DNA from: Bacteroidetes bacterium GWF2_35_48
Lineage (GTDB): Bacteria; Bacteroidota; Bacteroidia; Bacteroidales; GWF2-35-48
Length of the DNA stretch: 64,000 nt
Reading direction: 5' to 3'
Assembly: GCA_001769125.1 (NCBI GenBank)
Contig: MEOG01000069.1
Location: forward strand, 62,001 to 126,000
Below, in pieces: positions 1 through 64,000 of the stretch. Positions within the stretch are counted from its first letter, which is position 1; every line of letters begins with the position of its first letter. The notes beneath the pieces were generated by a model. It had not been told where the DNA came from and did not search any database. It worked only from the letters and a program-made list of their open reading frames with translations. Made by a program: the position numbers and the translations under genes.

Positions 1-815
1 AGGTCTCGCAACACCTTTGTCAGCAACGCAACATCATGACCGTCAACAGGACCGAAATAGCGAATTCCGAGAGACTGAAAAAGGTTGCTGTTACGAAGAA
101 TGATGGTTTTTAAACCTGTATTGATTTTCTGCGCTATTGCCTGCGCGTTAGGTCCCAGACGGTTAACTTTTCCAAGCAGACGCCATACATCGTCTTTAAC
201 TTTATTGTAGGTTTTTGAAGTGGAAATATCGAGTAAATATTCGCTTAACGCGCCTGTATTCGGGTCTATTGCCATGTTGTTATCATTAAGAATAACAAGA
301 ATATTTGCTTTAGAAGCGGCAACATTGTTTAATCCTTCAAAAGCCATACCCCCTGTCATAGAGCCATCTCCTATTACGGCAATAACATTTCTTTTTTCTT
401 TATTGAATTTAGAGGCAATGGCAATTCCAAGCGCAGCAGAAACAGAAGTAGAGGAATGTCCCACTCCGAAAGAATCGTGTTCACTTTCTTTCATGTTTGG
501 AAACCCGCTTATGCCTCCACGTTTACGATTTGTATGAAATTCATCTTTTCTGCCTGTAAGAATTTTATGACCATAAGCCTGATGTCCCACATCCCAAACA
601 ATCTGATCCCAAGGAGTTGAAAACACGTAATGAAGCGCAACCGTAAGTTCAACCGTTCCGAGGCTTGCCCCAAGATGACCGGGGTTTGCAGAAACTTCAT
701 CAATAATAAAATGGCGTAACTCTTTACATAGGGCAACAAGCTGCTCTTCCGGAAGCTTTTTAAGATCTTTCGGCAAATGAATTTTTTCCAATAACGTTCC
801 TTGCCTGCCAGCCAT
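1..815 (-). CDS. dxs: 1-deoxy-D-xylulose-5-phosphate synthase, N-terminal part (cut by window edge)
   Basis: DXS condenses pyruvate with glyceraldehyde-3-phosphate using thiamine diphosphate; it is the first step of the MEP isoprenoid pathway in the cytoplasm. Only about 271 N-terminal residues are inside the window; the family is about 620-640 residues. The translation begins MAGRQGTLLEKIHLPKDLKK. It then carries the family blocks SANPGHLGASLG, VWDVGHQAYGHKILTGRKD, SFGVGHSSTSVSAALG and the thiamine-diphosphate/metal motif GDGSMTGGMAFEGLNN followed by NDNNMAIDPNTG. The start at 815 is the first ATG after a Bacteroidota promoter (833-864) and gives the usual N-terminus. No gene follows it inside the window. 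Confidence 0.95.
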   Translation of the reverse strand, partial: MAGRQGTLLEKIHLPKDLKKLPEEQLVALCKELRHFIIDEVSANPGHLGASLGTVELTVALHYVFSTPWDQIVWDVGHQAYGHKILTGRKDEFHTNRKRGGISGFPNMKESEHDSFGVGHSSTSVSAALGIAIASKFNKEKRNVIAVIGDGSMTGGMAFEGLNNVAASKANILVILNDNNMAIDPNTGALSEYLLDISTSKTYNKVKDDVWRLLGKVNRLGPNAQAIAQKINTGLKTIILRNSNLFQSLGIRYFGPVDGHDVALLTKVLRD

Positions 816-832
816 TTTATTCAAATAAATTA

Positions 833-864
833 CAAAAGTAATAAACTATTACTAAAAATAACAA
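833..864 (-). promoter_or_regulatory. Bacteroidota-type promoter of dxs
   Basis: On the minus strand a -7 element TACTTTTG (833-840) fits TAnnTTTG. A TTG -33 element lies at 862-864 with 21 bases between. The predicted start of transcription is about ten bases ahead of the dxs ATG, giving a very short leader. Confidence 0.5.
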
Positions 865-1143
865 AACGCGAATATGATAAAATACGTATTTTATAAAGAT
901 AATTTATTTTAAACAAAAGCTTCTATAAAACCAAAAGTCCCAATTCTTGTTCTATTTGCGGGCTTTGGAAAATATTCTTGTGAATATTGTGACTGTTTTA
1001 ACCGTTTTTTCTGCGGTAATAAACTACTCTCAGTGGGGGGATTTTGTTTTTTAACGACGAAGCTCGTAAGCTTTGCCGAGCGGGGGAATGTTTGGTGCGT
1101 GGTTTTGTAAGGTGCAAACCAAGCATAATTTACGATATATTGT
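865..1143. other. intergenic stretch without a supported gene
   Basis: The open frames here (for example a minus-strand frame at 909-1178) have no signal peptide, no family motif and low-complexity composition, so I do not call them. I see no tRNA, terminator or clear repeat between the dxs promoter and the promoter-like site at 1144. Confidence 0.5.
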
Positions 1144-1174
1144 TTGGTAAGAATGTGAAAAAATGCTATTTTTG
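1144..1174 (+). promoter_or_regulatory. Bacteroidota-type promoter upstream of a tiny transcript
   Basis: TTG at 1144-1146 and TATTTTTG at 1167-1174 fit the -33/-7 consensus with 20 bases between. A strong terminator follows at 1264-1309, so the predicted transcript would be only about 120-130 bases. Confidence 0.4.
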
Positions 1175-1185
1175 TCATACAAATA

Positions 1186-1257
1186 ATGGTTGCTATTATA
1201 AAAAAATTATATCTGAAGTCAATGCCTTGTAAAATAAATAAAACATTTTTTCTCTGA
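1186..1257 (+). CDS. possible 23-residue leader-like peptide, or a small RNA
   Basis: Between the promoter-like site at 1144-1174 and the terminator at 1264-1309 there is one short frame starting at ATG 1186. It encodes 23 residues, basic and hydrophobic (begins MVAIIKKLYLKS, ends with KTFFL). I do not recognise it. The main evidence is the packing of promoter, frame and terminator into about 165 bases; nothing shows that the frame is translated. The same DNA could equally encode a small noncoding RNA of about 125 bases. Confidence 0.2.
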   Translation: MVAIIKKLYLKSMPCKINKTFFL

Positions 1258-1263
1258 AAAACT

Positions 1264-1309
1264 AAAACGCCAATCCGACCTTTGGCGGACTGGCGTTTTG
1301 TTTTTATTT
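1264..1309. terminator. bidirectional intrinsic terminator
   Basis: The arms AAAACGCCA-TCCG and CGGACTGGCGTTTT form a long stem at 1264-1299 with one mismatch and a short loop. A T-rich tract follows on the plus strand (1300-1309), and a T-rich tract also follows on the minus strand. Confidence 0.65.
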
Positions 1310-1318
1310 GTGCTTATC

Positions 1319-1339
1319 GCACGGATTGCAAATCCGCGC
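1319..1339. repeat. short REP-like palindrome
   Basis: CGGATT-GCA-AATCCG forms a perfect 6-base stem in a G+C-richer island inside an A+T-rich gap. Such palindromes are often scattered in Bacteroidota intergenic DNA. The rest of the gap up to 1495 has no supported gene. Confidence 0.3.
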
Positions 1340-1495
1340 TAACGAGGACAAATTTTATCAAAATGGGAATTGTTAGATAATAACAAATACCTTCGTATCG
1401 GCATCAATACATTCAGAATTTCATATATCTCAGGAAGATTATTGGGTTTACAATATGGAGATATGAATATTTTTTATGTTCCTGAATAGTGTTTG

Positions 1496-1912
1496 TTATC
1501 TAATTCCATTCAATTCATTTACCCAGTCTGTTCTTCGTGCTTTCCATTTTTCATCAACAGCCGTCCATTTAATATTTGACTCAAGTTCTGCAAGAAGTTT
1601 TGCCACTTGTCCGTTAGAGCTTGCTGTTTTGCATTCGTTTACCCATGCATTACGGCGGGCAGCCCAATTTTTCTCAACGGCTTCCCATTTCACATTTGAC
1701 TCAAACTGTAAAAGTAATTGTGCGCTTTCCTGTGGAGTATTTTCAGCTTTACAATTTGTAACCCATTGATCCCTCACACCGCTCCATTTTGTATCTACTG
1801 CTTCCCATTTTGTGTGGCTTTCCAGTTCAAGAATATATGAAGAAACATTTTGCGCCTGAAGTGTTAAAACACCTATTAAAAAGAAAATAAGAATAAATAA
1901 ATTTGTTTTCAT
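1496..1912 (-). CDS. small secreted protein with three internal KW-x-AV repeats
   Basis: 138 residues, not a family I recognise. Residues 1-21 are a Sec signal peptide (MKTNLFILIFFLIGVLTLQA-Q). The mature part is three repeats of about 35 residues, each with the pattern L-x-E-x-ES-x2-KW-x-AV-x3-W-x3-R-x2-WV, starting near residues 28, 67 and 105. Repeats 1 and 2 end in WV-x2-C; repeat 3 lacks the cysteine. The aromatic and charged periodicity suggests a helical repeat protein of the periplasm or cell surface. It stands alone between the 1264-1309 terminator and the peptidase terminator at 1967-1999. Confidence that it is a real gene is good because of the signal peptide and regular repeats; its function is unknown. 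Confidence 0.75.
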   Translation of the reverse strand: MKTNLFILIFFLIGVLTLQAQNVSSYILELESHTKWEAVDTKWSGVRDQWVTNCKAENTPQESAQLLLQFESNVKWEAVEKNWAARRNAWVNECKTASSNGQVAKLLAELESNIKWTAVDEKWKARRTDWVNELNGIR

Positions 1913-1966
1913 AGAATTATGATTTTAAAGTTTCATAAAGTAAAGATATTAAAAATTCCTTAAAAC

Positions 1967-1999
1967 AAAAAAGGTGCGAAAAATCCTCGCACCTTTTTT
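1967..1999 (-). terminator. intrinsic terminator after the S9 peptidase gene
   Basis: The arms AAAAAAGGTGCGA and TCGCACCTTTTTT flank a short loop. On the minus strand the stem is followed by a T-rich tract, just downstream of the stop at 2006. Confidence 0.8.
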
Positions 2000-2005
2000 G
2001 ATGAC

Positions 2006-3919
2006 TTATTTTATCTGTTTTTTAAGGTGCTTGTCTACAAATTTTATCATAGATCTATAGAAATCAAAACGGTTTTCTTCATTATGGAAACCATGTCCTT
2101 CATTGTCTTTTACCATATACTCAACATCAATTCCTCTTTTCTTCAGGGCTTCTACCATCTGATCGGATTCTGCTTTATTTACACGCGGGTCATTCGCTCC
2201 CTGAGCAACAAAGAGAGGTACCTTAATTTTATCTGCATGAAAAACAGGTGAAGCTTCACGCATCAACAAACTGTCTTTTTTCGGATCGCCTACCATTTCA
2301 TACATCATGTCAAGCAGTGGTTTCCAGTAAGGAGGAATGGTTTTCATAAAAGTAAATAAATTTGAAACGCCCACGTAGTCCACACCACAGGCATACAAAT
2401 CTGGGGTAAACGTTAATCCTGCCAATGTTGCGTAACCTCCATAACTTGCGCCATAAATACACACTTTTTTAGAATCGGCAATTCCTTCCTTAATGAGCCA
2501 TTCAACACCATCTGAAATATCGTTCTGCATATTTTTTCCCCATTGTTTGAAAGAAGCTTCCCAGAATTTTCGGCCATAACCTGTAGATCCCCTGAAATTA
2601 ATCTGCAGTACAGCATAGCCTCTGCTTGCTAAAAATTGCACTTCCGGGTTGTAACCCCATGAGTCGCGGTGCCATGGACCTCCATGAACATTGATAATAA
2701 CAGGAAGATTTTTTGCTTCCACGCCTTTTGGTAGCGTCAAATATCCGGGGATTTTTAATCCATCACGAGACTGGTATTCAACAGGCTTCATTTCTGCCAT
2801 TTTTTCTTCTTTCAACCAGGGCGTAACTTCTGCAAGTTTTTCTACTTTATCTGTTGCTACATCATATAAATAATAAACTCCCTGCATTTTATCGCTGAAT
2901 GTTGCAACAATATACTTATCCTCTTCTTTGGTCATATCTACAATGCCCACATCATATCCCGGAAATTTATCTTTGATTTTATTATAAAGTGTTTCAAACT
3001 CCTTGTCAAAAAAATGACGCTCTCTTTTCCATGAAGTATATACTGCAGAAATAATACATTTGCGCTTTTTAGAATACGCTACATTGCTCAGGTCATAATC
3101 CGGATTTTCATACAAAACTTTTACTTCTTTTCCTGTTTCAGGGTTGAATTCCACAGCCGCAGATTTATCGCGACCAAGATTTGAATTAGCAATAAGATTT
3201 TTGTTATCAAATGTGAAGAATTCAGGACTTACCTGCTCTTTGAATGATGTTACCAAAACAGGCTTAAATTCATCTTTTTCGGTTTTTCTGTATAACATAA
3301 TCTGGTTGACTCCATCAGTAGCAATTGCAATGCGAAGTTTCCCATTATGATCGGTAAGCCAACCCTGAATATTACCCGGATTTTTAGCAATCATTACCGT
3401 GTCGCCGGTAACAATATTAAGCCTGTACGCATCAAAAGCCTGTGGATTTCTTTTATTAAGTCCAATAATTACTTCATCGGGAATTTCTTCCAAAGGATCA
3501 AGAATCTGCGTGCGTACTGAAGGAAAATCAGTTAATGCTTTCAGATTTTTGCCATCTGTATCTACGCCGAACAATTTGAAATTTTCATCACCTCCTGCAT
3601 CTTTTAAAAATAAAATACGATTATTGTTCGCCCAAAAATAACCTGAAATATCACGTTCTTTTTCTGATGTGATTCTAACAGCTTCGGTTTTTCCGGTTTC
3701 ACGAACAAAAATGTTCATTCTCTTTTCATACTCGGCAAGGTATGAAATGTATTTTCCATCCGGAGATATCTGAAATCCTGATTTTTCAGGGTTTTTGAAA
3801 AAATCTTCCAGGGGAATTTCATTTTTATTTCCCTCATCTGTCTTCTTCTCTCCCTGACAGGATGCAAAAATAATAGAAGCAAGAGCAAGAAGCATTAAAA
3901 TCGAATTTTTTGGTTTCAT
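2006..3919 (-). CDS. S9-family prolyl oligopeptidase-like serine peptidase, lipoprotein
   Basis: 637 residues from the chosen start. It is a predicted exported peptidase of family S9 (dipeptidyl/acylaminoacyl peptidase type), cleaving short peptides. The N-terminus is a lipoprotein signal peptide ending in FASC, so Cys21 would be lipidated. Residues about 40-370 form a beta-propeller (repeated blocks such as ISPDGKYISYLAEYE). The C-terminal alpha/beta hydrolase carries the nucleophile motif GASYGGYA (Ser about 492), the acid in GANDPRVN and the histidine in NEGHGFH. An upstream ATG at 3946 would add nine residues ahead of the signal peptide, so 3919 is preferred. It is a single gene with its own terminator at 1967-1999. 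Confidence 0.92.
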   Translation of the reverse strand: MKPKNSILMLLALASIIFASCQGEKKTDEGNKNEIPLEDFFKNPEKSGFQISPDGKYISYLAEYEKRMNIFVRETGKTEAVRITSEKERDISGYFWANNNRILFLKDAGGDENFKLFGVDTDGKNLKALTDFPSVRTQILDPLEEIPDEVIIGLNKRNPQAFDAYRLNIVTGDTVMIAKNPGNIQGWLTDHNGKLRIAIATDGVNQIMLYRKTEKDEFKPVLVTSFKEQVSPEFFTFDNKNLIANSNLGRDKSAAVEFNPETGKEVKVLYENPDYDLSNVAYSKKRKCIISAVYTSWKRERHFFDKEFETLYNKIKDKFPGYDVGIVDMTKEEDKYIVATFSDKMQGVYYLYDVATDKVEKLAEVTPWLKEEKMAEMKPVEYQSRDGLKIPGYLTLPKGVEAKNLPVIINVHGGPWHRDSWGYNPEVQFLASRGYAVLQINFRGSTGYGRKFWEASFKQWGKNMQNDISDGVEWLIKEGIADSKKVCIYGASYGGYATLAGLTFTPDLYACGVDYVGVSNLFTFMKTIPPYWKPLLDMMYEMVGDPKKDSLLMREASPVFHADKIKVPLFVAQGANDPRVNKAESDQMVEALKKRGIDVEYMVKDNEGHGFHNEENRFDFYRSMIKFVDKHLKKQIK

Positions 3920-4102
3920 ATTCCTAAATTTTAAAATTTTATGCAAATATGATATTTTATACGATGTATGAAATAGTAATCGGTAACTTATTATAAAAAG
4001 CAGACGAAATTGATGAAAAAAGGCATGTATTCATTGATTTATGTTATATTATAAATTTTGAGTTTATTGTAAGAAAAAAAATCCCTTGCGAAAAAGGCAA
4101 AA

Positions 4103-6499
4103 ATGATTAATTTTGAAAAAAAAAGAGATAAAATGACGCAAAATATTGACAATATATTATTTTGGAAAAACTCATTAGGTTTATTGCCGCTTAAACAATT
4201 TTCAGGCAATAGGCATCAAGATAAGTACATCCTACTTAATGGTATTAAAGGAAACTTATGTTTAGATATTGCTCCAAGTAATGATACAAAAGACTTTTAT
4301 TTTTCTTCTGCTTGGTCAAGCAATATTAAAAATTTTGTTGTTGCAGAGAAAGAAAATGTTGTAGTTTACAATTGGAAAAGTAAGGGTGTAAAAAAATACT
4401 CTTCAAATCAAGTTATTAATAATCTTGTAAAATTTCATAACTATATAATTGATACATCACACAGAAGTGAAGATGATATAATCCCATTTGTAATAGGATT
4501 ATTCAGGAGGCTAAGAAATTTATACAACGATAAATCAAATCCTCTTGATTCAATAAATCAGTTGTTTTTGTTGTTATCCTCGTTGGAAGAATCGCATTTA
4601 GAAAATTCAGTATGGGGCATAGATGATGATGTTAAACCACACCCAGAACTGATAAAATATATTGAGAAGTTTAAAAAAGGAGTTTCTGGAAATACTCCAG
4701 ATATAGATTTAGTTTTTCGCCATTCATTAGGTTCTGTATTTCAAGAGGCTCAAAAAGAGGTTTTATTCTTTGATAAGCAAATGTCATTATTCTCATCAGG
4801 TACACTATCGGATATTTATCAAACTAGAAAGATTTTATATTCAAGTGTTCATCACACGCCTTCATATTTGGCTCGGTGCATAGTTGAAAACGTATTGAAC
4901 GAAATAGATTTAATTAATAAAAAGTCATTAAAGATTTTAGACCCATCTTGTGGATCTTCTGAATTTCTTGTAGAAGTATTAAAGCAACTTACATCAAAAA
5001 ACTACAACGGTAACGTAATTGTATGTGGATGGGATAACTCAGCAACTGCTATTAAAACGTCCAGATTTCTATTGTCGTATGAGAAAAGAATATGGAATAA
5101 TAAAATGGATTTTTCGTTAAAACTTGTTTCAGATTCATTAATTGAAAAATGGGATAATGATTTCGATATAATTTTAATGAATCCTCCATTTGTGTCTTGG
5201 GAGCAATTAAATAAAGAATCACGAGATAATGTGAGTGTTTCATTAGACAGAGTATTTGATGGTAAACCAAATCAGGCAAGTGCTTTCTTTTATAAGGCAA
5301 TCCATTCATTGAACCCCGATGGAGTAATTGGTACTGTTATACCTTCTTCCATTTTGATGCTAGATGCCTATAAAAAATTGCGAAATGAGATTCAAGATAT
5401 TTCTTCAATAAAACTTGTTGGGAAACTTGGTAACTACGTTTTTGAAGATGCCTTAGTTGATGTAAGTATTTTCATTGCTAGTAAATCAAAAACAAATAAT
5501 CCCCCTTTAGTTATTTGGACAAATAATGATAAAGGAATCGCTAGTGAGGCACTTAGTGATTATAGAAAAATGCGTTATTCAAATTCCCCGTCAGTGGAAA
5601 AAGATAATTACTCCATTTATTATCCAACATACAAATTAATTGATTCCTGGAAGCCAATATCTGCTAGTGAGAACATATTATTAAATAAATTAAATATTCT
5701 TATTAATACAGATAGATTGGTAAGGGTCGAGGATATTTTCAATGTTCAGCAAGGTATTAGAACTGGAAATAATCAAGTTTTTAAATTATCATTTTCGGAA
5801 TTTGAAAAACTACCAAAAGAAGAAAAGAAATATTTCAAACCTGTAATAGATAATGAAAGTGTTAAAAACGGTATAATTTTAAAACAAAACTACGTTTGGT
5901 ACCCTTACAATGAAGATGGTTTGACTATTAAAACCGAAGAAGAACTTGAAAAAAAGGTTTCTGTTTTTTATAATACTGTTTTGAAGAAATTTAAAACTGA
6001 TTTATTAAAAAGACCAAGTATCGCAGAATGGTGGAGTTTAACACGTCCTCGTAATTGGCAGTTTAAACAAAAGAGCATTATTTGTTCTACGGAATTTGGA
6101 AAATCTGATTCGTTTGCCTTTGATTCAAAAAGTGAGTTTGTTATTGAGAGAGGAAATGGATGGCTTCCAAAAGGGAATAAAGATTTTAAAGATTTTAATG
6201 ACAATTATTTTTATTTAGCAATTTTTACAAGTTCATTTTTTGATAAGATGCTTTCAATTTATTCGAAGCAATTAGCTGGTGGTAATTGGTTTGATTTGGG
6301 AAAAAAATTCACCAAAGAAATTCCAATACCAAAAATTTCCGACATTATTATTGAAAATGAAGAACCTTTTATCTTAACTAGAGAATCAACTATTTATAAA
6401 AAAATGGTTCAATTTGGAAAGGATATTTCTATTGGTGAATTTTACAATAGTAACGATAGAGATAATTTAATTAAAGAATTTCTTTATCCAATTCTTTAA
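4103..6499 (+). CDS. N6-adenine DNA methyltransferase with C-terminal target-recognition region (type IIG / Eco57I-like)
   Basis: 798 residues. It transfers methyl groups from S-adenosylmethionine to adenine in DNA. Motif I is DPSCGSSEFL (from residue 280) and the catalytic motif IV is NPPF (residues 360-363), the gamma-class order. The C-terminal third has GIRTGNNQVFKL and the late block GGNWFDLGKKF, as in target-recognition parts of Eco57I/TaqI-type enzymes. Residues 1-230 are an extra N-terminal region in which I see no convincing PD-(D/E)xK nuclease motif. An alternative start is the ATG at 4133. It is followed 8 bases later by a second gene (6508-7206), so the two are probably one transcript. 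The region is visibly more A+T-rich than its neighbours, consistent with transfer. It could be a solitary methylase, one half of a restriction system, or part of a defence module. Confidence 0.85.
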   Translation: MINFEKKRDKMTQNIDNILFWKNSLGLLPLKQFSGNRHQDKYILLNGIKGNLCLDIAPSNDTKDFYFSSAWSSNIKNFVVAEKENVVVYNWKSKGVKKYSSNQVINNLVKFHNYIIDTSHRSEDDIIPFVIGLFRRLRNLYNDKSNPLDSINQLFLLLSSLEESHLENSVWGIDDDVKPHPELIKYIEKFKKGVSGNTPDIDLVFRHSLGSVFQEAQKEVLFFDKQMSLFSSGTLSDIYQTRKILYSSVHHTPSYLARCIVENVLNEIDLINKKSLKILDPSCGSSEFLVEVLKQLTSKNYNGNVIVCGWDNSATAIKTSRFLLSYEKRIWNNKMDFSLKLVSDSLIEKWDNDFDIILMNPPFVSWEQLNKESRDNVSVSLDRVFDGKPNQASAFFYKAIHSLNPDGVIGTVIPSSILMLDAYKKLRNEIQDISSIKLVGKLGNYVFEDALVDVSIFIASKSKTNNPPLVIWTNNDKGIASEALSDYRKMRYSNSPSVEKDNYSIYYPTYKLIDSWKPISASENILLNKLNILINTDRLVRVEDIFNVQQGIRTGNNQVFKLSFSEFEKLPKEEKKYFKPVIDNESVKNGIILKQNYVWYPYNEDGLTIKTEEELEKKVSVFYNTVLKKFKTDLLKRPSIAEWWSLTRPRNWQFKQKSIICSTEFGKSDSFAFDSKSEFVIERGNGWLPKGNKDFKDFNDNYFYLAIFTSSFFDKMLSIYSKQLAGGNWFDLGKKFTKEIPIPKISDIIIENEEPFILTRESTIYKKMVQFGKDISIGEFYNSNDRDNLIKEFLYPIL

Positions 6500-6507
6500 T
6501 TTTTCTT

Positions 6508-7206
6508 ATGAATAAAACAGTTGAAGATATTAAAAATGCGTGTTCTGATTTATTTGATAGAAAATTAGTTTTTTCTTCATTAAACAAAGAAATTAATCGT
6601 GTATTCGTTATTTCAGGAGACGATTTAAGTCCTGCATTAAATAATCACAATGGAGCATTTGAACCTATAAATACTCTAAAATGGTTCAATAATTTTTGGA
6701 TTTATATTGAAATAAAATTTAAACCTATAGCAATTGAGTCAAAATTTCAAAAAGGATTTGATAAAAAAGAATATTTTAAACAATTGAGTGATATTTTTTT
6801 AAAGATTAATAATGAATACTTTAATGTCATAATCTCAATTTCAATATTTCAAGGCGGATATCAAGAAAAAGAAAAAAAGCAATTATTCAGAGCTGAATGG
6901 GATAATTTTGATGATAATAAAATCCATCCTCAACCACATTGGCACATTTACCCCGAAGAAAACTTAATCTCTGCTGAAGATGATATTATTGATTTTGACA
7001 TAAACGAAAATGATGATTTTTTAGATGATGCAAGTTTACAAAAGATAGATTTGAAAAGAATGCACTTTGCGATGAATGGACAATGGTCACAAAATGGGAC
7101 TCAGATACATAGAATTAACGATTCGAAGGTTCTTGTGAATTGGCTTGCTGGGGCATTAGGACATATTAAAGAGCAACTAAGAGAAACAAAAACAACGAAA
7201 CGCTAA
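6508..7206 (+). CDS. unknown protein paired with the DNA methyltransferase
   Basis: 232 residues, not recognised. It starts 8 bases after the methyltransferase stop, so it is very likely translationally linked. No signal peptide or membrane segment is visible. Features seen: a histidine-rich block HPQPHWHIY near residue 150, a following acidic stretch (DDIIDFDINENDDFLDD), and a C-terminal basic tail. IEIKF and AIESKF blocks near residues 70-80 contain E-x-K triplets that could form a nuclease-like site, but this is weak. Likely roles are a restriction or effector partner, or an accessory factor. Like its partner it is strongly A+T-rich. It converges on rnr with about 80 bases between. Confidence 0.7.
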   Translation: MNKTVEDIKNACSDLFDRKLVFSSLNKEINRVFVISGDDLSPALNNHNGAFEPINTLKWFNNFWIYIEIKFKPIAIESKFQKGFDKKEYFKQLSDIFLKINNEYFNVIISISIFQGGYQEKEKKQLFRAEWDNFDDNKIHPQPHWHIYPEENLISAEDDIIDFDINENDDFLDDASLQKIDLKRMHFAMNGQWSQNGTQIHRINDSKVLVNWLAGALGHIKEQLRETKTTKR

Positions 7207-7287
7207 CAATATGTATGTATTTTATAAAACAATCCACTTACAATCAGATTATAATCAAATGATTTCCAAATTGATTTATCTCTTCCC

Positions 7288-9426
7288 TCAATCCACCATT
7301 TTGAAATCTAATTGTTTTTTATAAAGATTTGCGCGTAATACCGTAATTCTGATTTTACCTCCAAGCTGGTACTTTTGTTTTGTATGGCGACCAATGATGC
7401 AAAAATTATCTTCGTCAAAAAAGTAATAATCGTCTTTCATTTCGCGAAGGGGAATCATTCCCTCGCAATGAGACTCTGTAAGTTCAACATACAAGCCCCA
7501 TTCCGTAACCCCCGAAATTACTCCTTCAAATTCCTGCCCGATTTTATCGCTCATGAATTCTACCTGCTTGTATTTAATGGAGGCGCGTTCTGCATCTGCT
7601 GCTTTTTGCTCCATTTCAGATGAATGTTTGCAATGTTTTTCAAGATTTTTTTCCGCTCCGGATGCTTGTTTTGCTAGCGCATCTGCCAGTAAACGATGTA
7701 CCATCATATCGGGATATCTTCGGATAGGTGATGTAAAGTGTGTGTAATGCGAAAAAGCAAGTCCATAATGACCAACATTTTTCGTTGAATAAATTGCTTT
7801 TGCCATGGAGCGAATCGCAAGCGTTTCTATTACTCCCTGCTCATTTTTTCCTTTAACCTCCTCAAGCAATTCGTTGATGGAGCTTGCAATTGCTTTGCTG
7901 CTGGTGGTTTTAATTTTGTATCCGAAGCGTTTAATAAATTGTGAAAACTGATTGAGTTTGTCTTCATTTGGTTTGTCATGTATGCGATAAACACTGGCTT
8001 TGGTGGTCTCTCCTTTTTTCTTCTTACCTAAAAATTCGGCAACTTTTTTATTTGCAAGAAGCATAAATTCTTCAATAAGTTTATTAGAATCTTTAGCTTC
8101 CTTAAAAAACACACCTATTGGTTTTCCTTTATCATCGAGATTAAATTTAACTTCTGCTCTGTCGAAACCAATAGAGCCTGTTTTGAAACGCTCGTTTCGC
8201 AGATTTTTTGCAAGCCTGTCCAGCGTTTGAATTTCTTCCACAAAATCACCCTCTCCTGTCTCTATGATGTTTTGCGCTTCTTCGTAACTGTACCTTTTGT
8301 CTGAATGAATAATGGTGCGACCAAACCACTGTGTTTGAATCTGAGATTTTTCATTCAATTCAAAAACGGCTGAGAAACACAATTTATCTTCATTCGGGCG
8401 GAGCGAACAAATATAATTTGACAAACGTTCCGGCAGCATAGGAACAACCCTGTCCACAAGATAAACAGAGGTGGCGCGCTGTGAAGCGAGCTGCTCAAGA
8501 ACAGTGTTGCGTCTAACATAATGCGTAACATCTGCAATGTGCACTCCAACTTCCCAGTTGCCGTTATCAAGTTTTTTCAGAGACAATGCATCATCAAAAT
8601 CTTTTGCATCTGCGGGGTCAATCGTAATAGTCCATGTATTTCTGAAATCGCATCTTTTCGATATTTCTTCTGTAGTAATGCTATCTGATATTTCTTCTGC
8701 GGCATTGATCTCTTGTTCAGAAAAACGATAAGGCAAATCGAATTCTGCAAGAATCGCATGAATCTCTGCATTATTCTCACCGGCGCGCCCTAAAACCTCA
8801 ATCACTTCGCCCGTAGGATTTTTCATTTCAATCGGCCATTCTGTAATACGCACAATAGCCTTGTAGCCTCCGTTTGCGCCGTTCAGATTTTTTTCAGGAA
8901 TGAAAATATCATAGGGCAATTGCTTGTATTCCGGGACTAAAAAAGCATACGACTTTGACATCTGAATCGTCCCGACATAGGTCTTTTGCGAGCGTTCAAT
9001 AATTTCAACGACTTCTCCAAAAATATCTGAACCTTTTCGTGAAGGACGGAACATTATTTTTACTTTGTCGCCTTTCAGTGCGTGATTCAGGGATTCGTGT
9101 AGAATAATCACAGGTTTGTCTGACTCTTCGGAATCAACAAAAGCAGCTCCTTTATCATTCATTTCAATAATACCTGTAATCGTTCCTGATTTTTGTGCGT
9201 AACGAAATTTTCCGGTATAAACTTCGTCAAGAAAACCTTCTTCAATCAATTCATAACAAATTGTTGAAACAAGATTTTTTATTGAAGCCTGCGTAATCTC
9301 AAAAGCAGATGAAATCTGTTTATAATTGAAGCTCTGTGCAGGACTGCTAAGGAACAATCCTTTGATTCCTTCTTTTAAAACTTTTTTATTGAAATTTATT
9401 TCTGAATCTTTTTTCTTTTTCGACAT
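7288..9426 (-). CDS. rnr: ribonuclease R
   Basis: 712 residues, a normal length for RNase R in Bacteroidota. It degrades structured RNA 3' to 5' in the cytoplasm and acts in RNA turnover and quality control. Order of domains: N-terminal winged-helix part (about 1-75), two cold-shock/OB domains (about 80-240), the RNB catalytic domain with the metal-binding motif DPADAKDFDDALS near residue 270, and a C-terminal S1 domain from about residue 625 (FEGVISGVTEWGLYVELTE). The RNB block HYGLAFSHYTHFTSPIRRYPD is also present. It sits between two accessory modules, so it is probably the stable core gene next to which they inserted. The start at 9426 is followed by a lysine-rich N-terminus typical of the family. 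Confidence 0.95.
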   Translation of the reverse strand: MSKKKKDSEINFNKKVLKEGIKGLFLSSPAQSFNYKQISSAFEITQASIKNLVSTICYELIEEGFLDEVYTGKFRYAQKSGTITGIIEMNDKGAAFVDSEESDKPVIILHESLNHALKGDKVKIMFRPSRKGSDIFGEVVEIIERSQKTYVGTIQMSKSYAFLVPEYKQLPYDIFIPEKNLNGANGGYKAIVRITEWPIEMKNPTGEVIEVLGRAGENNAEIHAILAEFDLPYRFSEQEINAAEEISDSITTEEISKRCDFRNTWTITIDPADAKDFDDALSLKKLDNGNWEVGVHIADVTHYVRRNTVLEQLASQRATSVYLVDRVVPMLPERLSNYICSLRPNEDKLCFSAVFELNEKSQIQTQWFGRTIIHSDKRYSYEEAQNIIETGEGDFVEEIQTLDRLAKNLRNERFKTGSIGFDRAEVKFNLDDKGKPIGVFFKEAKDSNKLIEEFMLLANKKVAEFLGKKKKGETTKASVYRIHDKPNEDKLNQFSQFIKRFGYKIKTTSSKAIASSINELLEEVKGKNEQGVIETLAIRSMAKAIYSTKNVGHYGLAFSHYTHFTSPIRRYPDMMVHRLLADALAKQASGAEKNLEKHCKHSSEMEQKAADAERASIKYKQVEFMSDKIGQEFEGVISGVTEWGLYVELTESHCEGMIPLREMKDDYYFFDEDNFCIIGRHTKQKYQLGGKIRITVLRANLYKKQLDFKMVD

Positions 9427-9505
9427 AATTTATTTTTTAAGCAATGGGCATAACCAAACTAAAGTTGAATTTAAAAATACATGTAATTGAAGGTTGAAGA
9501 CTATA

Positions 9506-9822
9506 CTATTCTTTTGTTTTTTCAATTTCAATCACTTTTCCAATTTCAGAAAGGTTTTGTTGTAAATATTTTTTCGTTATCTCCCAAATCATACCGTAAT
9601 CAATTCCAAAATATTCATGTGAAATGAGATTTCTCAAGCTGTACATTTTTTCCAGGGAACATCTGGATACTTATTTTTGATATCATTTGGGATTTTCTTT
9701 GATGCTTCTCCTATAATCTCAAAATTTCTTATCACACCATCAAAAATTAAAGTATTGGTAAAGATTTCTGCAAAACTTATATCATGCATATATTGCTGAA
9801 TCCTGATAAGAGAGTGTATCAT
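9506..9822 (-). pseudogene. HepT-like (DUF86, HEPN) ribonuclease toxin, frameshifted
   Basis: HepT toxins are HEPN ribonucleases paired with an MntA-type nucleotidyltransferase antitoxin. Here the N-terminal part reads 9822-9652 (for example GVIRNFEIIGEASKKIP...YPDVPWKK). It then runs into a stop one frame off. The remaining part continues in the next frame from 9646 to the stop at 9506 (MYSLRNLISHEYFGIDYGMIW). It includes the HEPN catalytic motif R-x4-H-x-Y as RNLISHEY. The break lies exactly in a run of six A (9646-9651 on the minus strand); one extra A would restore the whole frame. The N-terminus also looks short, with a stop upstream and no ATG before MIHS. Either a dead toxin, a sequencing slip, or a slippage switch. 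Confidence 0.75.
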
Positions 9823-9850
9823 ATCTATACTTTCAATGGCACTGTAGATT

Positions 9851-10171
9851 TTATCGTAATACTATACTTTCTAGTTCAGATAAAGAAAATTTATATTGTA
9901 CAGAAATTTCTTTTTCATTTGTAATTGGCTTAATTTGTTCAAGTTTATTTATAATTATTTTTATTATTTCATTAATTCGTGGAGTACTAGCATTTAAACT
10001 AATTAGCTCATAAACTAAATCTTTCATGTAATCGGCTTTTCTCGCTTGATATTGTTGAGACATAATATCATCACTCATATTATTATGTGTCATAATCATA
10101 TTGTCAACTTGTCTTAACTGATCAAGTAAATTTGATATTTTATTATTGTAATTTTTCATAATTACATTCAA
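9851..10171 (-). CDS. small protein cotranscribed with a nucleotidyltransferase
   Basis: 106 residues, or 102 if the internal ATG at 10159 is used. Not recognised. The composition is helical: NKISNLLDQLRQVDNMI and a second helix INEIIKIIINKLEQI. No signal peptide or membrane segment is visible. It overlaps the end of the upstream nucleotidyltransferase gene by 29 bases (17 with the alternative start), which argues for one transcript and coupled translation. In this setting it may be a toxin/antitoxin partner or a dimerisation partner of that enzyme. HepT debris begins immediately downstream. Confidence 0.6.
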   Translation of the reverse strand: MNVIMKNYNNKISNLLDQLRQVDNMIMTHNNMSDDIMSQQYQARKADYMKDLVYELISLNASTPRINEIIKIIINKLEQIKPITNEKEISVQYKFSLSELESIVLR

Positions 10172-10640
10172 GTTTAATAAATCCTTTATTGTACTGCTTC
10201 CCTTGTTTATTTGGTCTTGTCTTTAGAAATTGATGTAGCCAGTATAATCTATCCGTTTCATATGCAAAATTGTATTTATGGTCAGATGGATAAACTTTCA
10301 CAATATATGCGTCTACGTTAAAATTTGACTTGGAATTTGGATAAATTAATGATTTTATATCGTGTCCAACTTTTTCAATAGCTCTATAGTCTATAAATGA
10401 AACAAGATCAATATCCTTGGGCTTTAATTCCTTAGTTACAAAACTACCATTTATCCATTGAACAAAAGATATTTTTAAAAGATTACTTAACTCTCTTACA
10501 TATTTTTTGTAATAATCGAACAATTGATTTCTATAGTCTTTATGTTTCATTTCAGAAATAAAATATTTTTCGAATAATTGAGAATCAATCTCTACAATAT
10601 CATAAGGAACTATATTTCCGTGTAAATCAAATTCAATCAT
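10143..10640 (-). CDS. nucleotidyltransferase-fold protein (DUF6932-like)
   Basis: 165 residues. The core motif WINGSFVTKELKPKDIDLV is the nucleotidyltransferase signature GS-x9-D-x-D, which binds metal and nucleotide. The N-terminal block IEFDLHGNIVPYDI resembles the opening of the DUF6932 family. Such small enzymes often act in toxin-antitoxin or abortive-infection pairs, where they transfer nucleotides onto a partner protein or RNA. It is the first gene of a short minus-strand cluster with the 106-residue protein and the HepT remnant. No terminator or clear promoter was identified. Function in this genome is inference; the fold assignment is fairly safe. Confidence 0.7.
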   Translation of the reverse strand: MIEFDLHGNIVPYDIVEIDSQLFEKYFISEMKHKDYRNQLFDYYKKYVRELSNLLKISFVQWINGSFVTKELKPKDIDLVSFIDYRAIEKVGHDIKSLIYPNSKSNFNVDAYIVKVYPSDHKYNFAYETDRLYWLHQFLKTRPNKQGKQYNKGFIKLECNYEKLQ

Positions 10641-10884
10641 TTTAATAAAAATAAATACACTACGAATTTAATAATAATTCTCGTAATAATTAATATCACG
10701 GGCGTTTTTTATAGTTCCCAACTTCTAACTAAAAATATATATTTTCGTTCAATTGGTGTTATACAAATATCGCATTAGCTATTATAGAATTTCTCAATTG
10801 TTCTTTGAGAGCTTTGTCGGTTTGAATTATTCGTCTATATTAATATCAAATACACTATTACCATTCATGTTTTCTCAATCGGGC
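10641..10884. other. intergenic stretch, nothing recognised
   Basis: Very A+T-rich DNA upstream of the nucleotidyltransferase gene. I see no gene-like frame and no clear promoter pair. It leads into the hairpin at 10885-10937. Confidence 0.4.
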
Positions 10885-10937
10885 GAAACCCTTGAGGTCT
10901 CATCGCGCCTTTCCAATGGAGACCTCAAGGGGTTTCC
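10885..10937. repeat. strong hairpin with 17-19-base arms
   Basis: The left arm GAAACCCTTGAGGTCTC (10885-10901) and the right arm GAGACCTCAAGGGGTTTCC (10919-10937) pair almost perfectly (one bulged G) around a 17-base loop. No T tract follows on either strand, so it is not a plain terminator. It may be a REP/MITE remnant. The remaining bases up to 11023 hold nothing recognisable. Confidence 0.6.
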
Positions 10938-11023
10938 ATAAGCGCAATTTATGACCAGACATGTTATATCAACAACACATTACTGCAAATTTAATATTTT
11001 ATCTTGATATCCTCTGAAAAGAA

Positions 11024-12442
11024 TTATTTCTTCTTCGCCTCTTCTTCTGAAAGCCATTTAGCATCGCGTAAAATCATTTCTTCAATACTGATTTTTTTTT
11101 CTTCTGCTTTTTTTCGTATAGTCTCCATCCATGCAGGGTCTGATTTGATGCGCTGAATATTTTTATTAATGCTTACCGTGTCTTTGCTCTTACCATAAAT
11201 TTCATACGCTTTATCAATAAACCCATAACCCACATTTGCAGTACCGGCATCGGTTGTGAGTAAAATGATAAAATCATTTTTTTCTACTTCGGAACGGAAA
11301 TCAATTTCATTCACGGTTTGCTGCTGTTTCTGCCTGTTTGAATAAATTTCATGGTTGTAATACCAGAAATCCTGATTTGCAAAAACATTTTCTATTATTC
11401 CTGCATTTTGTAAGTTCCAGTAATAGCTGTCGCCCACAATAAGAACTTTGGGTTTTACTTTTCCATCAGTATTAAAACTAATTTTCGGATACGCAAGTGG
11501 CGGAAAAGGTATATCCCATAAAAGATTCATCAAATCGCCAAGATCATTATCAGGGTCTCTTGGATTTTCTGAAACTTCATTTTCGCTCCACTCAATTTGT
11601 GGCAATTTTATTTCACGTAGATTTTCCATATATTTTATGAGTGTATCGGCGCAAAATGTCATGCCATAATAACTCCAGTGAATGCCTGTTTTCGGTATCA
11701 GCGGGTATTGCCCGTTTTGCTTCATGGAAAGTAAATAGCCGGCTAAATCTATAACATTAATTCCGGCATCATAGGATCGTTTTAAAATCCAGTCATAATT
11801 CATGGAAATTTTTTTACTTTGATCGAATCGGGCTGGTATATACTCGGGATAAAATGAGGCTTTTCCCGGCAATAAAGCTACAACAAGATCAATATTTTTT
11901 TCTTTCAAGACTTTCTGTACTTCTTTTATCTTTCGTACCTTGTCTGAAATAGCAGCCTCTCCCACAAAGTCATTTCCAAGATAAGCATCTATGTAATTTT
12001 TCTCATACAGGTATCCTTCTTTTCCAACAATTACTTTATCTGCATTCGACAAATTGAAAAACGAATAATCTATCTGATTTTTTATTCTTACAAGAATATT
12101 TCTTAAGCCAAGATTATGCTCTATATATTTTTCATAATTTACCTGATAATTCCCATCAAACCATTCTTTGATTTTAAATTCCGGTTTTGTTGTTATAGAA
12201 TAGACACCGGCAAGAGGTCTGAAATCTATGAATTCCATATTTTCATATAAAAAAGGGATACAAATAAGACAAAGTAAAAAAGAAAACAATATCTGTTTTT
12301 GTCCTTTTTTTTGATATTTACAGATACTTTTCTGCCGAGATTCATTACCCTCACTCACTGAATTTTTTTTATTCCTAAAATTTATTTGAAATGGAATAAA
12401 CGAAGAAACCTGTTTAATTATATGAAAAAAATTACCTCCCAT
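11024..12442 (-). CDS. AlgJ/AlgX-like SGNH-hydrolase-type protein, membrane anchored
   Basis: 472 residues. Proteins of this type pass acetyl groups, received through an MBOAT partner, onto exported polysaccharide. One membrane segment is visible near residues 50-67 (ILFSFLLCLICIPFLYEN), after a cytoplasmic basic N-terminus. The outer domain has the conserved block TGIHWSYYGM (His/Ser region) and the GDSY motif of SGNH-like enzymes (VLIVGDSYYWNLQ). It overlaps the upstream paralogue by 11 bases, so it is third in a minus-strand operon with 12432-13715 and the MBOAT gene. The N-terminal 45 residues before the membrane segment are unusually long, so an internal start is possible. Confidence 0.75.
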   Translation of the reverse strand: MGGNFFHIIKQVSSFIPFQINFRNKKNSVSEGNESRQKSICKYQKKGQKQILFSFLLCLICIPFLYENMEFIDFRPLAGVYSITTKPEFKIKEWFDGNYQVNYEKYIEHNLGLRNILVRIKNQIDYSFFNLSNADKVIVGKEGYLYEKNYIDAYLGNDFVGEAAISDKVRKIKEVQKVLKEKNIDLVVALLPGKASFYPEYIPARFDQSKKISMNYDWILKRSYDAGINVIDLAGYLLSMKQNGQYPLIPKTGIHWSYYGMTFCADTLIKYMENLREIKLPQIEWSENEVSENPRDPDNDLGDLMNLLWDIPFPPLAYPKISFNTDGKVKPKVLIVGDSYYWNLQNAGIIENVFANQDFWYYNHEIYSNRQKQQQTVNEIDFRSEVEKNDFIILLTTDAGTANVGYGFIDKAYEIYGKSKDTVSINKNIQRIKSDPAWMETIRKKAEEKKISIEEMILRDAKWLSEEEAKKK

Positions 12443-13715
12443 TCATTTTCTCTTTTGCCATAAAATATGCTTCATTCAATAAAACCGTTCCAACAGGTTG
12501 ATTTAGTTCAGCAGCTTTACGTGCGATCAACAAACACCAGTTTTTATCCCGCGCTATTATATCAATAAACAGTTCTGTCAACTGCAATCCTGTCAGATAA
12601 TCTTCTCCAAGTTTATATTCGAAATCAAAAGGGAACATAAAAAGAGTCGCTTCTGTTGCCATTAATATAATAAGATCATTTCTTTCAATTTCTGTTTTTA
12701 CATTTATATTGCTTACGGAATTTATTTTACTCCCATTTTTATAAATATCTTTAAAATAAAACCAAAATTGATTCTCCGGAAAAATATTAGCCTCAATATT
12801 ATTATCTATGAATCCCCACCAGTAGCTATCAGAAATGACAATGCTTTTCAATATTTTTTTGTCTGTTTTATTAAAAACAAATTCGGGGTAAGGAAGGTTT
12901 CCTTCCTTGATATTAAATTGAAGATTTAACAATTTAGAAATATCGTTATCGCTGTATTTTGCATCTTTAGAATAATTTATTTTGTTCCAGCTTAAGTCGG
13001 GCAGGTCAATTCCTTTTAATTTTTCAATATATTTAATAAGGCTGTCAGCAGCAAGACCAACAGCGTAAGATGTCCAATGAGCACCATTTTTGGGGTATAT
13101 TTTAATGGAACAGGAATCTTTTATTTTTTTAAAGAAACTATTAAAATCAATAGTGTTTATATTTAATTCTTTTGCTTTTTGCGACATGTAGGAAAAGTTA
13201 GATGTATCCTTTTTAAATCTCAAATAGTTGTCAGGAATATATTCAGGATAAAAACTGGCTTTTCCCGGCGCAAAAATTACAACTAAATCAATATTTTTTT
13301 TCTTCAATTCATTTTGCAAAAATTTAATTCTGAATAATTTTTTATCAATAATTTTTTCTCCAAGAAAATTTGAGCCATTATAATCTTCAATATATGATTT
13401 AATAAATAAATTATTTTGTTTTCCGATTACAACTCCGGGAGCTGCTGTTGTATTAAACAAGCTATAATCCAATTGATTTTTTATTCTTACAAAAAAGGGT
13501 CTGAGAACATTGGAATTATTAAGATACTCTTCGTATTCAGACTGAAATGCGTTTTGAAACCAAGCGTCAAAATTATTCTTTGGTTTAGTAAAAACAGAAT
13601 CAACTCCTTCAAGAAATTTTGGTTTAATTATAGGCGTTTTGTCGTAAATAAGGGGAGTCCATAATAATAATTGCAGAAAAATAAACAGATAATATTTTTT
13701 TATATTGTCAATCAC
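12432..13715 (-). CDS. AlgJ/AlgX-like SGNH-hydrolase-type protein
   Basis: 427 residues, a diverged paralogue of the downstream protein. It has an N-terminal membrane anchor (YYLFIFLQLLLWTPLIYD, residues 8-25). The body has the same order of blocks: SLFNTTAAPGVVIGKQNNLF, LVVIFAPGKASFYPEYIP, KNGAHWTSYAVGLAADSL and ISDSYWWGF in place of GDSY. It begins at the last base of the MBOAT gene and overlaps the next gene by 11 bases, which shows tight coupling of the three. Having two paralogues suggests a heterodimer or two acceptor steps. Exact acceptor polysaccharide is unknown. Confidence 0.75.
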   Translation of the reverse strand: MIDNIKKYYLFIFLQLLLWTPLIYDKTPIIKPKFLEGVDSVFTKPKNNFDAWFQNAFQSEYEEYLNNSNVLRPFFVRIKNQLDYSLFNTTAAPGVVIGKQNNLFIKSYIEDYNGSNFLGEKIIDKKLFRIKFLQNELKKKNIDLVVIFAPGKASFYPEYIPDNYLRFKKDTSNFSYMSQKAKELNINTIDFNSFFKKIKDSCSIKIYPKNGAHWTSYAVGLAADSLIKYIEKLKGIDLPDLSWNKINYSKDAKYSDNDISKLLNLQFNIKEGNLPYPEFVFNKTDKKILKSIVISDSYWWGFIDNNIEANIFPENQFWFYFKDIYKNGSKINSVSNINVKTEIERNDLIILMATEATLFMFPFDFEYKLGEDYLTGLQLTELFIDIIARDKNWCLLIARKAAELNQPVGTVLLNEAYFMAKEKMNGR

Positions 13716-15136
13716 TAAAACCTGAAATAAATAAATGGATTAAAGCCCATGGATGTTATTGATCCGATACAAATTATTAAAAGAAGAGCTGACAATACAG
13801 TCATTGTGTAATACCTTTTCATGGTGTAATTGTTCCAAAACACTGCATTTTCTAATTTCTCTCCGAATTTTGTTGCGCGAATAAAAGAGAAAAAAGCTGC
13901 AATAATAAGAATTGTGATAAAGCGGGTGTCAAAATATATTTCTGTCGGTCTGAAATCAAAAGAAAACATTTTTTTCACATAGGTGACAGCCTGCGTCATG
14001 CTTTCTGCACGGAACAGAACCCAACCTACCAGTGTTATCAGAAATGTAATTGCAATGCTTGGATATTTTCCGATTTTATCAAAAATTTTCAACAAAAATA
14101 ATCTGTCCATTATTAAAAATACACCGTGAAAAATCCCCCATACAACAAAATTCCATGCGGCTCCGTGCCATAAACCCGAAACAGCAAAAACAAGCCAGAG
14201 ATTGAAGTACATACGTTTAACGCTGACCTTGCTCCCGCCCAGCGGAATATAGAGATAATCACGCATCCAGCGACCCAGAGTCATGTGCCAGCGTTTCCAG
14301 AATTCAGTAATACTTTGTGAAATATAGGGATTGTTAAAATTTTCAGGAAACACGAAACCCATCATTTTAGCCATTCCGATAGCCATATCCGAGTAGCCAG
14401 AAAAATCAAAATATATCTGGAATGCATAGGCAAGTATGCCCACCCAGGCAAGAGAAGTTGTTAAATCTGCGCCTGATAAAGCAAAAATCTTATCTGCCTC
14501 TGCGCCTAAAACATTCGCAATTAAAACTTTTTTTGACAGCCCGATAATAAAACGAAAAAAACCGGTAAGCTTATAATCTATCGTGTCATGTTTATCGCGG
14601 TTTACTAGCTGTTCGGCAATTTCTCCATATCTGACAATAGGTCCTGCAATGAGCTGCGGAAAAAATAAAATATACAGGCAGAGGTCTGTTACCTTTGTTA
14701 GTGGAGGATGCTTGCCCCTGAACACATCAATACTGTATGTAAATTTTTGAAATGTAAAAAAAGAAATCCCTACAGGAAGCGCAATTTTAGCAAAAGATAT
14801 ACTCCCGACTCCTGTATGATTTAGAAGAACATTTAGATTATCAACAAAAAAGTTTGCATATTTAAAATAGGCTAACAGTCCTAGGTTTAAGACTACAGAT
14901 AAGACCAGATAAATTCTTTTTAATTTACCTTCGGAATTGTACATCCACTGAACCAGATAAAAATCGGCAATGATTGACCCAAGTACAACAAAAATAAATA
15001 TCGGCGCTCCCCATGCGTAAAAAAAGATACTTGCTGCCAGCGCTACATAATTTCTATACTTTTTGTCTGTGAGAAAATAAACCAGAAGAACAAAAGGAAG
15101 AAAATATAATAAAAAAAGACTGCTGCTAAAAACCAT
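13715..15136 (-). CDS. MBOAT-family membrane O-acyltransferase (AlgI-like)
   Basis: 473 residues with about ten hydrophobic membrane segments. MBOAT proteins move an acyl group from a cytoplasmic donor across the inner membrane to a periplasmic transferase. Key blocks are FPQLIAGPIVRYGEI, NFNNPYISQSITEFWKRWHMTLGRWMRDYLYIPLGG and the catalytic-histidine block SGLWHGAAWNFVVWGIFHG. The two downstream AlgJ/X-like genes, joined end to end, supply the periplasmic partners. The set is thus a complete AlgI/AlgJ-type acetylation unit, probably for a cell-surface or extracellular polysaccharide. It is the first gene of the operon. Confidence 0.92.
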   Translation of the reverse strand: MVFSSSLFLLYFLPFVLLVYFLTDKKYRNYVALAASIFFYAWGAPIFIFVVLGSIIADFYLVQWMYNSEGKLKRIYLVLSVVLNLGLLAYFKYANFFVDNLNVLLNHTGVGSISFAKIALPVGISFFTFQKFTYSIDVFRGKHPPLTKVTDLCLYILFFPQLIAGPIVRYGEIAEQLVNRDKHDTIDYKLTGFFRFIIGLSKKVLIANVLGAEADKIFALSGADLTTSLAWVGILAYAFQIYFDFSGYSDMAIGMAKMMGFVFPENFNNPYISQSITEFWKRWHMTLGRWMRDYLYIPLGGSKVSVKRMYFNLWLVFAVSGLWHGAAWNFVVWGIFHGVFLIMDRLFLLKIFDKIGKYPSIAITFLITLVGWVLFRAESMTQAVTYVKKMFSFDFRPTEIYFDTRFITILIIAAFFSFIRATKFGEKLENAVFWNNYTMKRYYTMTVLSALLLIICIGSITSMGFNPFIYFRF

Positions 15137-15202
15137 TTTTTTTGATAAAATATGTTGTTAAAAGATTAAAATCGTGTATCAATAAATCAATTTTTTGCCA
15201 CA

Positions 15203-15218
15203 AATCGCCGCGGCGATT
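15203..15218. repeat. perfect 16-base palindrome
   Basis: AATCGCCG-CGGCGATT is a perfect G+C-rich palindrome in the A+T-rich gap ahead of the MBOAT gene. It lies within degenerate CACAAAT/ACACAGATT-type intergenic sequence common in Bacteroidota. Confidence 0.4.
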
Positions 15219-15342
15219 CACAAATTTACACAGATTCTATTTATTAAAATAACGATTTAGAATATTTAAAAATCCATGAAATATATGGCTATCAATTTTT
15301 CGGTGTAAACTGAATCTTGAGTCTCCTTCGAAAAGTATTTTT

Positions 15343-15414
15343 GACACGAATTTCACGAATTATTATTACTAAATATACCTGATAATTAATTTTTAAATTA
15401 GTGTAATTGGTGTC
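15343..15414. repeat. imperfect inverted repeat, MITE-like
   Basis: The arm GACACGAATTTCACGAATT (15343-15361) matches the reverse complement of 15396-15414 at 16 of 19 positions, with about 34 bases between. Flanking it are two near copies of a TTTTCGG...ACTGAATCTT block (about 15297-15317 and 15431-15451). This kind of degenerate repeat is common between Bacteroidota genes. Confidence 0.4.
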
Positions 15415-15467
15415 ATATTTTTTAAAACGGGTTTTCGGAGTGGACTGAATCTTATAATTTTATACTC

Positions 15468-15533
15468 TCTGCCTGCTTGACGCAGACTGGCAGGCTACTC
15501 TTAATCCTACTCCTTAATCCTACTCCTTAATCC
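15468..15533. repeat. dispersed hairpin repeat plus 13-base tandem repeat
   Basis: TGCCTGCTTGACGCAG with a closing CAGGCTACTC forms a hairpin. A closely related copy lies at 20038-20083. It is followed by about two and a half copies of TTAATCCTACTCC (15501-15533). Confidence 0.5.
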
Positions 15534-15650
15534 AAACAATAAAATAAGAATAACTCCAATTCATCTGAATTCAAACACACAAATATAAATATTATCTGCC
15601 AAATCAACCTGAAACAATCAATTTTTATAAGAATATTCCTGCCTTAGGTA

Positions 15651-15678
15651 TTGAAATTAAAAAAAAATAGTATTTTTG
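15651..15678 (+). promoter_or_regulatory. Bacteroidota-type promoter of the SiaC-like gene
   Basis: TTG (15651-15653) and TATTTTTG (15671-15678) are separated by 17 bases, close to the consensus. The ATG follows at 15706. Confidence 0.55.
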
Positions 15679-15705
15679 AGTATCAAAATTTATTAAAATT
15701 TCTCT

Positions 15706-16086
15706 ATGGAACCTTTACTGATTGAAAAAACAGATGATACTCCGGGTATTCACTTTGATCCGGCACAAAATATATTCCAAATAGCAGGAAAATCAATGCC
15801 CGAGAATCCTGTTAAATTTTATTCCAAAGTTTTTGAATGGCTGAATACATTTTCGTCTGAAGTTGATTCGGGAACATCTATTTTATTAAATGTACGTTTT
15901 GATTATTTTAACACGGCATCTTCTAAACTATTTCTTGACCTGTTAGATCTTTTTGCAGAGCTTGTAGAAGCTGGTGCTACAGTGAAAGTATTATGGAATT
16001 ATCGTAAGGGAGACGATGACATGAAAGATGCAGGGGAAGAATATGCGGAAATGGTTGAAATACCTTTTGAGTATAAAGAAAATTAA
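15706..16086 (+). CDS. SiaC-family regulatory phosphoprotein (DUF1987)
   Basis: 126 residues, the usual length. In Pseudomonas, SiaC is phosphorylated by the kinase SiaB, dephosphorylated by the PP2C-type phosphatase SiaA, and in its unphosphorylated state activates a diguanylate cyclase. The conserved block VRFDYFNTASSKLFLDLLD contains the expected phospho-threonine (Thr70). The N-terminus MEPLLIEKTDDTPGIHFDP and the C-terminal VKVLWNYRKGDDDMKDAGEEY also fit the family. It has its own promoter (15651-15678) and is 5 bases from the next gene. No SiaB or cyclase is adjacent, but a HAMP/SpoIIE phosphatase of SiaA architecture is at 33387-35381. Confidence 0.88.
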   Translation: MEPLLIEKTDDTPGIHFDPAQNIFQIAGKSMPENPVKFYSKVFEWLNTFSSEVDSGTSILLNVRFDYFNTASSKLFLDLLDLFAELVEAGATVKVLWNYRKGDDDMKDAGEEYAEMVEIPFEYKEN

Positions 16087-16091
16087 AGCTG

Positions 16092-16835
16092 ATGAGCAAC
16101 AATAAAGAACACTTTTCTAAAAGAAGTACATTATTTATTTTCCTTGCTGCAATTTTTTTGTCAACAGCTATTATTGCAGAATTAATAGGGAACAAAATTT
16201 TTTCTCTTGAAGAATTATTAGGAATTGCGCCTGTTAATTTATTTGGAAGTGTGAATCTCAATTTTAGTGCGGGCGTTATTCCATGGCCTATTGTTTTTGT
16301 AATGACAGATATCATTAATGAATTTTATGGAAGAAAAGGTGTCCGCAGAATAACATTTTTGACAATTTTTTTTATTGCTTATGTTTTTATTATTTTACTG
16401 ATAGCAACAAACCTTCCCCCTGCAACAGATCTATATAAAAACAACGATGCTTTCGTGACTGTTTTCAGTCAGGGAATGACAATGATTATTGCTTCTTTGA
16501 TAGCTTTTCTTGTTGGGCAACTTCTTGACTCGTATGTTTTTTATTTACTGAAAAAAAAATGGTCTAGCTCTAAAAGTATTTGGTTAAGGGCAATGGGCTC
16601 CAACCTTTTTTCTCAATTAGTAGATAGCTTTATTGTTTTAATTATTGCTTTTTATTTTACAGGGCAGATGGGATTTTATCAAGTTATTACTCTCGGTCTT
16701 GTTGCTTATGCGTATAAATTTTTTATGTCTTTCGCCTTACTCCCCGTGATTTATTTTGCTCATTTTGCTATTGGAAAATATCTTGGCAAAGAAGTGTCTG
16801 AGCAAATGGTTATGGAAGATATTAAGAAAAAATAA
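16092..16835 (+). CDS. yhhQ: queuosine precursor transporter (YhhQ/VUT family)
   Basis: 247 residues with about six membrane segments. The family imports 7-cyano-7-deazaguanine or related bases for making queuosine in tRNA. Family blocks seen are IIAELIGNKIF, AGVIPWPIVFVMTDIINEFYGRKGVRR and WLRAMGSNLFSQLVDSFIVLIIAFYF. It begins 5 bases after the SiaC-like gene and lies 30 bases before the large carrier fusion, so the three may share a transcript. Confidence 0.88.
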   Translation: MSNNKEHFSKRSTLFIFLAAIFLSTAIIAELIGNKIFSLEELLGIAPVNLFGSVNLNFSAGVIPWPIVFVMTDIINEFYGRKGVRRITFLTIFFIAYVFIILLIATNLPPATDLYKNNDAFVTVFSQGMTMIIASLIAFLVGQLLDSYVFYLLKKKWSSSKSIWLRAMGSNLFSQLVDSFIVLIIAFYFTGQMGFYQVITLGLVAYAYKFFMSFALLPVIYFAHFAIGKYLGKEVSEQMVMEDIKKK

Positions 16836-16865
16836 TTCTAATCTCATAAATTTTTTCCATTCTTC

Positions 16866-19800
16866 ATGAAGCAAGCCCTTTATAAGACATTTCATATTGC
16901 AGAGGGCGAGGGGTACGGAGTATTTTTACTGATTCTTCAATCTTTTTTTCTCGGAGTTTTTTATGGATCGTTGGATATCTCTGCGTCGGCTCTTTTTTTA
17001 AAAGCATTTCCTGCATCCATGCTTCCGAAAGCGTTTGTAATTTCCGGTATCGCAGGTATTGTTCTAACTGCAGTTTATACGCGACTTCAAAACAGAATTG
17101 CTTTTTCGAAACTTGCCGTAATAAATCTTTTATCAATTACTCTGATAATTGCGATTCTCAGAATAGCTTATTATTTCACTTCTTCCCAATGGCTTCCATT
17201 TTTAATACTTGTTATGATGGGCCCTTTAAACATTATTGCTTTATTAGGTTTCTGGGGCATAGCCGGTCGTGTTTTTACATTAAGGCAAGGCAAAAGATTA
17301 TTCGGACTTATTGACTCAGGGCAGGTCTTTGGCGTTATCATCAGCAGTTATACAATTCCTCTTATCCTGTTTTTTGGGTTTTCAACTATTGATCTTCTTT
17401 ATTTATGTTCAGGCAGTATTATTGCAGCACTTACACTACAATTTATTATATCCCGTAAATTAAAAATTGATTCAACAGAAGAGGTATCTTCTAATGATAA
17501 AAAATCTATTCTCTCCATAAAAGACATGGTTAAAAACAAATTCATTCTTTATATGTCTGTTTTTGTTACCTTATCTATGATTTGCGCATTTTTTATTTAT
17601 TATTCCTTTCTTGCAGTTACCAATACCAAATATCCTGATGCAGAAGAACTGGCAAAATTTCTTGGTTTGTTTACAGGGACACTGATGGTTTTTAGTTTTT
17701 TCTTCAAAACTTTTATTTACAGTAAAATAATGCAAACCTACAATCTGCGCATCAGCCTTCTGATTCTTCCAATACTTTTACTGTTGCTTTCCATGATGGC
17801 TGTAGTAGTAGGTTTTGCTTTTGGATACACGGCTGAATCTGCCGGATTCCTGCTTTTTTTTATGCTAATCTCATTAAGCCGCCTATTCTCAAGATCGCTA
17901 AAAGAATCGCTTGAAGCACCTTCTTTTAAAATACTGTATCTAACCTTAGATCATTCTGTCCGCTATGATGTTCAGGCAAGAATTGACGGCGTAGTAAATG
18001 AATTTGCAGCTTTGTTTTCAGGTATTATTTTAGCAGGATTGGGTATATTCTCTTTTATCGGCTCAATACATTATGTAGCGATTCTTATTGCCCTGCTTAT
18101 TATCTGGGTTTTTGTTACAATAAGACTTTATAGTGAATATAAGCGCTCTCTAATCTCCTCAATGAAATATAATAAAATTACCAACAATGATATTCCGGTA
18201 AAAAGGGATAATACAATTGACGATTATATGTCCTCTTCAAACCCTGAGACTGTTCTTCTTGCAATGGAAATTTTACAAATAAAAAATCCTTTGAGTTATG
18301 ATATAATTATTGACAATTTGCTTCAAAGTCCCCATCCTGATATTAGAATAATGGCATTAAAAATTATTCTCGAAAAAGAGCTGATTCAATTTTCAGGCAA
18401 AATTTCAAAATTCATTAAAAACGAACAAGATACCAATGCCCTTTCTTTAGCAGAAGAGACAAGAGATGCTCTTGCTGATAAAAAAATTGTTGCGCATTCA
18501 AAAGAACAGTTAATAAGTCTTATTCAATCTAAAAAAGAACGCGACAGAATTTTTGCCATAAAAATTATTGAAATTTCGGATGATGATATATTTTATTCTC
18601 TATTAATTGCTCTTTTGAGAGATCATAATTATTATGTAAGAATAGAAGCAATAAAAGCCTGCGCAAACATAAGACTTTTTGAGGCATGTTCTTTTCTTAT
18701 AGATTGTTTATCTGATACGACATATTCGATCCAAGCTTCAGAAGCTTTAATTAAGATAGGGCATGAAACGATTGAGCCTCTGGAAATTTATTTTTATAAA
18801 TCAGATTTGGACATTAATATTCAAAGGAAAATTATACATATTTTCGGAAAAATAGGAAATGAAAAAGCAATCGGATATTTAATACAAAAATTAAATTATC
18901 CGGTTCGCGAAATAGCTAAAGCTTCTCTGAATGAACTTTCAAAACACCGTATTCGATTTATTGAAGATTATACTTTTTATATCAGACATGCTATTGATCT
19001 TACTATTTCAGTAATCAGCTGGAATCTGAATGTTTTGGATAACATGAAAACAGTAATGGTTTCAGAAGATTTAAAAAAATCATTAAATGATGAGATACTA
19101 GAGAACTATCAACTATTGTTCAAACTTCTTGCAATTATTTATGATGAAGACATGATCGCGACAGTTAAGGACAATATTGAAAACGGTTCGAACGAAGGGA
19201 TAAGCTATTCGTTGGAACTTTTAGATTTATATGTTGCTGACGATCTTAAGCCGGTATTGTTCCCATTATTTGATAGTACAAACATTTCGGAAAAAGTTAA
19301 AAAGCTTCAGGACTTTTATGCTTTTGAACGTTATAATGCTCCTGAATTGCTTTATGCAATTGTGCAGCGCGATTGTAATTTTATATCAAGATGGACAAAG
19401 ACACTGGCGATTTACAATCTTCTTGAATACCCGGAATACCCTGTCAAAAATGACCTGCTGGCGCACATGTTCAATAACGATAGGCTTTTGTTTGAATCAG
19501 CAGGTTATGTTATCCGCACTCTGAATATAGATGCTTATAAAAATGTATCCAAAAGGTTAGAATACAGATTAAGCAATGAGCTGGATTACATTATAAATGC
19601 TTCACAGGAAAAAAAATTTCTTCTGATGATTGAAATTATCCGTTATCTTAAGAAGTTATCTTACCTGAAAGACTACCCTGTTGATTTATTAATTGATATT
19701 GCAGAAAAAATTGAAGAAAAAACATTTAAAAGGAAACAGATTATTTTAGAAAAATCTGATAAAAATTCTACCGCTGTATTTTTTATTTTATCAGGAGAAC

Positions 19801-20024
19801 TTGCCTTTGTTTCTGAGTCAATGAAAAAACTTGAGTTTTTAAAACATTCTGCTTTTACGCTGCATTATATTATACAATCAGATTCTCCCGACACTAAAAT
19901 TGTTGCTACCAGAGATTGCGATATTTACTGTATAAGCAGAGATAATTATCAAATTCTTTTATCTGAAAATCCGCTGTTTTCCGAATTGATTTCCCGGCTC
20001 ATTTTTATAAGGCAAAACATATAG
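16866..20024 (+). CDS. carrier-like membrane protein fused to HEAT repeats and a cyclic-nucleotide-binding-like domain
   Basis: 1052 residues. Residues 1-430 are a polytopic membrane part of about 12 segments that resembles the Npt1/ATP-ADP carrier-like branch of the major facilitator fold (for example LILQSFFLGVFYGSLDIS, MMGPLNIIALLGFWGIAGR). Residues about 450-760 are HEAT-like helical repeats (EAIKACANIRLFEACSFLID; EALIKIGHETIEPLE). Residues about 930-1050 look like a CRP-type cyclic-nucleotide-binding domain (FKRKQIILEKSD, AVFFILSGELAFVS), but the phosphate-binding cassette is not clear. The membrane part is probably a sensor or transporter; substrate unknown. The downstream gene converges on it. 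Confidence 0.75.
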   Translation: MKQALYKTFHIAEGEGYGVFLLILQSFFLGVFYGSLDISASALFLKAFPASMLPKAFVISGIAGIVLTAVYTRLQNRIAFSKLAVINLLSITLIIAILRIAYYFTSSQWLPFLILVMMGPLNIIALLGFWGIAGRVFTLRQGKRLFGLIDSGQVFGVIISSYTIPLILFFGFSTIDLLYLCSGSIIAALTLQFIISRKLKIDSTEEVSSNDKKSILSIKDMVKNKFILYMSVFVTLSMICAFFIYYSFLAVTNTKYPDAEELAKFLGLFTGTLMVFSFFFKTFIYSKIMQTYNLRISLLILPILLLLLSMMAVVVGFAFGYTAESAGFLLFFMLISLSRLFSRSLKESLEAPSFKILYLTLDHSVRYDVQARIDGVVNEFAALFSGIILAGLGIFSFIGSIHYVAILIALLIIWVFVTIRLYSEYKRSLISSMKYNKITNNDIPVKRDNTIDDYMSSSNPETVLLAMEILQIKNPLSYDIIIDNLLQSPHPDIRIMALKIILEKELIQFSGKISKFIKNEQDTNALSLAEETRDALADKKIVAHSKEQLISLIQSKKERDRIFAIKIIEISDDDIFYSLLIALLRDHNYYVRIEAIKACANIRLFEACSFLIDCLSDTTYSIQASEALIKIGHETIEPLEIYFYKSDLDINIQRKIIHIFGKIGNEKAIGYLIQKLNYPVREIAKASLNELSKHRIRFIEDYTFYIRHAIDLTISVISWNLNVLDNMKTVMVSEDLKKSLNDEILENYQLLFKLLAIIYDEDMIATVKDNIENGSNEGISYSLELLDLYVADDLKPVLFPLFDSTNISEKVKKLQDFYAFERYNAPELLYAIVQRDCNFISRWTKTLAIYNLLEYPEYPVKNDLLAHMFNNDRLLFESAGYVIRTLNIDAYKNVSKRLEYRLSNELDYIINASQEKKFLLMIEIIRYLKKLSYLKDYPVDLLIDIAEKIEEKTFKRKQIILEKSDKNSTAVFFILSGELAFVSESMKKLEFLKHSAFTLHYIIQSDSPDTKIVATRDCDIYCISRDNYQILLSENPLFSELISRLIFIRQNI

Positions 20025-20037
20025 TTCCTCTTATTCC

Positions 20038-20083
20038 CTGCCTGCTTGACGCAGTTTGCCTGCTCGACGCAGTCAGGCAGGCT
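20038..20083. repeat. double copy of the TGCTTGACGCAG hairpin repeat
   Basis: Two units TGCCTGCTTGACGCAG and TGCCTGCTCGACGCAG are followed by TCAGGCAGGC, forming a strong hairpin between convergent genes. It is the same repeat family as 15468-15497 and may serve as a bidirectional transcription end. Confidence 0.5.
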
Positions 20084-20096
20084 ACTCCTACTCCTG

Positions 20097-23000
20097 CTAC
20101 CTTCCAATAATAAACTTCTTAATAATATGCTTATTTTCTTCAACATTCAGTTTTACATGATAAAAACCCGGAGAATAATTTGCAACATTTAAAGTGTAAA
20201 CTTCGGAAAAAGCAGACATTGTCTTTTCTTCTATTAATTGTCCGAGAATATTATAAACCTGAATAGTATAGGGAGCGTCTGTTATTCTGTTAAAATACAA
20301 ATTCATATTTGTAGAAGCAGGATTTGGCGCAATAATAAAATCAATGTTGTTATTATAAGCTTCTATGGGTGCAATAAATGTCCCCTGTGAAGTATCGGTT
20401 GTTGAAACCTGGTATACTTCTTTTGTAAGATTATCCTGTACGTAAACAACCACAATTACATTACTGTCTATAGCAGAATAAAAATTTGCCAAACTGCTTG
20501 AATACTGCAATGTGCGTACATCTCCGGTACTCCAGTTTTCGGAAATATTTGTACCCGCTGCATCAGGGAGCATTTTTCTTACAGTGTTTAAAAATTTAGT
20601 TTCTCCGTTTGTCCCAACCCCTGTACGATCCATAAATTTCTCTACGACTACAACATGAACTGTCAGATCTTTATCTGTAATATTTTCTAAAGCTGTTATT
20701 TCAGTCAGCACATTGATTGAACTTCCCGTAAAGCCTAAATCAATATCAACAGTAAATTTAGGGTCTGTAAGCCTTCTGTGACGCAATTTTGTTAAAAAAA
20801 CATCATAAGGGTATAAGGTCAATGGAGAAATATACGATCTTAAATAATTACCATCCATTATTGTATATGGTACAACAGAAACACCATACATAAAAGATTG
20901 CGCCCCCGAACCTTGCGGATAGTCAAGATTCAATTGGTCTGCAACAGGGTATTCTGTGTGATATTGAATATCTACAATGTCTTTTTGATTTTGATTAACC
21001 CAGTCATTAAATTTTACATTTCCAGTTGCGCTTGAGACGTCATTTGCATTTGTAAAATGCTCAAACAGTACCATTCTTGGTCTTTCTCCAATCCATATAT
21101 CGTCAAAGGCAAAACCATTATATATATTGCTGTTATTAGAGGCAAATGCTATTCTTAAGCGAACACTTGGTTCCCCTGCAAGAATGTCGAGATCATGTCT
21201 TGCGTCTGTCCATTGATTATATATCGAATCAGACCATCCGAAATTTCCCCCACCGGGATAGCTGTAATTAACAACATTATCATACCAGCTGATTCCTTCC
21301 TGAATTTCATTGACATCTTTTAATGTATACCATGTTGAATCATTGTCAAGTGAATATTGGAGTGCTGCTCCATCATAATATTTTTCTGTAGCGCAAAAGA
21401 TTCTCATTTTTATCATAGGACGTTTTAGATCAGAAAAATTAAAGCAGGGACTGATAACATAAGATTGTTCTTCGTTTTGGTAGGCTGAATCAAGTTTGTA
21501 AGAAGTATACCATGCACTTGTCCCGGAATAGGGTGGAGGTAAATTACTACTCAACGCCTGACCATAACACCAACTGTCTTTATTATTTGAAGAACCGGAT
21601 GACCATGCGCCGGAACTGACGTCAAAATTTTCAAAATATGGATATTGTACTATTTCAGGTCTTATTAAAGCTGTTTGTGTTATTGAATCAATACACGAAT
21701 TCTTTGTGGTTATTACAAGTGTAATATCATACGCTCCCGTTTGTGAATATTCATGTGTGGGGTTTTGTAATGTACTGCTTTGATTATCGCCAAAAGTCCA
21801 ATAATAAGAATCAATTGTATCACCAAATGAATTATTAATAAAAGCAACAAATCCTCCAAAACATTCGTTTTTCCAGGTAAATTGAGCGGTAGGAATCGAA
21901 TCAAAATATACTACAGAATTTTTTGAATTCACACAGCCAAATTTTGAGGTCAGCGTTAATTCTATTGATTTATTACCGCCAGAAGTATATATATGTTGTG
22001 CTATACTGTCATTAGGAATAATAGTTTCATCTCCCATGTCCCATTGCCAGATTGAAACGGAATCAATAGTACTGATACCCTCAAATACAATCGGATTTGA
22101 AATACATTTATCCGAGGTTATTGTAAAATCAACATCAGGAAGTTTGTGAATAACAACCGTATCATTAACCGTTGTTATACACTGGCTGTTTGATGCGTTA
22201 AATACGAGTTGTACAGGAACATCTATATAACTTTGCGATGGCGTATTATTTAAAGTGTCAATAAAGGAAGAGGGTTGTAGATTATTTGTCTGAAAATTCA
22301 TTATTTTCCAAAAGGATGTTCCGGATAAATACGGGGACATGGAATAACTTAAAAGCGATGAAGGACTGTTAATACAAAGCGAATGTTCCGGGTTAATTCC
22401 TTCTATGGTAATATCCGGTAAGCCGTAAATTTTTATAGGAGAAAACGTATTTACTGTACATCCGTTTGTATCTGTATATACAAGAAAAATTGTATCATTA
22501 TATTGTCTTGTTGCACTGTCTAATAAATTTTCTATAGCTGGCGTTGATGGATTAATGATGCCTGCACCATCCCCGGTTGAAAATATTCCAACACCTGAAA
22601 ACAGACCTCCGTTATATGGTATCGCATTATATGAGTAAATTCCGATAAGCGTATCAATAGGCGAATTTGTGCAATACTTCTGCTCATTTCCCTGAATACT
22701 TAATGTAGGTATCTGATGAACAAAAAGAGTGTCTTCCCAATTATTAACACAACCGGTTATTGGATTATGATATTGATAAGTAATAATATTATCTCCGATA
22801 TTAATAGCAGAAGGATTAACAATTACGGTATCATTATTATAAGCAATAGTATTTATTTTTATATAATCAGTGATAACGTTGGGGTTGTTTCCATGCAGTT
22901 CAAAAGGGCTTGCATTTCTGCATATTTCATCAAGCGAGACAAAACTGTCTGTTGGCAGAGGATGAACAATAATAGGAAAGCTAACCATTTTTTTACAATT

Positions 23001-26000
23001 ACTGGGGGCTGTGTATTCATAAAAAACAGTGTCTTGACCTATACCAACTGTATTAATATTAAAAGTTGCATTAAATGTATTTTCAGTGTTAAAACCCAAA
23101 CCACTCCAAATTCCGGAGCCATTAGGCGGAAATTGATTAATGGCATTTGCCGTTATGCTTGCATTTGAATAACAATACGCAGTGTCCAATCCTATTAAAT
23201 CTGGTACTCCAACGGAGTCAACTTTTACGTTCATCAATATTTCCAATATTGCGGCATTGTAAATATATTTAAATGTTATAGTATGCGTTCCGGGACCTGC
23301 AAGTGTAGGATTAAATACGCCATGTTTATTCCCTAAATCCTGAACATAAGCAGTATTCACAAACCATCCGGTATCATTAACATTTGGTGATGGAATGCCC
23401 CAAATATGAATATTTGTATCCCCAAAACAATAAAAGACAGTATCTGTAATTCCTGTTATCTGTCCTAATACATTTATTACGTGAACCGTGTCTGTAAAAG
23501 AAATAATACATCCGGTAGGATGGGTATAAGTATATGTTATTGGCCAATTACCTACTCCTGCTATATTTGGACGAAATGTATTATTATACTGCATAACCCC
23601 TGCTCCGGAAAATATACCCCCGGCAGGATTACCAATAAGTTGAACGCTGGTTGTGTCATCTGAACTAAATGTGTAAGTTGTTAAAGGGGTTATTGATACT
23701 ACCGAATCAACTGGAGGAACTATGGTAAAAGTATTTGTAGTAAAACATCCTTTTGAATCTGTAACAGAAACAGAATATGCTCCAGAAGGCAAACTGTCTG
23801 CGCTTTGTGTTGTTTGATAGAAAGAATCATCCCATATATATTGATATGGACTCATTCCATTTATTTCTGTAATAGTTAAGATTGCGTCAGTATCATAACT
23901 GCATTTTAAAGCCTGTGCTAATGCTATTGTGATATTAAATTGCGGAGGATTAACTATAGAGCCACTGATAATTATTGTGCAGCCATTGTTATCAGTAACG
24001 GTACAAAAATATACTCCAAATGATAAGTTGAAACATGTCGCTGTTGTTTGTGAATCTGCATCGCTCCATAAATAATTATAAGTAGGCGTTCCCCCATTAA
24101 CAACTATTGATGCTGTTCCATCTGAAGAATCATGACAACTTATTTCTGTTGTTGTTATGTATGCTGTCAAAGCAGTAGGTTCGTTAATGGTATACGCTGC
24201 ATTCAAAGTAATTACACAACCTATATTATTTGCATCTCTTATGCGAACATCGTACGTGGATGCGGATAGTAAAGTGTAGCTCCCCGTGCCTTCCCAGCTT
24301 GTTCCTCCATTTATCGTATACTCATAAGCACCACTGCCACCACTTGGTGAACTGATGCTTATACTTCCATCGGATGTACCGTTACAGCTTGCATTGGTCT
24401 TGTTTAAAATGGCTGATAATTCTACAGGTTCTGATATAAAAAGCGCGCTGTTTAATTGAATGGAACAACTTGTTGCATTGGCATCACGAATATAAATATC
24501 GTAAGTTCCTGTTGTTAGTGTGTTGAACACGTCTGATGCCTGCCAGCCTGCGCCGCCGTTGATGCTGTACTCATAGTTTCCACTTCCGCCTGTGGGGATG
24601 GTTAAACTTATCGCTCCATTGTTGTTTCCATAGCATACGCTTACATCTGTGGTATTTATCGTTGCGTTTAGGATATTGGGCTGCGTAAGTTGCAACGCAT
24701 TGTTCAACGTTAGCGTGCAGCTTGTATTTACGGCATCTCTGAATACTACATTGTAATATCCGGCTGATAAATTGCTGAATGTTCCTGTTCCCTGCCAGCT
24801 TGTACCGCCGTTATTACTGTATTCATAACTACCACTGCCGCCTGTGGGAACGGTTATGTTTATCTCTCCTTCCGGTGTGTTGTAGCAAATAAGATTTGTA
24901 CTGCTCAATGTTGCATTCAGTGCTGTTGGCTGTGTCAGCGTCAGTGCGCCGTTTAAAGTTACCACGCATGTAGGCGCATTGGCATCACGCATTTTTACAT
25001 TATACGTACCTGCAACTAAGCCTGTAAATAAATTCCCACTTTGCCATATAGTGCCTCCATTTATTGTGTATTCATAAAAGCTGCTTCCTCCTGTCGAACC
25101 TGTGATTTCTATTGATGCGTTTGCATTACCGTTACAGGCTGTTACATTTATCGGATTTACTGCTGCAGTTAATAAGTCCGGCTGTGTAATGGTATACGCT
25201 GCATTCAAAGTAATTACACAACCTATATTATTTGCATCTCTTATGCGAACATCGTACGTGGATGCGGATAGTAAAGTGTAGCTCCCCGTGCCTTCCCAGC
25301 TTGTTCCTCCATTTATCGTATACTCATAAGCACCACTGCCACCACTTGGTGAACTGATGCTTATACTTCCATCGGATGTACCGTTACAGCTTGCATTGGT
25401 CTTGTTTAAAATGGCACTCAACAAGCTTGGTTCATCTAATGTTTTTGCTAAAGTAAAATCGCATCCATTAACATCTGTTATAGTAACAGTATAAATATCT
25501 GCAACAAGATTTGAAGCAACCGATGTATTTTGGCTAAGACCATCATCCCACAAATAAGAATACGGAGCTGTTCCCCAGCTCCCAGATGCAGTAAGAGTGC
25601 CATCAGATGCCCCGTTACAGGAAATGGAATTTGAAATAGAAATAAGCCCGTTAATTTTTCCTTGCCAATTCATTTCAAAACCAGTAAAATTATTTGATCC
25701 ATTAGAATGCCAAACAATATGCAGGGAAGATCCTGTAGAAGTAATAATTGCAGGAGGAGGAATCGTGTTACAATAAGTTCCGATAATGGGAGACAAAGCA
25801 TCCGGGCCGTCATAAATAATTAAATAATCGAGATTACATGCAACGTCTGCTTCAACATCAAAAGAAATAAATTCAAGAACTACTTTTTGGGCGTTAGCAG
25901 GGCTTATTGTTACAGAATAATCTTCATTATCTAAATAATTACCTGCATTGTCGTCTGAATCAGTTAATGTGCCGGTACAACCAGTCAGCGTACCACCATC

Positions 26001-26078
26001 AACTGTGCTGATTTTTGTCTGTGAAAATCCAGCGTTCAGAAATAAAAAAAATAATATGGAAAATAAATAACTTCTCAT
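20097..26078 (-). CDS. giant T9SS-secreted surface protein with CUB domain and SprB-type repeats
   Basis: 1993 residues. The signal peptide is residues 1-19 (SILFFLFLNAGFS-Q). A CUB domain follows (about 25-145; FNTF-like core with YLIIYDGPDALSP). Residues about 150-720 are a run of SprB-type repeats, each beginning with a CNG-x-SDG-x-I/T block. Ig-like/PKD domains cover about 740-1480 (YYWTFGDNQSSTLQNPTHEY), and an anchor/MAM-like domain and an Omp28-like thioredoxin-fold part follow. The C-terminus is a type A sorting domain (IAPNPASTNMNLYF ... IIKKFIIGR). The protein is thus expected to be exported and attached to the surface, as a gliding or adhesion protein. It is last in the TIR/STAND operon, 41 bases after the lipoprotein gene. 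It contains a 229-base perfect internal duplication. Confidence 0.92.
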   Translation of the reverse strand: MRSYLFSILFFLFLNAGFSQTKISTVDGGTLTGCTGTLTDSDDNAGNYLDNEDYSVTISPANAQKVVLEFISFDVEADVACNLDYLIIYDGPDALSPIIGTYCNTIPPPAIITSTGSSLHIVWHSNGSNNFTGFEMNWQGKINGLISISNSISCNGASDGTLTASGSWGTAPYSYLWDDGLSQNTSVASNLVADIYTVTITDVNGCDFTLAKTLDEPSLLSAILNKTNASCNGTSDGSISISSPSGGSGAYEYTINGGTSWEGTGSYTLLSASTYDVRIRDANNIGCVITLNAAYTITQPDLLTAAVNPINVTACNGNANASIEITGSTGGSSFYEYTINGGTIWQSGNLFTGLVAGTYNVKMRDANAPTCVVTLNGALTLTQPTALNATLSSTNLICYNTPEGEINITVPTGGSGSYEYSNNGGTSWQGTGTFSNLSAGYYNVVFRDAVNTSCTLTLNNALQLTQPNILNATINTTDVSVCYGNNNGAISLTIPTGGSGNYEYSINGGAGWQASDVFNTLTTGTYDIYIRDANATSCSIQLNSALFISEPVELSAILNKTNASCNGTSDGSISISSPSGGSGAYEYTINGGTSWEGTGSYTLLSASTYDVRIRDANNIGCVITLNAAYTINEPTALTAYITTTEISCHDSSDGTASIVVNGGTPTYNYLWSDADSQTTATCFNLSFGVYFCTVTDNNGCTIIISGSIVNPPQFNITIALAQALKCSYDTDAILTITEINGMSPYQYIWDDSFYQTTQSADSLPSGAYSVSVTDSKGCFTTNTFTIVPPVDSVVSITPLTTYTFSSDDTTSVQLIGNPAGGIFSGAGVMQYNNTFRPNIAGVGNWPITYTYTHPTGCIISFTDTVHVINVLGQITGITDTVFYCFGDTNIHIWGIPSPNVNDTGWFVNTAYVQDLGNKHGVFNPTLAGPGTHTITFKYIYNAAILEILMNVKVDSVGVPDLIGLDTAYCYSNASITANAINQFPPNGSGIWSGLGFNTENTFNATFNINTVGIGQDTVFYEYTAPSNCKKMVSFPIIVHPLPTDSFVSLDEICRNASPFELHGNNPNVITDYIKINTIAYNNDTVIVNPSAINIGDNIITYQYHNPITGCVNNWEDTLFVHQIPTLSIQGNEQKYCTNSPIDTLIGIYSYNAIPYNGGLFSGVGIFSTGDGAGIINPSTPAIENLLDSATRQYNDTIFLVYTDTNGCTVNTFSPIKIYGLPDITIEGINPEHSLCINSPSSLLSYSMSPYLSGTSFWKIMNFQTNNLQPSSFIDTLNNTPSQSYIDVPVQLVFNASNSQCITTVNDTVVIHKLPDVDFTITSDKCISNPIVFEGISTIDSVSIWQWDMGDETIIPNDSIAQHIYTSGGNKSIELTLTSKFGCVNSKNSVVYFDSIPTAQFTWKNECFGGFVAFINNSFGDTIDSYYWTFGDNQSSTLQNPTHEYSQTGAYDITLVITTKNSCIDSITQTALIRPEIVQYPYFENFDVSSGAWSSGSSNNKDSWCYGQALSSNLPPPYSGTSAWYTSYKLDSAYQNEEQSYVISPCFNFSDLKRPMIKMRIFCATEKYYDGAALQYSLDNDSTWYTLKDVNEIQEGISWYDNVVNYSYPGGGNFGWSDSIYNQWTDARHDLDILAGEPSVRLRIAFASNNSNIYNGFAFDDIWIGERPRMVLFEHFTNANDVSSATGNVKFNDWVNQNQKDIVDIQYHTEYPVADQLNLDYPQGSGAQSFMYGVSVVPYTIMDGNYLRSYISPLTLYPYDVFLTKLRHRRLTDPKFTVDIDLGFTGSSINVLTEITALENITDKDLTVHVVVVEKFMDRTGVGTNGETKFLNTVRKMLPDAAGTNISENWSTGDVRTLQYSSSLANFYSAIDSNVIVVVYVQDNLTKEVYQVSTTDTSQGTFIAPIEAYNNNIDFIIAPNPASTNMNLYFNRITDAPYTIQVYNILGQLIEEKTMSAFSEVYTLNVANYSPGFYHVKLNVEENKHIIKKFIIGR
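24185..24413. repeat. 229-base perfect direct repeat, copy 1
   Basis: Identical base for base to 25187-25415, inside the SprB-repeat region of the giant adhesin gene. The offset is 1002 bases (334 codons), so the frame is kept. Other SprB repeats of the gene are clearly diverged. Confidence 0.95.
25187..25415. repeat. 229-base perfect direct repeat, copy 2
   Basis: Second copy of 24185-24413. Both encode the same segment, beginning near LNKTNASCNGTSDGSISISS and ending in LNAAYTI. Confidence 0.95.
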
Positions 26079-26119
26079 TTTAGTCGTCTAAAGTGTTATG
26101 AAAAAAATAAAAATATGAA

Positions 26120-27352
26120 TTATTTTTGTCCTCCGTTTTTATTCGTTTTTATCAAAGTCATCATTTTATATGCATTTTGACCGGCAATTATGCAGCCATC
26201 ATCATTAGTCTGAAATACACAATAAGCCATTTCATCAAGTTGTTTTTCCCCAAAATAGCTGGTAAAAATAGTTGAACCGTCTGAATTTAATTTTAAAAGA
26301 AAAATATCTTTATTTGTGTTTTTACCAGTTGTTCCTGTTACAAAATATGTATTATCTTTAGTGGGAAAAACAGCTTTGCTTTCAGTGAACGAAGCTTTTT
26401 CTGTTTTTATTTCCCATTCTGTATTACGAATACTACTGGGTTTAAGTTTCACAATATAAGCTTCAGATGTTCCGGCTTCAGCACCCAATGTACCGCAGAA
26501 AATATATCCTCCATCACCTGTTTGCTGAATTGTTTCTCCGAAATCGTTTTCTGAACCTCCGTAAGTTTTCATATCATTCTGAAATCCTAAATTATTCGTT
26601 TCAACTATAATAATATTTGATTTTTCTTTTCCTGTTTCAGTAAATGATTCTGTTGTCCCGATTATAACATACCCTCCATCTGACTTAGCTAAAATAAAAT
26701 TACCAATATCATCTTCTGGGCCTCCGCGTGAATTTTTCCATATTACATTTCCTTCAGAATTAATTTTCAGAATTAAAATATCCTTTTTCCCTTGTACGTT
26801 AAGATTTGCTGTATTTGCAGAGGTCGTTAAGCCTGTTATAATATAACAATTATCCGTTGTTGCTTTAATGCAATTACCCTCTTCATTATTCGTTGTTCCG
26901 ATTATTTTTGGGGATGACCAGATCAATATGCCGGAAGCATCTGTTTTAATAACATAAACATCTGTATGAACGAATGCTCCGTTTTTTGATGTGCTATATC
27001 CTGTGATAACAATAGTACCATCTGTATTAATAACAAAACTTTTGCCTTCATCATTCAAACTATCGCCATAAAGCCGACTCCATTCTTCATTTCCAAATTT
27101 ATCGGTTTTAATAAGAGTTACATCTAATCCTTTCCCGGGAACAGAAACAGATCCGAGCAACAAATAACCTCCGTCTGATGTTTGTTTAACATCATAAGCA
27201 TTGTTTATACCGGAAGAGCCAAAAAATTTAGTAAAAAAAACAGATTGAGAATCTCCGGGTTGGCTTTTTTTACACGAAAAAAAGAACAGAATAACAAGAG
27301 TTATAATGCCCAAATGAGAATACAATAATATTTTTTCGCGAGTCAATTTCAT
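26120..27352 (-). CDS. secreted lipoprotein with seven DGGY beta-propeller-like repeats
   Basis: 410 residues. The N-terminal signal peptide ends in the lipobox FFSC (Cys27). The mature protein has seven repeats with the pattern T-x-DGG-Y-x-I-x-G: DVKQTSDGGYLLLGS, FVINTDGTIVITG, IKATTDNCYIITG, ILAKSDGGYVIIG, IQQTGDGGYIFCG, VFPTKDNTYFVTG and VFQTNDDGCIIAG. Seven repeats fit a closed seven-bladed propeller. It is probably anchored in the outer membrane. Its start overlaps the upstream barrel gene by 4 bases (ATGA), and the giant adhesin follows after 41 bases. Its partner is unknown; a binding or scaffold role between barrel and adhesin is inference. Confidence 0.8.
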   Translation of the reverse strand: MKLTREKILLYSHLGIITLVILFFFSCKKSQPGDSQSVFFTKFFGSSGINNAYDVKQTSDGGYLLLGSVSVPGKGLDVTLIKTDKFGNEEWSRLYGDSLNDEGKSFVINTDGTIVITGYSTSKNGAFVHTDVYVIKTDASGILIWSSPKIIGTTNNEEGNCIKATTDNCYIITGLTTSANTANLNVQGKKDILILKINSEGNVIWKNSRGGPEDDIGNFILAKSDGGYVIIGTTESFTETGKEKSNIIIVETNNLGFQNDMKTYGGSENDFGETIQQTGDGGYIFCGTLGAEAGTSEAYIVKLKPSSIRNTEWEIKTEKASFTESKAVFPTKDNTYFVTGTTGKNTNKDIFLLKLNSDGSTIFTSYFGEKQLDEMAYCVFQTNDDGCIIAGQNAYKMMTLIKTNKNGGQK

Positions 27353-28392
27353 TTAACTTTCATGGGGTTGTAATTAACAAACGTATAACCGACAGAAATG
27401 GAAAAAATATTCATTCTGAAGTCGTCATCAATATAATAATATTTATAAACCAATTCATTGTTTGAATATCTGTTTTTTATTCGAACCTGATTAAATAATC
27501 CCAAATTATATCTAAAATCAATAAATAAATATCCCTTTTTGATTTTATATTTTAGCCCTGCTCCTGTTACAAGCCATAGGTTGAAGGGATTTCGACCATC
27601 AGTCATATTTATCTCAGACCCCTTTACATCAACGGCAGAATTATCTGTGAAATTTCTAATCAATCTGGCATTTGACATAAAAAGGAAAGCAGGATTTAAT
27701 CCGCCCCGTAAATAAGGTTTTATTTTTTTATATGGATATTCATACGTAACACTAACAGGAGCACTTAATCTTATATTTGTTTCGGAACACTCAACCTTAA
27801 CAAAATTGAAAAAATATCGCTCATTGTATAATTTATTTTGTTCTATCTGCATATCAAAATTCAAGTCAAAATTTCTGTATATAAAGCGACTATATTTCAC
27901 TCCAAACTGAAACCCTGTTCCATATAAATTTTTAATAACTGCATTATTAAGGTTATGAACTCCAAAATGTTCTATTGTTTTTGCGATTGAAAAATTTGTA
28001 CCGATATAAACACCATAAGCAGAAACCGGCGCTGCAAAATAAGTATCAAAAATTGATAAAAACTCAGGTTCTTCAACAGATCTGACCACTTCATACTCGG
28101 GTTCTGTTTCAAGAATTTTTATGATATATTTTTCCGCATTTTTTTTATTATCCTGATATAAAGAAACAAGCGTTAAAAGCCGGTATGCCTGAAGTTTTTC
28201 TTTTTTATCATATCCTCTTTCAATGCAGGGTTCAATCAATTTAAATACAGAATCAATTGCTCCCTCTTCAAAATATTGACCTGCTTTTTTTAAAAGTACA
28301 GAACAATCTTCCTGAGCTTTTGTCTGCTGAGTAAAAAGTGTTATCAGAAAAATAAAACTTATAACAAATATTTTAGGTATTTTTATTTTCAT
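27349..28392 (-). CDS. TPR-like plus outer-membrane beta-barrel protein
   Basis: 347 residues. The signal peptide is about residues 1-26 (IFVISFIFLITLFTQQTKA-Q). Residues about 28-95 are helical and TPR-like (CSVLLKKAGQYFEEGAIDSV, RLLTLVSLYQDNKKNAEKYI). The rest is alternating aromatic strands with a barrel-like end (FRMNIFSISVGYTFVNY), so it is probably an outer-membrane barrel of the PorT/OmpW-like size. It is 26 bases after the STAND gene and overlaps the lipoprotein gene by 4 bases. The periplasmic helical part could contact the periplasmic part of the STAND protein; that is inference. Confidence 0.75.
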   Translation of the reverse strand: MKIKIPKIFVISFIFLITLFTQQTKAQEDCSVLLKKAGQYFEEGAIDSVFKLIEPCIERGYDKKEKLQAYRLLTLVSLYQDNKKNAEKYIIKILETEPEYEVVRSVEEPEFLSIFDTYFAAPVSAYGVYIGTNFSIAKTIEHFGVHNLNNAVIKNLYGTGFQFGVKYSRFIYRNFDLNFDMQIEQNKLYNERYFFNFVKVECSETNIRLSAPVSVTYEYPYKKIKPYLRGGLNPAFLFMSNARLIRNFTDNSAVDVKGSEINMTDGRNPFNLWLVTGAGLKYKIKKGYLFIDFRYNLGLFNQVRIKNRYSNNELVYKYYYIDDDFRMNIFSISVGYTFVNYNPMKVK

Positions 28393-28418
28393 TGTCAGGG
28401 AAATAATGCCCCTTTTTA

Positions 28419-31400
28419 TTAATTTTTTTTCTTTGAATCTGAAATAGATAATAATTTACCGTCCTTAACCACAACACAAAAAGTTTCATTGAATCCATAA
28501 TTATGAATTCTGCGTTGCGAACCCAGTGCTTCTTCACGTGTTTTCCAGTTACCAATTAAAAACCTGTAATGATCGCCATCCTGAATAACTTCAACATTTT
28601 CAAGTCCATTAAAATTTTTGGGTTCCGGAGCAATATATTTTTTAGAAGAAGCAAATTGTATTTTGTAAATTTTATCTGAATTTTTAAAATTATTTGATAA
28701 TCGCTGCTGCGCTAGTAAATTTTCAGGAGTAACCCCCTTTCCAAGCGGCTTATCGGAAATCGTTCTTTCGTAAGCAATATCTTTTCCAACATAAGCTCTC
28801 CACTCTTCAATAGACATATTTCTTGCAATAGCATCCGCTACCTGTTCTGCAATTAAATTGGTGTTAACTGGCCAGCGAGCTATTTTGTTATTCCTATGAC
28901 CACTTATTATTGAATTATTATCTGTACTGAAAGCAATAGACCAAATCCATGATTTTTCATCATCTTTTATTACGAAAGGCTGATAATTAAAATTATCAGT
29001 AAGCCATATTCGTATAGTTCCATCAAAGCCTGATGATGCAAAATATGCATTGTCTGGACTAAATTTTATATCATTAACTTTTGTGGCATGTCCGCCAAGA
29101 TTTATTATTAATGTTCTAAAGCTGATATTCCAAATTTGAATTGATCCTTTATTGTCAACAGAGGCAAGCATGGAGCCATCAGGGCTTACCGAAACAGCGT
29201 TAAATGAAGCATCTGAATGAGAAGAAAAAATTACAGAGTCTTTAGAAATACGATTCCATAAAATTAACTTACCATCATTAGTACCCCCAATTATTCTTTT
29301 GCCATCAGGAGTAAACGCAAGGCTTTTCACAAGGGCATTTCTTTTTATAAAAACCTGCATGGAAGAAGACTCAATATCCCAAAATAATATAGAATTATCA
29401 GCGCTTGAAGAAGCAAGGGTATTGCAGTCAGGTGAAAAAGCAAGAGAACTGATTGTTCCGGTGTGACCTTTAAAAATTTTCGCCGGATTGCCGATGTTGC
29501 CAAAAAGATCAAAAACCTGAATAAGACTATCTGTTCCACAAGCCAACCACCTGCCATTAATACTTATAGCGAGACAGGTATTAAATCCTTTATTTTTATA
29601 TAATGTTAAATATTTCAATGAGTCATTTCCATCCCATTGCAAAATTTTTCCATCATTTCCGGCACTATAAAAAATATTATTTATTGGATTAAAAACTATA
29701 GAACGAACAGAGGCAGTATGACCATTATGATAATTGAATCCTTTTCCCTTGAATGCTTTTAACGCATTTAGTAATCCACTAAAAATATCTGTATTAAATT
29801 TCTGTCCTTTGTACTTATTGTTAAATAAAAATGCCTGATAAGCAACAAGGGCTTTTTCATTTTTATCGCGTTCTATTTGCAGGGACTTAACAGCCATAGA
29901 CTGGGCTATTGAAAGAAATCGCAATTCCTGCGCCCTGCTTTCAGCTCGCCTTGCAGCAACAGAGTTCGATTCGGCTTTTAATTTTTCTGTAAGAGCCACA
30001 TTAGCACTTGAGTCGGCAAGCAATTTTTGAATGAGTGCCTCATTAGCTGATTCTTCCGCTTTCGCACGTTGCAGTTCTGCATTTATTTTTTCCTGTTTTG
30101 CTAAACTTTCCTGAATATTTGCTTCAATAGATTTTTGAGAGGCCATTAATTTATCTGCAAGGGCTTTCTCTGTTTGATAGTTAGCAAACTTTGTTTGCCT
30201 TTCAGCTTCTTTTTTTTGTTCTATCGCGAGCAAACGTTGTTTGTCGGCTTCGCTTTTCATAATTTGAGAATAGAGCATAAAGCCTAATGAAAGAACTGCT
30301 GCCGCGCCAAGAACCAGTGCTGTAACCCGGGAGCGCCTCAATGCTCTTCGTTGCAATCTTTTTTTATTTAACTCTTCAGCTTCATAATCTTTCTGACTTG
30401 CATCCATATATGCAATTGTTCTCTCATAGCCGGGTGCGTATCTTTGAGCCCATTCAAGTGTAGGTTGCTGTTTCATTTTCCAATTAATCGCAAGCTGGAG
30501 ATCAGGTGGCCTCCAAAGACCCGTTTTCCCTGCCTGATACAAAGCAGCAGACTCAGAAAGTCTTAAATAAATCTGCACAGAAGCAGATTCATCCTCTACC
30601 CATATTTTTAGCTTGTCCCAAATTCTCATAAGGCTCTCATGAGACAAATCTATGATTGTATCGCTTGTAAGTTTAACTTTAGAAGCAGGGGAGAGAAAAG
30701 ATCTTCCCGTAACCCTGAATTTGTCAACTACTTCAATAATTTCCTGCTCTGTTGAAAGAGAAATCAAAGCCAGATCTTTAATACAGGTTGGACGTCTTAT
30801 TCCCCTGTTGTCGCTTCCTTTTTCTGATAGTGTTTTAAAAATTTTCGCACAAATTTCTTTACCCCTTGGTGTTAATTCATTGTATGCCTCATTCGCATGT
30901 TCAGACAAGGCTTTTTCAATTCCACCGATAGCATGATAATGACTAATACTTATAGGTTCATTCTGTAACCGATGTTTTATCCAGTAATCCCATGTTCTCA
31001 TCAGCGCATGCTGGAGGATGGGTAACTGGTCAGGGTTATCTCCGATATCATTCAGTAACTGATTTACCAAGTGCGAAGAGATGGTTCCTCCTGCAACAGC
31101 AATAGGACCGGTAATCGCTTCTGTTAAATCTTCACGGGTCATTTGTGGAATCAGATAATGGCTTTTATTAATCAAAGATGACAATTCCTGATAGTGCGCG
31201 CACTCTCCAATAAAATCGGAGCGCATGGTGATTGCAATATAAATAGGAATGTCTTCCTGATTGATTGCTTCAACTAAAAGTTTTAAGTAAAAATAGGTTT
31301 CATTTATAGTATCTGAGATAAGGCTTTCTTTTCTGAACCGGAACAATTCTTCAAACTGGTCAATATAAATTAAAATATTTTTATTGATTTTATAAAGTTG

Positions 31401-31838
31401 TTTGATAGCATCAACAAGCCCTAATGAACTGCTTCGGAGAATACTTTCGGTTAAAGCTAAATTAAAATAATCGTCTTCATCCGGCGTGTCGCTTTCCGCA
31501 TCTTTTGATAATGATTCTGCCATATTTTGTATGGGCTTGCTTCCCGGTCTGGAGATGATAACATGCCATGAAGACCCATATTTTGTAACAAAACCCCCAT
31601 GCAATATTGGCATCAAACCACAAAAAACCAGTGAAGATTTTCCACCTCCGGAAGCACCAAGAATTGCGATAAATTTATTATTGGCAAGATTGTATAAAAC
31701 TTCATCGCTTTGCCCGTCTCTTCCAAAAAACAAATGACTTTCTTCAATTCCAAAAGGGCGCAAGCCCGGATAAGGATTGAATAATTGTCCAAAAGGAATT
31801 TCGTTATTAAAATCAATATGATTTATATTATTTGTCAT
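28419..31838 (-). CDS. transmembrane STAND NTPase with WD40 repeats and a SPOR-like domain
   Basis: 1139 residues. It opens with the nSTAND1 motif PYPGLRPFGIEESHLFFGRD (about 22-41), a Walker A GASGGGKSS (61-69), Walker B ILIYIDQFEELF (155-166) and the sensor block ITMRSDFIGEC. A winged-helix/arm region runs to about 480. One membrane segment (ALVLGAAAVLSLGFMLYSQI, about 507-526) is followed by a long charged coiled coil (about 530-660), WD40-type repeats (about 705-990) and a C-terminal SPOR-like domain (about 1057-1126; KIQFASSK ... YRFLIGNWKTREEAL). The likely layout is an ATPase in the cytoplasm and WD40-SPOR in the periplasm, with SPOR on peptidoglycan. It overlaps the TIR gene by 4 bases. 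Confidence 0.88.
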   Translation of the reverse strand: MTNNINHIDFNNEIPFGQLFNPYPGLRPFGIEESHLFFGRDGQSDEVLYNLANNKFIAILGASGGGKSSLVFCGLMPILHGGFVTKYGSSWHVIISRPGSKPIQNMAESLSKDAESDTPDEDDYFNLALTESILRSSSLGLVDAIKQLYKINKNILIYIDQFEELFRFRKESLISDTINETYFYLKLLVEAINQEDIPIYIAITMRSDFIGECAHYQELSSLINKSHYLIPQMTREDLTEAITGPIAVAGGTISSHLVNQLLNDIGDNPDQLPILQHALMRTWDYWIKHRLQNEPISISHYHAIGGIEKALSEHANEAYNELTPRGKEICAKIFKTLSEKGSDNRGIRRPTCIKDLALISLSTEQEIIEVVDKFRVTGRSFLSPASKVKLTSDTIIDLSHESLMRIWDKLKIWVEDESASVQIYLRLSESAALYQAGKTGLWRPPDLQLAINWKMKQQPTLEWAQRYAPGYERTIAYMDASQKDYEAEELNKKRLQRRALRRSRVTALVLGAAAVLSLGFMLYSQIMKSEADKQRLLAIEQKKEAERQTKFANYQTEKALADKLMASQKSIEANIQESLAKQEKINAELQRAKAEESANEALIQKLLADSSANVALTEKLKAESNSVAARRAESRAQELRFLSIAQSMAVKSLQIERDKNEKALVAYQAFLFNNKYKGQKFNTDIFSGLLNALKAFKGKGFNYHNGHTASVRSIVFNPINNIFYSAGNDGKILQWDGNDSLKYLTLYKNKGFNTCLAISINGRWLACGTDSLIQVFDLFGNIGNPAKIFKGHTGTISSLAFSPDCNTLASSSADNSILFWDIESSSMQVFIKRNALVKSLAFTPDGKRIIGGTNDGKLILWNRISKDSVIFSSHSDASFNAVSVSPDGSMLASVDNKGSIQIWNISFRTLIINLGGHATKVNDIKFSPDNAYFASSGFDGTIRIWLTDNFNYQPFVIKDDEKSWIWSIAFSTDNNSIISGHRNNKIARWPVNTNLIAEQVADAIARNMSIEEWRAYVGKDIAYERTISDKPLGKGVTPENLLAQQRLSNNFKNSDKIYKIQFASSKKYIAPEPKNFNGLENVEVIQDGDHYRFLIGNWKTREEALGSQRRIHNYGFNETFCVVVKDGKLLSISDSKKKN

Positions 31839-33265
31839 GCAAATGCGATAGAAATTTTTTCAATAAAAACGGATAATAATTCAATCGAGAATTCATTTGT
31901 ACCATGAATAGGAATAATTCCTCTGTTGTAAAAATATTCATCCGGAACAGAATGAGGAGAATCAAGGTACACAGCTTTAGTAATAAAAGGCTTAGCCCTA
32001 CCAAAACCAGGAGCTTTCACAATATCATTAATTTTACTTTTCAACCAGAATTCATCACTGCTGTCAAAATATATAAGTACTGCATCACAGTCAACTAGAT
32101 TCTGTCTGTGTTTTTTTAATAAATTTTTTTCTTCTGTGAGCTTTGGAGAATGAATTATTTCAAACCCCTGTGTAGAAAGAAAAATACTGATATCGCTAAT
32201 TTTATCAAAAGAAGGGCTTTCGTGAACCAGATAGATTCGAGTTCCTCTCTTCTGTAAACTTTCTGAAGCAGGCCCATGATGCACTGATTTAATTTCAGAC
32301 ATTATGATTGTTTTGAAATATTCAAGCGGGGTTTGTATTAAAGATGCTCCTCTCAGCGCTTCTGAATCTCTCTTTAACTGTTCAATAAAATGACGCTGCG
32401 TTTCATTCTGTATTTTAAGATCCGGCGACATCCATATTAAGCGGGAAAAAAGAAATGGATTGTCTTTCCTTCTTACTTTATAATTCTCATAATAATCTGC
32501 AGCAATTTTATTTTGAAAGTCAGGAGCAGAAATCTCACTGTTTTTTAATAATTCTCCATAAGTATTACCAAAAATATGAATAGACAAAAAAGATTGATCA
32601 AGATATTTAATAACAGAATCTTTAAGTTCATCTGTAGTATCAGGTAAAATATTTTCGGGACATACCCTGAATCCCATTCGCTTTAATTCTCTTTTGATGC
32701 TTTCCCTGCTATTTTCCTGATCAGGTGTAGTTTCTGCCAGATAAATAAAATAAGGAGACTTGACATGTTCTTCTTCAGAAGATAAGGCAAAGCGAAGATC
32801 AAAAACAAGATCCGTTAATTTTGTCCAGTAATGCCTTTCCATATCAACAATATTCTTTTCCATCAAAGAATGTTGATCTTCCGTTGTGGGTAATTTGAAA
32901 AAAAAATCATAACTAATATGAGATCTTAGCGTTTCGGGTTGTTTTGAAAGAGGTATTTCCTTTTTTAATATTTTAAAAAATTTTTTATTTGTTTGAACGA
33001 CTTCGTTTGTAATAATATCCAGCTCTTTCATGGATGCATTAGATTTTAAATAATTATCATTCAAAAAAACAATAAATGCATCTGATTTATTTATTACACG
33101 AAGTAGTTCATCTTCTGAATTTATATCACCGCTTAAATGAAAGCGGATTTCATTTCCATAAATTTTATTAATAAGTGTCAGGATGAAAGAAAGAAGATTT
33201 TTTTCCCAACTATTCAAAGATTGCTCTTTGAAATGACTTATGAATATGGACGCCGAAAGATTCAT
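31835..33265 (-). CDS. protein with three TIR-like domains
   Basis: 476 residues, no signal peptide or membrane segment, so probably cytoplasmic. Residues 1-125 are a clear TIR-like domain (ASIFISHFKEQ; SDAFIVFLNDNYL; SMKELDII with a glutamate at the expected catalytic place). Residues about 170-310 look like a second one (SPYFIYLAETTPDQENSRESIKREL; SIHIFGNTYGE). Residues about 343-476 look like a third (GTRIYLVHESPSFDKISDISIFL; CDAVLIYFDSSDEFW). TIR domains signal by self-assembly or by cleaving NAD. It is first of the operon and overlaps the STAND gene by 4 bases (ATGA). The TIR-like calls for domains 2 and 3 rest on strand and turn patterns and are weaker. Confidence 0.75.
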   Translation of the reverse strand: MNLSASIFISHFKEQSLNSWEKNLLSFILTLINKIYGNEIRFHLSGDINSEDELLRVINKSDAFIVFLNDNYLKSNASMKELDIITNEVVQTNKKFFKILKKEIPLSKQPETLRSHISYDFFFKLPTTEDQHSLMEKNIVDMERHYWTKLTDLVFDLRFALSSEEEHVKSPYFIYLAETTPDQENSRESIKRELKRMGFRVCPENILPDTTDELKDSVIKYLDQSFLSIHIFGNTYGELLKNSEISAPDFQNKIAADYYENYKVRRKDNPFLFSRLIWMSPDLKIQNETQRHFIEQLKRDSEALRGASLIQTPLEYFKTIIMSEIKSVHHGPASESLQKRGTRIYLVHESPSFDKISDISIFLSTQGFEIIHSPKLTEEKNLLKKHRQNLVDCDAVLIYFDSSDEFWLKSKINDIVKAPGFGRAKPFITKAVYLDSPHSVPDEYFYNRGIIPIHGTNEFSIELLSVFIEKISIAFA

Positions 33266-33386
33266 TTTACTAATATCAGAGTTCTGAATAGAACAAAACA
33301 GTAAAAATACAAAAAATATAGTAAGAGAAGAATTTTTTTTGAAAATTAAATTTTGGGCTTACGACATAAACCCTTTTTTACAGATT

Positions 33387-35381
33387 TTAAAAACGAATTC
33401 CGATAACAAGAATATCATCGGTCTGCTCGTGTCCGTTTTTCCAGTTTTCAATCGTGTTATCCAAAAGTATTTTTTGTTCACTCATAGGAAGGTGGGCATT
33501 TTCAATAAGCATTTTTTTGAAATTGCAAGACAAGAATTTCCATTTTTCAGATCCGCCGAATTGATCAGAATATCCGTCTGAAAACAAATACAGCAAATCT
33601 CCTTCATTAATTTGGAACTCATGATTCTTAAAAGGATTCATTCCCCTCCTGCTGATACCAATTGGCATTTTATCTGCCTTTATTTCATGTAGCATCGGGC
33701 CATGGGGCGATGGTATCATGCCCACGGGCGATGCTACATGATATAATGGATTATTTGCTCCTGCATATTGAATTATTTTTTTATCCGTATCAATAATACA
33801 AAGAGCAACATCCATTCCATCTTTGCTGCCTCCAATTTCATCCGTCTGACGTAGAGCTGTTACAATATTCTCGCGGAGTTTGAATAAAATTTCATTTGCA
33901 GAAATATTTTTATATTTATTAACTATTTCATTCAGAAAAGCAAATCCAAGCATACTCATAAACGCACCGGGAACCCCATGTCCCGTACAATCAACAGCGG
34001 CAATGTACACCTTATCGTCTAACTGCACAACCCAATAGAAATCGCCACTGACAATTTCTTTAGGTTTATATAGAATAAAAATTTCTTTCAGATATTTATT
34101 GACATTCTCTTCCAGAGGTAGAATGGCATCCTGAATTCGTTTTGCATAAATAATGCTGTCTGTAATTCTCTTTTTCTGCTCTTCTATCTGATCTTTTTGC
34201 TTAACAACTTCTGCAGTACGTTCTCGGACTTTTTCTTCCAAAACATTATAATATCCTTCAATTGTCGCAAGCATTTCATTGAATTTCTCAGACAAAGTAG
34301 TTATTTCATTTTTCCCTTCCACTTCAGCCCTTTCCTCAAAATTTCCGGCAGTAATACGCAAAACATTATTGACAAGTTTTTTAATTGGTTTTGTTATTGT
34401 GCGTGTTTTGTTATAAATCATTAAAATTACAACAAAAAGTGTGATGCCAAAAATGAGCAATGTTTTTATGAGTTCAATTTGTAAAATTCTAATGTCTTCT
34501 GTTTTATCTGTTACAATAGAAATAACGGAACTTTTATACAACAGTGTATTTTTTCGTTCCATGTAAATGAATTCATAATGAAGATGTCTTTCCTTTTCGA
34601 TAACATCCAAAGCTGTCCTTTTTTTCAGTTCAAAAGCGTCAAACAAATATTTTTTCCTAAGATCATTCTTTTTTAGGGGATATCCACTAATAAATGAAAA
34701 AGGTTCGTCTGCGCCAATAAATAAATCAACATACGAAATACTTGAGTCTTTTTTTGTGATGTGGGAAAATCTATCTTTTACGAGCTTTTGCACTCTGTCT
34801 GCTCTTATGGAATAATGACCGGTTTCAATGATATAACGTCCGTCAGGAGTAGGTTGATATGTATATTTTTTTATACGCTTTGTAGACATCTCAATAGAAA
34901 ATCGCTCACTCACAAATTTTTTTGATGAAAGCATGTCCAACAAAAAGTTTTTAAATCCTTCGCCAAAATCAAAAACACATTTATTCAAATCCTTATCAAA
35001 CGTTGTGTTAACAATAACGCCTGTTTTAGAGTCAATAACATAAATATCCTCCATTTCAGGATGCATCCCCAAGTTTAATTGCACATCCCTTAAATCAATT
35101 GTTTCAATTTTATTTTGCTCTTTTTTGTATATCTCAATCAAGCTATTGCTTATTTCTTCTACTCTTTTGTCAAGAAACTCCTCAATTATATTTAATGAAG
35201 CATCCTGAAAATTCATTATGTTTTGTATTTCATCTGATATAATTTGATTTTTCTTCTCACTTGCTTCCTGTAAAATAGAACGCGTATTTTGATAATTTAA
35301 AACTCCCAGAATAAGCAATGCTGTAACAACCGGAATGATTACATTCAAGATAAGTTGCTTAAAAATGGTGGTTTTCTTCAT
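33387..35381 (-). CDS. membrane sensor with HAMP, coiled coil and SpoIIE-type PP2C phosphatase
   Basis: 664 residues, a SiaA/RsbU-like serine/threonine phosphatase acting on a partner protein. Two membrane segments (about 9-28 and 300-322) bound a periplasmic sensor region. A HAMP domain follows (about 325-375), then a coiled coil, then the phosphatase from about 410 with metal-binding blocks SGDFYW, AAVDCTGHGVPGAFMSMLG, FSDGYSDQFGG and a final TDDILVIGIRF. It is 120 bases upstream of the TIR gene on the same strand and could be read with that operon or alone. Its architecture matches SiaA, and a SiaC-like protein is at 15706-16086. An in-frame insert (about 17 residues) is described at 33685-33741. 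Confidence 0.9.
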   Translation of the reverse strand: MKKTTIFKQLILNVIIPVVTALLILGVLNYQNTRSILQEASEKKNQIISDEIQNIMNFQDASLNIIEEFLDKRVEEISNSLIEIYKKEQNKIETIDLRDVQLNLGMHPEMEDIYVIDSKTGVIVNTTFDKDLNKCVFDFGEGFKNFLLDMLSSKKFVSERFSIEMSTKRIKKYTYQPTPDGRYIIETGHYSIRADRVQKLVKDRFSHITKKDSSISYVDLFIGADEPFSFISGYPLKKNDLRKKYLFDAFELKKRTALDVIEKERHLHYEFIYMERKNTLLYKSSVISIVTDKTEDIRILQIELIKTLLIFGITLFVVILMIYNKTRTITKPIKKLVNNVLRITAGNFEERAEVEGKNEITTLSEKFNEMLATIEGYYNVLEEKVRERTAEVVKQKDQIEEQKKRITDSIIYAKRIQDAILPLEENVNKYLKEIFILYKPKEIVSGDFYWVVQLDDKVYIAAVDCTGHGVPGAFMSMLGFAFLNEIVNKYKNISANEILFKLRENIVTALRQTDEIGGSKDGMDVALCIIDTDKKIIQYAGANNPLYHVASPVGMIPSPHGPMLHEIKADKMPIGISRRGMNPFKNHEFQINEGDLLYLFSDGYSDQFGGSEKWKFLSCNFKKMLIENAHLPMSEQKILLDNTIENWKNGHEQTDDILVIGIRF
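33685..33741. repeat. palindromic insert inside the phosphatase reading frame
   Basis: TCATGTAGCATCG (33685-33697) and CGATGCTACATGA (33729-33741) are perfect 13-base arms around 31 bases. It encodes the segment HVASPVGMIPSPHGPMLHE, placed between NNPLY and IKADKMPIGI. Other SpoIIE phosphatases usually have only a few residues at that point, so this is probably an inserted repeat that kept the frame. Confidence 0.6.
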
Positions 35382-35407
35382 AAAAAATATTTGCTATTTT
35401 GGGCTAA

Positions 35408-35415
35408 CAAAGATA
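35408..35415 (-). promoter_or_regulatory. -7 element of the phosphatase gene
   Basis: TATCTTTG on the minus strand (35415 to 35408) fits TAnnTTTG. It lies about 27 bases ahead of the start codon at 35381. I see no convincing -33 TTG at the usual distance. Confidence 0.35.
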
Positions 35416-35618
35416 TTAAAAATGATACAAAAAATAAGTTTTTAGAAATAGTTTTTAATATGAAATATTAACAGAATTATTTAACTGAAAATTAATCAAA
35501 TAAATAAATCACAGAAACCTTTTATTAAAAATTTCGTTTAATGAATTTGTTGTTAAGATTTTATTTTGTAATTTTACTTGATTTTATCTCTCAAAACTCG
35601 AAACTTAAATTAATTAAT

Positions 35619-38600
35619 ATGAAAAATCTAGTACTTTTTTTTAGTATTGTTGTGTTTGTGTTTATTGGATTTAGCCAACAAAAATCATTGGCTCAAGGAA
35701 TTGGAATAGGTTCTCCAAGTTTTACACCCGTTGCTTCAGCGATATTAGAGCTTAAAGATCCGACTAAAGGTTTTTTAACTACAAGGGTATCATGGAGCAG
35801 TATGCCTGCCAGTCCTGCGGATGGTTTATTGGTTTATGTAAATGCAGGTTCTCCGACTGATGGTTTTGGATTTTATTATTATGACGGAGTTGCGGCAGCA
35901 TGGAAAAAAGTTGGAATCCCATATCTTGCAGGGACAGGAATCAATATTACAGGAAATACAATCAGCGTGATATATGGCACTACAGCAGGCACGGCAGCTG
36001 AAGGAAATCATGCGCACGCGCAACTGCATAACCAGTCTCATGCAATGACATCAACCGCAGATCATACTGCTGGAAACTGGAGCGTATTTTATTCCAATGG
36101 TTCAGGTCAGGTTAATGAATTAGGGTTTGGAGCTGCAGGTCAGGTGTTAAGCTCCAACGGCGCAAGCGCATCTCCCTCATGGATAAACAGCAGTGGAGGT
36201 ACAGTTACTTCTGTTTCCGGTGTTGCCCCAATTTCTGTTGCAACCGGAACAACTACTCCTGTTATATCTATTGCCGTAAATTCACAATCCAGCGCAGGAG
36301 TTGTTGCTGCCGGAGGCGTTAATGCAAATTATGTATGGAAAACCGATGGCGCAGGAAATCCTGCTTGGCGCGCAGATGATAATACAACGTATACTGCTGG
36401 AAATGGATTGACACTTACCGGAACACAATTTTCGCTTTCTACTCCTGTCTCAATAGCAAACGGAGGAACGAATGCCTCTTCTTATACGTCCAATCAATTT
36501 TTATGGTATAATGGTACATCTATTGTTGCCAGCGGTTATTCAAATAGCAGTTTTGCAAGCTCAACACATGCCCACGCATTACATACAAGAGGGACAGGAC
36601 TTACAGGAGCAAATTACGACGGTAGCGCAGCAGCAACATGGGCTGTTGACTTTGGCACAGGCGCCACACAAGCAGCACCAGGAAACCATAACCACTCTGG
36701 AGTTTATGATAATTACAGCTACTGGACATTACAGGGCTCAGGTGCTAATGGTTCTAATGTAACAAGCGGTACAACCATTAATTTTACCGGTAGCGGTTCA
36801 ACTACTGTTTCTAAATCAGGAAATACAGTTACAATTTCTTCAATCGGAACTACTTATACTGCTGGAACCGGTATTAGTATTGCAAGCAATACAATAACAA
36901 ATACAGGAGTAACACAAATAACTGCCGGAACAGGCGTTACTATTTCTCCGGTTGGAGGAACAGGGAATGTTACTATCAATTCTTCAGGAATTACAGGCTC
37001 CGGAACAACAAATTATATCCCGAAATGGACATCTTCTTCCGCATTGGGAAATTCTATTTTATTAGATAATGCTACTCATATTTCTTCAAGTGGAAGTATA
37101 CTTCTCCCTGTCGGTGCATATTATAATTTTGGATTATACGGTTCTACTGGCTATGGTTTCCGTGATAATGCCGGAGCTATAGAATACAAAAATAGCGGTG
37201 GCAATTGGACGCCTTTTCCTGTAATGCCATTAATCCCGGGAACTACTGAATATTGGGTAAGACCAACATCTGCATTGTACATTCAGCCGCAATATAATGC
37301 TTATGCGCGTGTTTATGATAACGGACAAACATTTGGGTTCTATTATGACGGAAATAATTCAAACGGCGGTTTTTTTGCCGGTGGGCTTAATGGGGCTATG
37401 GGTACCAGAGGCACTGTTGCGGATGTACCAATTTGGTCAGGAGATATTTTTCCATTCGTGGATGCCAGTTCTGACTATTATATAACCTCCGCAGATAATC
37501 TTACATATACCGGTTTGTATGGCTGGGGAGCTGCTTATATGGGTGTAACAGGTGGATGCTGCCTTGATGCAGGTGTTAGAGGAATCGGGCTTGGCAATAC
37601 AAGTGGAACAAACTCTTCCTGGCCTATTTGCGGTGTAATAGGTGAGGTTATTGCAACTGGTTCGAGTTCAAACGGGCAACAGGGTGTTTATGGCTGGCAG
37701 GCAGCTCCTGCCGGAACAGCACAGCTTTGTCCGGGTGTTATTGGCAGAACTTCGCAATCTGGCGCAGAATCTGCCGGTGTTGCAGGATATTATACACCAA
37801 CTGTTGGATCTTTAATTGAAATGTATTCAAGTGTTTCCGCAAATTTCGGGCTACTCGGAACCGTTAATCAAGGAGCTGTTGGCTATGCTACATCTGCTTC
37901 TGGTTCTGCTTATGGTGGTCAGTTTAATAGTTATTATACAGGTTCTTCTAATCCCGGATGGACTTATGGTATTTATTCTTACGCTGCAGGAGGGACTCAG
38001 GATGTTCGTGGTATTTATTCTTATGCTACGGGTTCTGCGTCTCAATATGCAGGGTATTTTTCCGGAAATCATTTAATTTCGGGAACAAAATCAGCAGCTT
38101 ATTTAGACCAAACAGGAAAACCTCGTCAGGTTTACTGCGTTGAAAGCCCTGAAATATGGTTTGAAGATTTTGGTTCGGCAAAAATTACCAGTGGTATTGC
38201 TGAAGTAAAAATTGATTCTGAATTTCTTCCTGCTTTAATGATAAATGAAAAGCACCCTATTAAAGTCTTTATTACTCCTAATTCACCATTAGGAGTTGAT
38301 TGGTGGGTTGAAAAGAAAAACGATCGTTTTATTCTTCACGCCCCCTCTGCCGCAAATGGAAGTGAGTTTGATTTTCGTATTGTTGCTAAAAGAAAAGGTT
38401 ATGAAGAATGGAGACTTGAATTTGCAGGTGCTGATGTTGCAACAGATCCTTATGTTTTAGATCCATATTCTAACAAACCATACAGACCGGGAGAAAATTG
38501 GAAAAAACCTGCTACTGATCATAATTATATTAGGGCTAAAGTTCAAGATCTAGGGAAAGAATACTACGATAAAATAAAAGAAGATTATATCAAGGCGAAT

Positions 38601-38621
38601 CCTATTAAAAAGAATAAGTAA
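35619..38621 (+). CDS. large secreted protein with tail-fibre-like glycine/histidine repeats
   Basis: 1000 residues from the chosen start. The ATG at 35619 gives a good signal peptide (NLVLFFSIVVFVFIGFSQQKSLAQ-G); the upstream ATG at 35541 adds 26 residues of unrelated sequence. The N-terminal part has tail-fibre-like blocks such as AEGNHAHAQLHNQSHAMTS, GFGAAGQVLSSNGASASPSW and QAAPGNHNHSGVYDNYSYW. The middle is glycine/serine-rich. The C-terminus (from about 835) is a globular block (QVYCVESPEIWFEDFGSA ... AEVKIDSEFLP) ending in a lysine-rich tail. No sorting domain of type A or B is visible. It is 39 bases upstream of a second large surface protein on the same strand, so the two may be cotranscribed. 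Confidence 0.75.
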   Translation: MKNLVLFFSIVVFVFIGFSQQKSLAQGIGIGSPSFTPVASAILELKDPTKGFLTTRVSWSSMPASPADGLLVYVNAGSPTDGFGFYYYDGVAAAWKKVGIPYLAGTGINITGNTISVIYGTTAGTAAEGNHAHAQLHNQSHAMTSTADHTAGNWSVFYSNGSGQVNELGFGAAGQVLSSNGASASPSWINSSGGTVTSVSGVAPISVATGTTTPVISIAVNSQSSAGVVAAGGVNANYVWKTDGAGNPAWRADDNTTYTAGNGLTLTGTQFSLSTPVSIANGGTNASSYTSNQFLWYNGTSIVASGYSNSSFASSTHAHALHTRGTGLTGANYDGSAAATWAVDFGTGATQAAPGNHNHSGVYDNYSYWTLQGSGANGSNVTSGTTINFTGSGSTTVSKSGNTVTISSIGTTYTAGTGISIASNTITNTGVTQITAGTGVTISPVGGTGNVTINSSGITGSGTTNYIPKWTSSSALGNSILLDNATHISSSGSILLPVGAYYNFGLYGSTGYGFRDNAGAIEYKNSGGNWTPFPVMPLIPGTTEYWVRPTSALYIQPQYNAYARVYDNGQTFGFYYDGNNSNGGFFAGGLNGAMGTRGTVADVPIWSGDIFPFVDASSDYYITSADNLTYTGLYGWGAAYMGVTGGCCLDAGVRGIGLGNTSGTNSSWPICGVIGEVIATGSSSNGQQGVYGWQAAPAGTAQLCPGVIGRTSQSGAESAGVAGYYTPTVGSLIEMYSSVSANFGLLGTVNQGAVGYATSASGSAYGGQFNSYYTGSSNPGWTYGIYSYAAGGTQDVRGIYSYATGSASQYAGYFSGNHLISGTKSAAYLDQTGKPRQVYCVESPEIWFEDFGSAKITSGIAEVKIDSEFLPALMINEKHPIKVFITPNSPLGVDWWVEKKNDRFILHAPSAANGSEFDFRIVAKRKGYEEWRLEFAGADVATDPYVLDPYSNKPYRPGENWKKPATDHNYIRAKVQDLGKEYYDKIKEDYIKANPIKKNK

Positions 38622-38660
38622 AGATCAATTGATTGAAAAAAATTTCTAATCATTAAACCA

Positions 38661-41600
38661 ATGAGAAAAATGAAAACAAATATTCGTCAATTGATATACC
38701 TGATTTTGCTGTTTGGGATACCCTTTCAGGAAAATTACGCACAAACGATACTGACCATTGCAGACAGTATGACTGTAAGCGGTTCAGCAATTATTACCAT
38801 TCACGGTGGAGTAACTACAACTGCCGGTGGTATTAAAAATAATGGCACCGTTTTGCTGAAAGAAAATACCGACGCGGGAACTGAAAGCTGGACAAATAAT
38901 TCTTCTGCTTATGCTTTATACGGAATCGGAACAGTTATTTTTAATTCTATTGATCAACAAGTAATAGAGGGGACTTTTCCTACTACATTCAGCCGTCTGC
39001 GAATTAATAATTCGTCTTTAACTGGTGTAAACATGAGTGTGAATGCGCTTGTTTCAGATACATTATATTTAACGAACGGAAAAATAAATACTGCCACAAA
39101 TTATTTGATTGTGACCAATGCAGATGTCGCTTCAGTTACCGGATACAATCAGGGCGCTGCAACTCCAAGCTTTATCAATGGAAACTTGCGTCGGTACATC
39201 AATTCAAATTCGCAAACTTATGGATTCCCTGTTGGAGACAACACGGGGTATTATCTTTCTGAAATTGTTTCTTCCGGAATTACAGGTGTTACCTATCTGG
39301 ATGCCAAATTCAGTACGCTTACAAATCACATTGATGCAGATATGAATACAACTGAAAGTGGCATGGATTATGCTTCGCTTTGCAATCAGGGGGTTTGGTT
39401 TATTACTCCCAATACAAGTCCTGCAAGTGCGTTGTATAGTATCAGAGGCTATATTGGAAATTTTTCATGTGGCTTAATTGATAATGAATTTGGTATTTTA
39501 AAACGTCCGGATAATTCTCTTACGGCAGCGGATTGGACCTGTGGCACATGTGGCGTGGGCATTGGACTTAGCGCCAATGGAGGCGAAGGTCGTCTTGCAA
39601 GTCAACCTTATGCATTAAGAAAAGATTTAACCTCCTTCTCACAATTCGGTATTGGGAAAATTAACAGCACCATTGTTCAATTACCAGCAGATACATTTAT
39701 TTGTCTTGGCGATAGTATTGAAATTCATGCAGGTTCTTTTGCTTCCTATTTATGGTCAACGGGCGCAACAACTTCCTCAATTTGGGTTGTGGGTTCTAGT
39801 GTAGGTACATTTGAATACTATGTAAATGTGGTAAATAATGTGAGTTTTCCAAGTTCTGACACAATTGAAATAACAGTATTGCCACTCCCAGAAGCCACAA
39901 TTACAGATTTTAACGATGTTAGCTGCTTTGGAGGAACCAATGGAGATGCTACTGTTACTGCATCAAACGGAACTCCCGGATATACTTATGCCTGGAGTAC
40001 AAGCCCAACACAAACCGGAACAACAGCAAGCGGATTAACAGCAGGTATCTACTATGTTACCGTTACAGACAGCAAATCCTGTTTTGTAAAAGCATCTGCA
40101 ACAATTTCAGAACCTCCTTCTTCTGTTGATGCATTAATTATTAAAATTACAGATGTTACCTGTTTTGGCGGGAATAATGGCTCTATCATTGCAGGCGCAA
40201 CAGGAGGAGTTAGTCCTTATGATTACGAATGGAACACGATGCCTCCTCAATTAACATTTACAGCAACAAATCTGACAGCAGGTATCTATACTGTAACAGT
40301 AACAGACAATCATGGTTGTACAGATACGATTTCTGCAACCGTAAGCGAACCACCGCTTCTAGACGGAATGATTACTTCGCAGACAGATGTTTCATGCAAT
40401 GGCGCTGCAACCGGTGAAGCAACAGTAAACGCAACAGGAGGCACTCCAGATTATGATTATCTATGGAATACAATTCCTGCACAGACAGCTGCAAATGCAA
40501 CAAATTTATCTGCCGGAATCTACGAAGTAATTATTACAGATTCGCTTTTATGCGTTGACACCATTAGTGTTACTATTAATGAAAATACTGCGATTGTTGC
40601 CAGCATTCAATCTCAAATTGATGTAACCTGCAATGCAGGAACAAATGGCAGCGCTACAGCCGAAGCAAGCGGAGGAAGTCCGGGTTATACGTTTGAATGG
40701 AGCACGACTCCTGTTCAGACTTCTCAAACAGCAATTGATCTGAGCGCAGAAACATATACAATAACAGCAACAGATATTAATGGCTGTACAGGAATTACCA
40801 CTGTTACAATAAATGAACCGACTGCTGTTAATGCGGTAATTACTTCACAAATCAATTCAAGCTGTAACGGAGGAACAGATGGAATAGCGGTTGTTGAAGC
40901 CACAGGCGGAACTCCTGGATATACTTATGTTTGGAATACACTCCCTGCTCAGACAAATGATACCGCAATAAACCTTGCTGTTGGTATTTATATTGTAACT
41001 GTCAGCGATGTAAACAATTGTACAGATACAGCCATTGTAACAATCGGTCAGCCTTCTACATTAAGTGTTTCAGTAGGAACGCAAACAAATGTCAGTTGCA
41101 ATGGTGGCAGTGATGGCAATGCAACAATTACTGTTTCGGGAGGAGAACCTGGGTACACCTATTTATGGAGTACTGCCCCGACTGACACAACAGATGCTGT
41201 TTCCGGGTTATCGGCGGGAGTATATTATGTAACTGTAACGGATACACTTATTTGCAGTGCAATAGCAATGATTTCAATCACAGAGCCCTTTATATTGAAT
41301 TTATCAATTTCTGATTCTACCAACATACTTTGTTTCGGTAATGCTGACGGTACTGCTACAATTATTGCAAATGGAGGAACCTGGACTTACAGCTATTCAT
41401 GGAATACAAATCCTATTCAAAATACATCTGTTGCTACCGGGCTTATTGCAGGAACTTATACTGCGTATGTTACAGATGAAAACGCGTGTATTGATTCTGT
41501 AGAAGTAACACTCACTGAGCCATCCGGTCTGATTGCCGAAATTACCGACAGTTCAAACGTTATCTGTTTTGGTACAAACACAGGAACGGCGACAGTATCC

Positions 41601-44090
41601 GTATCAGGAGGAACAACGCCCTATTCTTATTCATGGTCGGGCGGTACCGGAACAGGAAATGATACCGTAACTGATTTATCAGCAAATGTATCTTATTATA
41701 TTACTGTTTCTGATGCGAATGGGTGTTTTGTTATTGATAGTGTAACATTATCAGAACCAATATCAATAACATTACAGGTTCAAAGTATTAATACAACTTG
41801 TGGAGGGGCAAATGGCTCTGCATGGGTTATAACGACGGGAGGAACAGAACCATTCACATATATATGGTCTGATAATTCAACAGAAGATACTATTATAAAT
41901 CTAAATACGGGAATTTATAGTGTTACTGTAACAGATTCGCTGGGTTGTTTCTCTTCAACTTCTTTGACAATTAATGACGATGGAGGGCCAACACTTGCTA
42001 CAACCTCAACCATGGTTTCATGCAATGGCGGAAACGATGGAACAGCGACAGTTACTGTTTCCGGAGGAGTTACTCCTTACACTTTTAACTGGTCCGGAGG
42101 CGCCATTACTGATTCTTCAACTGCAACCGGACTTAATTCCGGAACTTATACTGTAACAGTCATGGATGCAAATAATTGCTCTTCCACCGCGGATATTATT
42201 GTTTCAGACCCTCCTGCTTTTATTGCCAGCATCCAATCTATTCAAAATATTTCGTGTTTCGGATATTCAGATGGCAGCGCAACAGTTAGTGTTACAGGAG
42301 GCACAGCACCATATTCTTATAGCTGGTCAAACGGAGATACAACGAATGTTGCCGACAGTCTGGGTTTTGGAGGATATGTTGTAATTATTACAGATGCAAA
42401 CGGATGCACAACCTCAACAACGACAACCATATCGCAACCACCTGCGCTGACTGCTACGATTTCAGACAGCACGAACGTATTATGTTTCGGGCAAAATACA
42501 GGAACGGCAACATTAACTGCTTCAGGAGGAATCTTTCCCTACAATTATATGTGGGATAACAATCCTCCTTCTGTAAATGCAATAGCTTATGGATTAAGCG
42601 CTGGCGTAATGTATCATGTTACTGTAACAGATCTTAATGGTTGTACGGCAAATGACAGCGTAATGCTGAACTCTCCTGAAATTTTAACCGTCAATCAGGT
42701 AACTGTTAATGCAACCTGTGGCTTACCTAACGGTTCAATATCTCTCACGCCAGCAGGAGGTGTAACGCCTTATTCTTACACATGGCAAAGCTATCCTGAT
42801 TCAACAGGATCATCGCTGTTAAATATTTCTTCAGGAACTTATAATGTAACGGTCAGCGATGCCAATGATTGTCAGAACACCTTGTCCATATCTGTTACAA
42901 ACACTTCTTCTGGAATATTAAGCCTGACAACTTCAAATATTTCATGCTACGGACTTCAGGATGGCACTCTTACTGCTGTTTTAACAGGCGCACTTCCTCC
43001 TTATGTGTATTTATGGTCAAATAGTGAGACAGGGAGCACTATTTCAAATCTTGCTACTGGAACGTACAGTGTAACAGTTACAGATGCTGCGGGCTGTGTT
43101 CTTACAGGAAGTCAGACTATTCAGGAACCTGCTGCGGTATATCTGCTTTTTAATGTGAAAAACGCAAATTGTAAAGGGCAACCGGATGGTCGCATTACAG
43201 CTTTACCTACCGGCGGAACAGCTCCATTTAGTTATTTATGGAACACCGGAGCTCAAGATTCTATTGTAATAGGAGTTGCAACTGCTTACTGCGTAACTGT
43301 AACCGATGCGAATGGTTGTAATATTTCTGGTTGTGATACAATCTATGAACCAGATTCTGCTATCGTAACTGTTATAGCAGCAGACAGCACCAATTGTTTT
43401 GGAGGAAATGACGGAAAAGCAAGAATCACAGCATACGGAGGAACTCTAGGATTCAGTTATTTATGGAATACGATTCCTATACAAACATCCAATCAGGCAG
43501 TAGGACTCTCAACAGGTTTATATATTGTTACAGTAACAGATATGAATTTATGCCATTCTATTGATAGTGTACGGGTTTTTGGTCCTGCTGCAATTTATAT
43601 TGATACACTTGTAACTCCAACTTCCTGCGAAGAAGGAGATGACGGGCGCATCCTTGTTCATGCCTCCGGAGGGCATCCTCCTTACTTGTATCATTGGTAC
43701 ACGGATCCTGCACAAAATGACACACTGGCAGAAGGATTGTATCATGGATTTTATGATGTAAAAATTACAGATAGCAAGGGTTGTTTCATCAGCTTTAATA
43801 TTGAGGTTACAAATACACTTAAACCCTGCCTTGAAATTCCGAATGTCTTTACACCCAATGCCGATGGAGTTCATGATTTGTGGAATATCCGTAATCTGCA
43901 CCTTTATCCTAAAGCAATCATCGAAGTTTATAATCGCTGGGGAAATCTCATTTATTCAGGCAAACCTTCCGACAGCCGATGGGATGGAAAATTCAATGGC
44001 GTTGATTGCCCCTCCGGTTCTTATGTTTATATTATAAATCTTGGCGATGGTACAGATCCGAAAAATGGCGTAGTAACCATTGTCCGATAG
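38661..44090 (+). CDS. SprB-repeat adhesin with type B T9SS sorting domain
   Basis: 1809 residues. The signal peptide is residues 1-27 (LIYLILLFGIPFQENYA-Q). Residues about 30-330 are beta-strand-rich (an N-terminal LTIADSMTVSGSAIITIHGG type block). Residues about 400-1700 are a long chain of SprB-type repeats, each with C-x-GG-x-DG-x-A-x-V and GTYTVTVTD-type ends. The C-terminus matches the gliding-motility CHU_C/TIGR04131 domain (IPNVFTPNADGVHDLW ... EVYNRWGNLIY). It should be exported by the T9SS and shown on the surface, probably in adhesion or motility. A strong terminator follows at 44112. Confidence 0.93.
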   Translation: MRKMKTNIRQLIYLILLFGIPFQENYAQTILTIADSMTVSGSAIITIHGGVTTTAGGIKNNGTVLLKENTDAGTESWTNNSSAYALYGIGTVIFNSIDQQVIEGTFPTTFSRLRINNSSLTGVNMSVNALVSDTLYLTNGKINTATNYLIVTNADVASVTGYNQGAATPSFINGNLRRYINSNSQTYGFPVGDNTGYYLSEIVSSGITGVTYLDAKFSTLTNHIDADMNTTESGMDYASLCNQGVWFITPNTSPASALYSIRGYIGNFSCGLIDNEFGILKRPDNSLTAADWTCGTCGVGIGLSANGGEGRLASQPYALRKDLTSFSQFGIGKINSTIVQLPADTFICLGDSIEIHAGSFASYLWSTGATTSSIWVVGSSVGTFEYYVNVVNNVSFPSSDTIEITVLPLPEATITDFNDVSCFGGTNGDATVTASNGTPGYTYAWSTSPTQTGTTASGLTAGIYYVTVTDSKSCFVKASATISEPPSSVDALIIKITDVTCFGGNNGSIIAGATGGVSPYDYEWNTMPPQLTFTATNLTAGIYTVTVTDNHGCTDTISATVSEPPLLDGMITSQTDVSCNGAATGEATVNATGGTPDYDYLWNTIPAQTAANATNLSAGIYEVIITDSLLCVDTISVTINENTAIVASIQSQIDVTCNAGTNGSATAEASGGSPGYTFEWSTTPVQTSQTAIDLSAETYTITATDINGCTGITTVTINEPTAVNAVITSQINSSCNGGTDGIAVVEATGGTPGYTYVWNTLPAQTNDTAINLAVGIYIVTVSDVNNCTDTAIVTIGQPSTLSVSVGTQTNVSCNGGSDGNATITVSGGEPGYTYLWSTAPTDTTDAVSGLSAGVYYVTVTDTLICSAIAMISITEPFILNLSISDSTNILCFGNADGTATIIANGGTWTYSYSWNTNPIQNTSVATGLIAGTYTAYVTDENACIDSVEVTLTEPSGLIAEITDSSNVICFGTNTGTATVSVSGGTTPYSYSWSGGTGTGNDTVTDLSANVSYYITVSDANGCFVIDSVTLSEPISITLQVQSINTTCGGANGSAWVITTGGTEPFTYIWSDNSTEDTIINLNTGIYSVTVTDSLGCFSSTSLTINDDGGPTLATTSTMVSCNGGNDGTATVTVSGGVTPYTFNWSGGAITDSSTATGLNSGTYTVTVMDANNCSSTADIIVSDPPAFIASIQSIQNISCFGYSDGSATVSVTGGTAPYSYSWSNGDTTNVADSLGFGGYVVIITDANGCTTSTTTTISQPPALTATISDSTNVLCFGQNTGTATLTASGGIFPYNYMWDNNPPSVNAIAYGLSAGVMYHVTVTDLNGCTANDSVMLNSPEILTVNQVTVNATCGLPNGSISLTPAGGVTPYSYTWQSYPDSTGSSLLNISSGTYNVTVSDANDCQNTLSISVTNTSSGILSLTTSNISCYGLQDGTLTAVLTGALPPYVYLWSNSETGSTISNLATGTYSVTVTDAAGCVLTGSQTIQEPAAVYLLFNVKNANCKGQPDGRITALPTGGTAPFSYLWNTGAQDSIVIGVATAYCVTVTDANGCNISGCDTIYEPDSAIVTVIAADSTNCFGGNDGKARITAYGGTLGFSYLWNTIPIQTSNQAVGLSTGLYIVTVTDMNLCHSIDSVRVFGPAAIYIDTLVTPTSCEEGDDGRILVHASGGHPPYLYHWYTDPAQNDTLAEGLYHGFYDVKITDSKGCFISFNIEVTNTLKPCLEIPNVFTPNADGVHDLWNIRNLHLYPKAIIEVYNRWGNLIYSGKPSDSRWDGKFNGVDCPSGSYVYIINLGDGTDPKNGVVTIVR

Positions 44091-44111
44091 GATATTTAAA
44101 ATAATAATAAT

Positions 44112-44141
44112 AAGAGGAGGTCTTGCCTCCTCTTTTCTTTT
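44112..44141 (+). terminator. intrinsic terminator after the adhesin gene
   Basis: AAGAGGAGG (44112-44120) and CCTCCTCTT (44126-44134) form a perfect 9-base stem with a 5-base loop, followed by a T-rich tract to 44141. Confidence 0.85.
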
Positions 44142-44214
44142 AGGGCAAATCCCTGTTAGTTAATATCTTTTTACTTAATATTTTTCAGAATTCTGAATTT
44201 CTTTTCTTTTTTTT

Positions 44215-44222
44215 TAATTTTG
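44215..44222 (+). promoter_or_regulatory. -7 element ahead of the topoisomerase gene
   Basis: TAATTTTG fits TAnnTTTG and lies 20 bases before the ATG at 44243. No clear -33 TTG is seen in the T-rich DNA upstream. Confidence 0.3.
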
Positions 44223-44242
44223 ACTGCTTTTTTGAAAAAGAT

Positions 44243-46945
44243 ATGGCCAAAAAGAAGAAAGAAAATAAAATTGCTGATACGCCCGAAATACCGGAAGAAG
44301 TTAATGAACAAGAACAAATTTCTGAATCGGAAGAGATTTCTGAAATAATTACGGAGCCGGATAAAATATTTACCTCTTCAGGCAAACCCGGTGAAACAGT
44401 TTATTTATCGGGTATGTACAAAGACTGGTTTCTTGAATATGCCTCGTATGTTATTCTGGAAAGAGCTGTTCCGCACGTTTATGATGGATTAAAACCTGTG
44501 CAACGTCGCATCCTGCATTCAATGAAAAAACTGGATGACGGAAGATATAACAAAGTTGCAAATATTATTGGGCACACTATGCAATTTCATCCGCATGGCG
44601 ATGCGTCAATAGGAGATGCGCTTGTTCAGTTAGGACAGAAAAACTTATTGATTGACACACAGGGAAACTGGGGAAATATTTACACGGGCGATAGCGCAGC
44701 AGCACCCAGATATATTGAAGCGCGTTTATCAAAATTTGCACTGGAGGTTGTATTCAGCCCAAAAACCACTTTCTGGAAATCTTCTTATGACGGAAGAAAT
44801 CAGGAACCTATTACCTTGCCCGTAAAATTCCCTTTGCTTCTTGCTCAAGGCGTAGAAGGAATAGCAGTGGGGCTTGCCTCAAAAATTTTGCCTCATAATT
44901 TTCTTGAAATATGTGATGCCTGCGTAGAAATTCTGCAAAACAAAAAACCTGCTTTATTTCCTGATTTCCCAACAGGGGGAGCAGCCGATTTTTCCAGAAA
45001 CAATGATGGGCTGAGAGGTGGAGCCGTTAAAATAAGAGCTAAAATTCAAAAAACAGATAAAAAATCACTCGTTATTACAGAGCTTCCTTTTGGCGAAACT
45101 ACAGATAGCCTCATAGATTCAGTCATTAAGGCAAATGATAAAGGAAAAATAAAAATCCGGAAAATTGACGACAACACATCCGATAAAGTTGAAATTGTTA
45201 TTCATTTAATTCCGGGAACCTCCCCAGACATTACAATAGATGCACTTTACGCTTTTACAAACTGCCAGGTCTCCATTTCTCCCAATGCATGTGTGATAGA
45301 GGAAGACAAACCAAGGTTTATTGGCATTACTGAAATTCTCCAGATTTCTGTTCAGAATACCATGTGGCTCTTAAAACGCGAGTTGGAAATAGAAAAAGAA
45401 GAACTCGAAGAACAATGGCATTGGGCATCATTAGAAAAATATTTTATCGAAAATAAAATTTATCGAAAAATTGAAGGCTCTGCATCAGAAGACGATATGG
45501 TAGATGTTATTGACAAAGGTCTTGCAGCTTTCAAGAAAAAACTTAAACGGAACGTTACACGTGAAGACATAATACGCCTGTCAGAAATTCCTTTCAAACG
45601 TACCACCAAATTCAACTCTTTCAAAGCAGACGAGCAAATAAAAGATATTGAAGAAAAAATTGAACAAATTAATCTTTCTCTTGAACAAATTATTCAGTAC
45701 ACAATTGACTGGTATAAAAAAATCAAAAAGAAATACGGAACAGGCAGGGAGCGTCGTACTGAGATACGTAGTTTTGATGAGATAGAAGCTGTTCGCGTTG
45801 TTGCCAACAATGTTCGTCTCTATATTAATAAAGAAGAAGGTTTTATTGGCACAAGCCTGAAAAAAGATGAATTTCTTTTCGAGTGCTCGGATATTGATAA
45901 TATTCTTTTTTTCCGAAGGAACGGGACGTATATGATTACTAGGGTCGCGGAAAAAACATTTATAGGGAAAGACGTTATTCATGTTACAATATTCTTTAAA
46001 AACGATGAGCGCACAATTTATAACATCGTTTACAGAGATGGAAAATATGGAAATGCAATGATCAAGCGCTGCGCTGTTACAAGTCTTATTTTAGATAAAG
46101 AATACGACATGACCAAAGGCGCAGAGAGCTCAAAAATTATTTATTTCAGCGCGAATCCTAATGGCGAAGCAGAAATTATCAAAGTAATGCTTAAGCCAAA
46201 ACCTATGATGAAAAAATTATTTTTTGAACAGGATTTCAGCAAGATTGATATCAAGGGACGAGGCGCAATAGGGAATATCCTTACCAAACACGAAATTCAT
46301 AAAATCGTATTAAAAGAGCAGGGAGTTTCAACGCTTGGAGGAATAAAAATATGGTTCGATCGTTATGTGATGCGCCTAAATACAGAAGATCACGGAGACT
46401 ATATAGGAGAATTCCTTGGTGGAGATAAAATACTTATTTTTACAGAATCGGGTTGCTACAGAATTACCAATTTTGATTTATCAAATCATTACGAAGAAGA
46501 CCTGCTGATTATTGAAAAATACGATCCGAAAAAAATATGGACAGCTATTCACTTCGAGGGAGAAACCGGAGAAACGTATATCAAACGTTTTCAGATAGAA
46601 GAAACGGATAAGCTTTGTTCTTTTATCGGAGATCATCCTGAATCAAAATATATAACTATTAATGATGATAAATACCCGCAACTGGAGCTTACTTTCGGAG
46701 GGAAGTACAAAAAAAGAGATTCCGAGGTAATCAATGTTGCTGAATTTATCGGAATAAAGAGTTATAAAGCCAAGGGTAAACGTATTTCTCCTTTTGAAGT
46801 AGCAGAAGTCAGCTTTATTGAGCCACTTATTGTAGAAGAAGAACCAGCTCCGAAATCAGAAAATAATAACACAAACCATCTTCCAAATATTAAAGAAATG
46901 ATCAAAAAAGATGGCAACGATCCTTTACAAATGACACTTTTCTAA
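44243..46945 (+). CDS. parC: DNA topoisomerase IV subunit A
   Basis: 900 residues. A type IIA topoisomerase breakage-reunion subunit that decatenates or relaxes DNA with an ATPase B subunit. Family blocks are ASYVILERAVPHVYDGLKPVQRR, HTMQFHPHGDASIGDAL and the active-site AAAPRYIEARL with Tyr157. A C-terminal beta-propeller-like half follows. The family is often called ParC in Bacteroidota; with no ParE neighbour here, GyrA is an alternative, but the N-terminal acidic tail and absence of a clear GyrA box favour ParC. It is 27 bases from aroK and probably heads a three-gene transcript. Confidence 0.88.
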   Translation: MAKKKKENKIADTPEIPEEVNEQEQISESEEISEIITEPDKIFTSSGKPGETVYLSGMYKDWFLEYASYVILERAVPHVYDGLKPVQRRILHSMKKLDDGRYNKVANIIGHTMQFHPHGDASIGDALVQLGQKNLLIDTQGNWGNIYTGDSAAAPRYIEARLSKFALEVVFSPKTTFWKSSYDGRNQEPITLPVKFPLLLAQGVEGIAVGLASKILPHNFLEICDACVEILQNKKPALFPDFPTGGAADFSRNNDGLRGGAVKIRAKIQKTDKKSLVITELPFGETTDSLIDSVIKANDKGKIKIRKIDDNTSDKVEIVIHLIPGTSPDITIDALYAFTNCQVSISPNACVIEEDKPRFIGITEILQISVQNTMWLLKRELEIEKEELEEQWHWASLEKYFIENKIYRKIEGSASEDDMVDVIDKGLAAFKKKLKRNVTREDIIRLSEIPFKRTTKFNSFKADEQIKDIEEKIEQINLSLEQIIQYTIDWYKKIKKKYGTGRERRTEIRSFDEIEAVRVVANNVRLYINKEEGFIGTSLKKDEFLFECSDIDNILFFRRNGTYMITRVAEKTFIGKDVIHVTIFFKNDERTIYNIVYRDGKYGNAMIKRCAVTSLILDKEYDMTKGAESSKIIYFSANPNGEAEIIKVMLKPKPMMKKLFFEQDFSKIDIKGRGAIGNILTKHEIHKIVLKEQGVSTLGGIKIWFDRYVMRLNTEDHGDYIGEFLGGDKILIFTESGCYRITNFDLSNHYEEDLLIIEKYDPKKIWTAIHFEGETGETYIKRFQIEETDKLCSFIGDHPESKYITINDDKYPQLELTFGGKYKKRDSEVINVAEFIGIKSYKAKGKRISPFEVAEVSFIEPLIVEEEPAPKSENNNTNHLPNIKEMIKKDGNDPLQMTLF

Positions 46946-46972
46946 TAGCATCCTTTTTTTAATAATTATTTT

Positions 46973-47527
46973 ATGAGAATTTTTCTTGTCGGTTTTATGG
47001 GTTCCGGGAAAACAACTATTGGAAAAATTCTTGCAGAAAAATTACAATACGCATTTGTTGATCTGGATGAAGTCATAGAGTCCGATTTAGGAGAATCCAT
47101 TCACACTTGCTTCGAGACAAAAGGCGAGTTGTATTTTCGCCAAAAAGAAACTATTTGTTTAAAAGAAATAATAGAAGAAAATATTGTTATTGCCACTGGA
47201 GGAGGAACACCCTGTTTTAATGACAATCTTTCATATCTGAAAGAAAACGGCTTGCTCGTTTACTTAAATTGTTCGGTAGATTTTCTTTTTTATAGATTAT
47301 CTGCAATCACGAATCAAAGACCTTTGTTGAAAAATATTGAATCTGAAGATTTTAAAAATTATATTTCTGAAACCCTTTTGCAAAGAGAAACGTATTATAA
47401 AAATGCAGATATTATTTACAATGTTATTTCCAATGATCTTACCCAAAATACAACAAATATTATCAATGAAATTAACCCATTGATTTATGGAAAACAAGCA
47501 ACCCGAAAAACTCAGGGAAGAAAATGA
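46973..47527 (+). CDS. aroK: shikimate kinase
   Basis: 184 residues (family about 170). It phosphorylates shikimate with ATP, a step of chorismate and aromatic amino-acid synthesis. The start IFLVGFMGSGKTTIGKIL has the Walker A motif (residues 7-15). VDLDEVIES and FRQKE follow, and VIATGGGTPC is the shikimate-binding glycine block. The lid QRPLL is present. Its last 41 bases overlap the start of the histidine kinase gene, so the ends of both should be checked. Confidence 0.95.
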   Translation: MRIFLVGFMGSGKTTIGKILAEKLQYAFVDLDEVIESDLGESIHTCFETKGELYFRQKETICLKEIIEENIVIATGGGTPCFNDNLSYLKENGLLVYLNCSVDFLFYRLSAITNQRPLLKNIESEDFKNYISETLLQRETYYKNADIIYNVISNDLTQNTTNIINEINPLIYGKQATRKTQGRK

Positions 47528-49136
47528 AATCCTGAAAGAAAAAATCCTGAAATTAGAGAAAGAGCTGATTCAGGCACGAATACTACAAGATGACTGGACT
47601 CGTTTATCCGTTAAATTCAAATTTCTTACCGAGAATACCCCTTTAGGTTTTATTGAATGGACAACTGATTTCAGGGTCAGAGAATGGAGTATTTCAGCAT
47701 CTAAAATATTTGGATATACATCAGAAGAGGCGTTGGGTAAAAAGGGTACAGATTTAATACTCCCTGATGATTTAAAAGAAACAGCCTGTGCCTTATTTCA
47801 GAAAATTATTTCAGAAAAGACTCCCTTGTCTAACTCAAACAAAAATTGCAGAAAAAACAGAAGTATTATTTACTGCGAATGGTATAATATTCCGGTTACT
47901 GATATTGACGGAAATATAACGGGCATAGCTTCTTTTGTTAATGATGTTACAGACCATATAAAAAAGGAGGAAGAACTTGAAAAAGCAAAACAAAAAGCGG
48001 AAGATTCTGACAATCTGAAATCCTATTTTCTGGCAAATATGAGTCATGAAATAAGAACGCCCATGAATGGAATTCTAGGATTTGCGGAACTTTTGAAAGA
48101 TCCCGATATTAATGAAGAGAAAAAACTTGAATATGTTGAAAGAATAAATAGTTGTGGAATCCATCTTCTTCACCTGATAAACGATATCATAGATATTTCT
48201 AAATTAGAAGCCGGAAAAATAGCTGTCTATGAACGTGAATGTTCTTTAAGCGCATTATTTTTCGAATTATTCTTCTTTTTTCAGTCAGAAAATGTAAGGA
48301 ATGATAAATCTAAAATTGAACTTGTTCTTCAGAAAGAAATTGAGGATGATAAGGGAAGAATATTAACAGACATTACCCGGTTGCGGCAAATTCTGACAAA
48401 TCTTATTGGAAATGCTATTAAGTTTACCCGTCAGGGTCAGGTTGCTTTCGGATATACTTTTAAGGATAAGCAAAACGTATTGTTTTTTGTAAAAGACACA
48501 GGAATAGGGATTCCAAAAGAAAAGTTATCAATAATATTTGACAGGTTTCGTCAGGTTGACAGCTCTACAACAAGAAAATTTGGAGGAACAGGTCTTGGAC
48601 TTGCAATATCAAAGGGACTCGTCGAATTGCTTGGGGGAACCATCTGGGTTGAGTCTGAAGAACATGAAGGTTCGCAATTTTATTTTACCCTTCCCTATAA
48701 AAGAATACCCACAAATACCTTATCTGAAATCAAACCTGTTAATAAAGCAATAGATTGTTCGTGGAGCAATAAAATCATTCTTATTGTTGAAGATGATGAT
48801 ACAAGTATAAGATATTATCAGGAAGTACTTAGTAAAACCAAGGCTCAGATGCTTCATGCACGTACAGCAAAAAGAGCCATTGAACTAATCCGCAAAAATC
48901 AGAAAATAGATCTTGTACTGATGGACATTCAACTTTTAGGAATGAATGGTTATGAAGCGACAAAAAAAATAAAAGAAATTAATCCACTGTTGCCTGTAAT
49001 TGCTCAAACCGCAGGCGCAATGGAAGAAGACAGAAAAAAATGTATTGACAGCGGCTGCGATGATTATATTTCAAAGCCCATTGATAAAATTGTTCTGCTT
49101 GAAAAAATAAACAGGTTTTTGAAGGAGAAAAGGTAA
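47487..49136 (+). CDS. hybrid histidine kinase with PAS and receiver domains
   Basis: 549 residues, no membrane segment, so a cytoplasmic sensor. A coiled coil (about 8-33) is followed by a PAS domain (about 45-165; LTENTPLGFIEW). The HisKA domain has the phospho-accepting His187 in ANMSHEIRTPMNGILGF. The HATPase block carries N (LIGNAIKF), G1 (KDTGIGIP) and G2 (FGGTGLGLAI). The C-terminal receiver has Asp480 in VLMDIQLLGMNGYEA. It overlaps aroK by 41 bases, so it is probably cotranscribed. Target unknown. Confidence 0.92.
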   Translation: MENKQPEKLREENEILKEKILKLEKELIQARILQDDWTRLSVKFKFLTENTPLGFIEWTTDFRVREWSISASKIFGYTSEEALGKKGTDLILPDDLKETACALFQKIISEKTPLSNSNKNCRKNRSIIYCEWYNIPVTDIDGNITGIASFVNDVTDHIKKEEELEKAKQKAEDSDNLKSYFLANMSHEIRTPMNGILGFAELLKDPDINEEKKLEYVERINSCGIHLLHLINDIIDISKLEAGKIAVYERECSLSALFFELFFFFQSENVRNDKSKIELVLQKEIEDDKGRILTDITRLRQILTNLIGNAIKFTRQGQVAFGYTFKDKQNVLFFVKDTGIGIPKEKLSIIFDRFRQVDSSTTRKFGGTGLGLAISKGLVELLGGTIWVESEEHEGSQFYFTLPYKRIPTNTLSEIKPVNKAIDCSWSNKIILIVEDDDTSIRYYQEVLSKTKAQMLHARTAKRAIELIRKNQKIDLVLMDIQLLGMNGYEATKKIKEINPLLPVIAQTAGAMEEDRKKCIDSGCDDYISKPIDKIVLLEKINRFLKEKR

Positions 49137-49140
49137 AAGG

Positions 49141-49183
49141 CACATTTCGATCATGCAGAGCTTGACAGGCTCGCTCAATGTGC
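49141..49183. repeat. hairpin between convergent genes
   Basis: CACATT at 49141 and AATGTG at 49178 pair, with an inner stem GAGC-TTGACAG-GCTC. It separates the kinase gene from the M1 peptidase gene and may mark the end of one or both transcripts. The central GAGCTTGACAGGCTC is a common dispersed repeat type in Bacteroidota. Confidence 0.4.
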
Positions 49184-49208
49184 GGAAAGGCAAAAGTGGC
49201 TTGACCCT

Positions 49209-51146
49209 TTATTCTTTTACAATTTTTTTCAAAACTGTTTTATTTCCGGAAATAATTTTAATAAAATAAACACCTGCCCTTAGATAGGAAACATCTATTT
49301 TAAACTCTTCCTCCTTAAAGAATTTTGGAACAAATTCATTAATTATTTTTCCGGTTATATCTGATATTTCAATTCTTTCAGGCAGTATATTATTTTCTGT
49401 TTTAATACTTACGTAACGGTTTATGGGATTAGGAAAGACTGCAATGTTATCAGAATTATCAATTAATAAATTGTTATTTGTTACAACAGAATTTTTTGTT
49501 ACAATTCTGAAATCCGAATTAAATTTTAATTGTGAAACACTGAAACCAATCGGGACAATAAAATGCTGGTCGGAAGTTGTATTGTGTAAACGCAGCATTA
49601 GTGTATCTGTTGCTCCTTCAACCTTAAATGGCAGATGCATTTTGAAAAATGAAACGGATGGATGTGATTGGCTTTGATTAACAACAATGTGAAGATTATT
49701 ATTCGTTTCCTGCCACCATTGAATGTTATAAATCGGATATCCTTCATTATAGCACCAGTCGTTAAAATAATCTGTAAGAGAAGTATCCGCAGCAGTTTCA
49801 AATGCCTGAATAATATCGGGAGTTAAAGCAGTTTTATTTGTATAAAGCGGATTTGTTAAATAATTATTTATTCCCGCGAAAAAAGCAGAATCACCAATTT
49901 CCCAACGAAGCATGTGCAGAATCATTGCGCCTTTTGAATATCTTAACCGGCTGCTGAATAAAAGACTTACATCGGTTGTATCATAACAATAAACTGAGCC
50001 GGAGGGATATTGTGTAACCTTGTTTATCTGCTGTTCTTTCCATATATTCCAATAAAAACCTTCAAACATATGTTCATAGGTCCACCCGTGAAAAAAGGTA
50101 GCAAAACCCTCATTCAGCCATAAGTCTTTCCATGAGCCGCAAGTTATGTAGTCGCCAAACCATTGATGCATTAATTCATGCGCCATCAGCTCGTGCCCGA
50201 AATCACCCATAAAAGACATGGTTTGATGCTCCATCCCGCCACCGAAGCCACATTGCGCATGTCCGTATTTTTCATTTTTAAAGGGATACTCAATTATGAA
50301 CTGGTGGTATAAATCAAATATTTCAACAATACGCGGGGTTTCTGTTTGAGCTGTAGCAAGGCTTTCAGGATATACATAATTTAGGACTTCAAACGTACCT
50401 CCGCTTGGCAAGGGAACAATATTTGAATATGCAGCATAATTGGTAACAGCGAAAGCAACAAGGTAGGTAACAATCGGGTGCCTGTGCTTCCAGTGCGTTT
50501 CAACGGTGTCCCCGTTTATGGTTTCTGATATTAAAACCCCATTTGAACCTGTTTTATACCCAGTGGGAGTTTGCGTGAATACATCAATAGAATCAATTTT
50601 ATCAGATAAACTTTCCTTGCAGGGCATCCAGTCGTGGGCACCATAGGGCTCTGATAATGTCCAGATGATTGGAACATTGTCTCCATGAAAATCCTGTGTA
50701 AATGAACCAAAGCCATTTGCAGCAGGGTCTCCCTGATAGAATACCGTAATGCTGTCTGTCGCTCCTCCGGAAACAGGAGAGGAAAAGGCGATTGTTATAA
50801 TATCGTTTGTGTGCGTGTAAGTCAGATTTGTGTTGTGAAATACAATGGAGTCCACACTCAGCGATTCAGTCATATCAAAAGACATTTCATTTATACTTGC
50901 AAGCGTAGGCTCAAAATATGTAGTAACAGAGCCACGTATGTAACGAATAGCAGGATCAACAATCCAGAAATAACGGCCATATTTCATGTCATAATTCAGT
51001 CCTGAAGAGCTTTTTGGCTGTTTTAGTAATTTTTCATAGCTTTTCATTTTCAATGCAGCCTGTCTGTCGAGAAAATCAGGATCGGGTTGATATTGCGCAT
51101 TTACTAATATTGGAATCAGACTGAGTATTAAGAAAATTTTTTTCAT
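49209..51146 (-). CDS. M1-family metallo-aminopeptidase with T9SS sorting domain
   Basis: 645 residues. The zinc site HELMHQWFGD with the downstream NEGFA glutamate is the M1 gluzincin signature, and GGMEHQ is the exopeptidase block (GxMEN-like) with His replacing Asn. The signal peptide starts at the ATG at 51146 (KIFLILSLIPILVNA-Q); an upstream ATG at 51206 would add 20 residues of non-signal sequence. The C-terminus is a type A sorting domain (VFPNPINRYVSIK ... GNKTVLKKIVKE), so it is exported to the surface or medium. It is 63 bases from yraN on the same strand. Confidence 0.9.
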   Translation of the reverse strand: MKKIFLILSLIPILVNAQYQPDPDFLDRQAALKMKSYEKLLKQPKSSSGLNYDMKYGRYFWIVDPAIRYIRGSVTTYFEPTLASINEMSFDMTESLSVDSIVFHNTNLTYTHTNDIITIAFSSPVSGGATDSITVFYQGDPAANGFGSFTQDFHGDNVPIIWTLSEPYGAHDWMPCKESLSDKIDSIDVFTQTPTGYKTGSNGVLISETINGDTVETHWKHRHPIVTYLVAFAVTNYAAYSNIVPLPSGGTFEVLNYVYPESLATAQTETPRIVEIFDLYHQFIIEYPFKNEKYGHAQCGFGGGMEHQTMSFMGDFGHELMAHELMHQWFGDYITCGSWKDLWLNEGFATFFHGWTYEHMFEGFYWNIWKEQQINKVTQYPSGSVYCYDTTDVSLLFSSRLRYSKGAMILHMLRWEIGDSAFFAGINNYLTNPLYTNKTALTPDIIQAFETAADTSLTDYFNDWCYNEGYPIYNIQWWQETNNNLHIVVNQSQSHPSVSFFKMHLPFKVEGATDTLMLRLHNTTSDQHFIVPIGFSVSQLKFNSDFRIVTKNSVVTNNNLLIDNSDNIAVFPNPINRYVSIKTENNILPERIEISDITGKIINEFVPKFFKEEEFKIDVSYLRAGVYFIKIISGNKTVLKKIVKE

Positions 51147-51209
51147 GTTATGGTGTGTTTCAAATTTCATAAATAAAAGACGTTTACTTGTTATATAAAG
51201 TTGCATTGC

Positions 51210-51581
51210 CTACCTATTGCGCACTCTAGGAGAAAATGCATCTTCAATATGATCAATCAAAACTGTTTTCCCTGAAAAAATAACAGTGATAATATCAAAC
51301 CTTGTTTCAATATCAATATTTTTTATTCGTATATACTCATTTGCAGCTTGAATCAGAAATTTTTGTTTTTTAATTGTAACAGCATCTTCGGGTTCTGTCA
51401 GATAGGGAGCTGTACGCGCTTTTACCTCAACAATTACCAGATATTTATCATTCGATGCAATAATGTCAATTTCTTTGTGTTTGCACTGCCAGTTCAAATC
51501 AAGAATTTTATATCCTTTCCCTCTAAGATGATCAACAGCATGCTGCTCCCCTATTTCTCCGGTAATTTTTTTTTCATTCAT
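51210..51581 (-). CDS. yraN: YraN family (UPF0102) putative endonuclease
   Basis: 123 residues, the usual length. The fold is PD-(D/E)xK nuclease-like. The motifs GEQHAVDHLRGKGYKILDLNW, KEIDIIASND and VIVEVKAR give the expected E, D and E-x-K residues. Its cellular role is not settled. The minisatellite lies just upstream. Confidence 0.9.
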   Translation of the reverse strand: MNEKKITGEIGEQHAVDHLRGKGYKILDLNWQCKHKEIDIIASNDKYLVIVEVKARTAPYLTEPEDAVTIKKQKFLIQAANEYIRIKNIDIETRFDIITVIFSGKTVLIDHIEDAFSPRVRNR

Positions 51582-51610
51582 TAGGAACTCTTTTTACATT
51601 TTTTTTTTAA

Positions 51611-51975
51611 CAGTCTACAGTCTACAGTCTACAGTCTACAGTCCTCAAACTGCTGACTTTTTCGACTGCCTGATTGCCGACTGCTGACTCTCTGACTGCC
51701 GACTTTTTCGACTGCCTGATTGCCGACTGCCTGACTGCCGACTGCTGACTCTCTGACTGCCGACTGCCTGACTCTCTGACTGCCGACTCTCTGACTGCCG
51801 ACTGCCTGACTGCCTGACTGCCTGACTGCCTGACTGCCTGACTGCCTGACTGCCTGATTGCCTGACTGCCTGACTGCCTGACTGCCTGACTGCCTGACTG
51901 CCGACTGCCTGACTGCCGACTGCCGACTGCCTGATTGCCGACTCTCTGATTGCCGACTCTCTGACTCCCGACTTC
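51611..51975. repeat. heptamer and octamer minisatellite
   Basis: Four exact CAGTCTA heptamers (51611-51638) lead into a long array built from GACTGCC, GACTGCCT and GACTCTCT units (about 51644-51975). The purest run (about 51801-51900) has about twelve ACTGCCTG octamers with one variant. It ends 5 bases downstream of the stop of the secreted-protein gene. A 120-residue open frame through it is a repeat artefact. Confidence 0.95.
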
Positions 51976-51980
51976 CGAAA

Positions 51981-53954
51981 TTAAAACTCAATTCTTAAAG
52001 ACGCATCAAAATAAAAGCCACTCAGTTGCGTATAAGTTGAAAGATTTTCATTTTCATATTTTGTGTAATATGTACAGCCCGGAACGATGCTAAGCGGGTA
52101 GATAATATTAATAGGCAACCTCACTCCCAATCCTACCTGCCCCGCGAAATCTATATTATCCCAGGAGGCAATTGAATACTGAGCAAAAGGACTTATTTTA
52201 ATATTTTTCATAAGGTGAATGTCTTTGCTGAAACCAAATCCAATGGCAGCATTTGACTTTAATTTTGAATCATCATCAGAATTCAAAGCATCCGGGGAAT
52301 TAAATATTGTATCTGAAACCTCACCAATAGCTTTAACTTCGATAAAAAATCTGAATTCACTTAAAAATTTAACGCCTGCCATACCAAACAGTGGTGAAAT
52401 ATTTGCATCGAGCCTACCTCCGAACAACATGGGGCTATCATAATTCGTGGTTGAATTATAGGCGACCGGACTCATTGGAAAACCGGATAAAAAAACCAAT
52501 CCCATTCCAAAATCAGGACGTTCCTGTAAGACCATTCCCTCTTCTAATTTTTTTCCGGCAACCTGATAAAAAGTTGTGAGCCCGGTATTACCTGTTGTAG
52601 ACTGCCTGTTATCTACAATCACATTCGATGCTCGTACGACTCCTTTGCGTTTGCTTTTTGCATTACCATCACTACCTTCCTGCTTTTCCCATACAAAAAA
52701 TCTTTTATCCAGACGAATGCTTTCTTTTTTTCCAATCTTGGCTTTTACCTGAGGGAAAAACATTTTTTTATTTGCTTCAAAAACAGGGGCGCGGACTTTG
52801 AACGCATCTACCTTACGTGTAAACATCATTTTAGCGCCTTCAAACTGGCTTCTTACAAGCATATCAAATAATTCTTCTTTTGATGCTTGTTTTTCCGGTG
52901 CAAGTGAATGCCCTTTATTATACTGTACAGATTCTGCAAAAGGAAAATTCAGAATGGAAGTCATTAAAAGAGGGAATGATATGTTATTAAGTGTAGCATT
53001 ATTAATTTTCCATTTTGAATTATTATCAGGAATTTCTTCAAATAAATCCCAAAGGCTTTGCGCAACGGTTTCATTAAAATCGAGCTTGTATAAAAATATT
53101 TTAATCTCGGCAATAAAACCGTTTTCATCTTTACGAATATTTTCCTGCAGATTTTTAATATTTGCATCAAGTGTGGCAATAATTTCCTGATGTTCCGCAC
53201 TGTTGTAATCATTTCTGAGTTTTTCAAATTCGTTTAATGCATTTTTTATTATCGCATTTTGCTCATCAATTGATAAAATTTTTCCGAAATCAAATACAAC
53301 AATGTAGCTATTATTAATCAGTTTCAAACCTGCATCTTTCAGCAAGGCATCTTTAATTTTTGAATCCATTGCTGCATGATAATCTGCATCAGTAGCATTA
53401 TACAAACCCCTTTTAAATATTGCTTCCAAATCAACTGTCCCATCCTGCTGCATGTTAAACCATTTTTGGATAATCTGATGGGGATATTTTTCTGTAATTA
53501 ATTCATTCTGCACTTCATTCTTTTGTTTTTCCTCCAATGCTTTTAACTGCTGATAATTTTGACGTTTTTCATTGGGAATTTTATAAATAGATTTATAAGG
53601 AGAAACATATTCAGGGTTTTCAGCTTTTTTCATTTTATCAATGAATTCTGCTTTGCTACGCAGCGCTTGTTTCATCCCTTCAAAATCCTGTTCAATTTTT
53701 GCAGGTCGTAAATCGTACGGAGCTTTCAGTGTAATATTTTTTACCTGATTATTGTCCCATTTGTCATCAATCACAAGCTTTGGCCATGAATTATTTAAAA
53801 ATTCGGCATAGGGATATTGATTGTAGTTCAGAAATATCACGGTAAGAGCATTTCTTGAATAATCATCAGAAACTACTTTAGCATTTTTATTTTGTGAATA
53901 GCCGGTAATTACAAGTGCAAGAAGAAAACCGACCAGTGCTACTATTGATTTCAT
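51981..53954 (-). CDS. secreted protein of unknown function, probable C-terminal beta-barrel
   Basis: 657 residues. The ATG at 53954 gives a signal peptide (IVALVGFLLALVITGYS-Q); an upstream frame start at 54014 is not supported. The N-terminal two-thirds is helical and charged (for example KTYHQ-rich QQLKALEEKQKNEVQNELI). The last about 180 residues have alternating strands (FGMGLVFLSGF, IGFGFSKDIHL, QVGLGVRLPINI) and end in SLRIEF, as in outer-membrane barrels. No known family is recognised. It faces the minisatellite at its 3' end. Confidence 0.7.
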   Translation of the reverse strand: MKSIVALVGFLLALVITGYSQNKNAKVVSDDYSRNALTVIFLNYNQYPYAEFLNNSWPKLVIDDKWDNNQVKNITLKAPYDLRPAKIEQDFEGMKQALRSKAEFIDKMKKAENPEYVSPYKSIYKIPNEKRQNYQQLKALEEKQKNEVQNELITEKYPHQIIQKWFNMQQDGTVDLEAIFKRGLYNATDADYHAAMDSKIKDALLKDAGLKLINNSYIVVFDFGKILSIDEQNAIIKNALNEFEKLRNDYNSAEHQEIIATLDANIKNLQENIRKDENGFIAEIKIFLYKLDFNETVAQSLWDLFEEIPDNNSKWKINNATLNNISFPLLMTSILNFPFAESVQYNKGHSLAPEKQASKEELFDMLVRSQFEGAKMMFTRKVDAFKVRAPVFEANKKMFFPQVKAKIGKKESIRLDKRFFVWEKQEGSDGNAKSKRKGVVRASNVIVDNRQSTTGNTGLTTFYQVAGKKLEEGMVLQERPDFGMGLVFLSGFPMSPVAYNSTTNYDSPMLFGGRLDANISPLFGMAGVKFLSEFRFFIEVKAIGEVSDTIFNSPDALNSDDDSKLKSNAAIGFGFSKDIHLMKNIKISPFAQYSIASWDNIDFAGQVGLGVRLPINIIYPLSIVPGCTYYTKYENENLSTYTQLSGFYFDASLRIEF

Positions 53955-53985
53955 TTTAGTGTTATGTATTAATAAAATTTTGATG

Positions 53986-54361
53986 CAGGTTGCAGGTTGT
54001 ATTATAATGTGCAATACTTGCCAGATTCAATATTAACTTATATGAAACAACCTTGCACCCTTGGCAACTTGCAACCTGTAAACATTTTTTAAACAAATAT
54101 AAATATAATATTGAAAAGCACTCCGACTGTTTGTAAAATTGCATCATATTTTCTATTTTTACAAAAACATTTGAAAAAAAGAGGTTCGGAGTGAACATAA
54201 ATTTATAACCCTGAGTTAAAGACATTAGATTAATACACTTTTTCAACAAACAATATTATCTAACTGATACTGATAGAATCAACAGGAATTATATTCGAAA
54301 AATAAAAAAAACAGAACCAGCTTTGTTTCAACAGAAAAATAATTATATATTTGTATTATTA
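53986..54361. other. intergenic DNA upstream of the BMC locus
   Basis: CAGGTTGCA (53986-53994) pairs with TGCAACCTG (54070-54078), a weak inverted pair on either side of the divergent starts. The rest is A+T-rich with no supported gene; short frames here have no family motif. Confidence 0.35.
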
Positions 54362-54516
54362 TAATTAGTGTTTGTCCATAATGTCCGATAGCTGCGTTAC
54401 TCTTGTGTTGAAAACAGTCATTTACAAAAGTAAACTCCTTGGTTTTCAACACTGCGAAAGCCTTGCTCTCGAACATTCTGAATCAAACACTCACTTTATA
54501 GACAGACACTAATTAG
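54362..54516. mobile_element. MITE-like palindromic element
   Basis: The outer arms are TAATTAGTGTTTGTCCATA at 54362 and TATAGACAGACACTAATTA ending at 54515, matching with a few mismatches. An inner perfect pair GTGTTGAAAAC / GTTTTCAACAC lies at about 54399-54450. The whole 155-base unit has no coding capacity. TAATTA at each end may be part of a target duplication. It sits about 75 bases before the first BMC gene. Confidence 0.55.
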
Positions 54517-54549
54517 TCTGTAAGAAAAGTCATTGTTTGACAAACTGTA

Positions 54550-54557
54550 TAAATTTG
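54550..54557 (+). promoter_or_regulatory. -7 element of the BMC locus
   Basis: TAAATTTG fits TAnnTTTG. TTG at 54533-54535 lies only 14 bases upstream, closer than usual. The ATG is at 54591. Confidence 0.4.
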
Positions 54558-54578
54558 TAAAAATAATAATTAATAATC

Positions 54579-54585
54579 AGGAGGT
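54579..54585 (+). promoter_or_regulatory. strong Shine-Dalgarno sequence of the first BMC gene
   Basis: AGGAGGT lies five bases ahead of the ATG at 54591. Most genes of this window have A-rich leaders instead, so it is unusual here. Confidence 0.85.
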
Positions 54586-54590
54586 AATAA

Positions 54591-54899
54591 ATGGAAAGTA
54601 ATGAAATGAAAGCACTTGGTATGATTGAAACCAGAGGCTTTGCAGCTATGGTAGAAGCTTCTGACGCCATGGTAAAAGCAGCCAAAGTAGAGCTCATCGG
54701 TTTTGAAAAAATTGGTGGAGGATATGTAACAGCTATTGTTCGTGGCGATGTGGCTGCTGTTCGCGCAGCAGTAGATGCAGGTGTAAGCGCCGCTGAAAAA
54801 GTTGGAGAAGTGGTTTCCACTCACGTGATCCCGCGTCCGCACGAAAATGTAGACAACGCTTTGCCACTAGGTAGTAAAATTAATAAGAAAGGGAAATAA
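54591..54899 (+). CDS. BMC-H hexameric shell protein, copy 1
   Basis: 102 residues. A PduA/EutM-type shell protein that makes the flat hexamer tiles of a microcompartment. One BMC domain covers about residues 9-92: [21 protein letters not shown], pore loop KIGGGY (40-45) and [18 protein letters not shown]-terminal tail ([11 protein letters not shown]) is basic. It starts with a strong Shine-Dalgarno. It is very similar (about nine differences in 85) to the copy at 55605-55901. It is the first gene of the cluster, and two bases separate it from the next. Confidence 0.97.
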
Positions 54900-54901
54900 C
54901 T

Positions 54902-55546
54902 ATGAAGCAATCAAAATCACACATTGATTTAAGAACGTATATTTTTTTAGATTCCCTGCAATTGCAGATGGCATCTTATATTTCAACCGTAGCCCGCGGC
55001 TTTCTGCCCGTAGGTGGGCAGGCCTGCTGCATTATTGAAATTGCGCCGGGCATTGAAATTAACACATTAACAGACGTGGCCCTGAAAGCTACACATGTGA
55101 CTCCCGGTATGCAGATTGTAGAAAGAGCTTATGGAATGCTTGAACTGCATTCAGACAGTCAGGGAGACGTTCGCATGGCTGGTGAAGCTGTTCTGAATAA
55201 AATTGAACAGTCCGAAGAAAACAGGATAAAACCCAGAATTCTTACCAGCCAGCTGATTAAAAACGTGGAAGATCACCACGCACAGCTCATCAACAGGCTT
55301 CGAATGGGAATGATGTTACTCCGCGGCGATACCCTTTTCGTATTAGAGGTAGAACCTGCCGGATATGCCTATTTTGCTGCCAATGAAGCAGAAAAAGCTG
55401 CCCGTATTAATATCATTGACGTGATGGGTTTTGGAAAATTTGGCCGCGTTTATATTGGGGGACCTGAAGCCGAAGTACTCGAAGCCCAGAAAATAGTTGA
55501 AAAAAGATTGGCTGAAATCTCCGGTCGCGAAGATTACTCTGGATAG
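54902..55546 (+). CDS. BMC-T tandem-domain shell protein (long N-terminal form)
   Basis: 214 residues. It has two BMC domains in the normal order: about 38-105 (ACCIIEIAPGIEINTLTDVAL ... GMLELHSDSQGDVRMAG) and about 140-210 (LFVLEVEPAGYAYFAANEAEK ... VYIGGPEAEVLEAQKIVE). An N-terminal extension (TYIFLDSLQLQMASYISTVA) precedes the first domain. Such proteins form trimers that look like hexamers, often with a larger or gated pore for big cofactors or metabolites. It begins two bases after BMC-H copy 1. Confidence 0.9.
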   Translation: MKQSKSHIDLRTYIFLDSLQLQMASYISTVARGFLPVGGQACCIIEIAPGIEINTLTDVALKATHVTPGMQIVERAYGMLELHSDSQGDVRMAGEAVLNKIEQSEENRIKPRILTSQLIKNVEDHHAQLINRLRMGMMLLRGDTLFVLEVEPAGYAYFAANEAEKAARINIIDVMGFGKFGRVYIGGPEAEVLEAQKIVEKRLAEISGREDYSG

Positions 55547-55604
55547 CAAAACACAGATTTTAATATTATATTAATTGAAATAACAGCTTATAAAATTTAA
55601 AAAT

Positions 55605-55901
55605 ATGACAGAAAATTCAGACGCATTAGGAATGATTGAAACCAGAGGTTTCTCTGCAATGGTTGAAGCTGCAGACGCAATGGTAAAAGCAGCAAAAGTT
55701 GAACTTATCGGTTTTGAAAAAATCGGTGGTGGTTTTGTTACAGCTATAGTTCGTGGCGACGTGGCAGCGGTTCGTGCAGCAGTAGATGCAGGTATACGCG
55801 CTGCTGAAAAAGTAGGCGAAATCGTGTCCAGCCATGTAATCCCAAGACCACATAGCAATGTGGACAGCGCATTACCACTCGGAAGACACCCAAAAAAATA
55901 A
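55605..55901 (+). CDS. BMC-H hexameric shell protein, copy 2
   Basis: 98 residues, a near copy of 54591-54899, about 89% identical over the shared 85 residues. Pore loop is KIGGGF. The changes (for example S/A, Y/F, V/I, S/R) are mostly conservative, so the paralogues may mix in one shell. Its C-terminal tail differs (PLGRHPKK). The leader is A-rich without a Shine-Dalgarno, unlike copy 1. Confidence 0.97.
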
Positions 55902-55982
55902 ATATTTGTTGATTTGTGAGCTCAGTTTAAATATTAAACTTTTCACAAATTCTGAATCCTAATTTCTAATTCACAATTTAAT

Positions 55983-56276
55983 ATGGTTTTAGCAAAAGTT
56001 GTGGGGACCGTAGTTTCCAGTCATAAATCTGAAAAGATAGAAGGAATCAAATTCCTGCTTCTTGAAAAAATAGACCCAATCACCATGAAAGGGAAAAACG
56101 ATTTTGTGGTATCCATGGATAGTGTTGGAGCAGGACCCGATGAAATTGTATTTTATGTTTCAGGAAGCAGCGCACGGTTTACCAATGTTACCGAAGGAAA
56201 ACCTACTGACTCTGCTGTGATTGCAATTGTAGACTTCATAGAAAAGGATGGCAGTTACACTTACAAAAAGGACTAG
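55983..56276 (+). CDS. BMC-P pentameric shell protein, copy 1
   Basis: 97 residues, EutN/CcmL family. Pentamers cap the twelve corners of the shell. The family pattern is visible: VLAKVVGTVVSSHKSEKIEG, FLLLEKIDP, MDSVGAGPDEIVFYVSGSSAR and AVIAIVDFIE. It has a lysine-rich end (SYTYKKD). Three more BMC-P genes are in the locus. Confidence 0.95.
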   Translation: MVLAKVVGTVVSSHKSEKIEGIKFLLLEKIDPITMKGKNDFVVSMDSVGAGPDEIVFYVSGSSARFTNVTEGKPTDSAVIAIVDFIEKDGSYTYKKD

Positions 56277-56279
56277 ACT

Positions 56280-56567
56280 ATGATATTGGGAAAAGTAGTT
56301 GGAACAGTTGTTAGCAGCACCCAAAATACCAGCTTGCCCGGTGCAAAATTTTTATTGATAGATAAATGCAATCAACAGGGCAAATGCAAGGGAGATTATC
56401 TGGTAGCCTTTGATATGGTAGGAGCTGGGCGTGATGAGGTGGTAATGATATCAGAAAGTTCATCTGCCCGCGAAACATTCGAAACGATGAACAAACCGGT
56501 GGATGCAATAATAGTGGGAATTATTGATGTCATAACAGAACAAGATATAGAAGTATATAGAAAGTAA
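56280..56567 (+). CDS. BMC-P pentameric shell protein, copy 2
   Basis: 95 residues, EutN/CcmL family. Blocks are ILGKVVGTVVSSTQNTSLPG, FDMVGAGRDEVVMISESSSAR and IIVGIIDVI. It begins 3 bases after copy 1 and 6 bases before the next gene, so the three form one transcript. Unusual CNQQGKCKG loop near residue 30 carries two cysteines that copy 1 lacks. Confidence 0.95.
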   Translation: MILGKVVGTVVSSTQNTSLPGAKFLLIDKCNQQGKCKGDYLVAFDMVGAGRDEVVMISESSSARETFETMNKPVDAIIVGIIDVITEQDIEVYRK

Positions 56568-56573
56568 GAACTG

Positions 56574-57128
56574 ATGGGAATGATCACTTTAGGAGTTTTG
56601 GAATTTAGTAGTATTGCCATCGGGATTAGAGCGTTGGATGAAATGGTGAAAATTGCGCCCGTGAAAATTGTGGATGCAAGAACTATTTGCCCGGGTAAGT
56701 ATCTGATTGTTTTTAGTGGCGATGTGGCATCTGTGGAATATTCGTACTATAAAGGAGTAGAAACAGGGGGAAGTTGTCTTGTAGATCAATTGTTTCTTCC
56801 ATTGGTTCATCCGGATGTAATTCCAGCTATAGGAAATATAGTATTTTCTGATGAATGGGACACTATTGGTATCATAGAAACCAACTCGGTTGTATCTGGT
56901 ATTGAAGCTGCAGATGAAGCTGCCAAAACTGGGGGGGTAAGTATTTTAGAGGTGCGTCTTGCTATTGGTTTTGGGGGAAAATCGTATGTAAAAATGATGG
57001 GTTCTCTTGACGCAGTGCAGGCAGCTATGGAAGCCGGAACCACCAAGGCAAAAGCAAAAAACCAGCTTTGTATGGAAACATTAATACCACAACCGCATAA
57101 AGAAATTAAACCTTATTTTTTTAAATAG
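56574..57128 (+). CDS. BMC-T shell protein, PduT-like with pore cysteine
   Basis: 184 residues with two BMC domains (about 4-85 and 97-180). The first domain carries ICPGKY with Cys39 at the place where PduT holds a [4Fe-4S] cluster in its trimer pore. Blocks are LGVLEFSSIAIGIRALDEMVK and, in domain 2, IGIIETNSVVSGIEAADEAAK. A pore Fe-S cluster would allow electron transfer across the shell, perhaps to reoxidise NADH made inside; this is inference. It follows the second BMC-P gene by 6 bases. Confidence 0.9.
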   Translation: MGMITLGVLEFSSIAIGIRALDEMVKIAPVKIVDARTICPGKYLIVFSGDVASVEYSYYKGVETGGSCLVDQLFLPLVHPDVIPAIGNIVFSDEWDTIGIIETNSVVSGIEAADEAAKTGGVSILEVRLAIGFGGKSYVKMMGSLDAVQAAMEAGTTKAKAKNQLCMETLIPQPHKEIKPYFFK

Positions 57129-57134
57129 GAGGAG
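57127..57134 (+). promoter_or_regulatory. Shine-Dalgarno deciding the TTG start of the aldehyde dehydrogenase
   Basis: AGGAGGAG overlaps the stop of the preceding gene and lies six bases before the TTG at 57141. No ATG is available nearby in frame, so the TTG is the start. Confidence 0.85.
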
Positions 57135-57140
57135 TATACA

Positions 57141-58562
57141 TTGGACCAGTTAGAACAAAGTATTCGACAAATAGTAGAACAGGTTGTAAAAGGAATCAGC
57201 CAGGAAAAAAATCACAATACCGGCAGCGGAAATGTTGGCATTGGAGTGTTCAATAACCTGAACAGCGCGGTGGAAGCAGCAGATAAAGCTTACAGAGATT
57301 TCTGTGAGGTTAGCCTCGAAACCCGGAAACTGATTATTGAAAACATGCGTAAAATTTCCATGGAACACAAAGAAGTAATGGCTAAAATGGCGCATGAAGA
57401 AACAGGTATGGGACGCTGGTCAGACAAAGTTGTAAAAAATGAGCTTGGAATTGTAAAAACACCCGGTGTAGAGGATATTCATCCGGAAGCTTTTTCAGAC
57501 GATCGTGGTCTCACTCTGGTAGAAAAAGCACCCTATGGTGTAATCGGATCCATTACGCCCAGCACAAATCCGGCGGTTACAATTATCAGCAATGCCATTG
57601 GTATGATAGCAGCAGGAAATTCTGTTGTTTTCAACCCACATCCTTCTGCAAAAAAAACATCTTGCTTTGTAGTAAGCTTATTAAATAAAGCCATCATAGA
57701 CGCAGGCGGACCGGCCAATTTACTTACTTGCATAAGCGAACCCACTATTGATTCTGCCAAAGAAATGATGGCGCATAAAAAAATTGCTATTTTAGTTGTT
57801 ACCGGCGGTCCCGCTGTTGTGAAAACTGCTATGAACAGTGGTAAGAAAACTATTGGTGCAGGTCCGGGAAATCCACCCTGCGTAGTAGATGAAACTGCAG
57901 ATATAGCGCAAGCAGGTCGGGATATTGTAGCAGGCGCAAGTTTTGATAACAACGTAATCTGCATTTGTGAAAAGGAAATTCTTTGTGTTGCATCTGTCGC
58001 TGATAAACTAAAAGAAGAAATGAAAAAGAATGGGGCTTACGAACTAACTCCCGACCAGATAAAAAAAGTAACTGCGCTTGTAATCAGTGAGCCTGGGAGA
58101 CCCGGTCATGAAGGTGCTGCCAATAAAAAATATGTAGGCAAAAATGCAAATTATATTGCCAAAGATATTGGGTTGGATTTGCCGGATTCTACTCGATTAT
58201 TGCTTTGTGAAGTAGACAAAGATCACCCGTTGGTATGGACAGAGCAACTGATGCCCGTGATGCCTCTGGTTCGGGTAAAAGACGTGGATGAAGCCATCAA
58301 TCTGGCAGTGGAAGTGGAGCATGGATTTAGGCATACAGCAATTATGCACTCGTTAAATATCGCCAAGCTAAGTAAAATGGCCAAAGTAATGAACTGTTCT
58401 ATATTCATTAAAAACGGACCCAGCTATGCAGGATTAGGTGCCGGAGGCGCTGGCTTTGCATCGTTTACTATTGCCAGTCCTACAGGTGATGGCGTTACCC
58501 GCCCTCGTTCGTTCACAAGGGAAAGACGTTGCACACTGGTGGATTATCTGAGAATAATCTAA
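57141..58562 (+). CDS. CoA-acylating aldehyde dehydrogenase, microcompartment type
   Basis: 473 residues, PduP/EutE family. It turns an aldehyde (acetaldehyde is the likely substrate) plus CoA and NAD into acyl-CoA. The N-terminus (about 1-20, DQLEQSIRQIVEQVVKGIS) is an amphipathic helix typical of encapsulation peptides, then a linker. The nucleophile is Cys274 in FDNNVICICEKEI. Other blocks are VIGSITPSTNPAVT, GGPAVVKTAMNSG and GPSYAGLGAGGAGFAS. It starts at TTG with a strong Shine-Dalgarno. It is the only aldehyde-converting enzyme in the locus, the natural partner of DeoC downstream. Confidence 0.95.
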   Translation: MDQLEQSIRQIVEQVVKGISQEKNHNTGSGNVGIGVFNNLNSAVEAADKAYRDFCEVSLETRKLIIENMRKISMEHKEVMAKMAHEETGMGRWSDKVVKNELGIVKTPGVEDIHPEAFSDDRGLTLVEKAPYGVIGSITPSTNPAVTIISNAIGMIAAGNSVVFNPHPSAKKTSCFVVSLLNKAIIDAGGPANLLTCISEPTIDSAKEMMAHKKIAILVVTGGPAVVKTAMNSGKKTIGAGPGNPPCVVDETADIAQAGRDIVAGASFDNNVICICEKEILCVASVADKLKEEMKKNGAYELTPDQIKKVTALVISEPGRPGHEGAANKKYVGKNANYIAKDIGLDLPDSTRLLLCEVDKDHPLVWTEQLMPVMPLVRVKDVDEAINLAVEVEHGFRHTAIMHSLNIAKLSKMAKVMNCSIFIKNGPSYAGLGAGGAGFASFTIASPTGDGVTRPRSFTRERRCTLVDYLRII

Positions 58563-58589
58563 TTTGTGCCACAAAGTCACAATGGCTCT

Positions 58590-58694
58590 ATGGTGCATAA
58601 AGATGTTTTTTTACTATTAAATTTTGAGGAAGAAGAAATAGGAAGAGCAATTATTAACGCAGTACTTTTAGTGCATTCAGTTTGGGAATCATAA
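58590..58694 (+). pseudogene. GxxExxY-family gene remnant
   Basis: A 34-residue frame includes FEEEEIGRAIINAVLLVHS followed by VWES and a stop. This resembles the opening helix of GxxExxY proteins (EIGxAIxxAxxVHxxLGPG). The GPG loop and the rest of the protein are absent. Flanking DNA has GCCACAAAGTCAC-type intergenic sequence often seen beside such genes in Bacteroidota. It splits the BMC cluster into two blocks. Confidence 0.35.
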
Positions 58695-58765
58695 ATTTTA
58701 AGTCAAAAAAATAACAGAAAAAAAAGCATCTGATTGTGTAAAGTTATTAAACAAAAAATGCTATA

Positions 58766-59032
58766 ATGAAACTAGGCAAAATCATAGGAAACGTCGTAAG
58801 TACCCAAAAAATAAAATCTTTTGATGGGGTAAAACTTTTGTTGGTGCAGCCATTGGATGAAAATCTAAATTCTGCCGGCGATGCGATTGTAGCATTTGAT
58901 GCAGTGCAGGCCGGAGTCGGCGATATTATTTACTACGAAACCAGTCGCGAAGCAAGCAGAGTGCTCGAAACCACCATGAATCCATGCGATGCGGCAGTGA
59001 TGGCCATAGTGGATCATGTGAATTTAAAATAA
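58766..59032 (+). CDS. BMC-P pentameric shell protein, copy 3
   Basis: 88 residues, EutN/CcmL family: LGKIIGNVVSTQKIKSFDG, LLVQPLDENLNSAG and FDAVQAGVGDIIYYETSREAS. It lies 203 bases after the dehydrogenase, beyond the GxxExxY remnant. It is more like copy 4 than copies 1 and 2 (shared VQP, DAVQAG). Confidence 0.95.
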   Translation: MKLGKIIGNVVSTQKIKSFDGVKLLLVQPLDENLNSAGDAIVAFDAVQAGVGDIIYYETSREASRVLETTMNPCDAAVMAIVDHVNLK

Positions 59033-59133
59033 TTATAGAAGTACAATAAATATAGATATTCGAATTATCATAACAAATCTAAATAATATAAATACCTGCC
59101 TTGGGCAGGTCTGAAATCACAAAGTTTAGTATA

Positions 59134-59409
59134 ATGATTCTTGCAAAAGTAATAGGAAATGTTGTAGCCACCGTAAAAGAAAAAGGCTATAAATCGAAAA
59201 AAATACTGATTGTTCAGCCCATAGACCCTGAAGGTAAACCACTGGGAAAATCATTTTTGGTGGTAGATGCTGTTCAGGCAGGAATTGGAGATAAAGTGCT
59301 GGTGCTGGAAGAGGGAGGCTCTGCAAGAACAATCATTAATGAACCTGAATCTCTTACGGTAAAAGCAGTAATTGCCGGCATTGTGGATGAAGTTAATTTT
59401 AGAGCTTAA
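59134..59409 (+). CDS. BMC-P pentameric shell protein, copy 4
   Basis: 91 residues, EutN/CcmL family: ILAKVIGNVVATVKEKGYKS, ILIVQPIDPEGKPLG and VDAVQAGIGDKVLVLEEGGSAR. The ATG at 59134 gives the normal N-terminus; an upstream TTG at 59101 in frame would add residues from a repeat-like CCTGCCTTGGGCAGG palindrome and is not used. Confidence 0.95.
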   Translation: MILAKVIGNVVATVKEKGYKSKKILIVQPIDPEGKPLGKSFLVVDAVQAGIGDKVLVLEEGGSARTIINEPESLTVKAVIAGIVDEVNFRA

Positions 59410-59415
59410 TAAAAA

Positions 59416-59895
59416 ATGGATACACACAAAGATATTAATGAAATAGTGAAACGTGTTGCTCTGGGAGCAGACCATGGTGCTTTTGAAGTAAAAGAAGCAC
59501 TTAAGAATTATTTGAATATTCTTGGCTACACAGTTTTTGATGTTGGAACTACAAATAGTATAACAAAAGTAGACTATCCTGATTTTGCAGTCGCAGTGGC
59601 ACAGAAAGTGGTCAGTGGTGTTTGTGACAGAGGAATCATGCTTGATGCTGCGGGAATTGGATCTTCCATGGTATGCAATAAGGTAAAAGGAATACGGGCA
59701 GCACTTTGCTGGAGTGAAAAAACAATCAAAAATAGCCGCGAACATAATAATGCAAATGTTCTCACTATGGGTACAGCGCAACATAAAATTTCAGAAATAT
59801 GTATGTTTACAAAATTATGGCTTGAAACAAAATTTGAAGGGGGGCGTCATTGGTCAAGAATAAATAAAATGATGGCTGTGGAAAAAAAGTCTTAA
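59416..59895 (+). CDS. rpiB: RpiB-family sugar-phosphate isomerase, microcompartment type, altered active site
   Basis: 159 residues. RpiB enzymes interconvert aldose and ketose pentose phosphates. The core is present: LGADHGAFEVKEAL (15-29), YPDFAVAVAQKV and SREHNNANVLTMG with His110. The usual CGTGIG active-site loop reads DAAGIG here (77-82), so the catalytic cysteine is an aspartate and the threonine an alanine. An N-terminal extension (DTHKDINEIVKRV) of about a dozen residues precedes the usual start and looks like a short encapsulation peptide. It begins 6 bases after BMC-P copy 4. The role is probably with DeoC, but the actual substrate may differ from ribose-5-phosphate. Confidence 0.85.
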   Translation: MDTHKDINEIVKRVALGADHGAFEVKEALKNYLNILGYTVFDVGTTNSITKVDYPDFAVAVAQKVVSGVCDRGIMLDAAGIGSSMVCNKVKGIRAALCWSEKTIKNSREHNNANVLTMGTAQHKISEICMFTKLWLETKFEGGRHWSRINKMMAVEKKS

Positions 59896-59967
59896 AAAAT
59901 AAAAATATAATTTTTGTAGCAGGATACAACGTGTAACGAGAATAAAATTATTAAACAAAAATAAATT

Positions 59968-60738
59968 ATGGATCAGAACGAGTTGATAGATAAAATAACC
60001 AAAGAAGTATTGGCAAAGCTGAAAAATCAGCAACCTGTAGCACAAAATCAGTCTAAGCCCAGTATAACTTCCGCAGAGTTGGCAGGATATATTGATCATA
60101 CCTTGTTGAAACCAGAGTCTGTAAAAACGCAGTTTGATCAATTGTGTAACGAAGCATTGAAATACAAGTTTAAATCTGTATGTGTAAATTCAGCATGGGT
60201 GTCTTATGTTGCTAAAAAATTAAGAGGAAGCGGTATTTTGATATGCTCTGTGATAGGTTTTCCTTTAGGAGAAATGGACTCGCGATGTAAGGCTTTTGAA
60301 GCACGCAACGCTATTGAAAACGGAGCGAATGAGCTCGATATGGTAATCAATGTGGGTGCGCTCAAATCACGCGACTTAAAATTGGTTGAGGAAGATATCA
60401 GGGCTATCAAACGTGCTTGCAGAAGCAACACAGTTTTGAAGGTAATTATCGAAACCGTTCTGCTCACTGAAGAAGAAAAAGTGCTGGCCTGCGAAATTTC
60501 TAAAAAGGCAGATGCTGATTTTGTGAAAACATCTACCGGATTTTTAGGTGGTGGCGCTACTGTGCAAGATATTGCATTGATGCGTCGTATAGTAGGTCCC
60601 AACATAGGTGTTAAAGCCAGCGGAGGAATTAAAGATTTTAATCAGGCTATTGCTTTATTGAATGCAGGTGCAAACAGGTTGGGCTGCGGTGCCAGTGTAA
60701 CTATTGTTTCCGGAGGTAATAGTCAAGGCGGATATTAA
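59968..60738 (+). CDS. deoC: deoxyribose-phosphate aldolase with encapsulation peptide
   Basis: 256 residues (family about 220-250). It splits 2-deoxyribose-5-phosphate into glyceraldehyde-3-phosphate and acetaldehyde. Catalytic residues are visible: the Schiff-base Lys187 in DFVKTSTGF, Lys216 in GVKASGGIKDF and Asp124 in ELDMVINVG. The N-terminal 20 residues (DQNELIDKITKEVLAKLK) form an amphipathic helix followed by a Q-rich linker, much like the dehydrogenase, so it is probably sent into the shell. Its acetaldehyde is the substrate expected for the dehydrogenase. It is last of the locus, before the terminator at 60823. Confidence 0.96.
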   Translation: MDQNELIDKITKEVLAKLKNQQPVAQNQSKPSITSAELAGYIDHTLLKPESVKTQFDQLCNEALKYKFKSVCVNSAWVSYVAKKLRGSGILICSVIGFPLGEMDSRCKAFEARNAIENGANELDMVINVGALKSRDLKLVEEDIRAIKRACRSNTVLKVIIETVLLTEEEKVLACEISKKADADFVKTSTGFLGGGATVQDIALMRRIVGPNIGVKASGGIKDFNQAIALLNAGANRLGCGASVTIVSGGNSQGGY

Positions 60739-60822
60739 AAATATCTGAATCTGCATAGCTTCGGGGTACATTTCTTACAGAGGTTTAACGGCTCTATACG
60801 GTTAGAAAATTTGAATAAAAAA

Positions 60823-60883
60823 AGCCAATCACTAAACCATGTCCTGAACTTGTCGAAGGCTGGCGAAGTGATTGGCTGTTTTT
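60823..60883. terminator. bidirectional terminator between BMC locus and barrel gene
   Basis: AGCCAATCAC (60823-60832) and GTGATTGGCT (60868-60877) form a perfect 10-base stem with a long loop holding a CCTGAACTTGTCGAAGG repeat. T tracts follow on both strands, serving deoC (plus) and the barrel gene (minus). Confidence 0.75.
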
Positions 60884-60900
60884 CAGGGAAATATTTTATC

Positions 60901-61770
60901 TTAAAAATGGAAAATAAGATAAATAGAACCGCCAAAATTATCGGTATCAATATCTAACATAGAACCACCGGCAGTTTCAGTTGTTATTTTTTTAACATCT
61001 CCATCAGTGAAGTTCCATTCTTCAGATTCCATAACTCCTTTTCCTGTAGTATTGAAATTAATTCCCCAGCCAAATTCTCCACCTAAAGCAATCTTTGGAG
61101 TAAAAAAGTATTCAATACCGGCAAAAGCTCTTGCGCCAATTCCAAATGTTTTTCCTGATTTATCTGAAATCACACCATCCATTGCTGGGTCAAATATGTT
61201 TGTACGTACAGGACTTGTTGGACTTAATGCATTGCCATAGGTATATTTTGTGCTGTTTGTACTATAAAATAATAATGCTTCTCCACCATAGAAACCCTGA
61301 AGTCTGGTTTTTCCTTTACGTTTTTCGAGACCGCCACCGAGAACGATACCTGTAGAAAAACTGCTTTCAACATCTTTAACCTGAAGCGGAGGTATTGAGG
61401 TAGAAGTAACATCATTTACAAACTCAACATCTTTGGTGTTATTAACCATAATTCTGATTTTACCTCTGTAAGCAGTGCTTTCATCAACAAAATATTTTGC
61501 ATAAATGGAATTCGTTCCATCCATGAAATTAAAGCTGCTTGGGTCGGTAAATGTTGTTCCGCTATTTATTTTTGTAAGGTTGCCTATAAGGTTGAAAATT
61601 GGTGTAGCATCAATACCAAAAGCATAATCTCCACTTTCCGGAAGAATTTTACAACCTTTTTTTGATGTTAAACAATCTCCTGAACCGCTAGCGGGCACTG
61701 TTTCTGTTTGAGCTTCTGCAATATTAAACAAGCCAAACACAATCGCTAAAATTAAAGATACTTTTTTCAT
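60901..61770 (-). CDS. outer-membrane beta-barrel protein
   Basis: 289 residues. The signal peptide is residues 1-20 (VSLILAIVFGLFNIAEA-Q). Mature blocks are amphipathic strands: ALGGEFGWGINFNTTG, TFGIGARAFAGIEYFF and a C-terminal GGSIYLIFHF ending in phenylalanine, as in barrel proteins. An N-terminal cysteine pair (CLTSKKGCK) may make a disulfide. Its own promoter is at 61796-61823 (minus strand). No specific family is recognised; it is unlikely to be part of the BMC. Confidence 0.85.
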   Translation of the reverse strand: MKKVSLILAIVFGLFNIAEAQTETVPASGSGDCLTSKKGCKILPESGDYAFGIDATPIFNLIGNLTKINSGTTFTDPSSFNFMDGTNSIYAKYFVDESTAYRGKIRIMVNNTKDVEFVNDVTSTSIPPLQVKDVESSFSTGIVLGGGLEKRKGKTRLQGFYGGEALLFYSTNSTKYTYGNALSPTSPVRTNIFDPAMDGVISDKSGKTFGIGARAFAGIEYFFTPKIALGGEFGWGINFNTTGKGVMESEEWNFTDGDVKKITTETAGGSMLDIDTDNFGGSIYLIFHF

Positions 61771-61795
61771 TTTGTCAAATTTTAGATTTTGAGTG

Positions 61796-61823
61796 CAAAT
61801 TTATTATTTTTTTATTAATACAA
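61796..61823 (-). promoter_or_regulatory. Bacteroidota-type promoter of the barrel gene
   Basis: On the minus strand TAAATTTG (61796-61803) and TTG (61821-61823) are 17 bases apart. The ATG at 61770 is about 25 bases downstream of the -7 element. Confidence 0.6.
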
Positions 61824-61919
61824 ACAATTAAATATTGCGAAGTTGTTGCAATTATTAATTATCATGCTATTCGCACAATAAATTTCTTTTTTAATTTTAG
61901 AATATGATATTTTATTTGC

Positions 61920-61927
61920 TATTTTTG
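61920..61927 (+). promoter_or_regulatory. -7 element ahead of the lipoprotein gene
   Basis: TATTTTTG lies 31 bases before the ATG at 61959 and fits TAnnTTTG. No clear TTG at the -33 place. Confidence 0.35.
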
Positions 61928-61958
61928 TCGCAGAAATAAAAATTAAAAATTTAATGTT

Positions 61959-62408
61959 ATGAAAAAGGTATTATTTTCTTTATTCGCTCTTGGATTAGTT
62001 TCGATGCTTTCATTCAACAGTTGCAACAAAGCAAACACATCAACTTCTGAACCTGTAGCCGGTACTGCAACTATTAAGGGTGTAATTAAAGCAGATATTA
62101 ATTTAGATGGCACTGATGAAACTGTTCCTGCTGGAACAAAAGTAATCGCGCAGATTAATGCTGTGGATTTAATTGATAACCCAACTCCAGGTTATAACTA
62201 TGGCAAAATTCAGTATGAAACTACAACAAGCAGCATAGGAGAATATTCTATATCTGTTGCTGCAGGAACAAAATCAGTTTCTGTAAATTTGATTTGTGAT
62301 GATATAATTGCAGGTTCTGCTGCTTTTCCTAGAATAATTCTTACAGGACCTACAGCTTCTGCTAGTGTTGTTAAAAATAATGTACAGATTATTGATATGA
62401 ATTATTAA
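61959..62408 (+). CDS. small lipoprotein, beta-sandwich-like
   Basis: 149 residues. The signal peptide ends in a lipobox NSC (Cys22). The mature part reads GTATIKGVIKADINLDGTDETVPAGTKV and IGEYSISVAAGTKSVSVNL, a strand-rich fold like carboxypeptidase-regulatory domains. Function unknown. tRNA-Pro starts 15 bases after its stop, so the two may share a transcript. Confidence 0.8.
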   Translation: MKKVLFSLFALGLVSMLSFNSCNKANTSTSEPVAGTATIKGVIKADINLDGTDETVPAGTKVIAQINAVDLIDNPTPGYNYGKIQYETTTSSIGEYSISVAAGTKSVSVNLICDDIIAGSAAFPRIILTGPTASASVVKNNVQIIDMNY

Positions 62409-62423
62409 TAAAAATTGTTTTGA

Positions 62424-62497
62424 CGGGGTGTGGCGCAGTTGGCTAGCGCACTTGCATGGGGTGCAAGGGGTCGTACGTTCGAGTCGTATCACCCCGA
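62424..62497 (+). tRNA. tRNA-Pro(GGG)
   Basis: 74 bases fold as a cloverleaf. The acceptor stem CGGGGTG pairs with CACCCCG (62490-62496). The anticodon arm CTTGC-ATGGGGT-GCAAG gives anticodon GGG (reads CCC/CCU). The T arm has GTTCGAG. The 3' CCA is not encoded (GACAA follows). The first pair C-G and the A discriminator fit tRNA-Pro. Confidence 0.95.
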
Positions 62498-62510
62498 CAA
62501 ATTTTTAATG

Positions 62511-62546
62511 AAAAGTTGCTGATAATAAGTCAGCAACTTTTTTTTT
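62511..62546 (+). terminator. intrinsic terminator after tRNA-Pro
   Basis: AAAAGTTGCTGA (62511-62522) and TCAGCAACTTTT (62530-62541) form a perfect stem, followed by more T to 62546. Confidence 0.85.
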
Positions 62547-62656
62547 GAACTGCATTTGAAATATAAACTGGGATATAGTGTTTCAACAAGAATGTTCTGA
62601 CAGAAAAGAGTCTGTTGCTTAAAAAAAAAAATAAAAAGCAAGGGGCTAAAATATTT

Positions 62657-62690
62657 TTGCATCGAAGTTTATTAAAAATGCTTATATTTG
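62657..62690 (+). promoter_or_regulatory. Bacteroidota-type promoter of prfC
   Basis: TATATTTG (62683-62690) fits the -7 consensus; TTG at 62657-62659 is 23 bases upstream, at the long end of the range. The leader to the start codon would be about 150 bases. Confidence 0.4.
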
Positions 62691-62844
62691 CGACCGATTA
62701 ATGTCAAGGTATTTTAAACATAGTATTCCTACTCCGCCTTGATGTACTCTTCCTCGCAATCTGCTTAGGCCGCGTACAGTAAATTACTTTATTTTATTAA
62801 CCAGGTCGTTCTATTTCAGTGGCTCGACTATATATTTAATAATT

Positions 62845-64000
62845 TTGAAACAGGACGAAATAAATAAAAGAAGAACATTTGGAATTATCAGCCATCCTGA
62901 TGCAGGAAAAACCACACTTACAGAAAAACTGCTATTATTTGGAGGAGCGATACAAACTGCCGGTGCTGTAAAAAGTAATAAAATAAAAAACACAGCAACT
63001 TCCGATTTTATGGAAATTGAAAAGCAGCGTGGAATTTCTGTTGCTACTTCTGTAATGGGGTTTGAATATAATGGCTACAAAATAAATATTCTCGATACAC
63101 CCGGTCACAAAGACTTTGCAGAAGATACTTACCGTACTCTTACTGCTGTTGATAGTGTTATTTTGGTTATAGATTGTGTAAAAGGAGTAGAAGAGCAAAC
63201 CAGAAAATTAATGGAAGTATGTAGAATGAGACATACGCCGGTTATAATTTTTATTAATAAAATGGACAGGGAAGGGCAGGACCCCCTTTCATTACTTGAG
63301 AATGTTGAACAAGAGCTTAACATACATATCCGACCTCTTTCGTGGCCTATTGGAATAGGAAATAAATTTAAGGGTGTTTTTAATTTGTTTGAAAAAAAAT
63401 TACAACTTTTTTCACCGAATGTAACGAAAATAGCTAAAGATGTTTTTGCAATTAATGATATCAATGATATTGAATTTGATCGGCAAGTTGGAGATTCTGT
63501 AGCAAAAAAATTCAGGGAAGAAGTTGAGTTGATTGATGAAATATTTGAGCCTTTTGATTTGGATTTATACACAGAAGGGTATTTAGCTCCTTTATTTTTT
63601 GGAAGCGCTATTAATAATTTCGGTGTAAAAGAATTATTGGACACATTTGTTCGCATTGCTCCTTCGCCACTACCCAGAATAACTAATTTAAGAGAAGTTA
63701 GTCCGCTTGAAAAAGATTTTACCGGATTTATCTTTAAAATTCATGCCAATTTGGACCCGAATCATCGAGACAGAATAGCATTTTGCAGAGTTGTTTCAGG
63801 CAAATTCGAACGCAATAAATTTTATTATCATACGCGATTAAATAAAAAATTGAGGTTTTCTAGTCCTGTTGGTTTTATGGCCAACGAAAAAAGCATTTTG
63901 GAGGAAGCTTTACCCGGTGATGTTGTTGGTTTATACGATACCGGAAATTTTAAAATTGGCGATACGCTTTCAGAAAATGAATCCATTTTTTTTAAAGGAA
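62845..64000 (+). CDS. prfC: peptide chain release factor 3, N-terminal part (cut by window edge)
   Basis: About 385 residues are inside the window; the family is about 525. RF3 is a GTPase that removes RF1/RF2 from the ribosome. G1 is HPDAGKTT (17-24), with [13 protein letters not shown] before it. [27 protein letters not shown] (G2), DTPGHKDF (G3) and NKMDRE (G4) follow in order. No in-frame ATG exists between 62700 and the G1 motif; TTG at 62845 gives the family's usual N-terminus ([12 protein letters not shown]). It follows the terminator at 62546. Confidence 0.92.

Follow-up and report, generated by a model that had tools for sequence, protein, structure and literature searches.

The stretch of DNA analyzed here (the window) covers 64,000 nucleotides of contig MEOG01000069.1 from Bacteroidetes bacterium GWF2_35_48. 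An earlier note on it had described five adjacent genes as one operon, and re-checking of coordinates and domains confirmed that all five are real, correctly described and encoded on the minus strand. They form one unit with spacings of -4, +26, -4 and +41 bp. However, two further members had been missed: the unit also includes a SpoIIE phosphatase, whose gene is separated from the TIR gene by 121 bp, and a transporter-HEAT-cNMP protein. The features are as follows.

15706..16086, plus strand: SiaC-family phosphoprotein gene, tentative partner of the phosphatase
16866..20024, plus strand: transporter-HEAT-cNMP gene, here convergent with the adhesin gene
20097..26078, minus strand: adhesin gene, 1993 aa
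26120..27352, minus strand: lipoprotein gene, seven repeats of ~54 residues
27349..28392, minus strand: TPR-barrel gene, with signal peptide, TPR domain and 8-stranded barrel
28419..31838, minus strand: STAND ATPase gene, with nSTAND1 domain, coil, WD40 and SPOR-like tail
30270..30326, minus strand: the one membrane-spanning stretch of the STAND protein, residues 505-523, with a strongly positive N-terminal flank
31835..33265, minus strand: TIR-like gene, three TIR-like/Rossmannoid domains
33387..35381, minus strand: HAMP-SpoIIE phosphatase gene, first gene of the operon

A search for the five-gene order in related genomes, a check proposed in the earlier note, found the genes linked. The order TIR-like protein, STAND-TM-WD40 protein, TPR-barrel, seven-repeat lipoprotein and T9SS adhesin recurs at dozens of loci in Bacteroidales and Cytophagales. 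On the 3' side of the STAND gene, the barrel was present in 70 of 75 cases, the lipoprotein in 59 of 61 and a large secreted protein in 53 of 55. Upstream, the cluster is usually preceded by the NTT-like transporter-HEAT-cNMP gene, found within three upstream genes in 52 of 60 loci, and in Bacteroidales, including the window, by HAMP-SpoIIE as well. The distribution is patchy, with the full barrel in only 4 of 296 genomes of the phylum. Some operons persist without functional linkage, and the locus might in principle be such a chance neighborhood of unrelated genes. However, the same order is kept although mean pairwise identity of the STAND proteins across these lineages is only ~50%, one domain has been swapped in parallel (see below), and copy numbers match in genomes with two clusters, which makes this explanation highly improbable.

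The central component is the STAND ATPase, which is organized as follows.

Residues 22-437: nSTAND1 domain, predicted cytoplasmic
Between nSTAND1 and the propeller: coil
Residues ~700-1010: WD40 propeller, predicted periplasmic
Residues ~1060-1139: SPOR-like tail, genus-specific

The nSTAND1 domain (PF20703) scored 309.5 bits (cut-off 27.1). Walker A (GASGGGKSS) is intact, as are the Walker B/RSD motifs, the sequence IYIDQFEELF is present, and core residues are invariant across seven orthologues. The WD40 part comprises seven stretches (149 bits), and when the protein profile was compared with solved structures, the 60 matches listed were WD40 proteins such as APAF1, a result that bears on the propeller alone. 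In 82 of 83 STAND relatives the N-terminal side of the membrane segment is the more positive one, and by this positive-inside pattern the periplasmic WD40 part proposed in the earlier note is borne out as a prediction. The note had also suggested that a contact signal travels through peptidoglycan, for which the SPOR domain would be the link, a claim that does not hold up well: the tail is restricted to the genus, being absent in STAND proteins outside it, and scored 17-19 bits, below the Pfam cut-off of 21. It resembles the C-terminus of an Amidase_3 cell-wall amidase of the same genome, and a sequence search against solved structures gave no useful match for it. A conserved SPOR link to peptidoglycan was thus rejected as a general feature; such a link is possible in this genus only.

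For the outer-membrane protein, the AlphaFold model (pLDDT 94) showed a TPR-like helical N-domain and an 8-stranded barrel, with structural matches to OmpA/OmpW (Z ~16) and TPR (Z 9.8).

Residues ~30-115: TPR domain, predicted periplasmic
Residues 118-345: OmpA/OmpW-like 8-stranded barrel

No relatives of the barrel were found in phage records. The lipoprotein carries a lipobox-like Cys in all 65 of 65 orthologues, and its seven delta-60-like repeats, ~54 residues apart, probably form a propeller. In a sister type of the cluster, whose members form one clade on the STAND tree, this TPR domain (E 1e-18 to 1e-26) is instead part of a TonB receptor. The receptor adjoins a similar STAND protein and a transporter; a Reg_prop histidine kinase lies on the downstream side, and the adhesin is lacking. 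Because the TPR domain has been swapped onto a TonB receptor while its STAND partner stays, these comparisons point to a contact between the WD40 propeller and the TPR domain. We also calculated partial distance correlations, an exploratory analysis of one set of 35 related loci with the effect of the other parts removed. The best partner of the TPR domain was WD40 (0.37, versus 0.06 for its own barrel), and values of 0.51 and 0.44 were obtained for the ATPase with the transporter and the TIR protein, respectively. The correlation between TIR and WD40 (0.37) is at odds with a simple chain.

The TIR-like protein contains three domains.

Residues 3-164: TIR domain
Residues 172-326: DUF4062/nucleoside-deoxyribosyltransferase-like domain, Gln251 at the catalytic position
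Residues 340-476: TIR/receiver-like domain, W407/K411/K417 motif

Its score against Pfam TIR_2 was just under the cut-off, and residues 174-247 matched DUF4062 (PF13271) with 33.8 bits (cut-off 24.7). Foldseek with the three-domain model placed unrelated multi-domain Rossmannoid enzymes on top; VIA-align of the same matches gave clear results per domain, including the SPARTA TIR for the TIR fold (Z 14.0) and DNPH1 for the DUF4062-like domain (Z 11.8). At the catalytic position of the DUF4062-like domain, where control DUF4062 proteins carry Glu, 47 of the 55 aligned proteins have Gln and six have Glu. The catalytic Glu of the first domain is kept in 15 of 55, the window copy among them (Glu81), and the canonical WCxxE site is kept in relatives from Nostocales and Sediminibacterium. 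Moreover, the TIR gene is missing in several lineages that keep the remaining cluster genes. On these grounds the protein looks like an adaptor and not an NADase effector, contrary to the TIR effector of the earlier note.

These data also bear on an anti-phage or abortive infection role, in which the TIR-like protein would deplete NAD once the STAND protein has sensed some part of a phage, as DUF4062 Swarozyc and TIR-STAND systems do. Both nSTAND1 and TIR/DUF4062 domains occur in conflict systems (PMC8195603, PMC13174449), and Glu81 and the WCxxE relatives would fit. The residue changes and the loss of the TIR gene argue against it, as do the predicted periplasmic position of the sensor propeller, the linkage to outer-membrane and adhesin genes and the housekeeping genes flanking the cluster. 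In the window, PADLOC matches were confined to generic WD40/ATPase similarity: a large HEAT/ARM model, matched through WD40, and a weakly matching ATPase. The partner genes encode a transporter and either a phosphatase or a kinase, not toxins or nucleases. The phage-defence reading is therefore not supported and appears improbable, as does the earlier idea of an attack or defence device. Conflict-type nSTAND1/WD40 NTPases (PMC8195603; PMC10907252) share the nSTAND1-WD40 fusion and a TIR-like gene partner, whereas here the propeller is predicted to be periplasmic, and outer-membrane, lipoprotein, T9SS adhesin and phosphatase or kinase genes are attached; in two papers that use the name nSTAND1, the passages on membrane and periplasm describe nothing like it. 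Swarozyc-type DUF4062 TIR-like NADases (PMC13174449) correspond to the second domain, which matches DUF4062 above the cut-off, but here Gln replaces the catalytic Glu, two further TIR-like domains are present and no portal-binding auxiliary domain was seen. The same triple TIR-like protein with nSTAND1-WD40 was found at one Nostocales locus (L107). Many distant nSTAND-WD40 proteins are plasmid-borne (Streptomyces, Nostoc), the Bacteroidota ones examined being from Persicobacter and Runella.

The phosphatase is a SiaA-like membrane protein of HAMP-SpoIIE (PP2C-type) architecture. Its SpoIIE domain (PF07228) scored 66.8 bits and the metal-site motifs SGDFYW, DCTGHG, SDG and TDD are intact. Against the SiaA model it reached 244 bits over residues 297-664, below the equivalog cut-off of 700, and by sequence it is related to SiaA but not classed as SiaA. 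Its gene lies 5' of the TIR gene in loci L020, L021, L024, L026, L034, L035, L043, L046 and L109. It is absent from most Cytophagales loci, and an output role of the phosphatase is thus not general. Partner-switch or kinase genes nevertheless recur: HAMP-SpoIIE in the window, Reg_prop-SpoIIE in L092, and an anti-sigma antagonist with an ATP-binding protein in the sister locus L139. SiaC-family genes were found near three loci, the window and also L078 and L092. However, as proof of a partner-switch target this proximity is weak, since the genome encodes 15 SiaC copies. Compared with the SiaABCD pathway (PMC7647112), the related phosphatase and the nearby SiaC genes are shared, whereas the score is below the equivalog level, no SiaD was seen, and the many SiaC copies make the pairing unsure.

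The transporter combines a 12-TM NTT/MFS-like part, HEAT repeats and a cNMP-binding-like domain. In the window copy HEAT scored above its cut-off and the cNMP-binding domain below (24.7 bits, cut-off 27.5); the TLC family cut-off was reached by the L045 orthologue (34.3 bits), not by the window copy. The nearest relatives are cluster-linked proteins of other Bacteroidales (38-41% identity), in which the gene lies directly upstream of the operon. In some genomes (G057) it is unlinked from the cluster, and in G015 it was not found. The same domain order is known from NTT-HEAT-cNBD fusion transporters (PMC5381601), and the sections of that report describing the fusion mention no tie to STAND or outer-membrane genes.

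The adhesin has a signal peptide, CUB, seven SprB repeats and PKD domains, followed by two C-terminal parts.

Residues 1481-1897: conserved C-terminal module, MAM/reelin-like and Omp28-like
Residues 1918-1991: T9SS type A sorting domain (PF18962, 46.1 bits; TIGR04183, 37.3 bits; both above cut-off)

The module (~420 residues) is common to complete downstream proteins of other loci (E<1e-119) and occurs about once per cluster: full-length copies equaled the cluster count in seven of nine genomes (1, 1, 1, 1, 1, 2, 2), and in the two genomes where it was not found, the cluster contig ends within the adhesin. This recurrence, together with the tight lipoprotein-adhesin pairing (53/55), would also suit an export or assembly line, in which barrel, lipoprotein and STAND protein secrete, anchor or move one T9SS cargo without signalling, as SprF aids SprB in gliding. 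Yet at least 150 T9SS sorting-domain matches were counted in the genome, and the proteins concerned manage without such helpers. Neither a phosphatase or histidine kinase nor a transporter with regulatory domains is an export part, and in the sister type STAND and TPR persist although the adhesin is lacking; we consider this explanation improbable. PorE/PG1058 (PMC5053529), also from bacteria with a T9SS, likewise combines TPR elements with a propeller in the periplasm, but it is a single outer-membrane lipoprotein with an OmpA-like domain, lacking an ATPase, TIR-like gene and adhesin operon.

The direction of signalling could also be reversed. LapD/LapG controls adhesin retention in Pseudomonas, and the STAND protein could similarly sense a cytoplasmic cue, e.g. 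from the cNMP-binding transporter or the phosphatase, and control display, retention or movement of the adhesin through WD40 and the TPR-barrel. The same anatomy fits, the adhesin carries a module of its own that goes with the cluster, and a putative nucleotide-binding domain is found among the cytoplasmic parts. However, TonB receptors usually import or sense, and the one in the sister type comes without an adhesin and with a downstream Reg_prop histidine kinase. Outside-in sensing therefore fits better; we regard the inside-out alternative as rather unlikely.

Computation shows which genes are present and in what order they are conserved, their domain folds and predicted topology, the loss of catalytic residues and the swap of the outer-membrane part, whereas every physical contact, the signal direction, the phosphatase target, the ligand and the physiological role are inferred in the reading preferred here, namely a modular trans-envelope unit for contact or ligand sensing, with the STAND ATPase as inner-membrane relay and a phosphatase or kinase as output (probability roughly 0.55). 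The T9SS adhesin and the repeat lipoprotein would form the surface part and act on the 8-stranded outer-membrane protein, whose TPR domain would hang into the periplasm and touch the WD40 propeller of the single-pass STAND ATPase. The contact or ligand state would then pass through the membrane segment and change the nucleotide state and oligomerisation of nSTAND1 in the cytoplasm. There, the TIR-like protein, with its catalytic residues mostly lost, would serve as an adaptor, and output would run via the membrane SpoIIE phosphatase in a partner-switch manner, possibly on a SiaC-like protein, with involvement of the transporter-HEAT-cNMP protein. Of the surface sensor or attack/defence device first proposed, the envelope-crossing connection of a sensor with an ATPase passes both checks that the earlier note had set, linkage in relatives and predicted topology, whereas the TIR effector, the peptidoglycan link and attack or defence hold up poorly. 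In TonB-dependent transducer (FecA-FecR-sigma) systems, signals pass to a single-pass inner-membrane protein from an outer-membrane protein that bears an additional domain in the periplasm. The arrangement here is similar, and the sister type even has a TonB receptor, but a STAND ATPase with WD40 takes the place of FecR, and the periplasmic domain is TPR; no FecR-type relay or sigma-factor gene was present among the annotated genes of sister locus L139. Since the outer-membrane part has been exchanged while the TPR domain was kept, the WD40-TPR contact is directly testable. The most likely physiological role is control of surface attachment, aggregation or gliding.

More tentatively, at somewhat less than even odds, the unit may represent a kind of trans-envelope signalling that has not been described before. 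An NLR-like STAND ATPase would span the inner membrane and use its periplasmic WD40 to read a TPR protein in the outer membrane. Its surface parts (T9SS adhesin with lipoprotein, or else a TonB receptor) would be exchangeable, and so would its outputs (SpoIIE phosphatase, histidine kinase, or, in one plasmid, a contractile injection cluster). Most of what is known of STAND ATPases (NLR/APAF1 class) concerns immune or death sensors in the cytoplasm. If the reading is correct, a conserved form of this switch with a periplasmic propeller, linked to an outer-membrane protein and a surface adhesin, would also read the cell surface, and Bacteroidota would have a way of sensing contact that differs from two-component and FecR systems.

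We found all five minus-strand genes of the operon that the earlier note had described at 20097-33265, separated by 4-bp overlaps or by gaps of 26 and 41 bp. They encode a TIR-like protein, an ATPase with Pfam matches to nSTAND1 (309.5 bits) and WD40, a TPR-barrel protein (OMP_b-brl), a lipoprotein with weak matches to beta-propeller repeats (seven repeats, spaced by about 54 residues), and an adhesin containing SprB repeats, CUB, PKD and a T9SS sorting domain. Matches to T9SS sorting domains number at least 150 in this genome, so that having a T9SS cargo protein is in itself unremarkable. The unit exceeds five genes, and a phosphatase and a transporter also belong to it:

33387-35381, minus strand, HAMP-SpoIIE phosphatase, preceding the TIR-like gene by 121 bp
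16866-20024, transporter-HEAT-cNMP gene, at the operon's other end and pointing towards the adhesin

In genomes from other families of the order, the genes are arranged as transporter-HEAT-cNMP protein, HAMP-SpoIIE phosphatase, TIR-like, STAND, barrel, lipoprotein and adhesin. The nearest relatives of the window transporter were cluster-linked transporters of other Bacteroidales (38-41%), the own-genome paralogue standing at 28%; the sister genome of the same genus has its transporter gene on a separate contig.

A STAND alignment scan of named genomes gave at least 80 loci, and those listed were all from Bacteroidota except one from Nostocales; loci picked in this way favor true orthologues. 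Among the listed loci with enough DNA, the barrel was the next gene after STAND in 70 of 75, followed by the lipoprotein (59 of 61) and then a large co-directional protein (53 of 55), while a transporter lay within three genes upstream in 52 of 60. The upstream neighbor of STAND was the TIR-like gene in 49 of 75 and the transporter directly in 17. In the STAND tree (FastTree), most Cytophagales were separate from Bacteroidales, and the architecture types fell into clades. The distribution was patchy: the TIR-like gene occurred in 8 of 60 genomes from the order, and a full-length barrel in 4 of 296 from the phylum.

The STAND protein has a single hydrophobic segment, and 82 of 83 relatives were more positive before it than after it (mean net charge +4.8 vs +0.1), the lone exception being a different WD40 protein. 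Together with the N-terminal position of the ATPase, this predicts a periplasmic WD40 domain. The structure model of the barrel protein (pLDDT 94) showed a TPR domain followed by an 8-stranded barrel, and a Cys was present in the expected region of all 65 orthologues of the lipoprotein, which may face outward. With the barrel, lipoprotein and adhesin genes linked in relatives, the proposed trans-envelope linkage is thus supported, whereas the proposed SPOR link is at best unlikely.

The best indirect evidence for the partner of the STAND protein came from a sister type, found in the own genome (C79), at L095, L096, L099, L101 and L102, and on a Runella rosea plasmid (L139). Here, a TonB-dependent receptor adjoining STAND and the transporter replaces the barrel gene but carries the same TPR domain at its N-terminus (E 1e-18 to 1e-26), which points to the TPR domain as the partner. 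A Reg_prop histidine kinase or sensor kinase was also present in the sister loci examined, except L095. Exploratory partial rank correlations of distances (35 loci) gave 0.51 for ATPase-transporter, 0.44 for ATPase-TIR-like, 0.37 for TPR-WD40, and 0.27 for barrel-lipoprotein, which agrees with a TPR-STAND pairing but is not proof of contact; TIR-like-WD40, however, also reached 0.37. A reduced form (L090, L104, L112) has the transporter-STAND pair and then a protein of about 506 aa, without the TPR-barrel.

Among the complete downstream proteins of other loci, the N-terminal parts vary, whereas about 490 C-terminal residues are shared (E<1e-119), a stretch found in only one other ORF of these loci. 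When 417 residues of this module, without the sorting domain, were searched against nine cluster-bearing genomes, full-length matches equaled the cluster number in seven, with two apiece where two clusters occurred. The match adjoined the cluster in four genomes (G000, G038, G108, G205) and lay on another contig in three (G001, G015, G043), whose cluster contigs stop before or inside the adhesin. G034 and G057 had no full-length match, and their cluster contigs stop inside the adhesin. Separately from the operon, the window encodes a 1809-aa protein (38661-44090, plus strand) in which 16 SprB repeats are combined with a CHU_C T9SS signal.

By model and alignment, the TIR-like protein has three domains, which in structure comparison resembled the SPARTA TIR (Z 14.0), DNPH1 (Z 11.8; DUF4062/nucleoside-deoxyribosyltransferase-like) and TIR-STING (Z 12.9; TIR/receiver-like), respectively. 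A recent preprint (PMC13174449) showed that DUF4062 proteins act as NADases for which one Glu is essential. At this position the window protein has Gln251, and the 55 aligned proteins had Gln in 47 and Glu in 6. The first-domain Glu was retained in 15 of 55, including the window copy, in which NADase activity of this domain is conceivable; the corresponding third-domain position was Lys in 50 of 55. Moreover, the gene is missing in one Cytophagales group and some Bacteroidales. Thus, the proposed TIR effector is at best unlikely, and the protein looks more like an adaptor. Its most conserved part is a third-domain motif, WxxxKxxDxxKxxGxGR (residues 407-425; W407, K411, K417 and G420 among the most conserved residues), which resembles a site for an anion or a nucleotide. 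At the Nostocales locus (HT-58-2, L107, 8491-13942), the same triple protein has a canonical WCxxE and adjoins a STAND-WD40 gene without outer-membrane genes, possibly an ancestral, still enzymatic form. Further paralogous systems of the genus, L028 (own genome, C103) and L030 (sister genome), pair a shorter DUF4062-like TIR-like protein (about 296 aa) with STAND; SpoIIE phosphatase genes lie close to the L028 pair.

On the output side, the phosphatase is the first gene of the window operon, has intact metal-site motifs and is related to SiaA, far under the SiaA equivalog cut-off. The window, L078 and L092 have SiaC-family genes close to the cluster, a proximity weakened as evidence by the 15 SiaC genes of the genome. 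In L139, STAS, anti-sigma-factor antagonist and ATP-binding protein genes precede the cluster, another apparent link of STAND to partner switching. Taken together, these genes suggest outputs of partner-switch or kinase type. On the Persicobacter psychrovividus plasmid pPP2 (L138), a membrane STAND and a transporter-HEAT-cNMP relative (E 1.7e-125) are encoded at 5798-11997 within a gene cluster for an extracellular contractile injection system (sheath, baseplate V, DUF4255, tape measure), for which the pair may be regulatory.

The proposed defence role is unlikely. An Eco57I-like N6 DNA methylase (4103-6499, plus strand) is encoded some 14 kb away from the end of the operon, and no other defence genes were recognized among the scanned neighbors. 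The unit resembles a transducer system across the envelope and was not assigned to FecA/FecR, SiaA or Swarozyc; in the mostly open-access literature covered, the passages on membranes and the periplasm in papers that use the name nSTAND1, and in a survey of NTP-dependent conflict systems, describe no comparable arrangement. Outside-in sensing is slightly favored as the mechanism (probability about 0.55), and that a conserved unit spans the envelope is far better supported than any direction or role assigned to it.

What the first reader, a model, noticed from the sequence alone, without database searches (positions are those of the whole stretch)
28419..31838. SPOR-like C-terminal domain on a STAND ATPase
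SPOR domains bind glycan strands lacking peptides at sites of wall remodelling. Joined to a STAND NTPase through a membrane segment, coiled coil and WD40 repeats, it would be an unusual signalling protein that could read cell-wall state.
Basis: partly seen in the sequence, partly recalled or inferred. Interest (0 to 1): 0.6.

Follow-up and report, generated by a model that had tools for sequence, protein, structure and literature searches.

The report
Membrane STAND protein with wall-binding tail
A bacterial relative of the cell-death switch Apaf-1 is built into the inner membrane with its sensor in the space between the two membranes, is encoded next to a dedicated outer-membrane partner, and in this genus has gained an extra wall-binding tail.

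Summary
The 1139-aa protein is nSTAND1 (22-437), one membrane segment (505-526), coiled coil, seven-bladed WD40 (703-990) and a divergent SPOR domain (1056-1130). SPOR is below Pfam's cut-off alone (18.0 v 21 bits) but matches nine above-cut-off SPOR domains of the same genome at 97% HHalign probability, folds b-a-b-b-a-b and keeps the glycan-contacting Gln (Q1061). The SPOR tail is an add-on: both genomes of this genus have it, and no other homologue found in 393 order, 395 class and 395 phylum genomes does. What is conserved is larger. nSTAND1-TM-WD40 genes sit directly before an outer-membrane barrel gene in 83 of 91 loci. The barrel is small or TonB-dependent, but both kinds carry one N-terminal helical domain, found in 22 of 22 STAND-positive and 0 of 20 STAND-negative genomes. 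Upstream lie a TIR-like/DUF4062 protein and a SpoIIE phosphatase, or RsbW-like and STAS genes. Best reading: an Apaf-1-like receptor spanning the envelope, with output by partner switching; SPOR anchors it to denuded glycan. Localisation and function are untested.

The parts
28419..31838 (-). nSTAND1 - TM - coiled coil - WD40 - SPOR protein, 1139 aa
30528..31775 (-). nSTAND1 NTPase, residues 22-437 (Walker A GASGGGKSS at 61; Walker B region at 156)
   Evidence: Pfam E 6.5e-92; positions
30261..30326 (-). membrane segment, residues 505-526, preceded by KRLQRRALRRSR
   Evidence: 64 of 64 homologues hydrophobic, 63 of 64 positive-inside
29877..30245 (-). long helix / coiled coil, residues 532-654 (periplasmic by inference; pLDDT about 45-65 over much of it)
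   Evidence: AF2 model
28869..29732 (-). seven-bladed WD40 propeller, residues 703-990
   Evidence: Pfam; AF2; Foldseek best single-domain match is the bacterial PkwA propeller 5yzv
28449..28673 (-). SPOR domain, residues 1056-1130 (Q1061 = conserved glycan-contacting Gln)
31835..33265 (-). upstream gene overlapping by 4 nt: three TIR-like units, the middle one DUF4062
   Evidence: Pfam; AF2 and Foldseek
33387..35381 (-). membrane HAMP - SpoIIE phosphatase
   Evidence: Pfam; upstream on the same strand in 26 of 53 type-1 loci
27349..28392 (-). outer-membrane beta-barrel with N-terminal helical (TPR-like) domain; the dedicated partner
   Evidence: Pfam OMP_b-brl
28024..28311 (-). N-terminal helical domain of that barrel, shared with TonB-dependent receptors next to type-2 STAND genes
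26120..27352 (-). repeat (propeller-like) lipoprotein-type protein, conserved next gene
   Evidence: 51 of 56 type-1 loci
20097..26078 (-). SprB-repeat/PKD/CUB surface protein with type IX sorting tail, often the next gene
   Evidence: Pfam; 18 of 46 type-1 loci

Best explanation
An envelope-spanning STAND receptor. The nSTAND1 switch is in the cytoplasm; one membrane helix and a coiled coil carry a WD40 propeller into the periplasm, where it meets the N-terminal helical domain of an outer-membrane barrel encoded by the next gene. A change at the barrel (ligand, surface-protein or outer-membrane state) is felt by the propeller and shifts the STAND from its ADP-closed to its ATP-open, oligomerising form. 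The output goes through the upstream TIR-like/DUF4062 adaptor to a SpoIIE-type phosphatase (partner switching). In this genus a SPOR domain was added behind the propeller and ties the receptor to peptide-free glycan at division or remodelling sites. Shown by computation: domains, SPOR identity, predicted topology, genetic coupling to the barrel, shared N-domain, gene neighbourhood. Inferred: physical contact, nucleotide switching, partner-switching output, glycan binding, the signal itself.
For: Domains. N-in/C-out topology in 63 of 64. Barrel-family gene directly downstream in 83 of 91 loci, median gap 11 nt. In the TonB-type loci the ~870-aa partner shares only the N-terminal domain: that HMM hits 29 proteins of >=500 aa, in each within residues 20-167, while the barrel HMM hits 0. 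N-domain in 22 of 22 STAND-positive and 0 of 20 STAND-negative genomes; 25 of 26 copies adjoin a STAND homologue. The TonB-partnered STANDs form one clade, support 1.0, so the barrel was exchanged while the N-domain stayed. Partner-switching neighbours: SpoIIE in 26 of 53 type-1 loci; HATPase_c_2 in 10 and STAS in 11 of 29 type-2 loci. Foldseek ranks full-length Apaf-1 first. SPOR evidence; the conserved Gln is described in PMC6895207 (passages read).
Against: No direct evidence of contact between propeller and barrel N-domain; gene adjacency could mean co-regulation only. SpoIIE was not found in 27 of 53 type-1 loci nor the TIR-like gene in 18 of 55, so the output step is not universal. HATPase/STAS proximity was not compared with a random-gene background. 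AF2 pTM is 0.49, so domain arrangement is not reliable, and the SPOR region rests on two sequences. The tail's net charge is small (12 K/R, 10 D/E in 1055-1130), and a basic patch was not tested. One N-domain protein (G270:C12) has no STAND nearby.
Confidence: 0.55

Rival explanations
1. SPOR is the sensor itself: binding of denuded glycan opens the STAND switch, so the protein reports wall remodelling.
For: The SPOR domain is real and constrained and in the position where STAND sensors usually sit, the C-terminus.
Against: All other homologues lack it and still have the operon. The WD40 already fills the sensor position, as in Apaf-1 (recalled; also stated in PMC7159879).
Confidence: 0.18
2. 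An anti-phage or abortive-infection system: TIR-like/DUF4062 effector with a STAND sensor, like Swarozyc or Avs.
For: DUF4062 is a TIR-like NADase in Swarozyc (PMC13174449, abstract and passages read); the DUF4062 match is above cut-off; Foldseek finds SARM1, SPARTA and RPP1 TIRs.
Against: The candidate catalytic Glu column (res 249) is E in only 21 of 36 and D in the window; res 251 is Q in 32 of 36. PADLOC gives only repeat-type or weak matches. Similar operon order across many families of the order is unlike a mobile defence gene, and the partner is an outer-membrane barrel.
Confidence: 0.1
3. A structural or assembly complex for a surface or type IX secretion/gliding apparatus: STAND supplies ATP-driven assembly, SPOR and barrel are anchors.
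For: Downstream propeller-like protein (51 of 56) and SprB-repeat protein (18 of 46 type-1 loci); window SprB protein has a type IX sorting tail.
Against: Type-2 loci pair with TonB-dependent receptors and none of these genes; regulatory neighbours fit signalling better.
Confidence: 0.15
4. The tail is a chance resemblance or decaying read-through, not SPOR.
For: Pfam score is below the curated cut-off.
Confidence: 0.03

Closest known systems
Apaf-1 (apoptosome; PDB 3shf/3sfz)
   Same: STAND switch followed by WD40 propeller; top full-length Foldseek matches
   Different: Here a membrane helix and coiled coil sit between switch and propeller, which puts the propeller in the periplasm; one propeller; no CARD among the Pfam matches shown (best 25 of 45); SPOR tail
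nSTAND1 conflict systems (Pfam PF20703; named in PMC8195603, passages read)
   Same: Same NTPase clade, E 6.5e-92
   Different: Those are described as immunity systems; this family is operon-conserved and tied to outer-membrane barrels. PMC10907252 (passages read) predicts some periplasmic STAND-associated sensor domains in one bacterium, so extracytoplasmic STAND sensors have a precedent
Swarozyc DUF4062 NADase and TEP1/NWD1 (PMC13174449, preprint, abstract and passages read)
   Same: DUF4062 together with an NTPase and WD40
   Different: Here DUF4062 is in a separate three-unit TIR-like protein and its putative catalytic Glu is not conserved
SPOR domains of RlpA, FtsN, DamX (PMC6895207, passages read)
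   Same: b-a-b-b-a-b order and conserved Gln in strand 1
   Different: Divergent Bacteroidota subtype with a very short first helix; glycan binding untested
FecA/FecR-type signalling (recalled, no call)
   Same: A periplasmic N-terminal domain on a TonB-dependent barrel talks to an inner-membrane protein
   Different: Inner-membrane partner is an nSTAND1-WD40 ATPase, not an anti-sigma factor; N-domain is helical
PG1058/PorE (PMC5053529; search listing and abstract start only, domain details recalled)
   Same: Periplasmic propeller plus wall-binding domain in Bacteroidota
   Different: No STAND ATPase, no membrane helix, OmpA-type instead of SPOR

Membership tests
SPOR (PF05036) | Score over Pfam's curated cut-off (21 bits) | tested here: not met
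   18.0 bits, E 0.0036. This is a detection threshold; other domains of this genome that align with the same pattern also fall below it
SPOR (PF05036) | Homology to accepted SPOR domains | tested here: met
   HHalign 96.8% and 97.9%, controls at most 2.0%; HMM 34.7 bits v best shuffle 13.5
SPOR (PF05036) | b-a-b-b-a-b RNP-type fold | tested here: met
   AF2 element order at 1057-1125, pLDDT about 55-77; no separate Foldseek run of this domain
SPOR (PF05036) | Conserved Gln in strand 1 that contacts glycan | tested here: met
   Q1061 in window, Q in congener; role from PMC6895207
SPOR (PF05036) | Binds peptide-free peptidoglycan | not testable with these tools
   needs protein
STAND NTPase (nSTAND1) | nSTAND1 profile and P-loop | tested here: met
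   E 6.5e-92; Walker A at 61
STAND NTPase (nSTAND1) | Inducer-driven oligomerisation | not testable with these tools
   -
Apaf-1-like switch | NTPase followed by WD40 sensor | tested here: met
Apaf-1-like switch | Sensor in the same compartment as the NTPase | tested here: not met
   membrane segment between them in 64 of 64; predicted only. It works like, but is not filed as, an Apaf-1
Swarozyc / DUF4062 NADase | Conserved catalytic Glu (upstream gene) | tested here: not met
   E in 21 of 36 at res 249, D in window; mapping of this column to E97 of KpSwz is my alignment-level guess
SpoIIE partner switching | PP2C phosphatase with RsbW-like kinase and STAS partner | tested here: inconclusive
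   SpoIIE in type 1, HATPase_c_2 and STAS in type 2; the full set is rarely at one locus

The most novel reading that the evidence does not exclude
A class of trans-envelope, Apaf-1-like receptors of Bacteroidota: a cytoplasmic STAND switch with a periplasmic propeller that docks a dedicated N-domain carried by interchangeable outer-membrane barrels (porin-like or TonB-dependent), with signalling through a TIR-like adaptor to partner switching; this genus adds a SPOR anchor that ties the receptor to sites of wall remodelling.
Probability: 0.5. Interest if true: 0.85.

Novelty: new variant of a known kind. Interest (0 to 1): 0.62.

Why it matters
STAND proteins are mostly studied as soluble sensors of invaders or metabolites. 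A family that carries signals from the outer membrane to a cytoplasmic STAND switch would give Bacteroidota a third route beside anti-sigma/TonB and two-component signalling, and would make the apoptosome architecture testable in an envelope-signalling role. The domain swap (one N-domain, two barrel types) gives a direct experimental handle. The SPOR variant would show a STAND receptor tethered to the cell wall.

Tried and rejected
Rejected: plus-strand reading. Antiphage system as first choice. SPOR as the family's sensor. Wall-binding SPOR as a separate gene in other loci: none among 1621 ORFs. NCBIfam gave nothing useful. phmmer of the tail against the PDB gave no SPOR entry (best E 0.048, an unrelated designed protein). 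Foldseek of the full model is swamped by WD40 matches, so SPOR could not be checked there. Of ten paper searches none listed, as far as titles and abstract starts show, a STAND/nSTAND1-WD40 protein with SPOR, with a TonB receptor or with an outer-membrane partner (two with zero papers: 40, 76); only open-licence PMC papers are held, so this is weak evidence of absence. Genome contigs found one relative, the congener.

Limits of counts: A1 holds 64 of 72 full-length homologues (8 left out); A3 36 of 40 TIR-like proteins; A4 every third barrel N-domain (29 rows). 94 loci were analysed: 74 from the order search, 19 from the class search and the window; partial hits such as G017, G187, G337:C87 and G318:C10 were not fetched, the phylum hits were not examined for neighbours, and L119, L121 and L122 (other STAND architectures) were left out of the counts. 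In one search, 7 of the 22 positive genomes supplied rows of A4; 15 did not. Searches use HMMs or alignments built from these loci, so the positives are partly circular; the 20 negatives are not. The nine above-cut-off SPOR domains come from eight proteins; two are from one protein.

Full report
What is there. The frame 28419-31838 is a 1139-aa gene on the minus strand. Pfam places nSTAND1 at 22-437 (E 6.5e-92) and WD40 repeats after residue 700. AF2 on 64 homologues gives mean pLDDT 84, a long helix over 471-528 and another over 532-654, a propeller at 703-990 and a small b-a-b-b-a-b domain at 1057-1125. pTM is 0.49, so I do not use the arrangement of domains. Foldseek puts full-length Apaf-1 first and the bacterial PkwA propeller third.

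Is the tail SPOR? Pfam alone gives 18.0 bits, under the cut-off of 21. The genome holds nine SPOR domains over that cut-off on their own and several under it. An HMM from the nine scores the window tail 34.7 and the congener's tail 27.7 bits; the best of 2000 shuffles reaches 13.5. HHalign of the two tails gives 96.8% against the nine and 97.9% against ten domains of the Bacteroidota pattern (four of them also among the nine); 20 column shuffles give at most 2.0% and an unrelated alignment 0.2%. The Gln that contacts glycan and is highly conserved among SPOR structures (PMC6895207, passages) is Q1061 here. The tail evolves under constraint, pN 0.28 v pS 0.77, much like the propeller at 0.24 v 0.83. 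I accept it as a divergent SPOR domain.

Topology. All 64 aligned homologues have a strongly hydrophobic 19-mer between the NTPase and the propeller, and 63 have more K/R before it than after it; 7 of 64 have a second 19-mer of mean hydropathy >=1.6 elsewhere, the window protein none. With a P-loop ATPase needing the cytoplasm, this puts coiled coil, WD40 and SPOR in the periplasm. Predicted, not measured.

How general. The protein without SPOR occurs in 75 of 393 order genomes (E<=1e-60), 19 of 395 class genomes and 11 of 395 phylum genomes (both E<=1e-100); these counts include the window's own genome and the samples overlap. Elsewhere it ends just after a conserved EWxxYVGxDIxYExT stretch at about residue 1030. 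So SPOR was most likely gained in this genus.

Neighbourhood. In 94 loci, the gene directly downstream on the same strand belongs to one barrel family in 83 of the 91 that have a downstream ORF of at least 120 aa; median gap 11 nt, and 77 of 83 gaps are 50 nt or less. There are two kinds. Type 1 (58 loci) has a ~350-aa outer-membrane barrel, then a ~400-aa repeat protein (51 of 56) and often a SprB-repeat protein (18 of 46); upstream are a TIR-like protein (37 of 55) and a HAMP-SpoIIE phosphatase (26 of 53). Type 2 (29 loci) has a ~870-aa TonB-dependent receptor (Pfam on one of them). Seven loci have neither. The two barrel kinds share only an N-terminal helical domain of about 90 residues: its HMM, built from type 1, hits 29 large proteins, while the barrel part hits none. 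On a tree of 91 STAND proteins the type-2 members form one clade with support 1.0 (29 type-2 and one without a called partner), and the window lies among type 1.

Specificity of the partner domain. In a chosen set of 42 genomes, the N-domain was found in 22 of 22 that have the STAND gene and 0 of 20 that lack it. Of 26 copies, 24 adjoin a STAND gene already found (places), one adjoins a more distant STAND homologue, and one (G270:C12) has none nearby. Seven of the 22 positives contributed to the alignment. This is strong co-occurrence and is the main reason for the receptor model.

Output side. The overlapping upstream protein (31835-33265) is predicted as three alpha/beta units (mean pLDDT 86.7), with TIR structures among its best Foldseek matches, though the top E-values are only about 1e-3 and other alpha/beta proteins are listed too; the middle unit matches DUF4062 above cut-off. 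DUF4062 proteins can be NADases in an antiphage system (PMC13174449). Here the likely catalytic column is E in 21 of 36 and D in the window, so I favour an adaptor. SpoIIE next to type 1, and HATPase_c_2 (10 of 29) and STAS (11 of 29) next to type 2, suggest partner switching as the common output; I did not measure the background rate.

Verdict. The better find is the family itself, an Apaf-1-like switch split across the inner membrane and coupled to the outer membrane, of which this is the SPOR-tethered variant.

Noticed in passing
L066:326-3490 and the same position in many type-1 loci (-2 or -3): A ~1050-aa protein with HEAT repeats and a weak C-terminal cyclic-nucleotide-binding match lies upstream in many relatives but not next to the window operon.
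   Followed up: partly
L097 (own genome, C79:14168-17329): This genome also has a type-2 copy without SPOR, paired with a 925-aa TonB-type receptor.
   Followed up: partly
L124 (own genome C97), L123 (C60): Proteins with several SPOR-like domains, three in a 973-aa and two in a 688-aa frame; many such domains fall under the Pfam cut-off.
   Followed up: no
L121 (G001:C164): A different nSTAND1 protein (frame of 1245 aa, running off the contig) also has a TIR-like gene of this family beside it.
   Followed up: no
L155:4314-6752: An 812-aa protein carrying the STAND-partner N-domain with no STAND gene nearby.
   Followed up: partly
window 20097-26078: Large CUB/SprB/PKD surface protein with a type IX sorting tail and an Omp28-like stretch near the C-terminus.
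   Followed up: no
L096, L100, L149 upstream of STAND: STAS, RsbW-like ATPase and STAND-TonB genes follow a glycogen-debranching-like gene on the same strand (that name is from a look at the sequence only).
   Followed up: no
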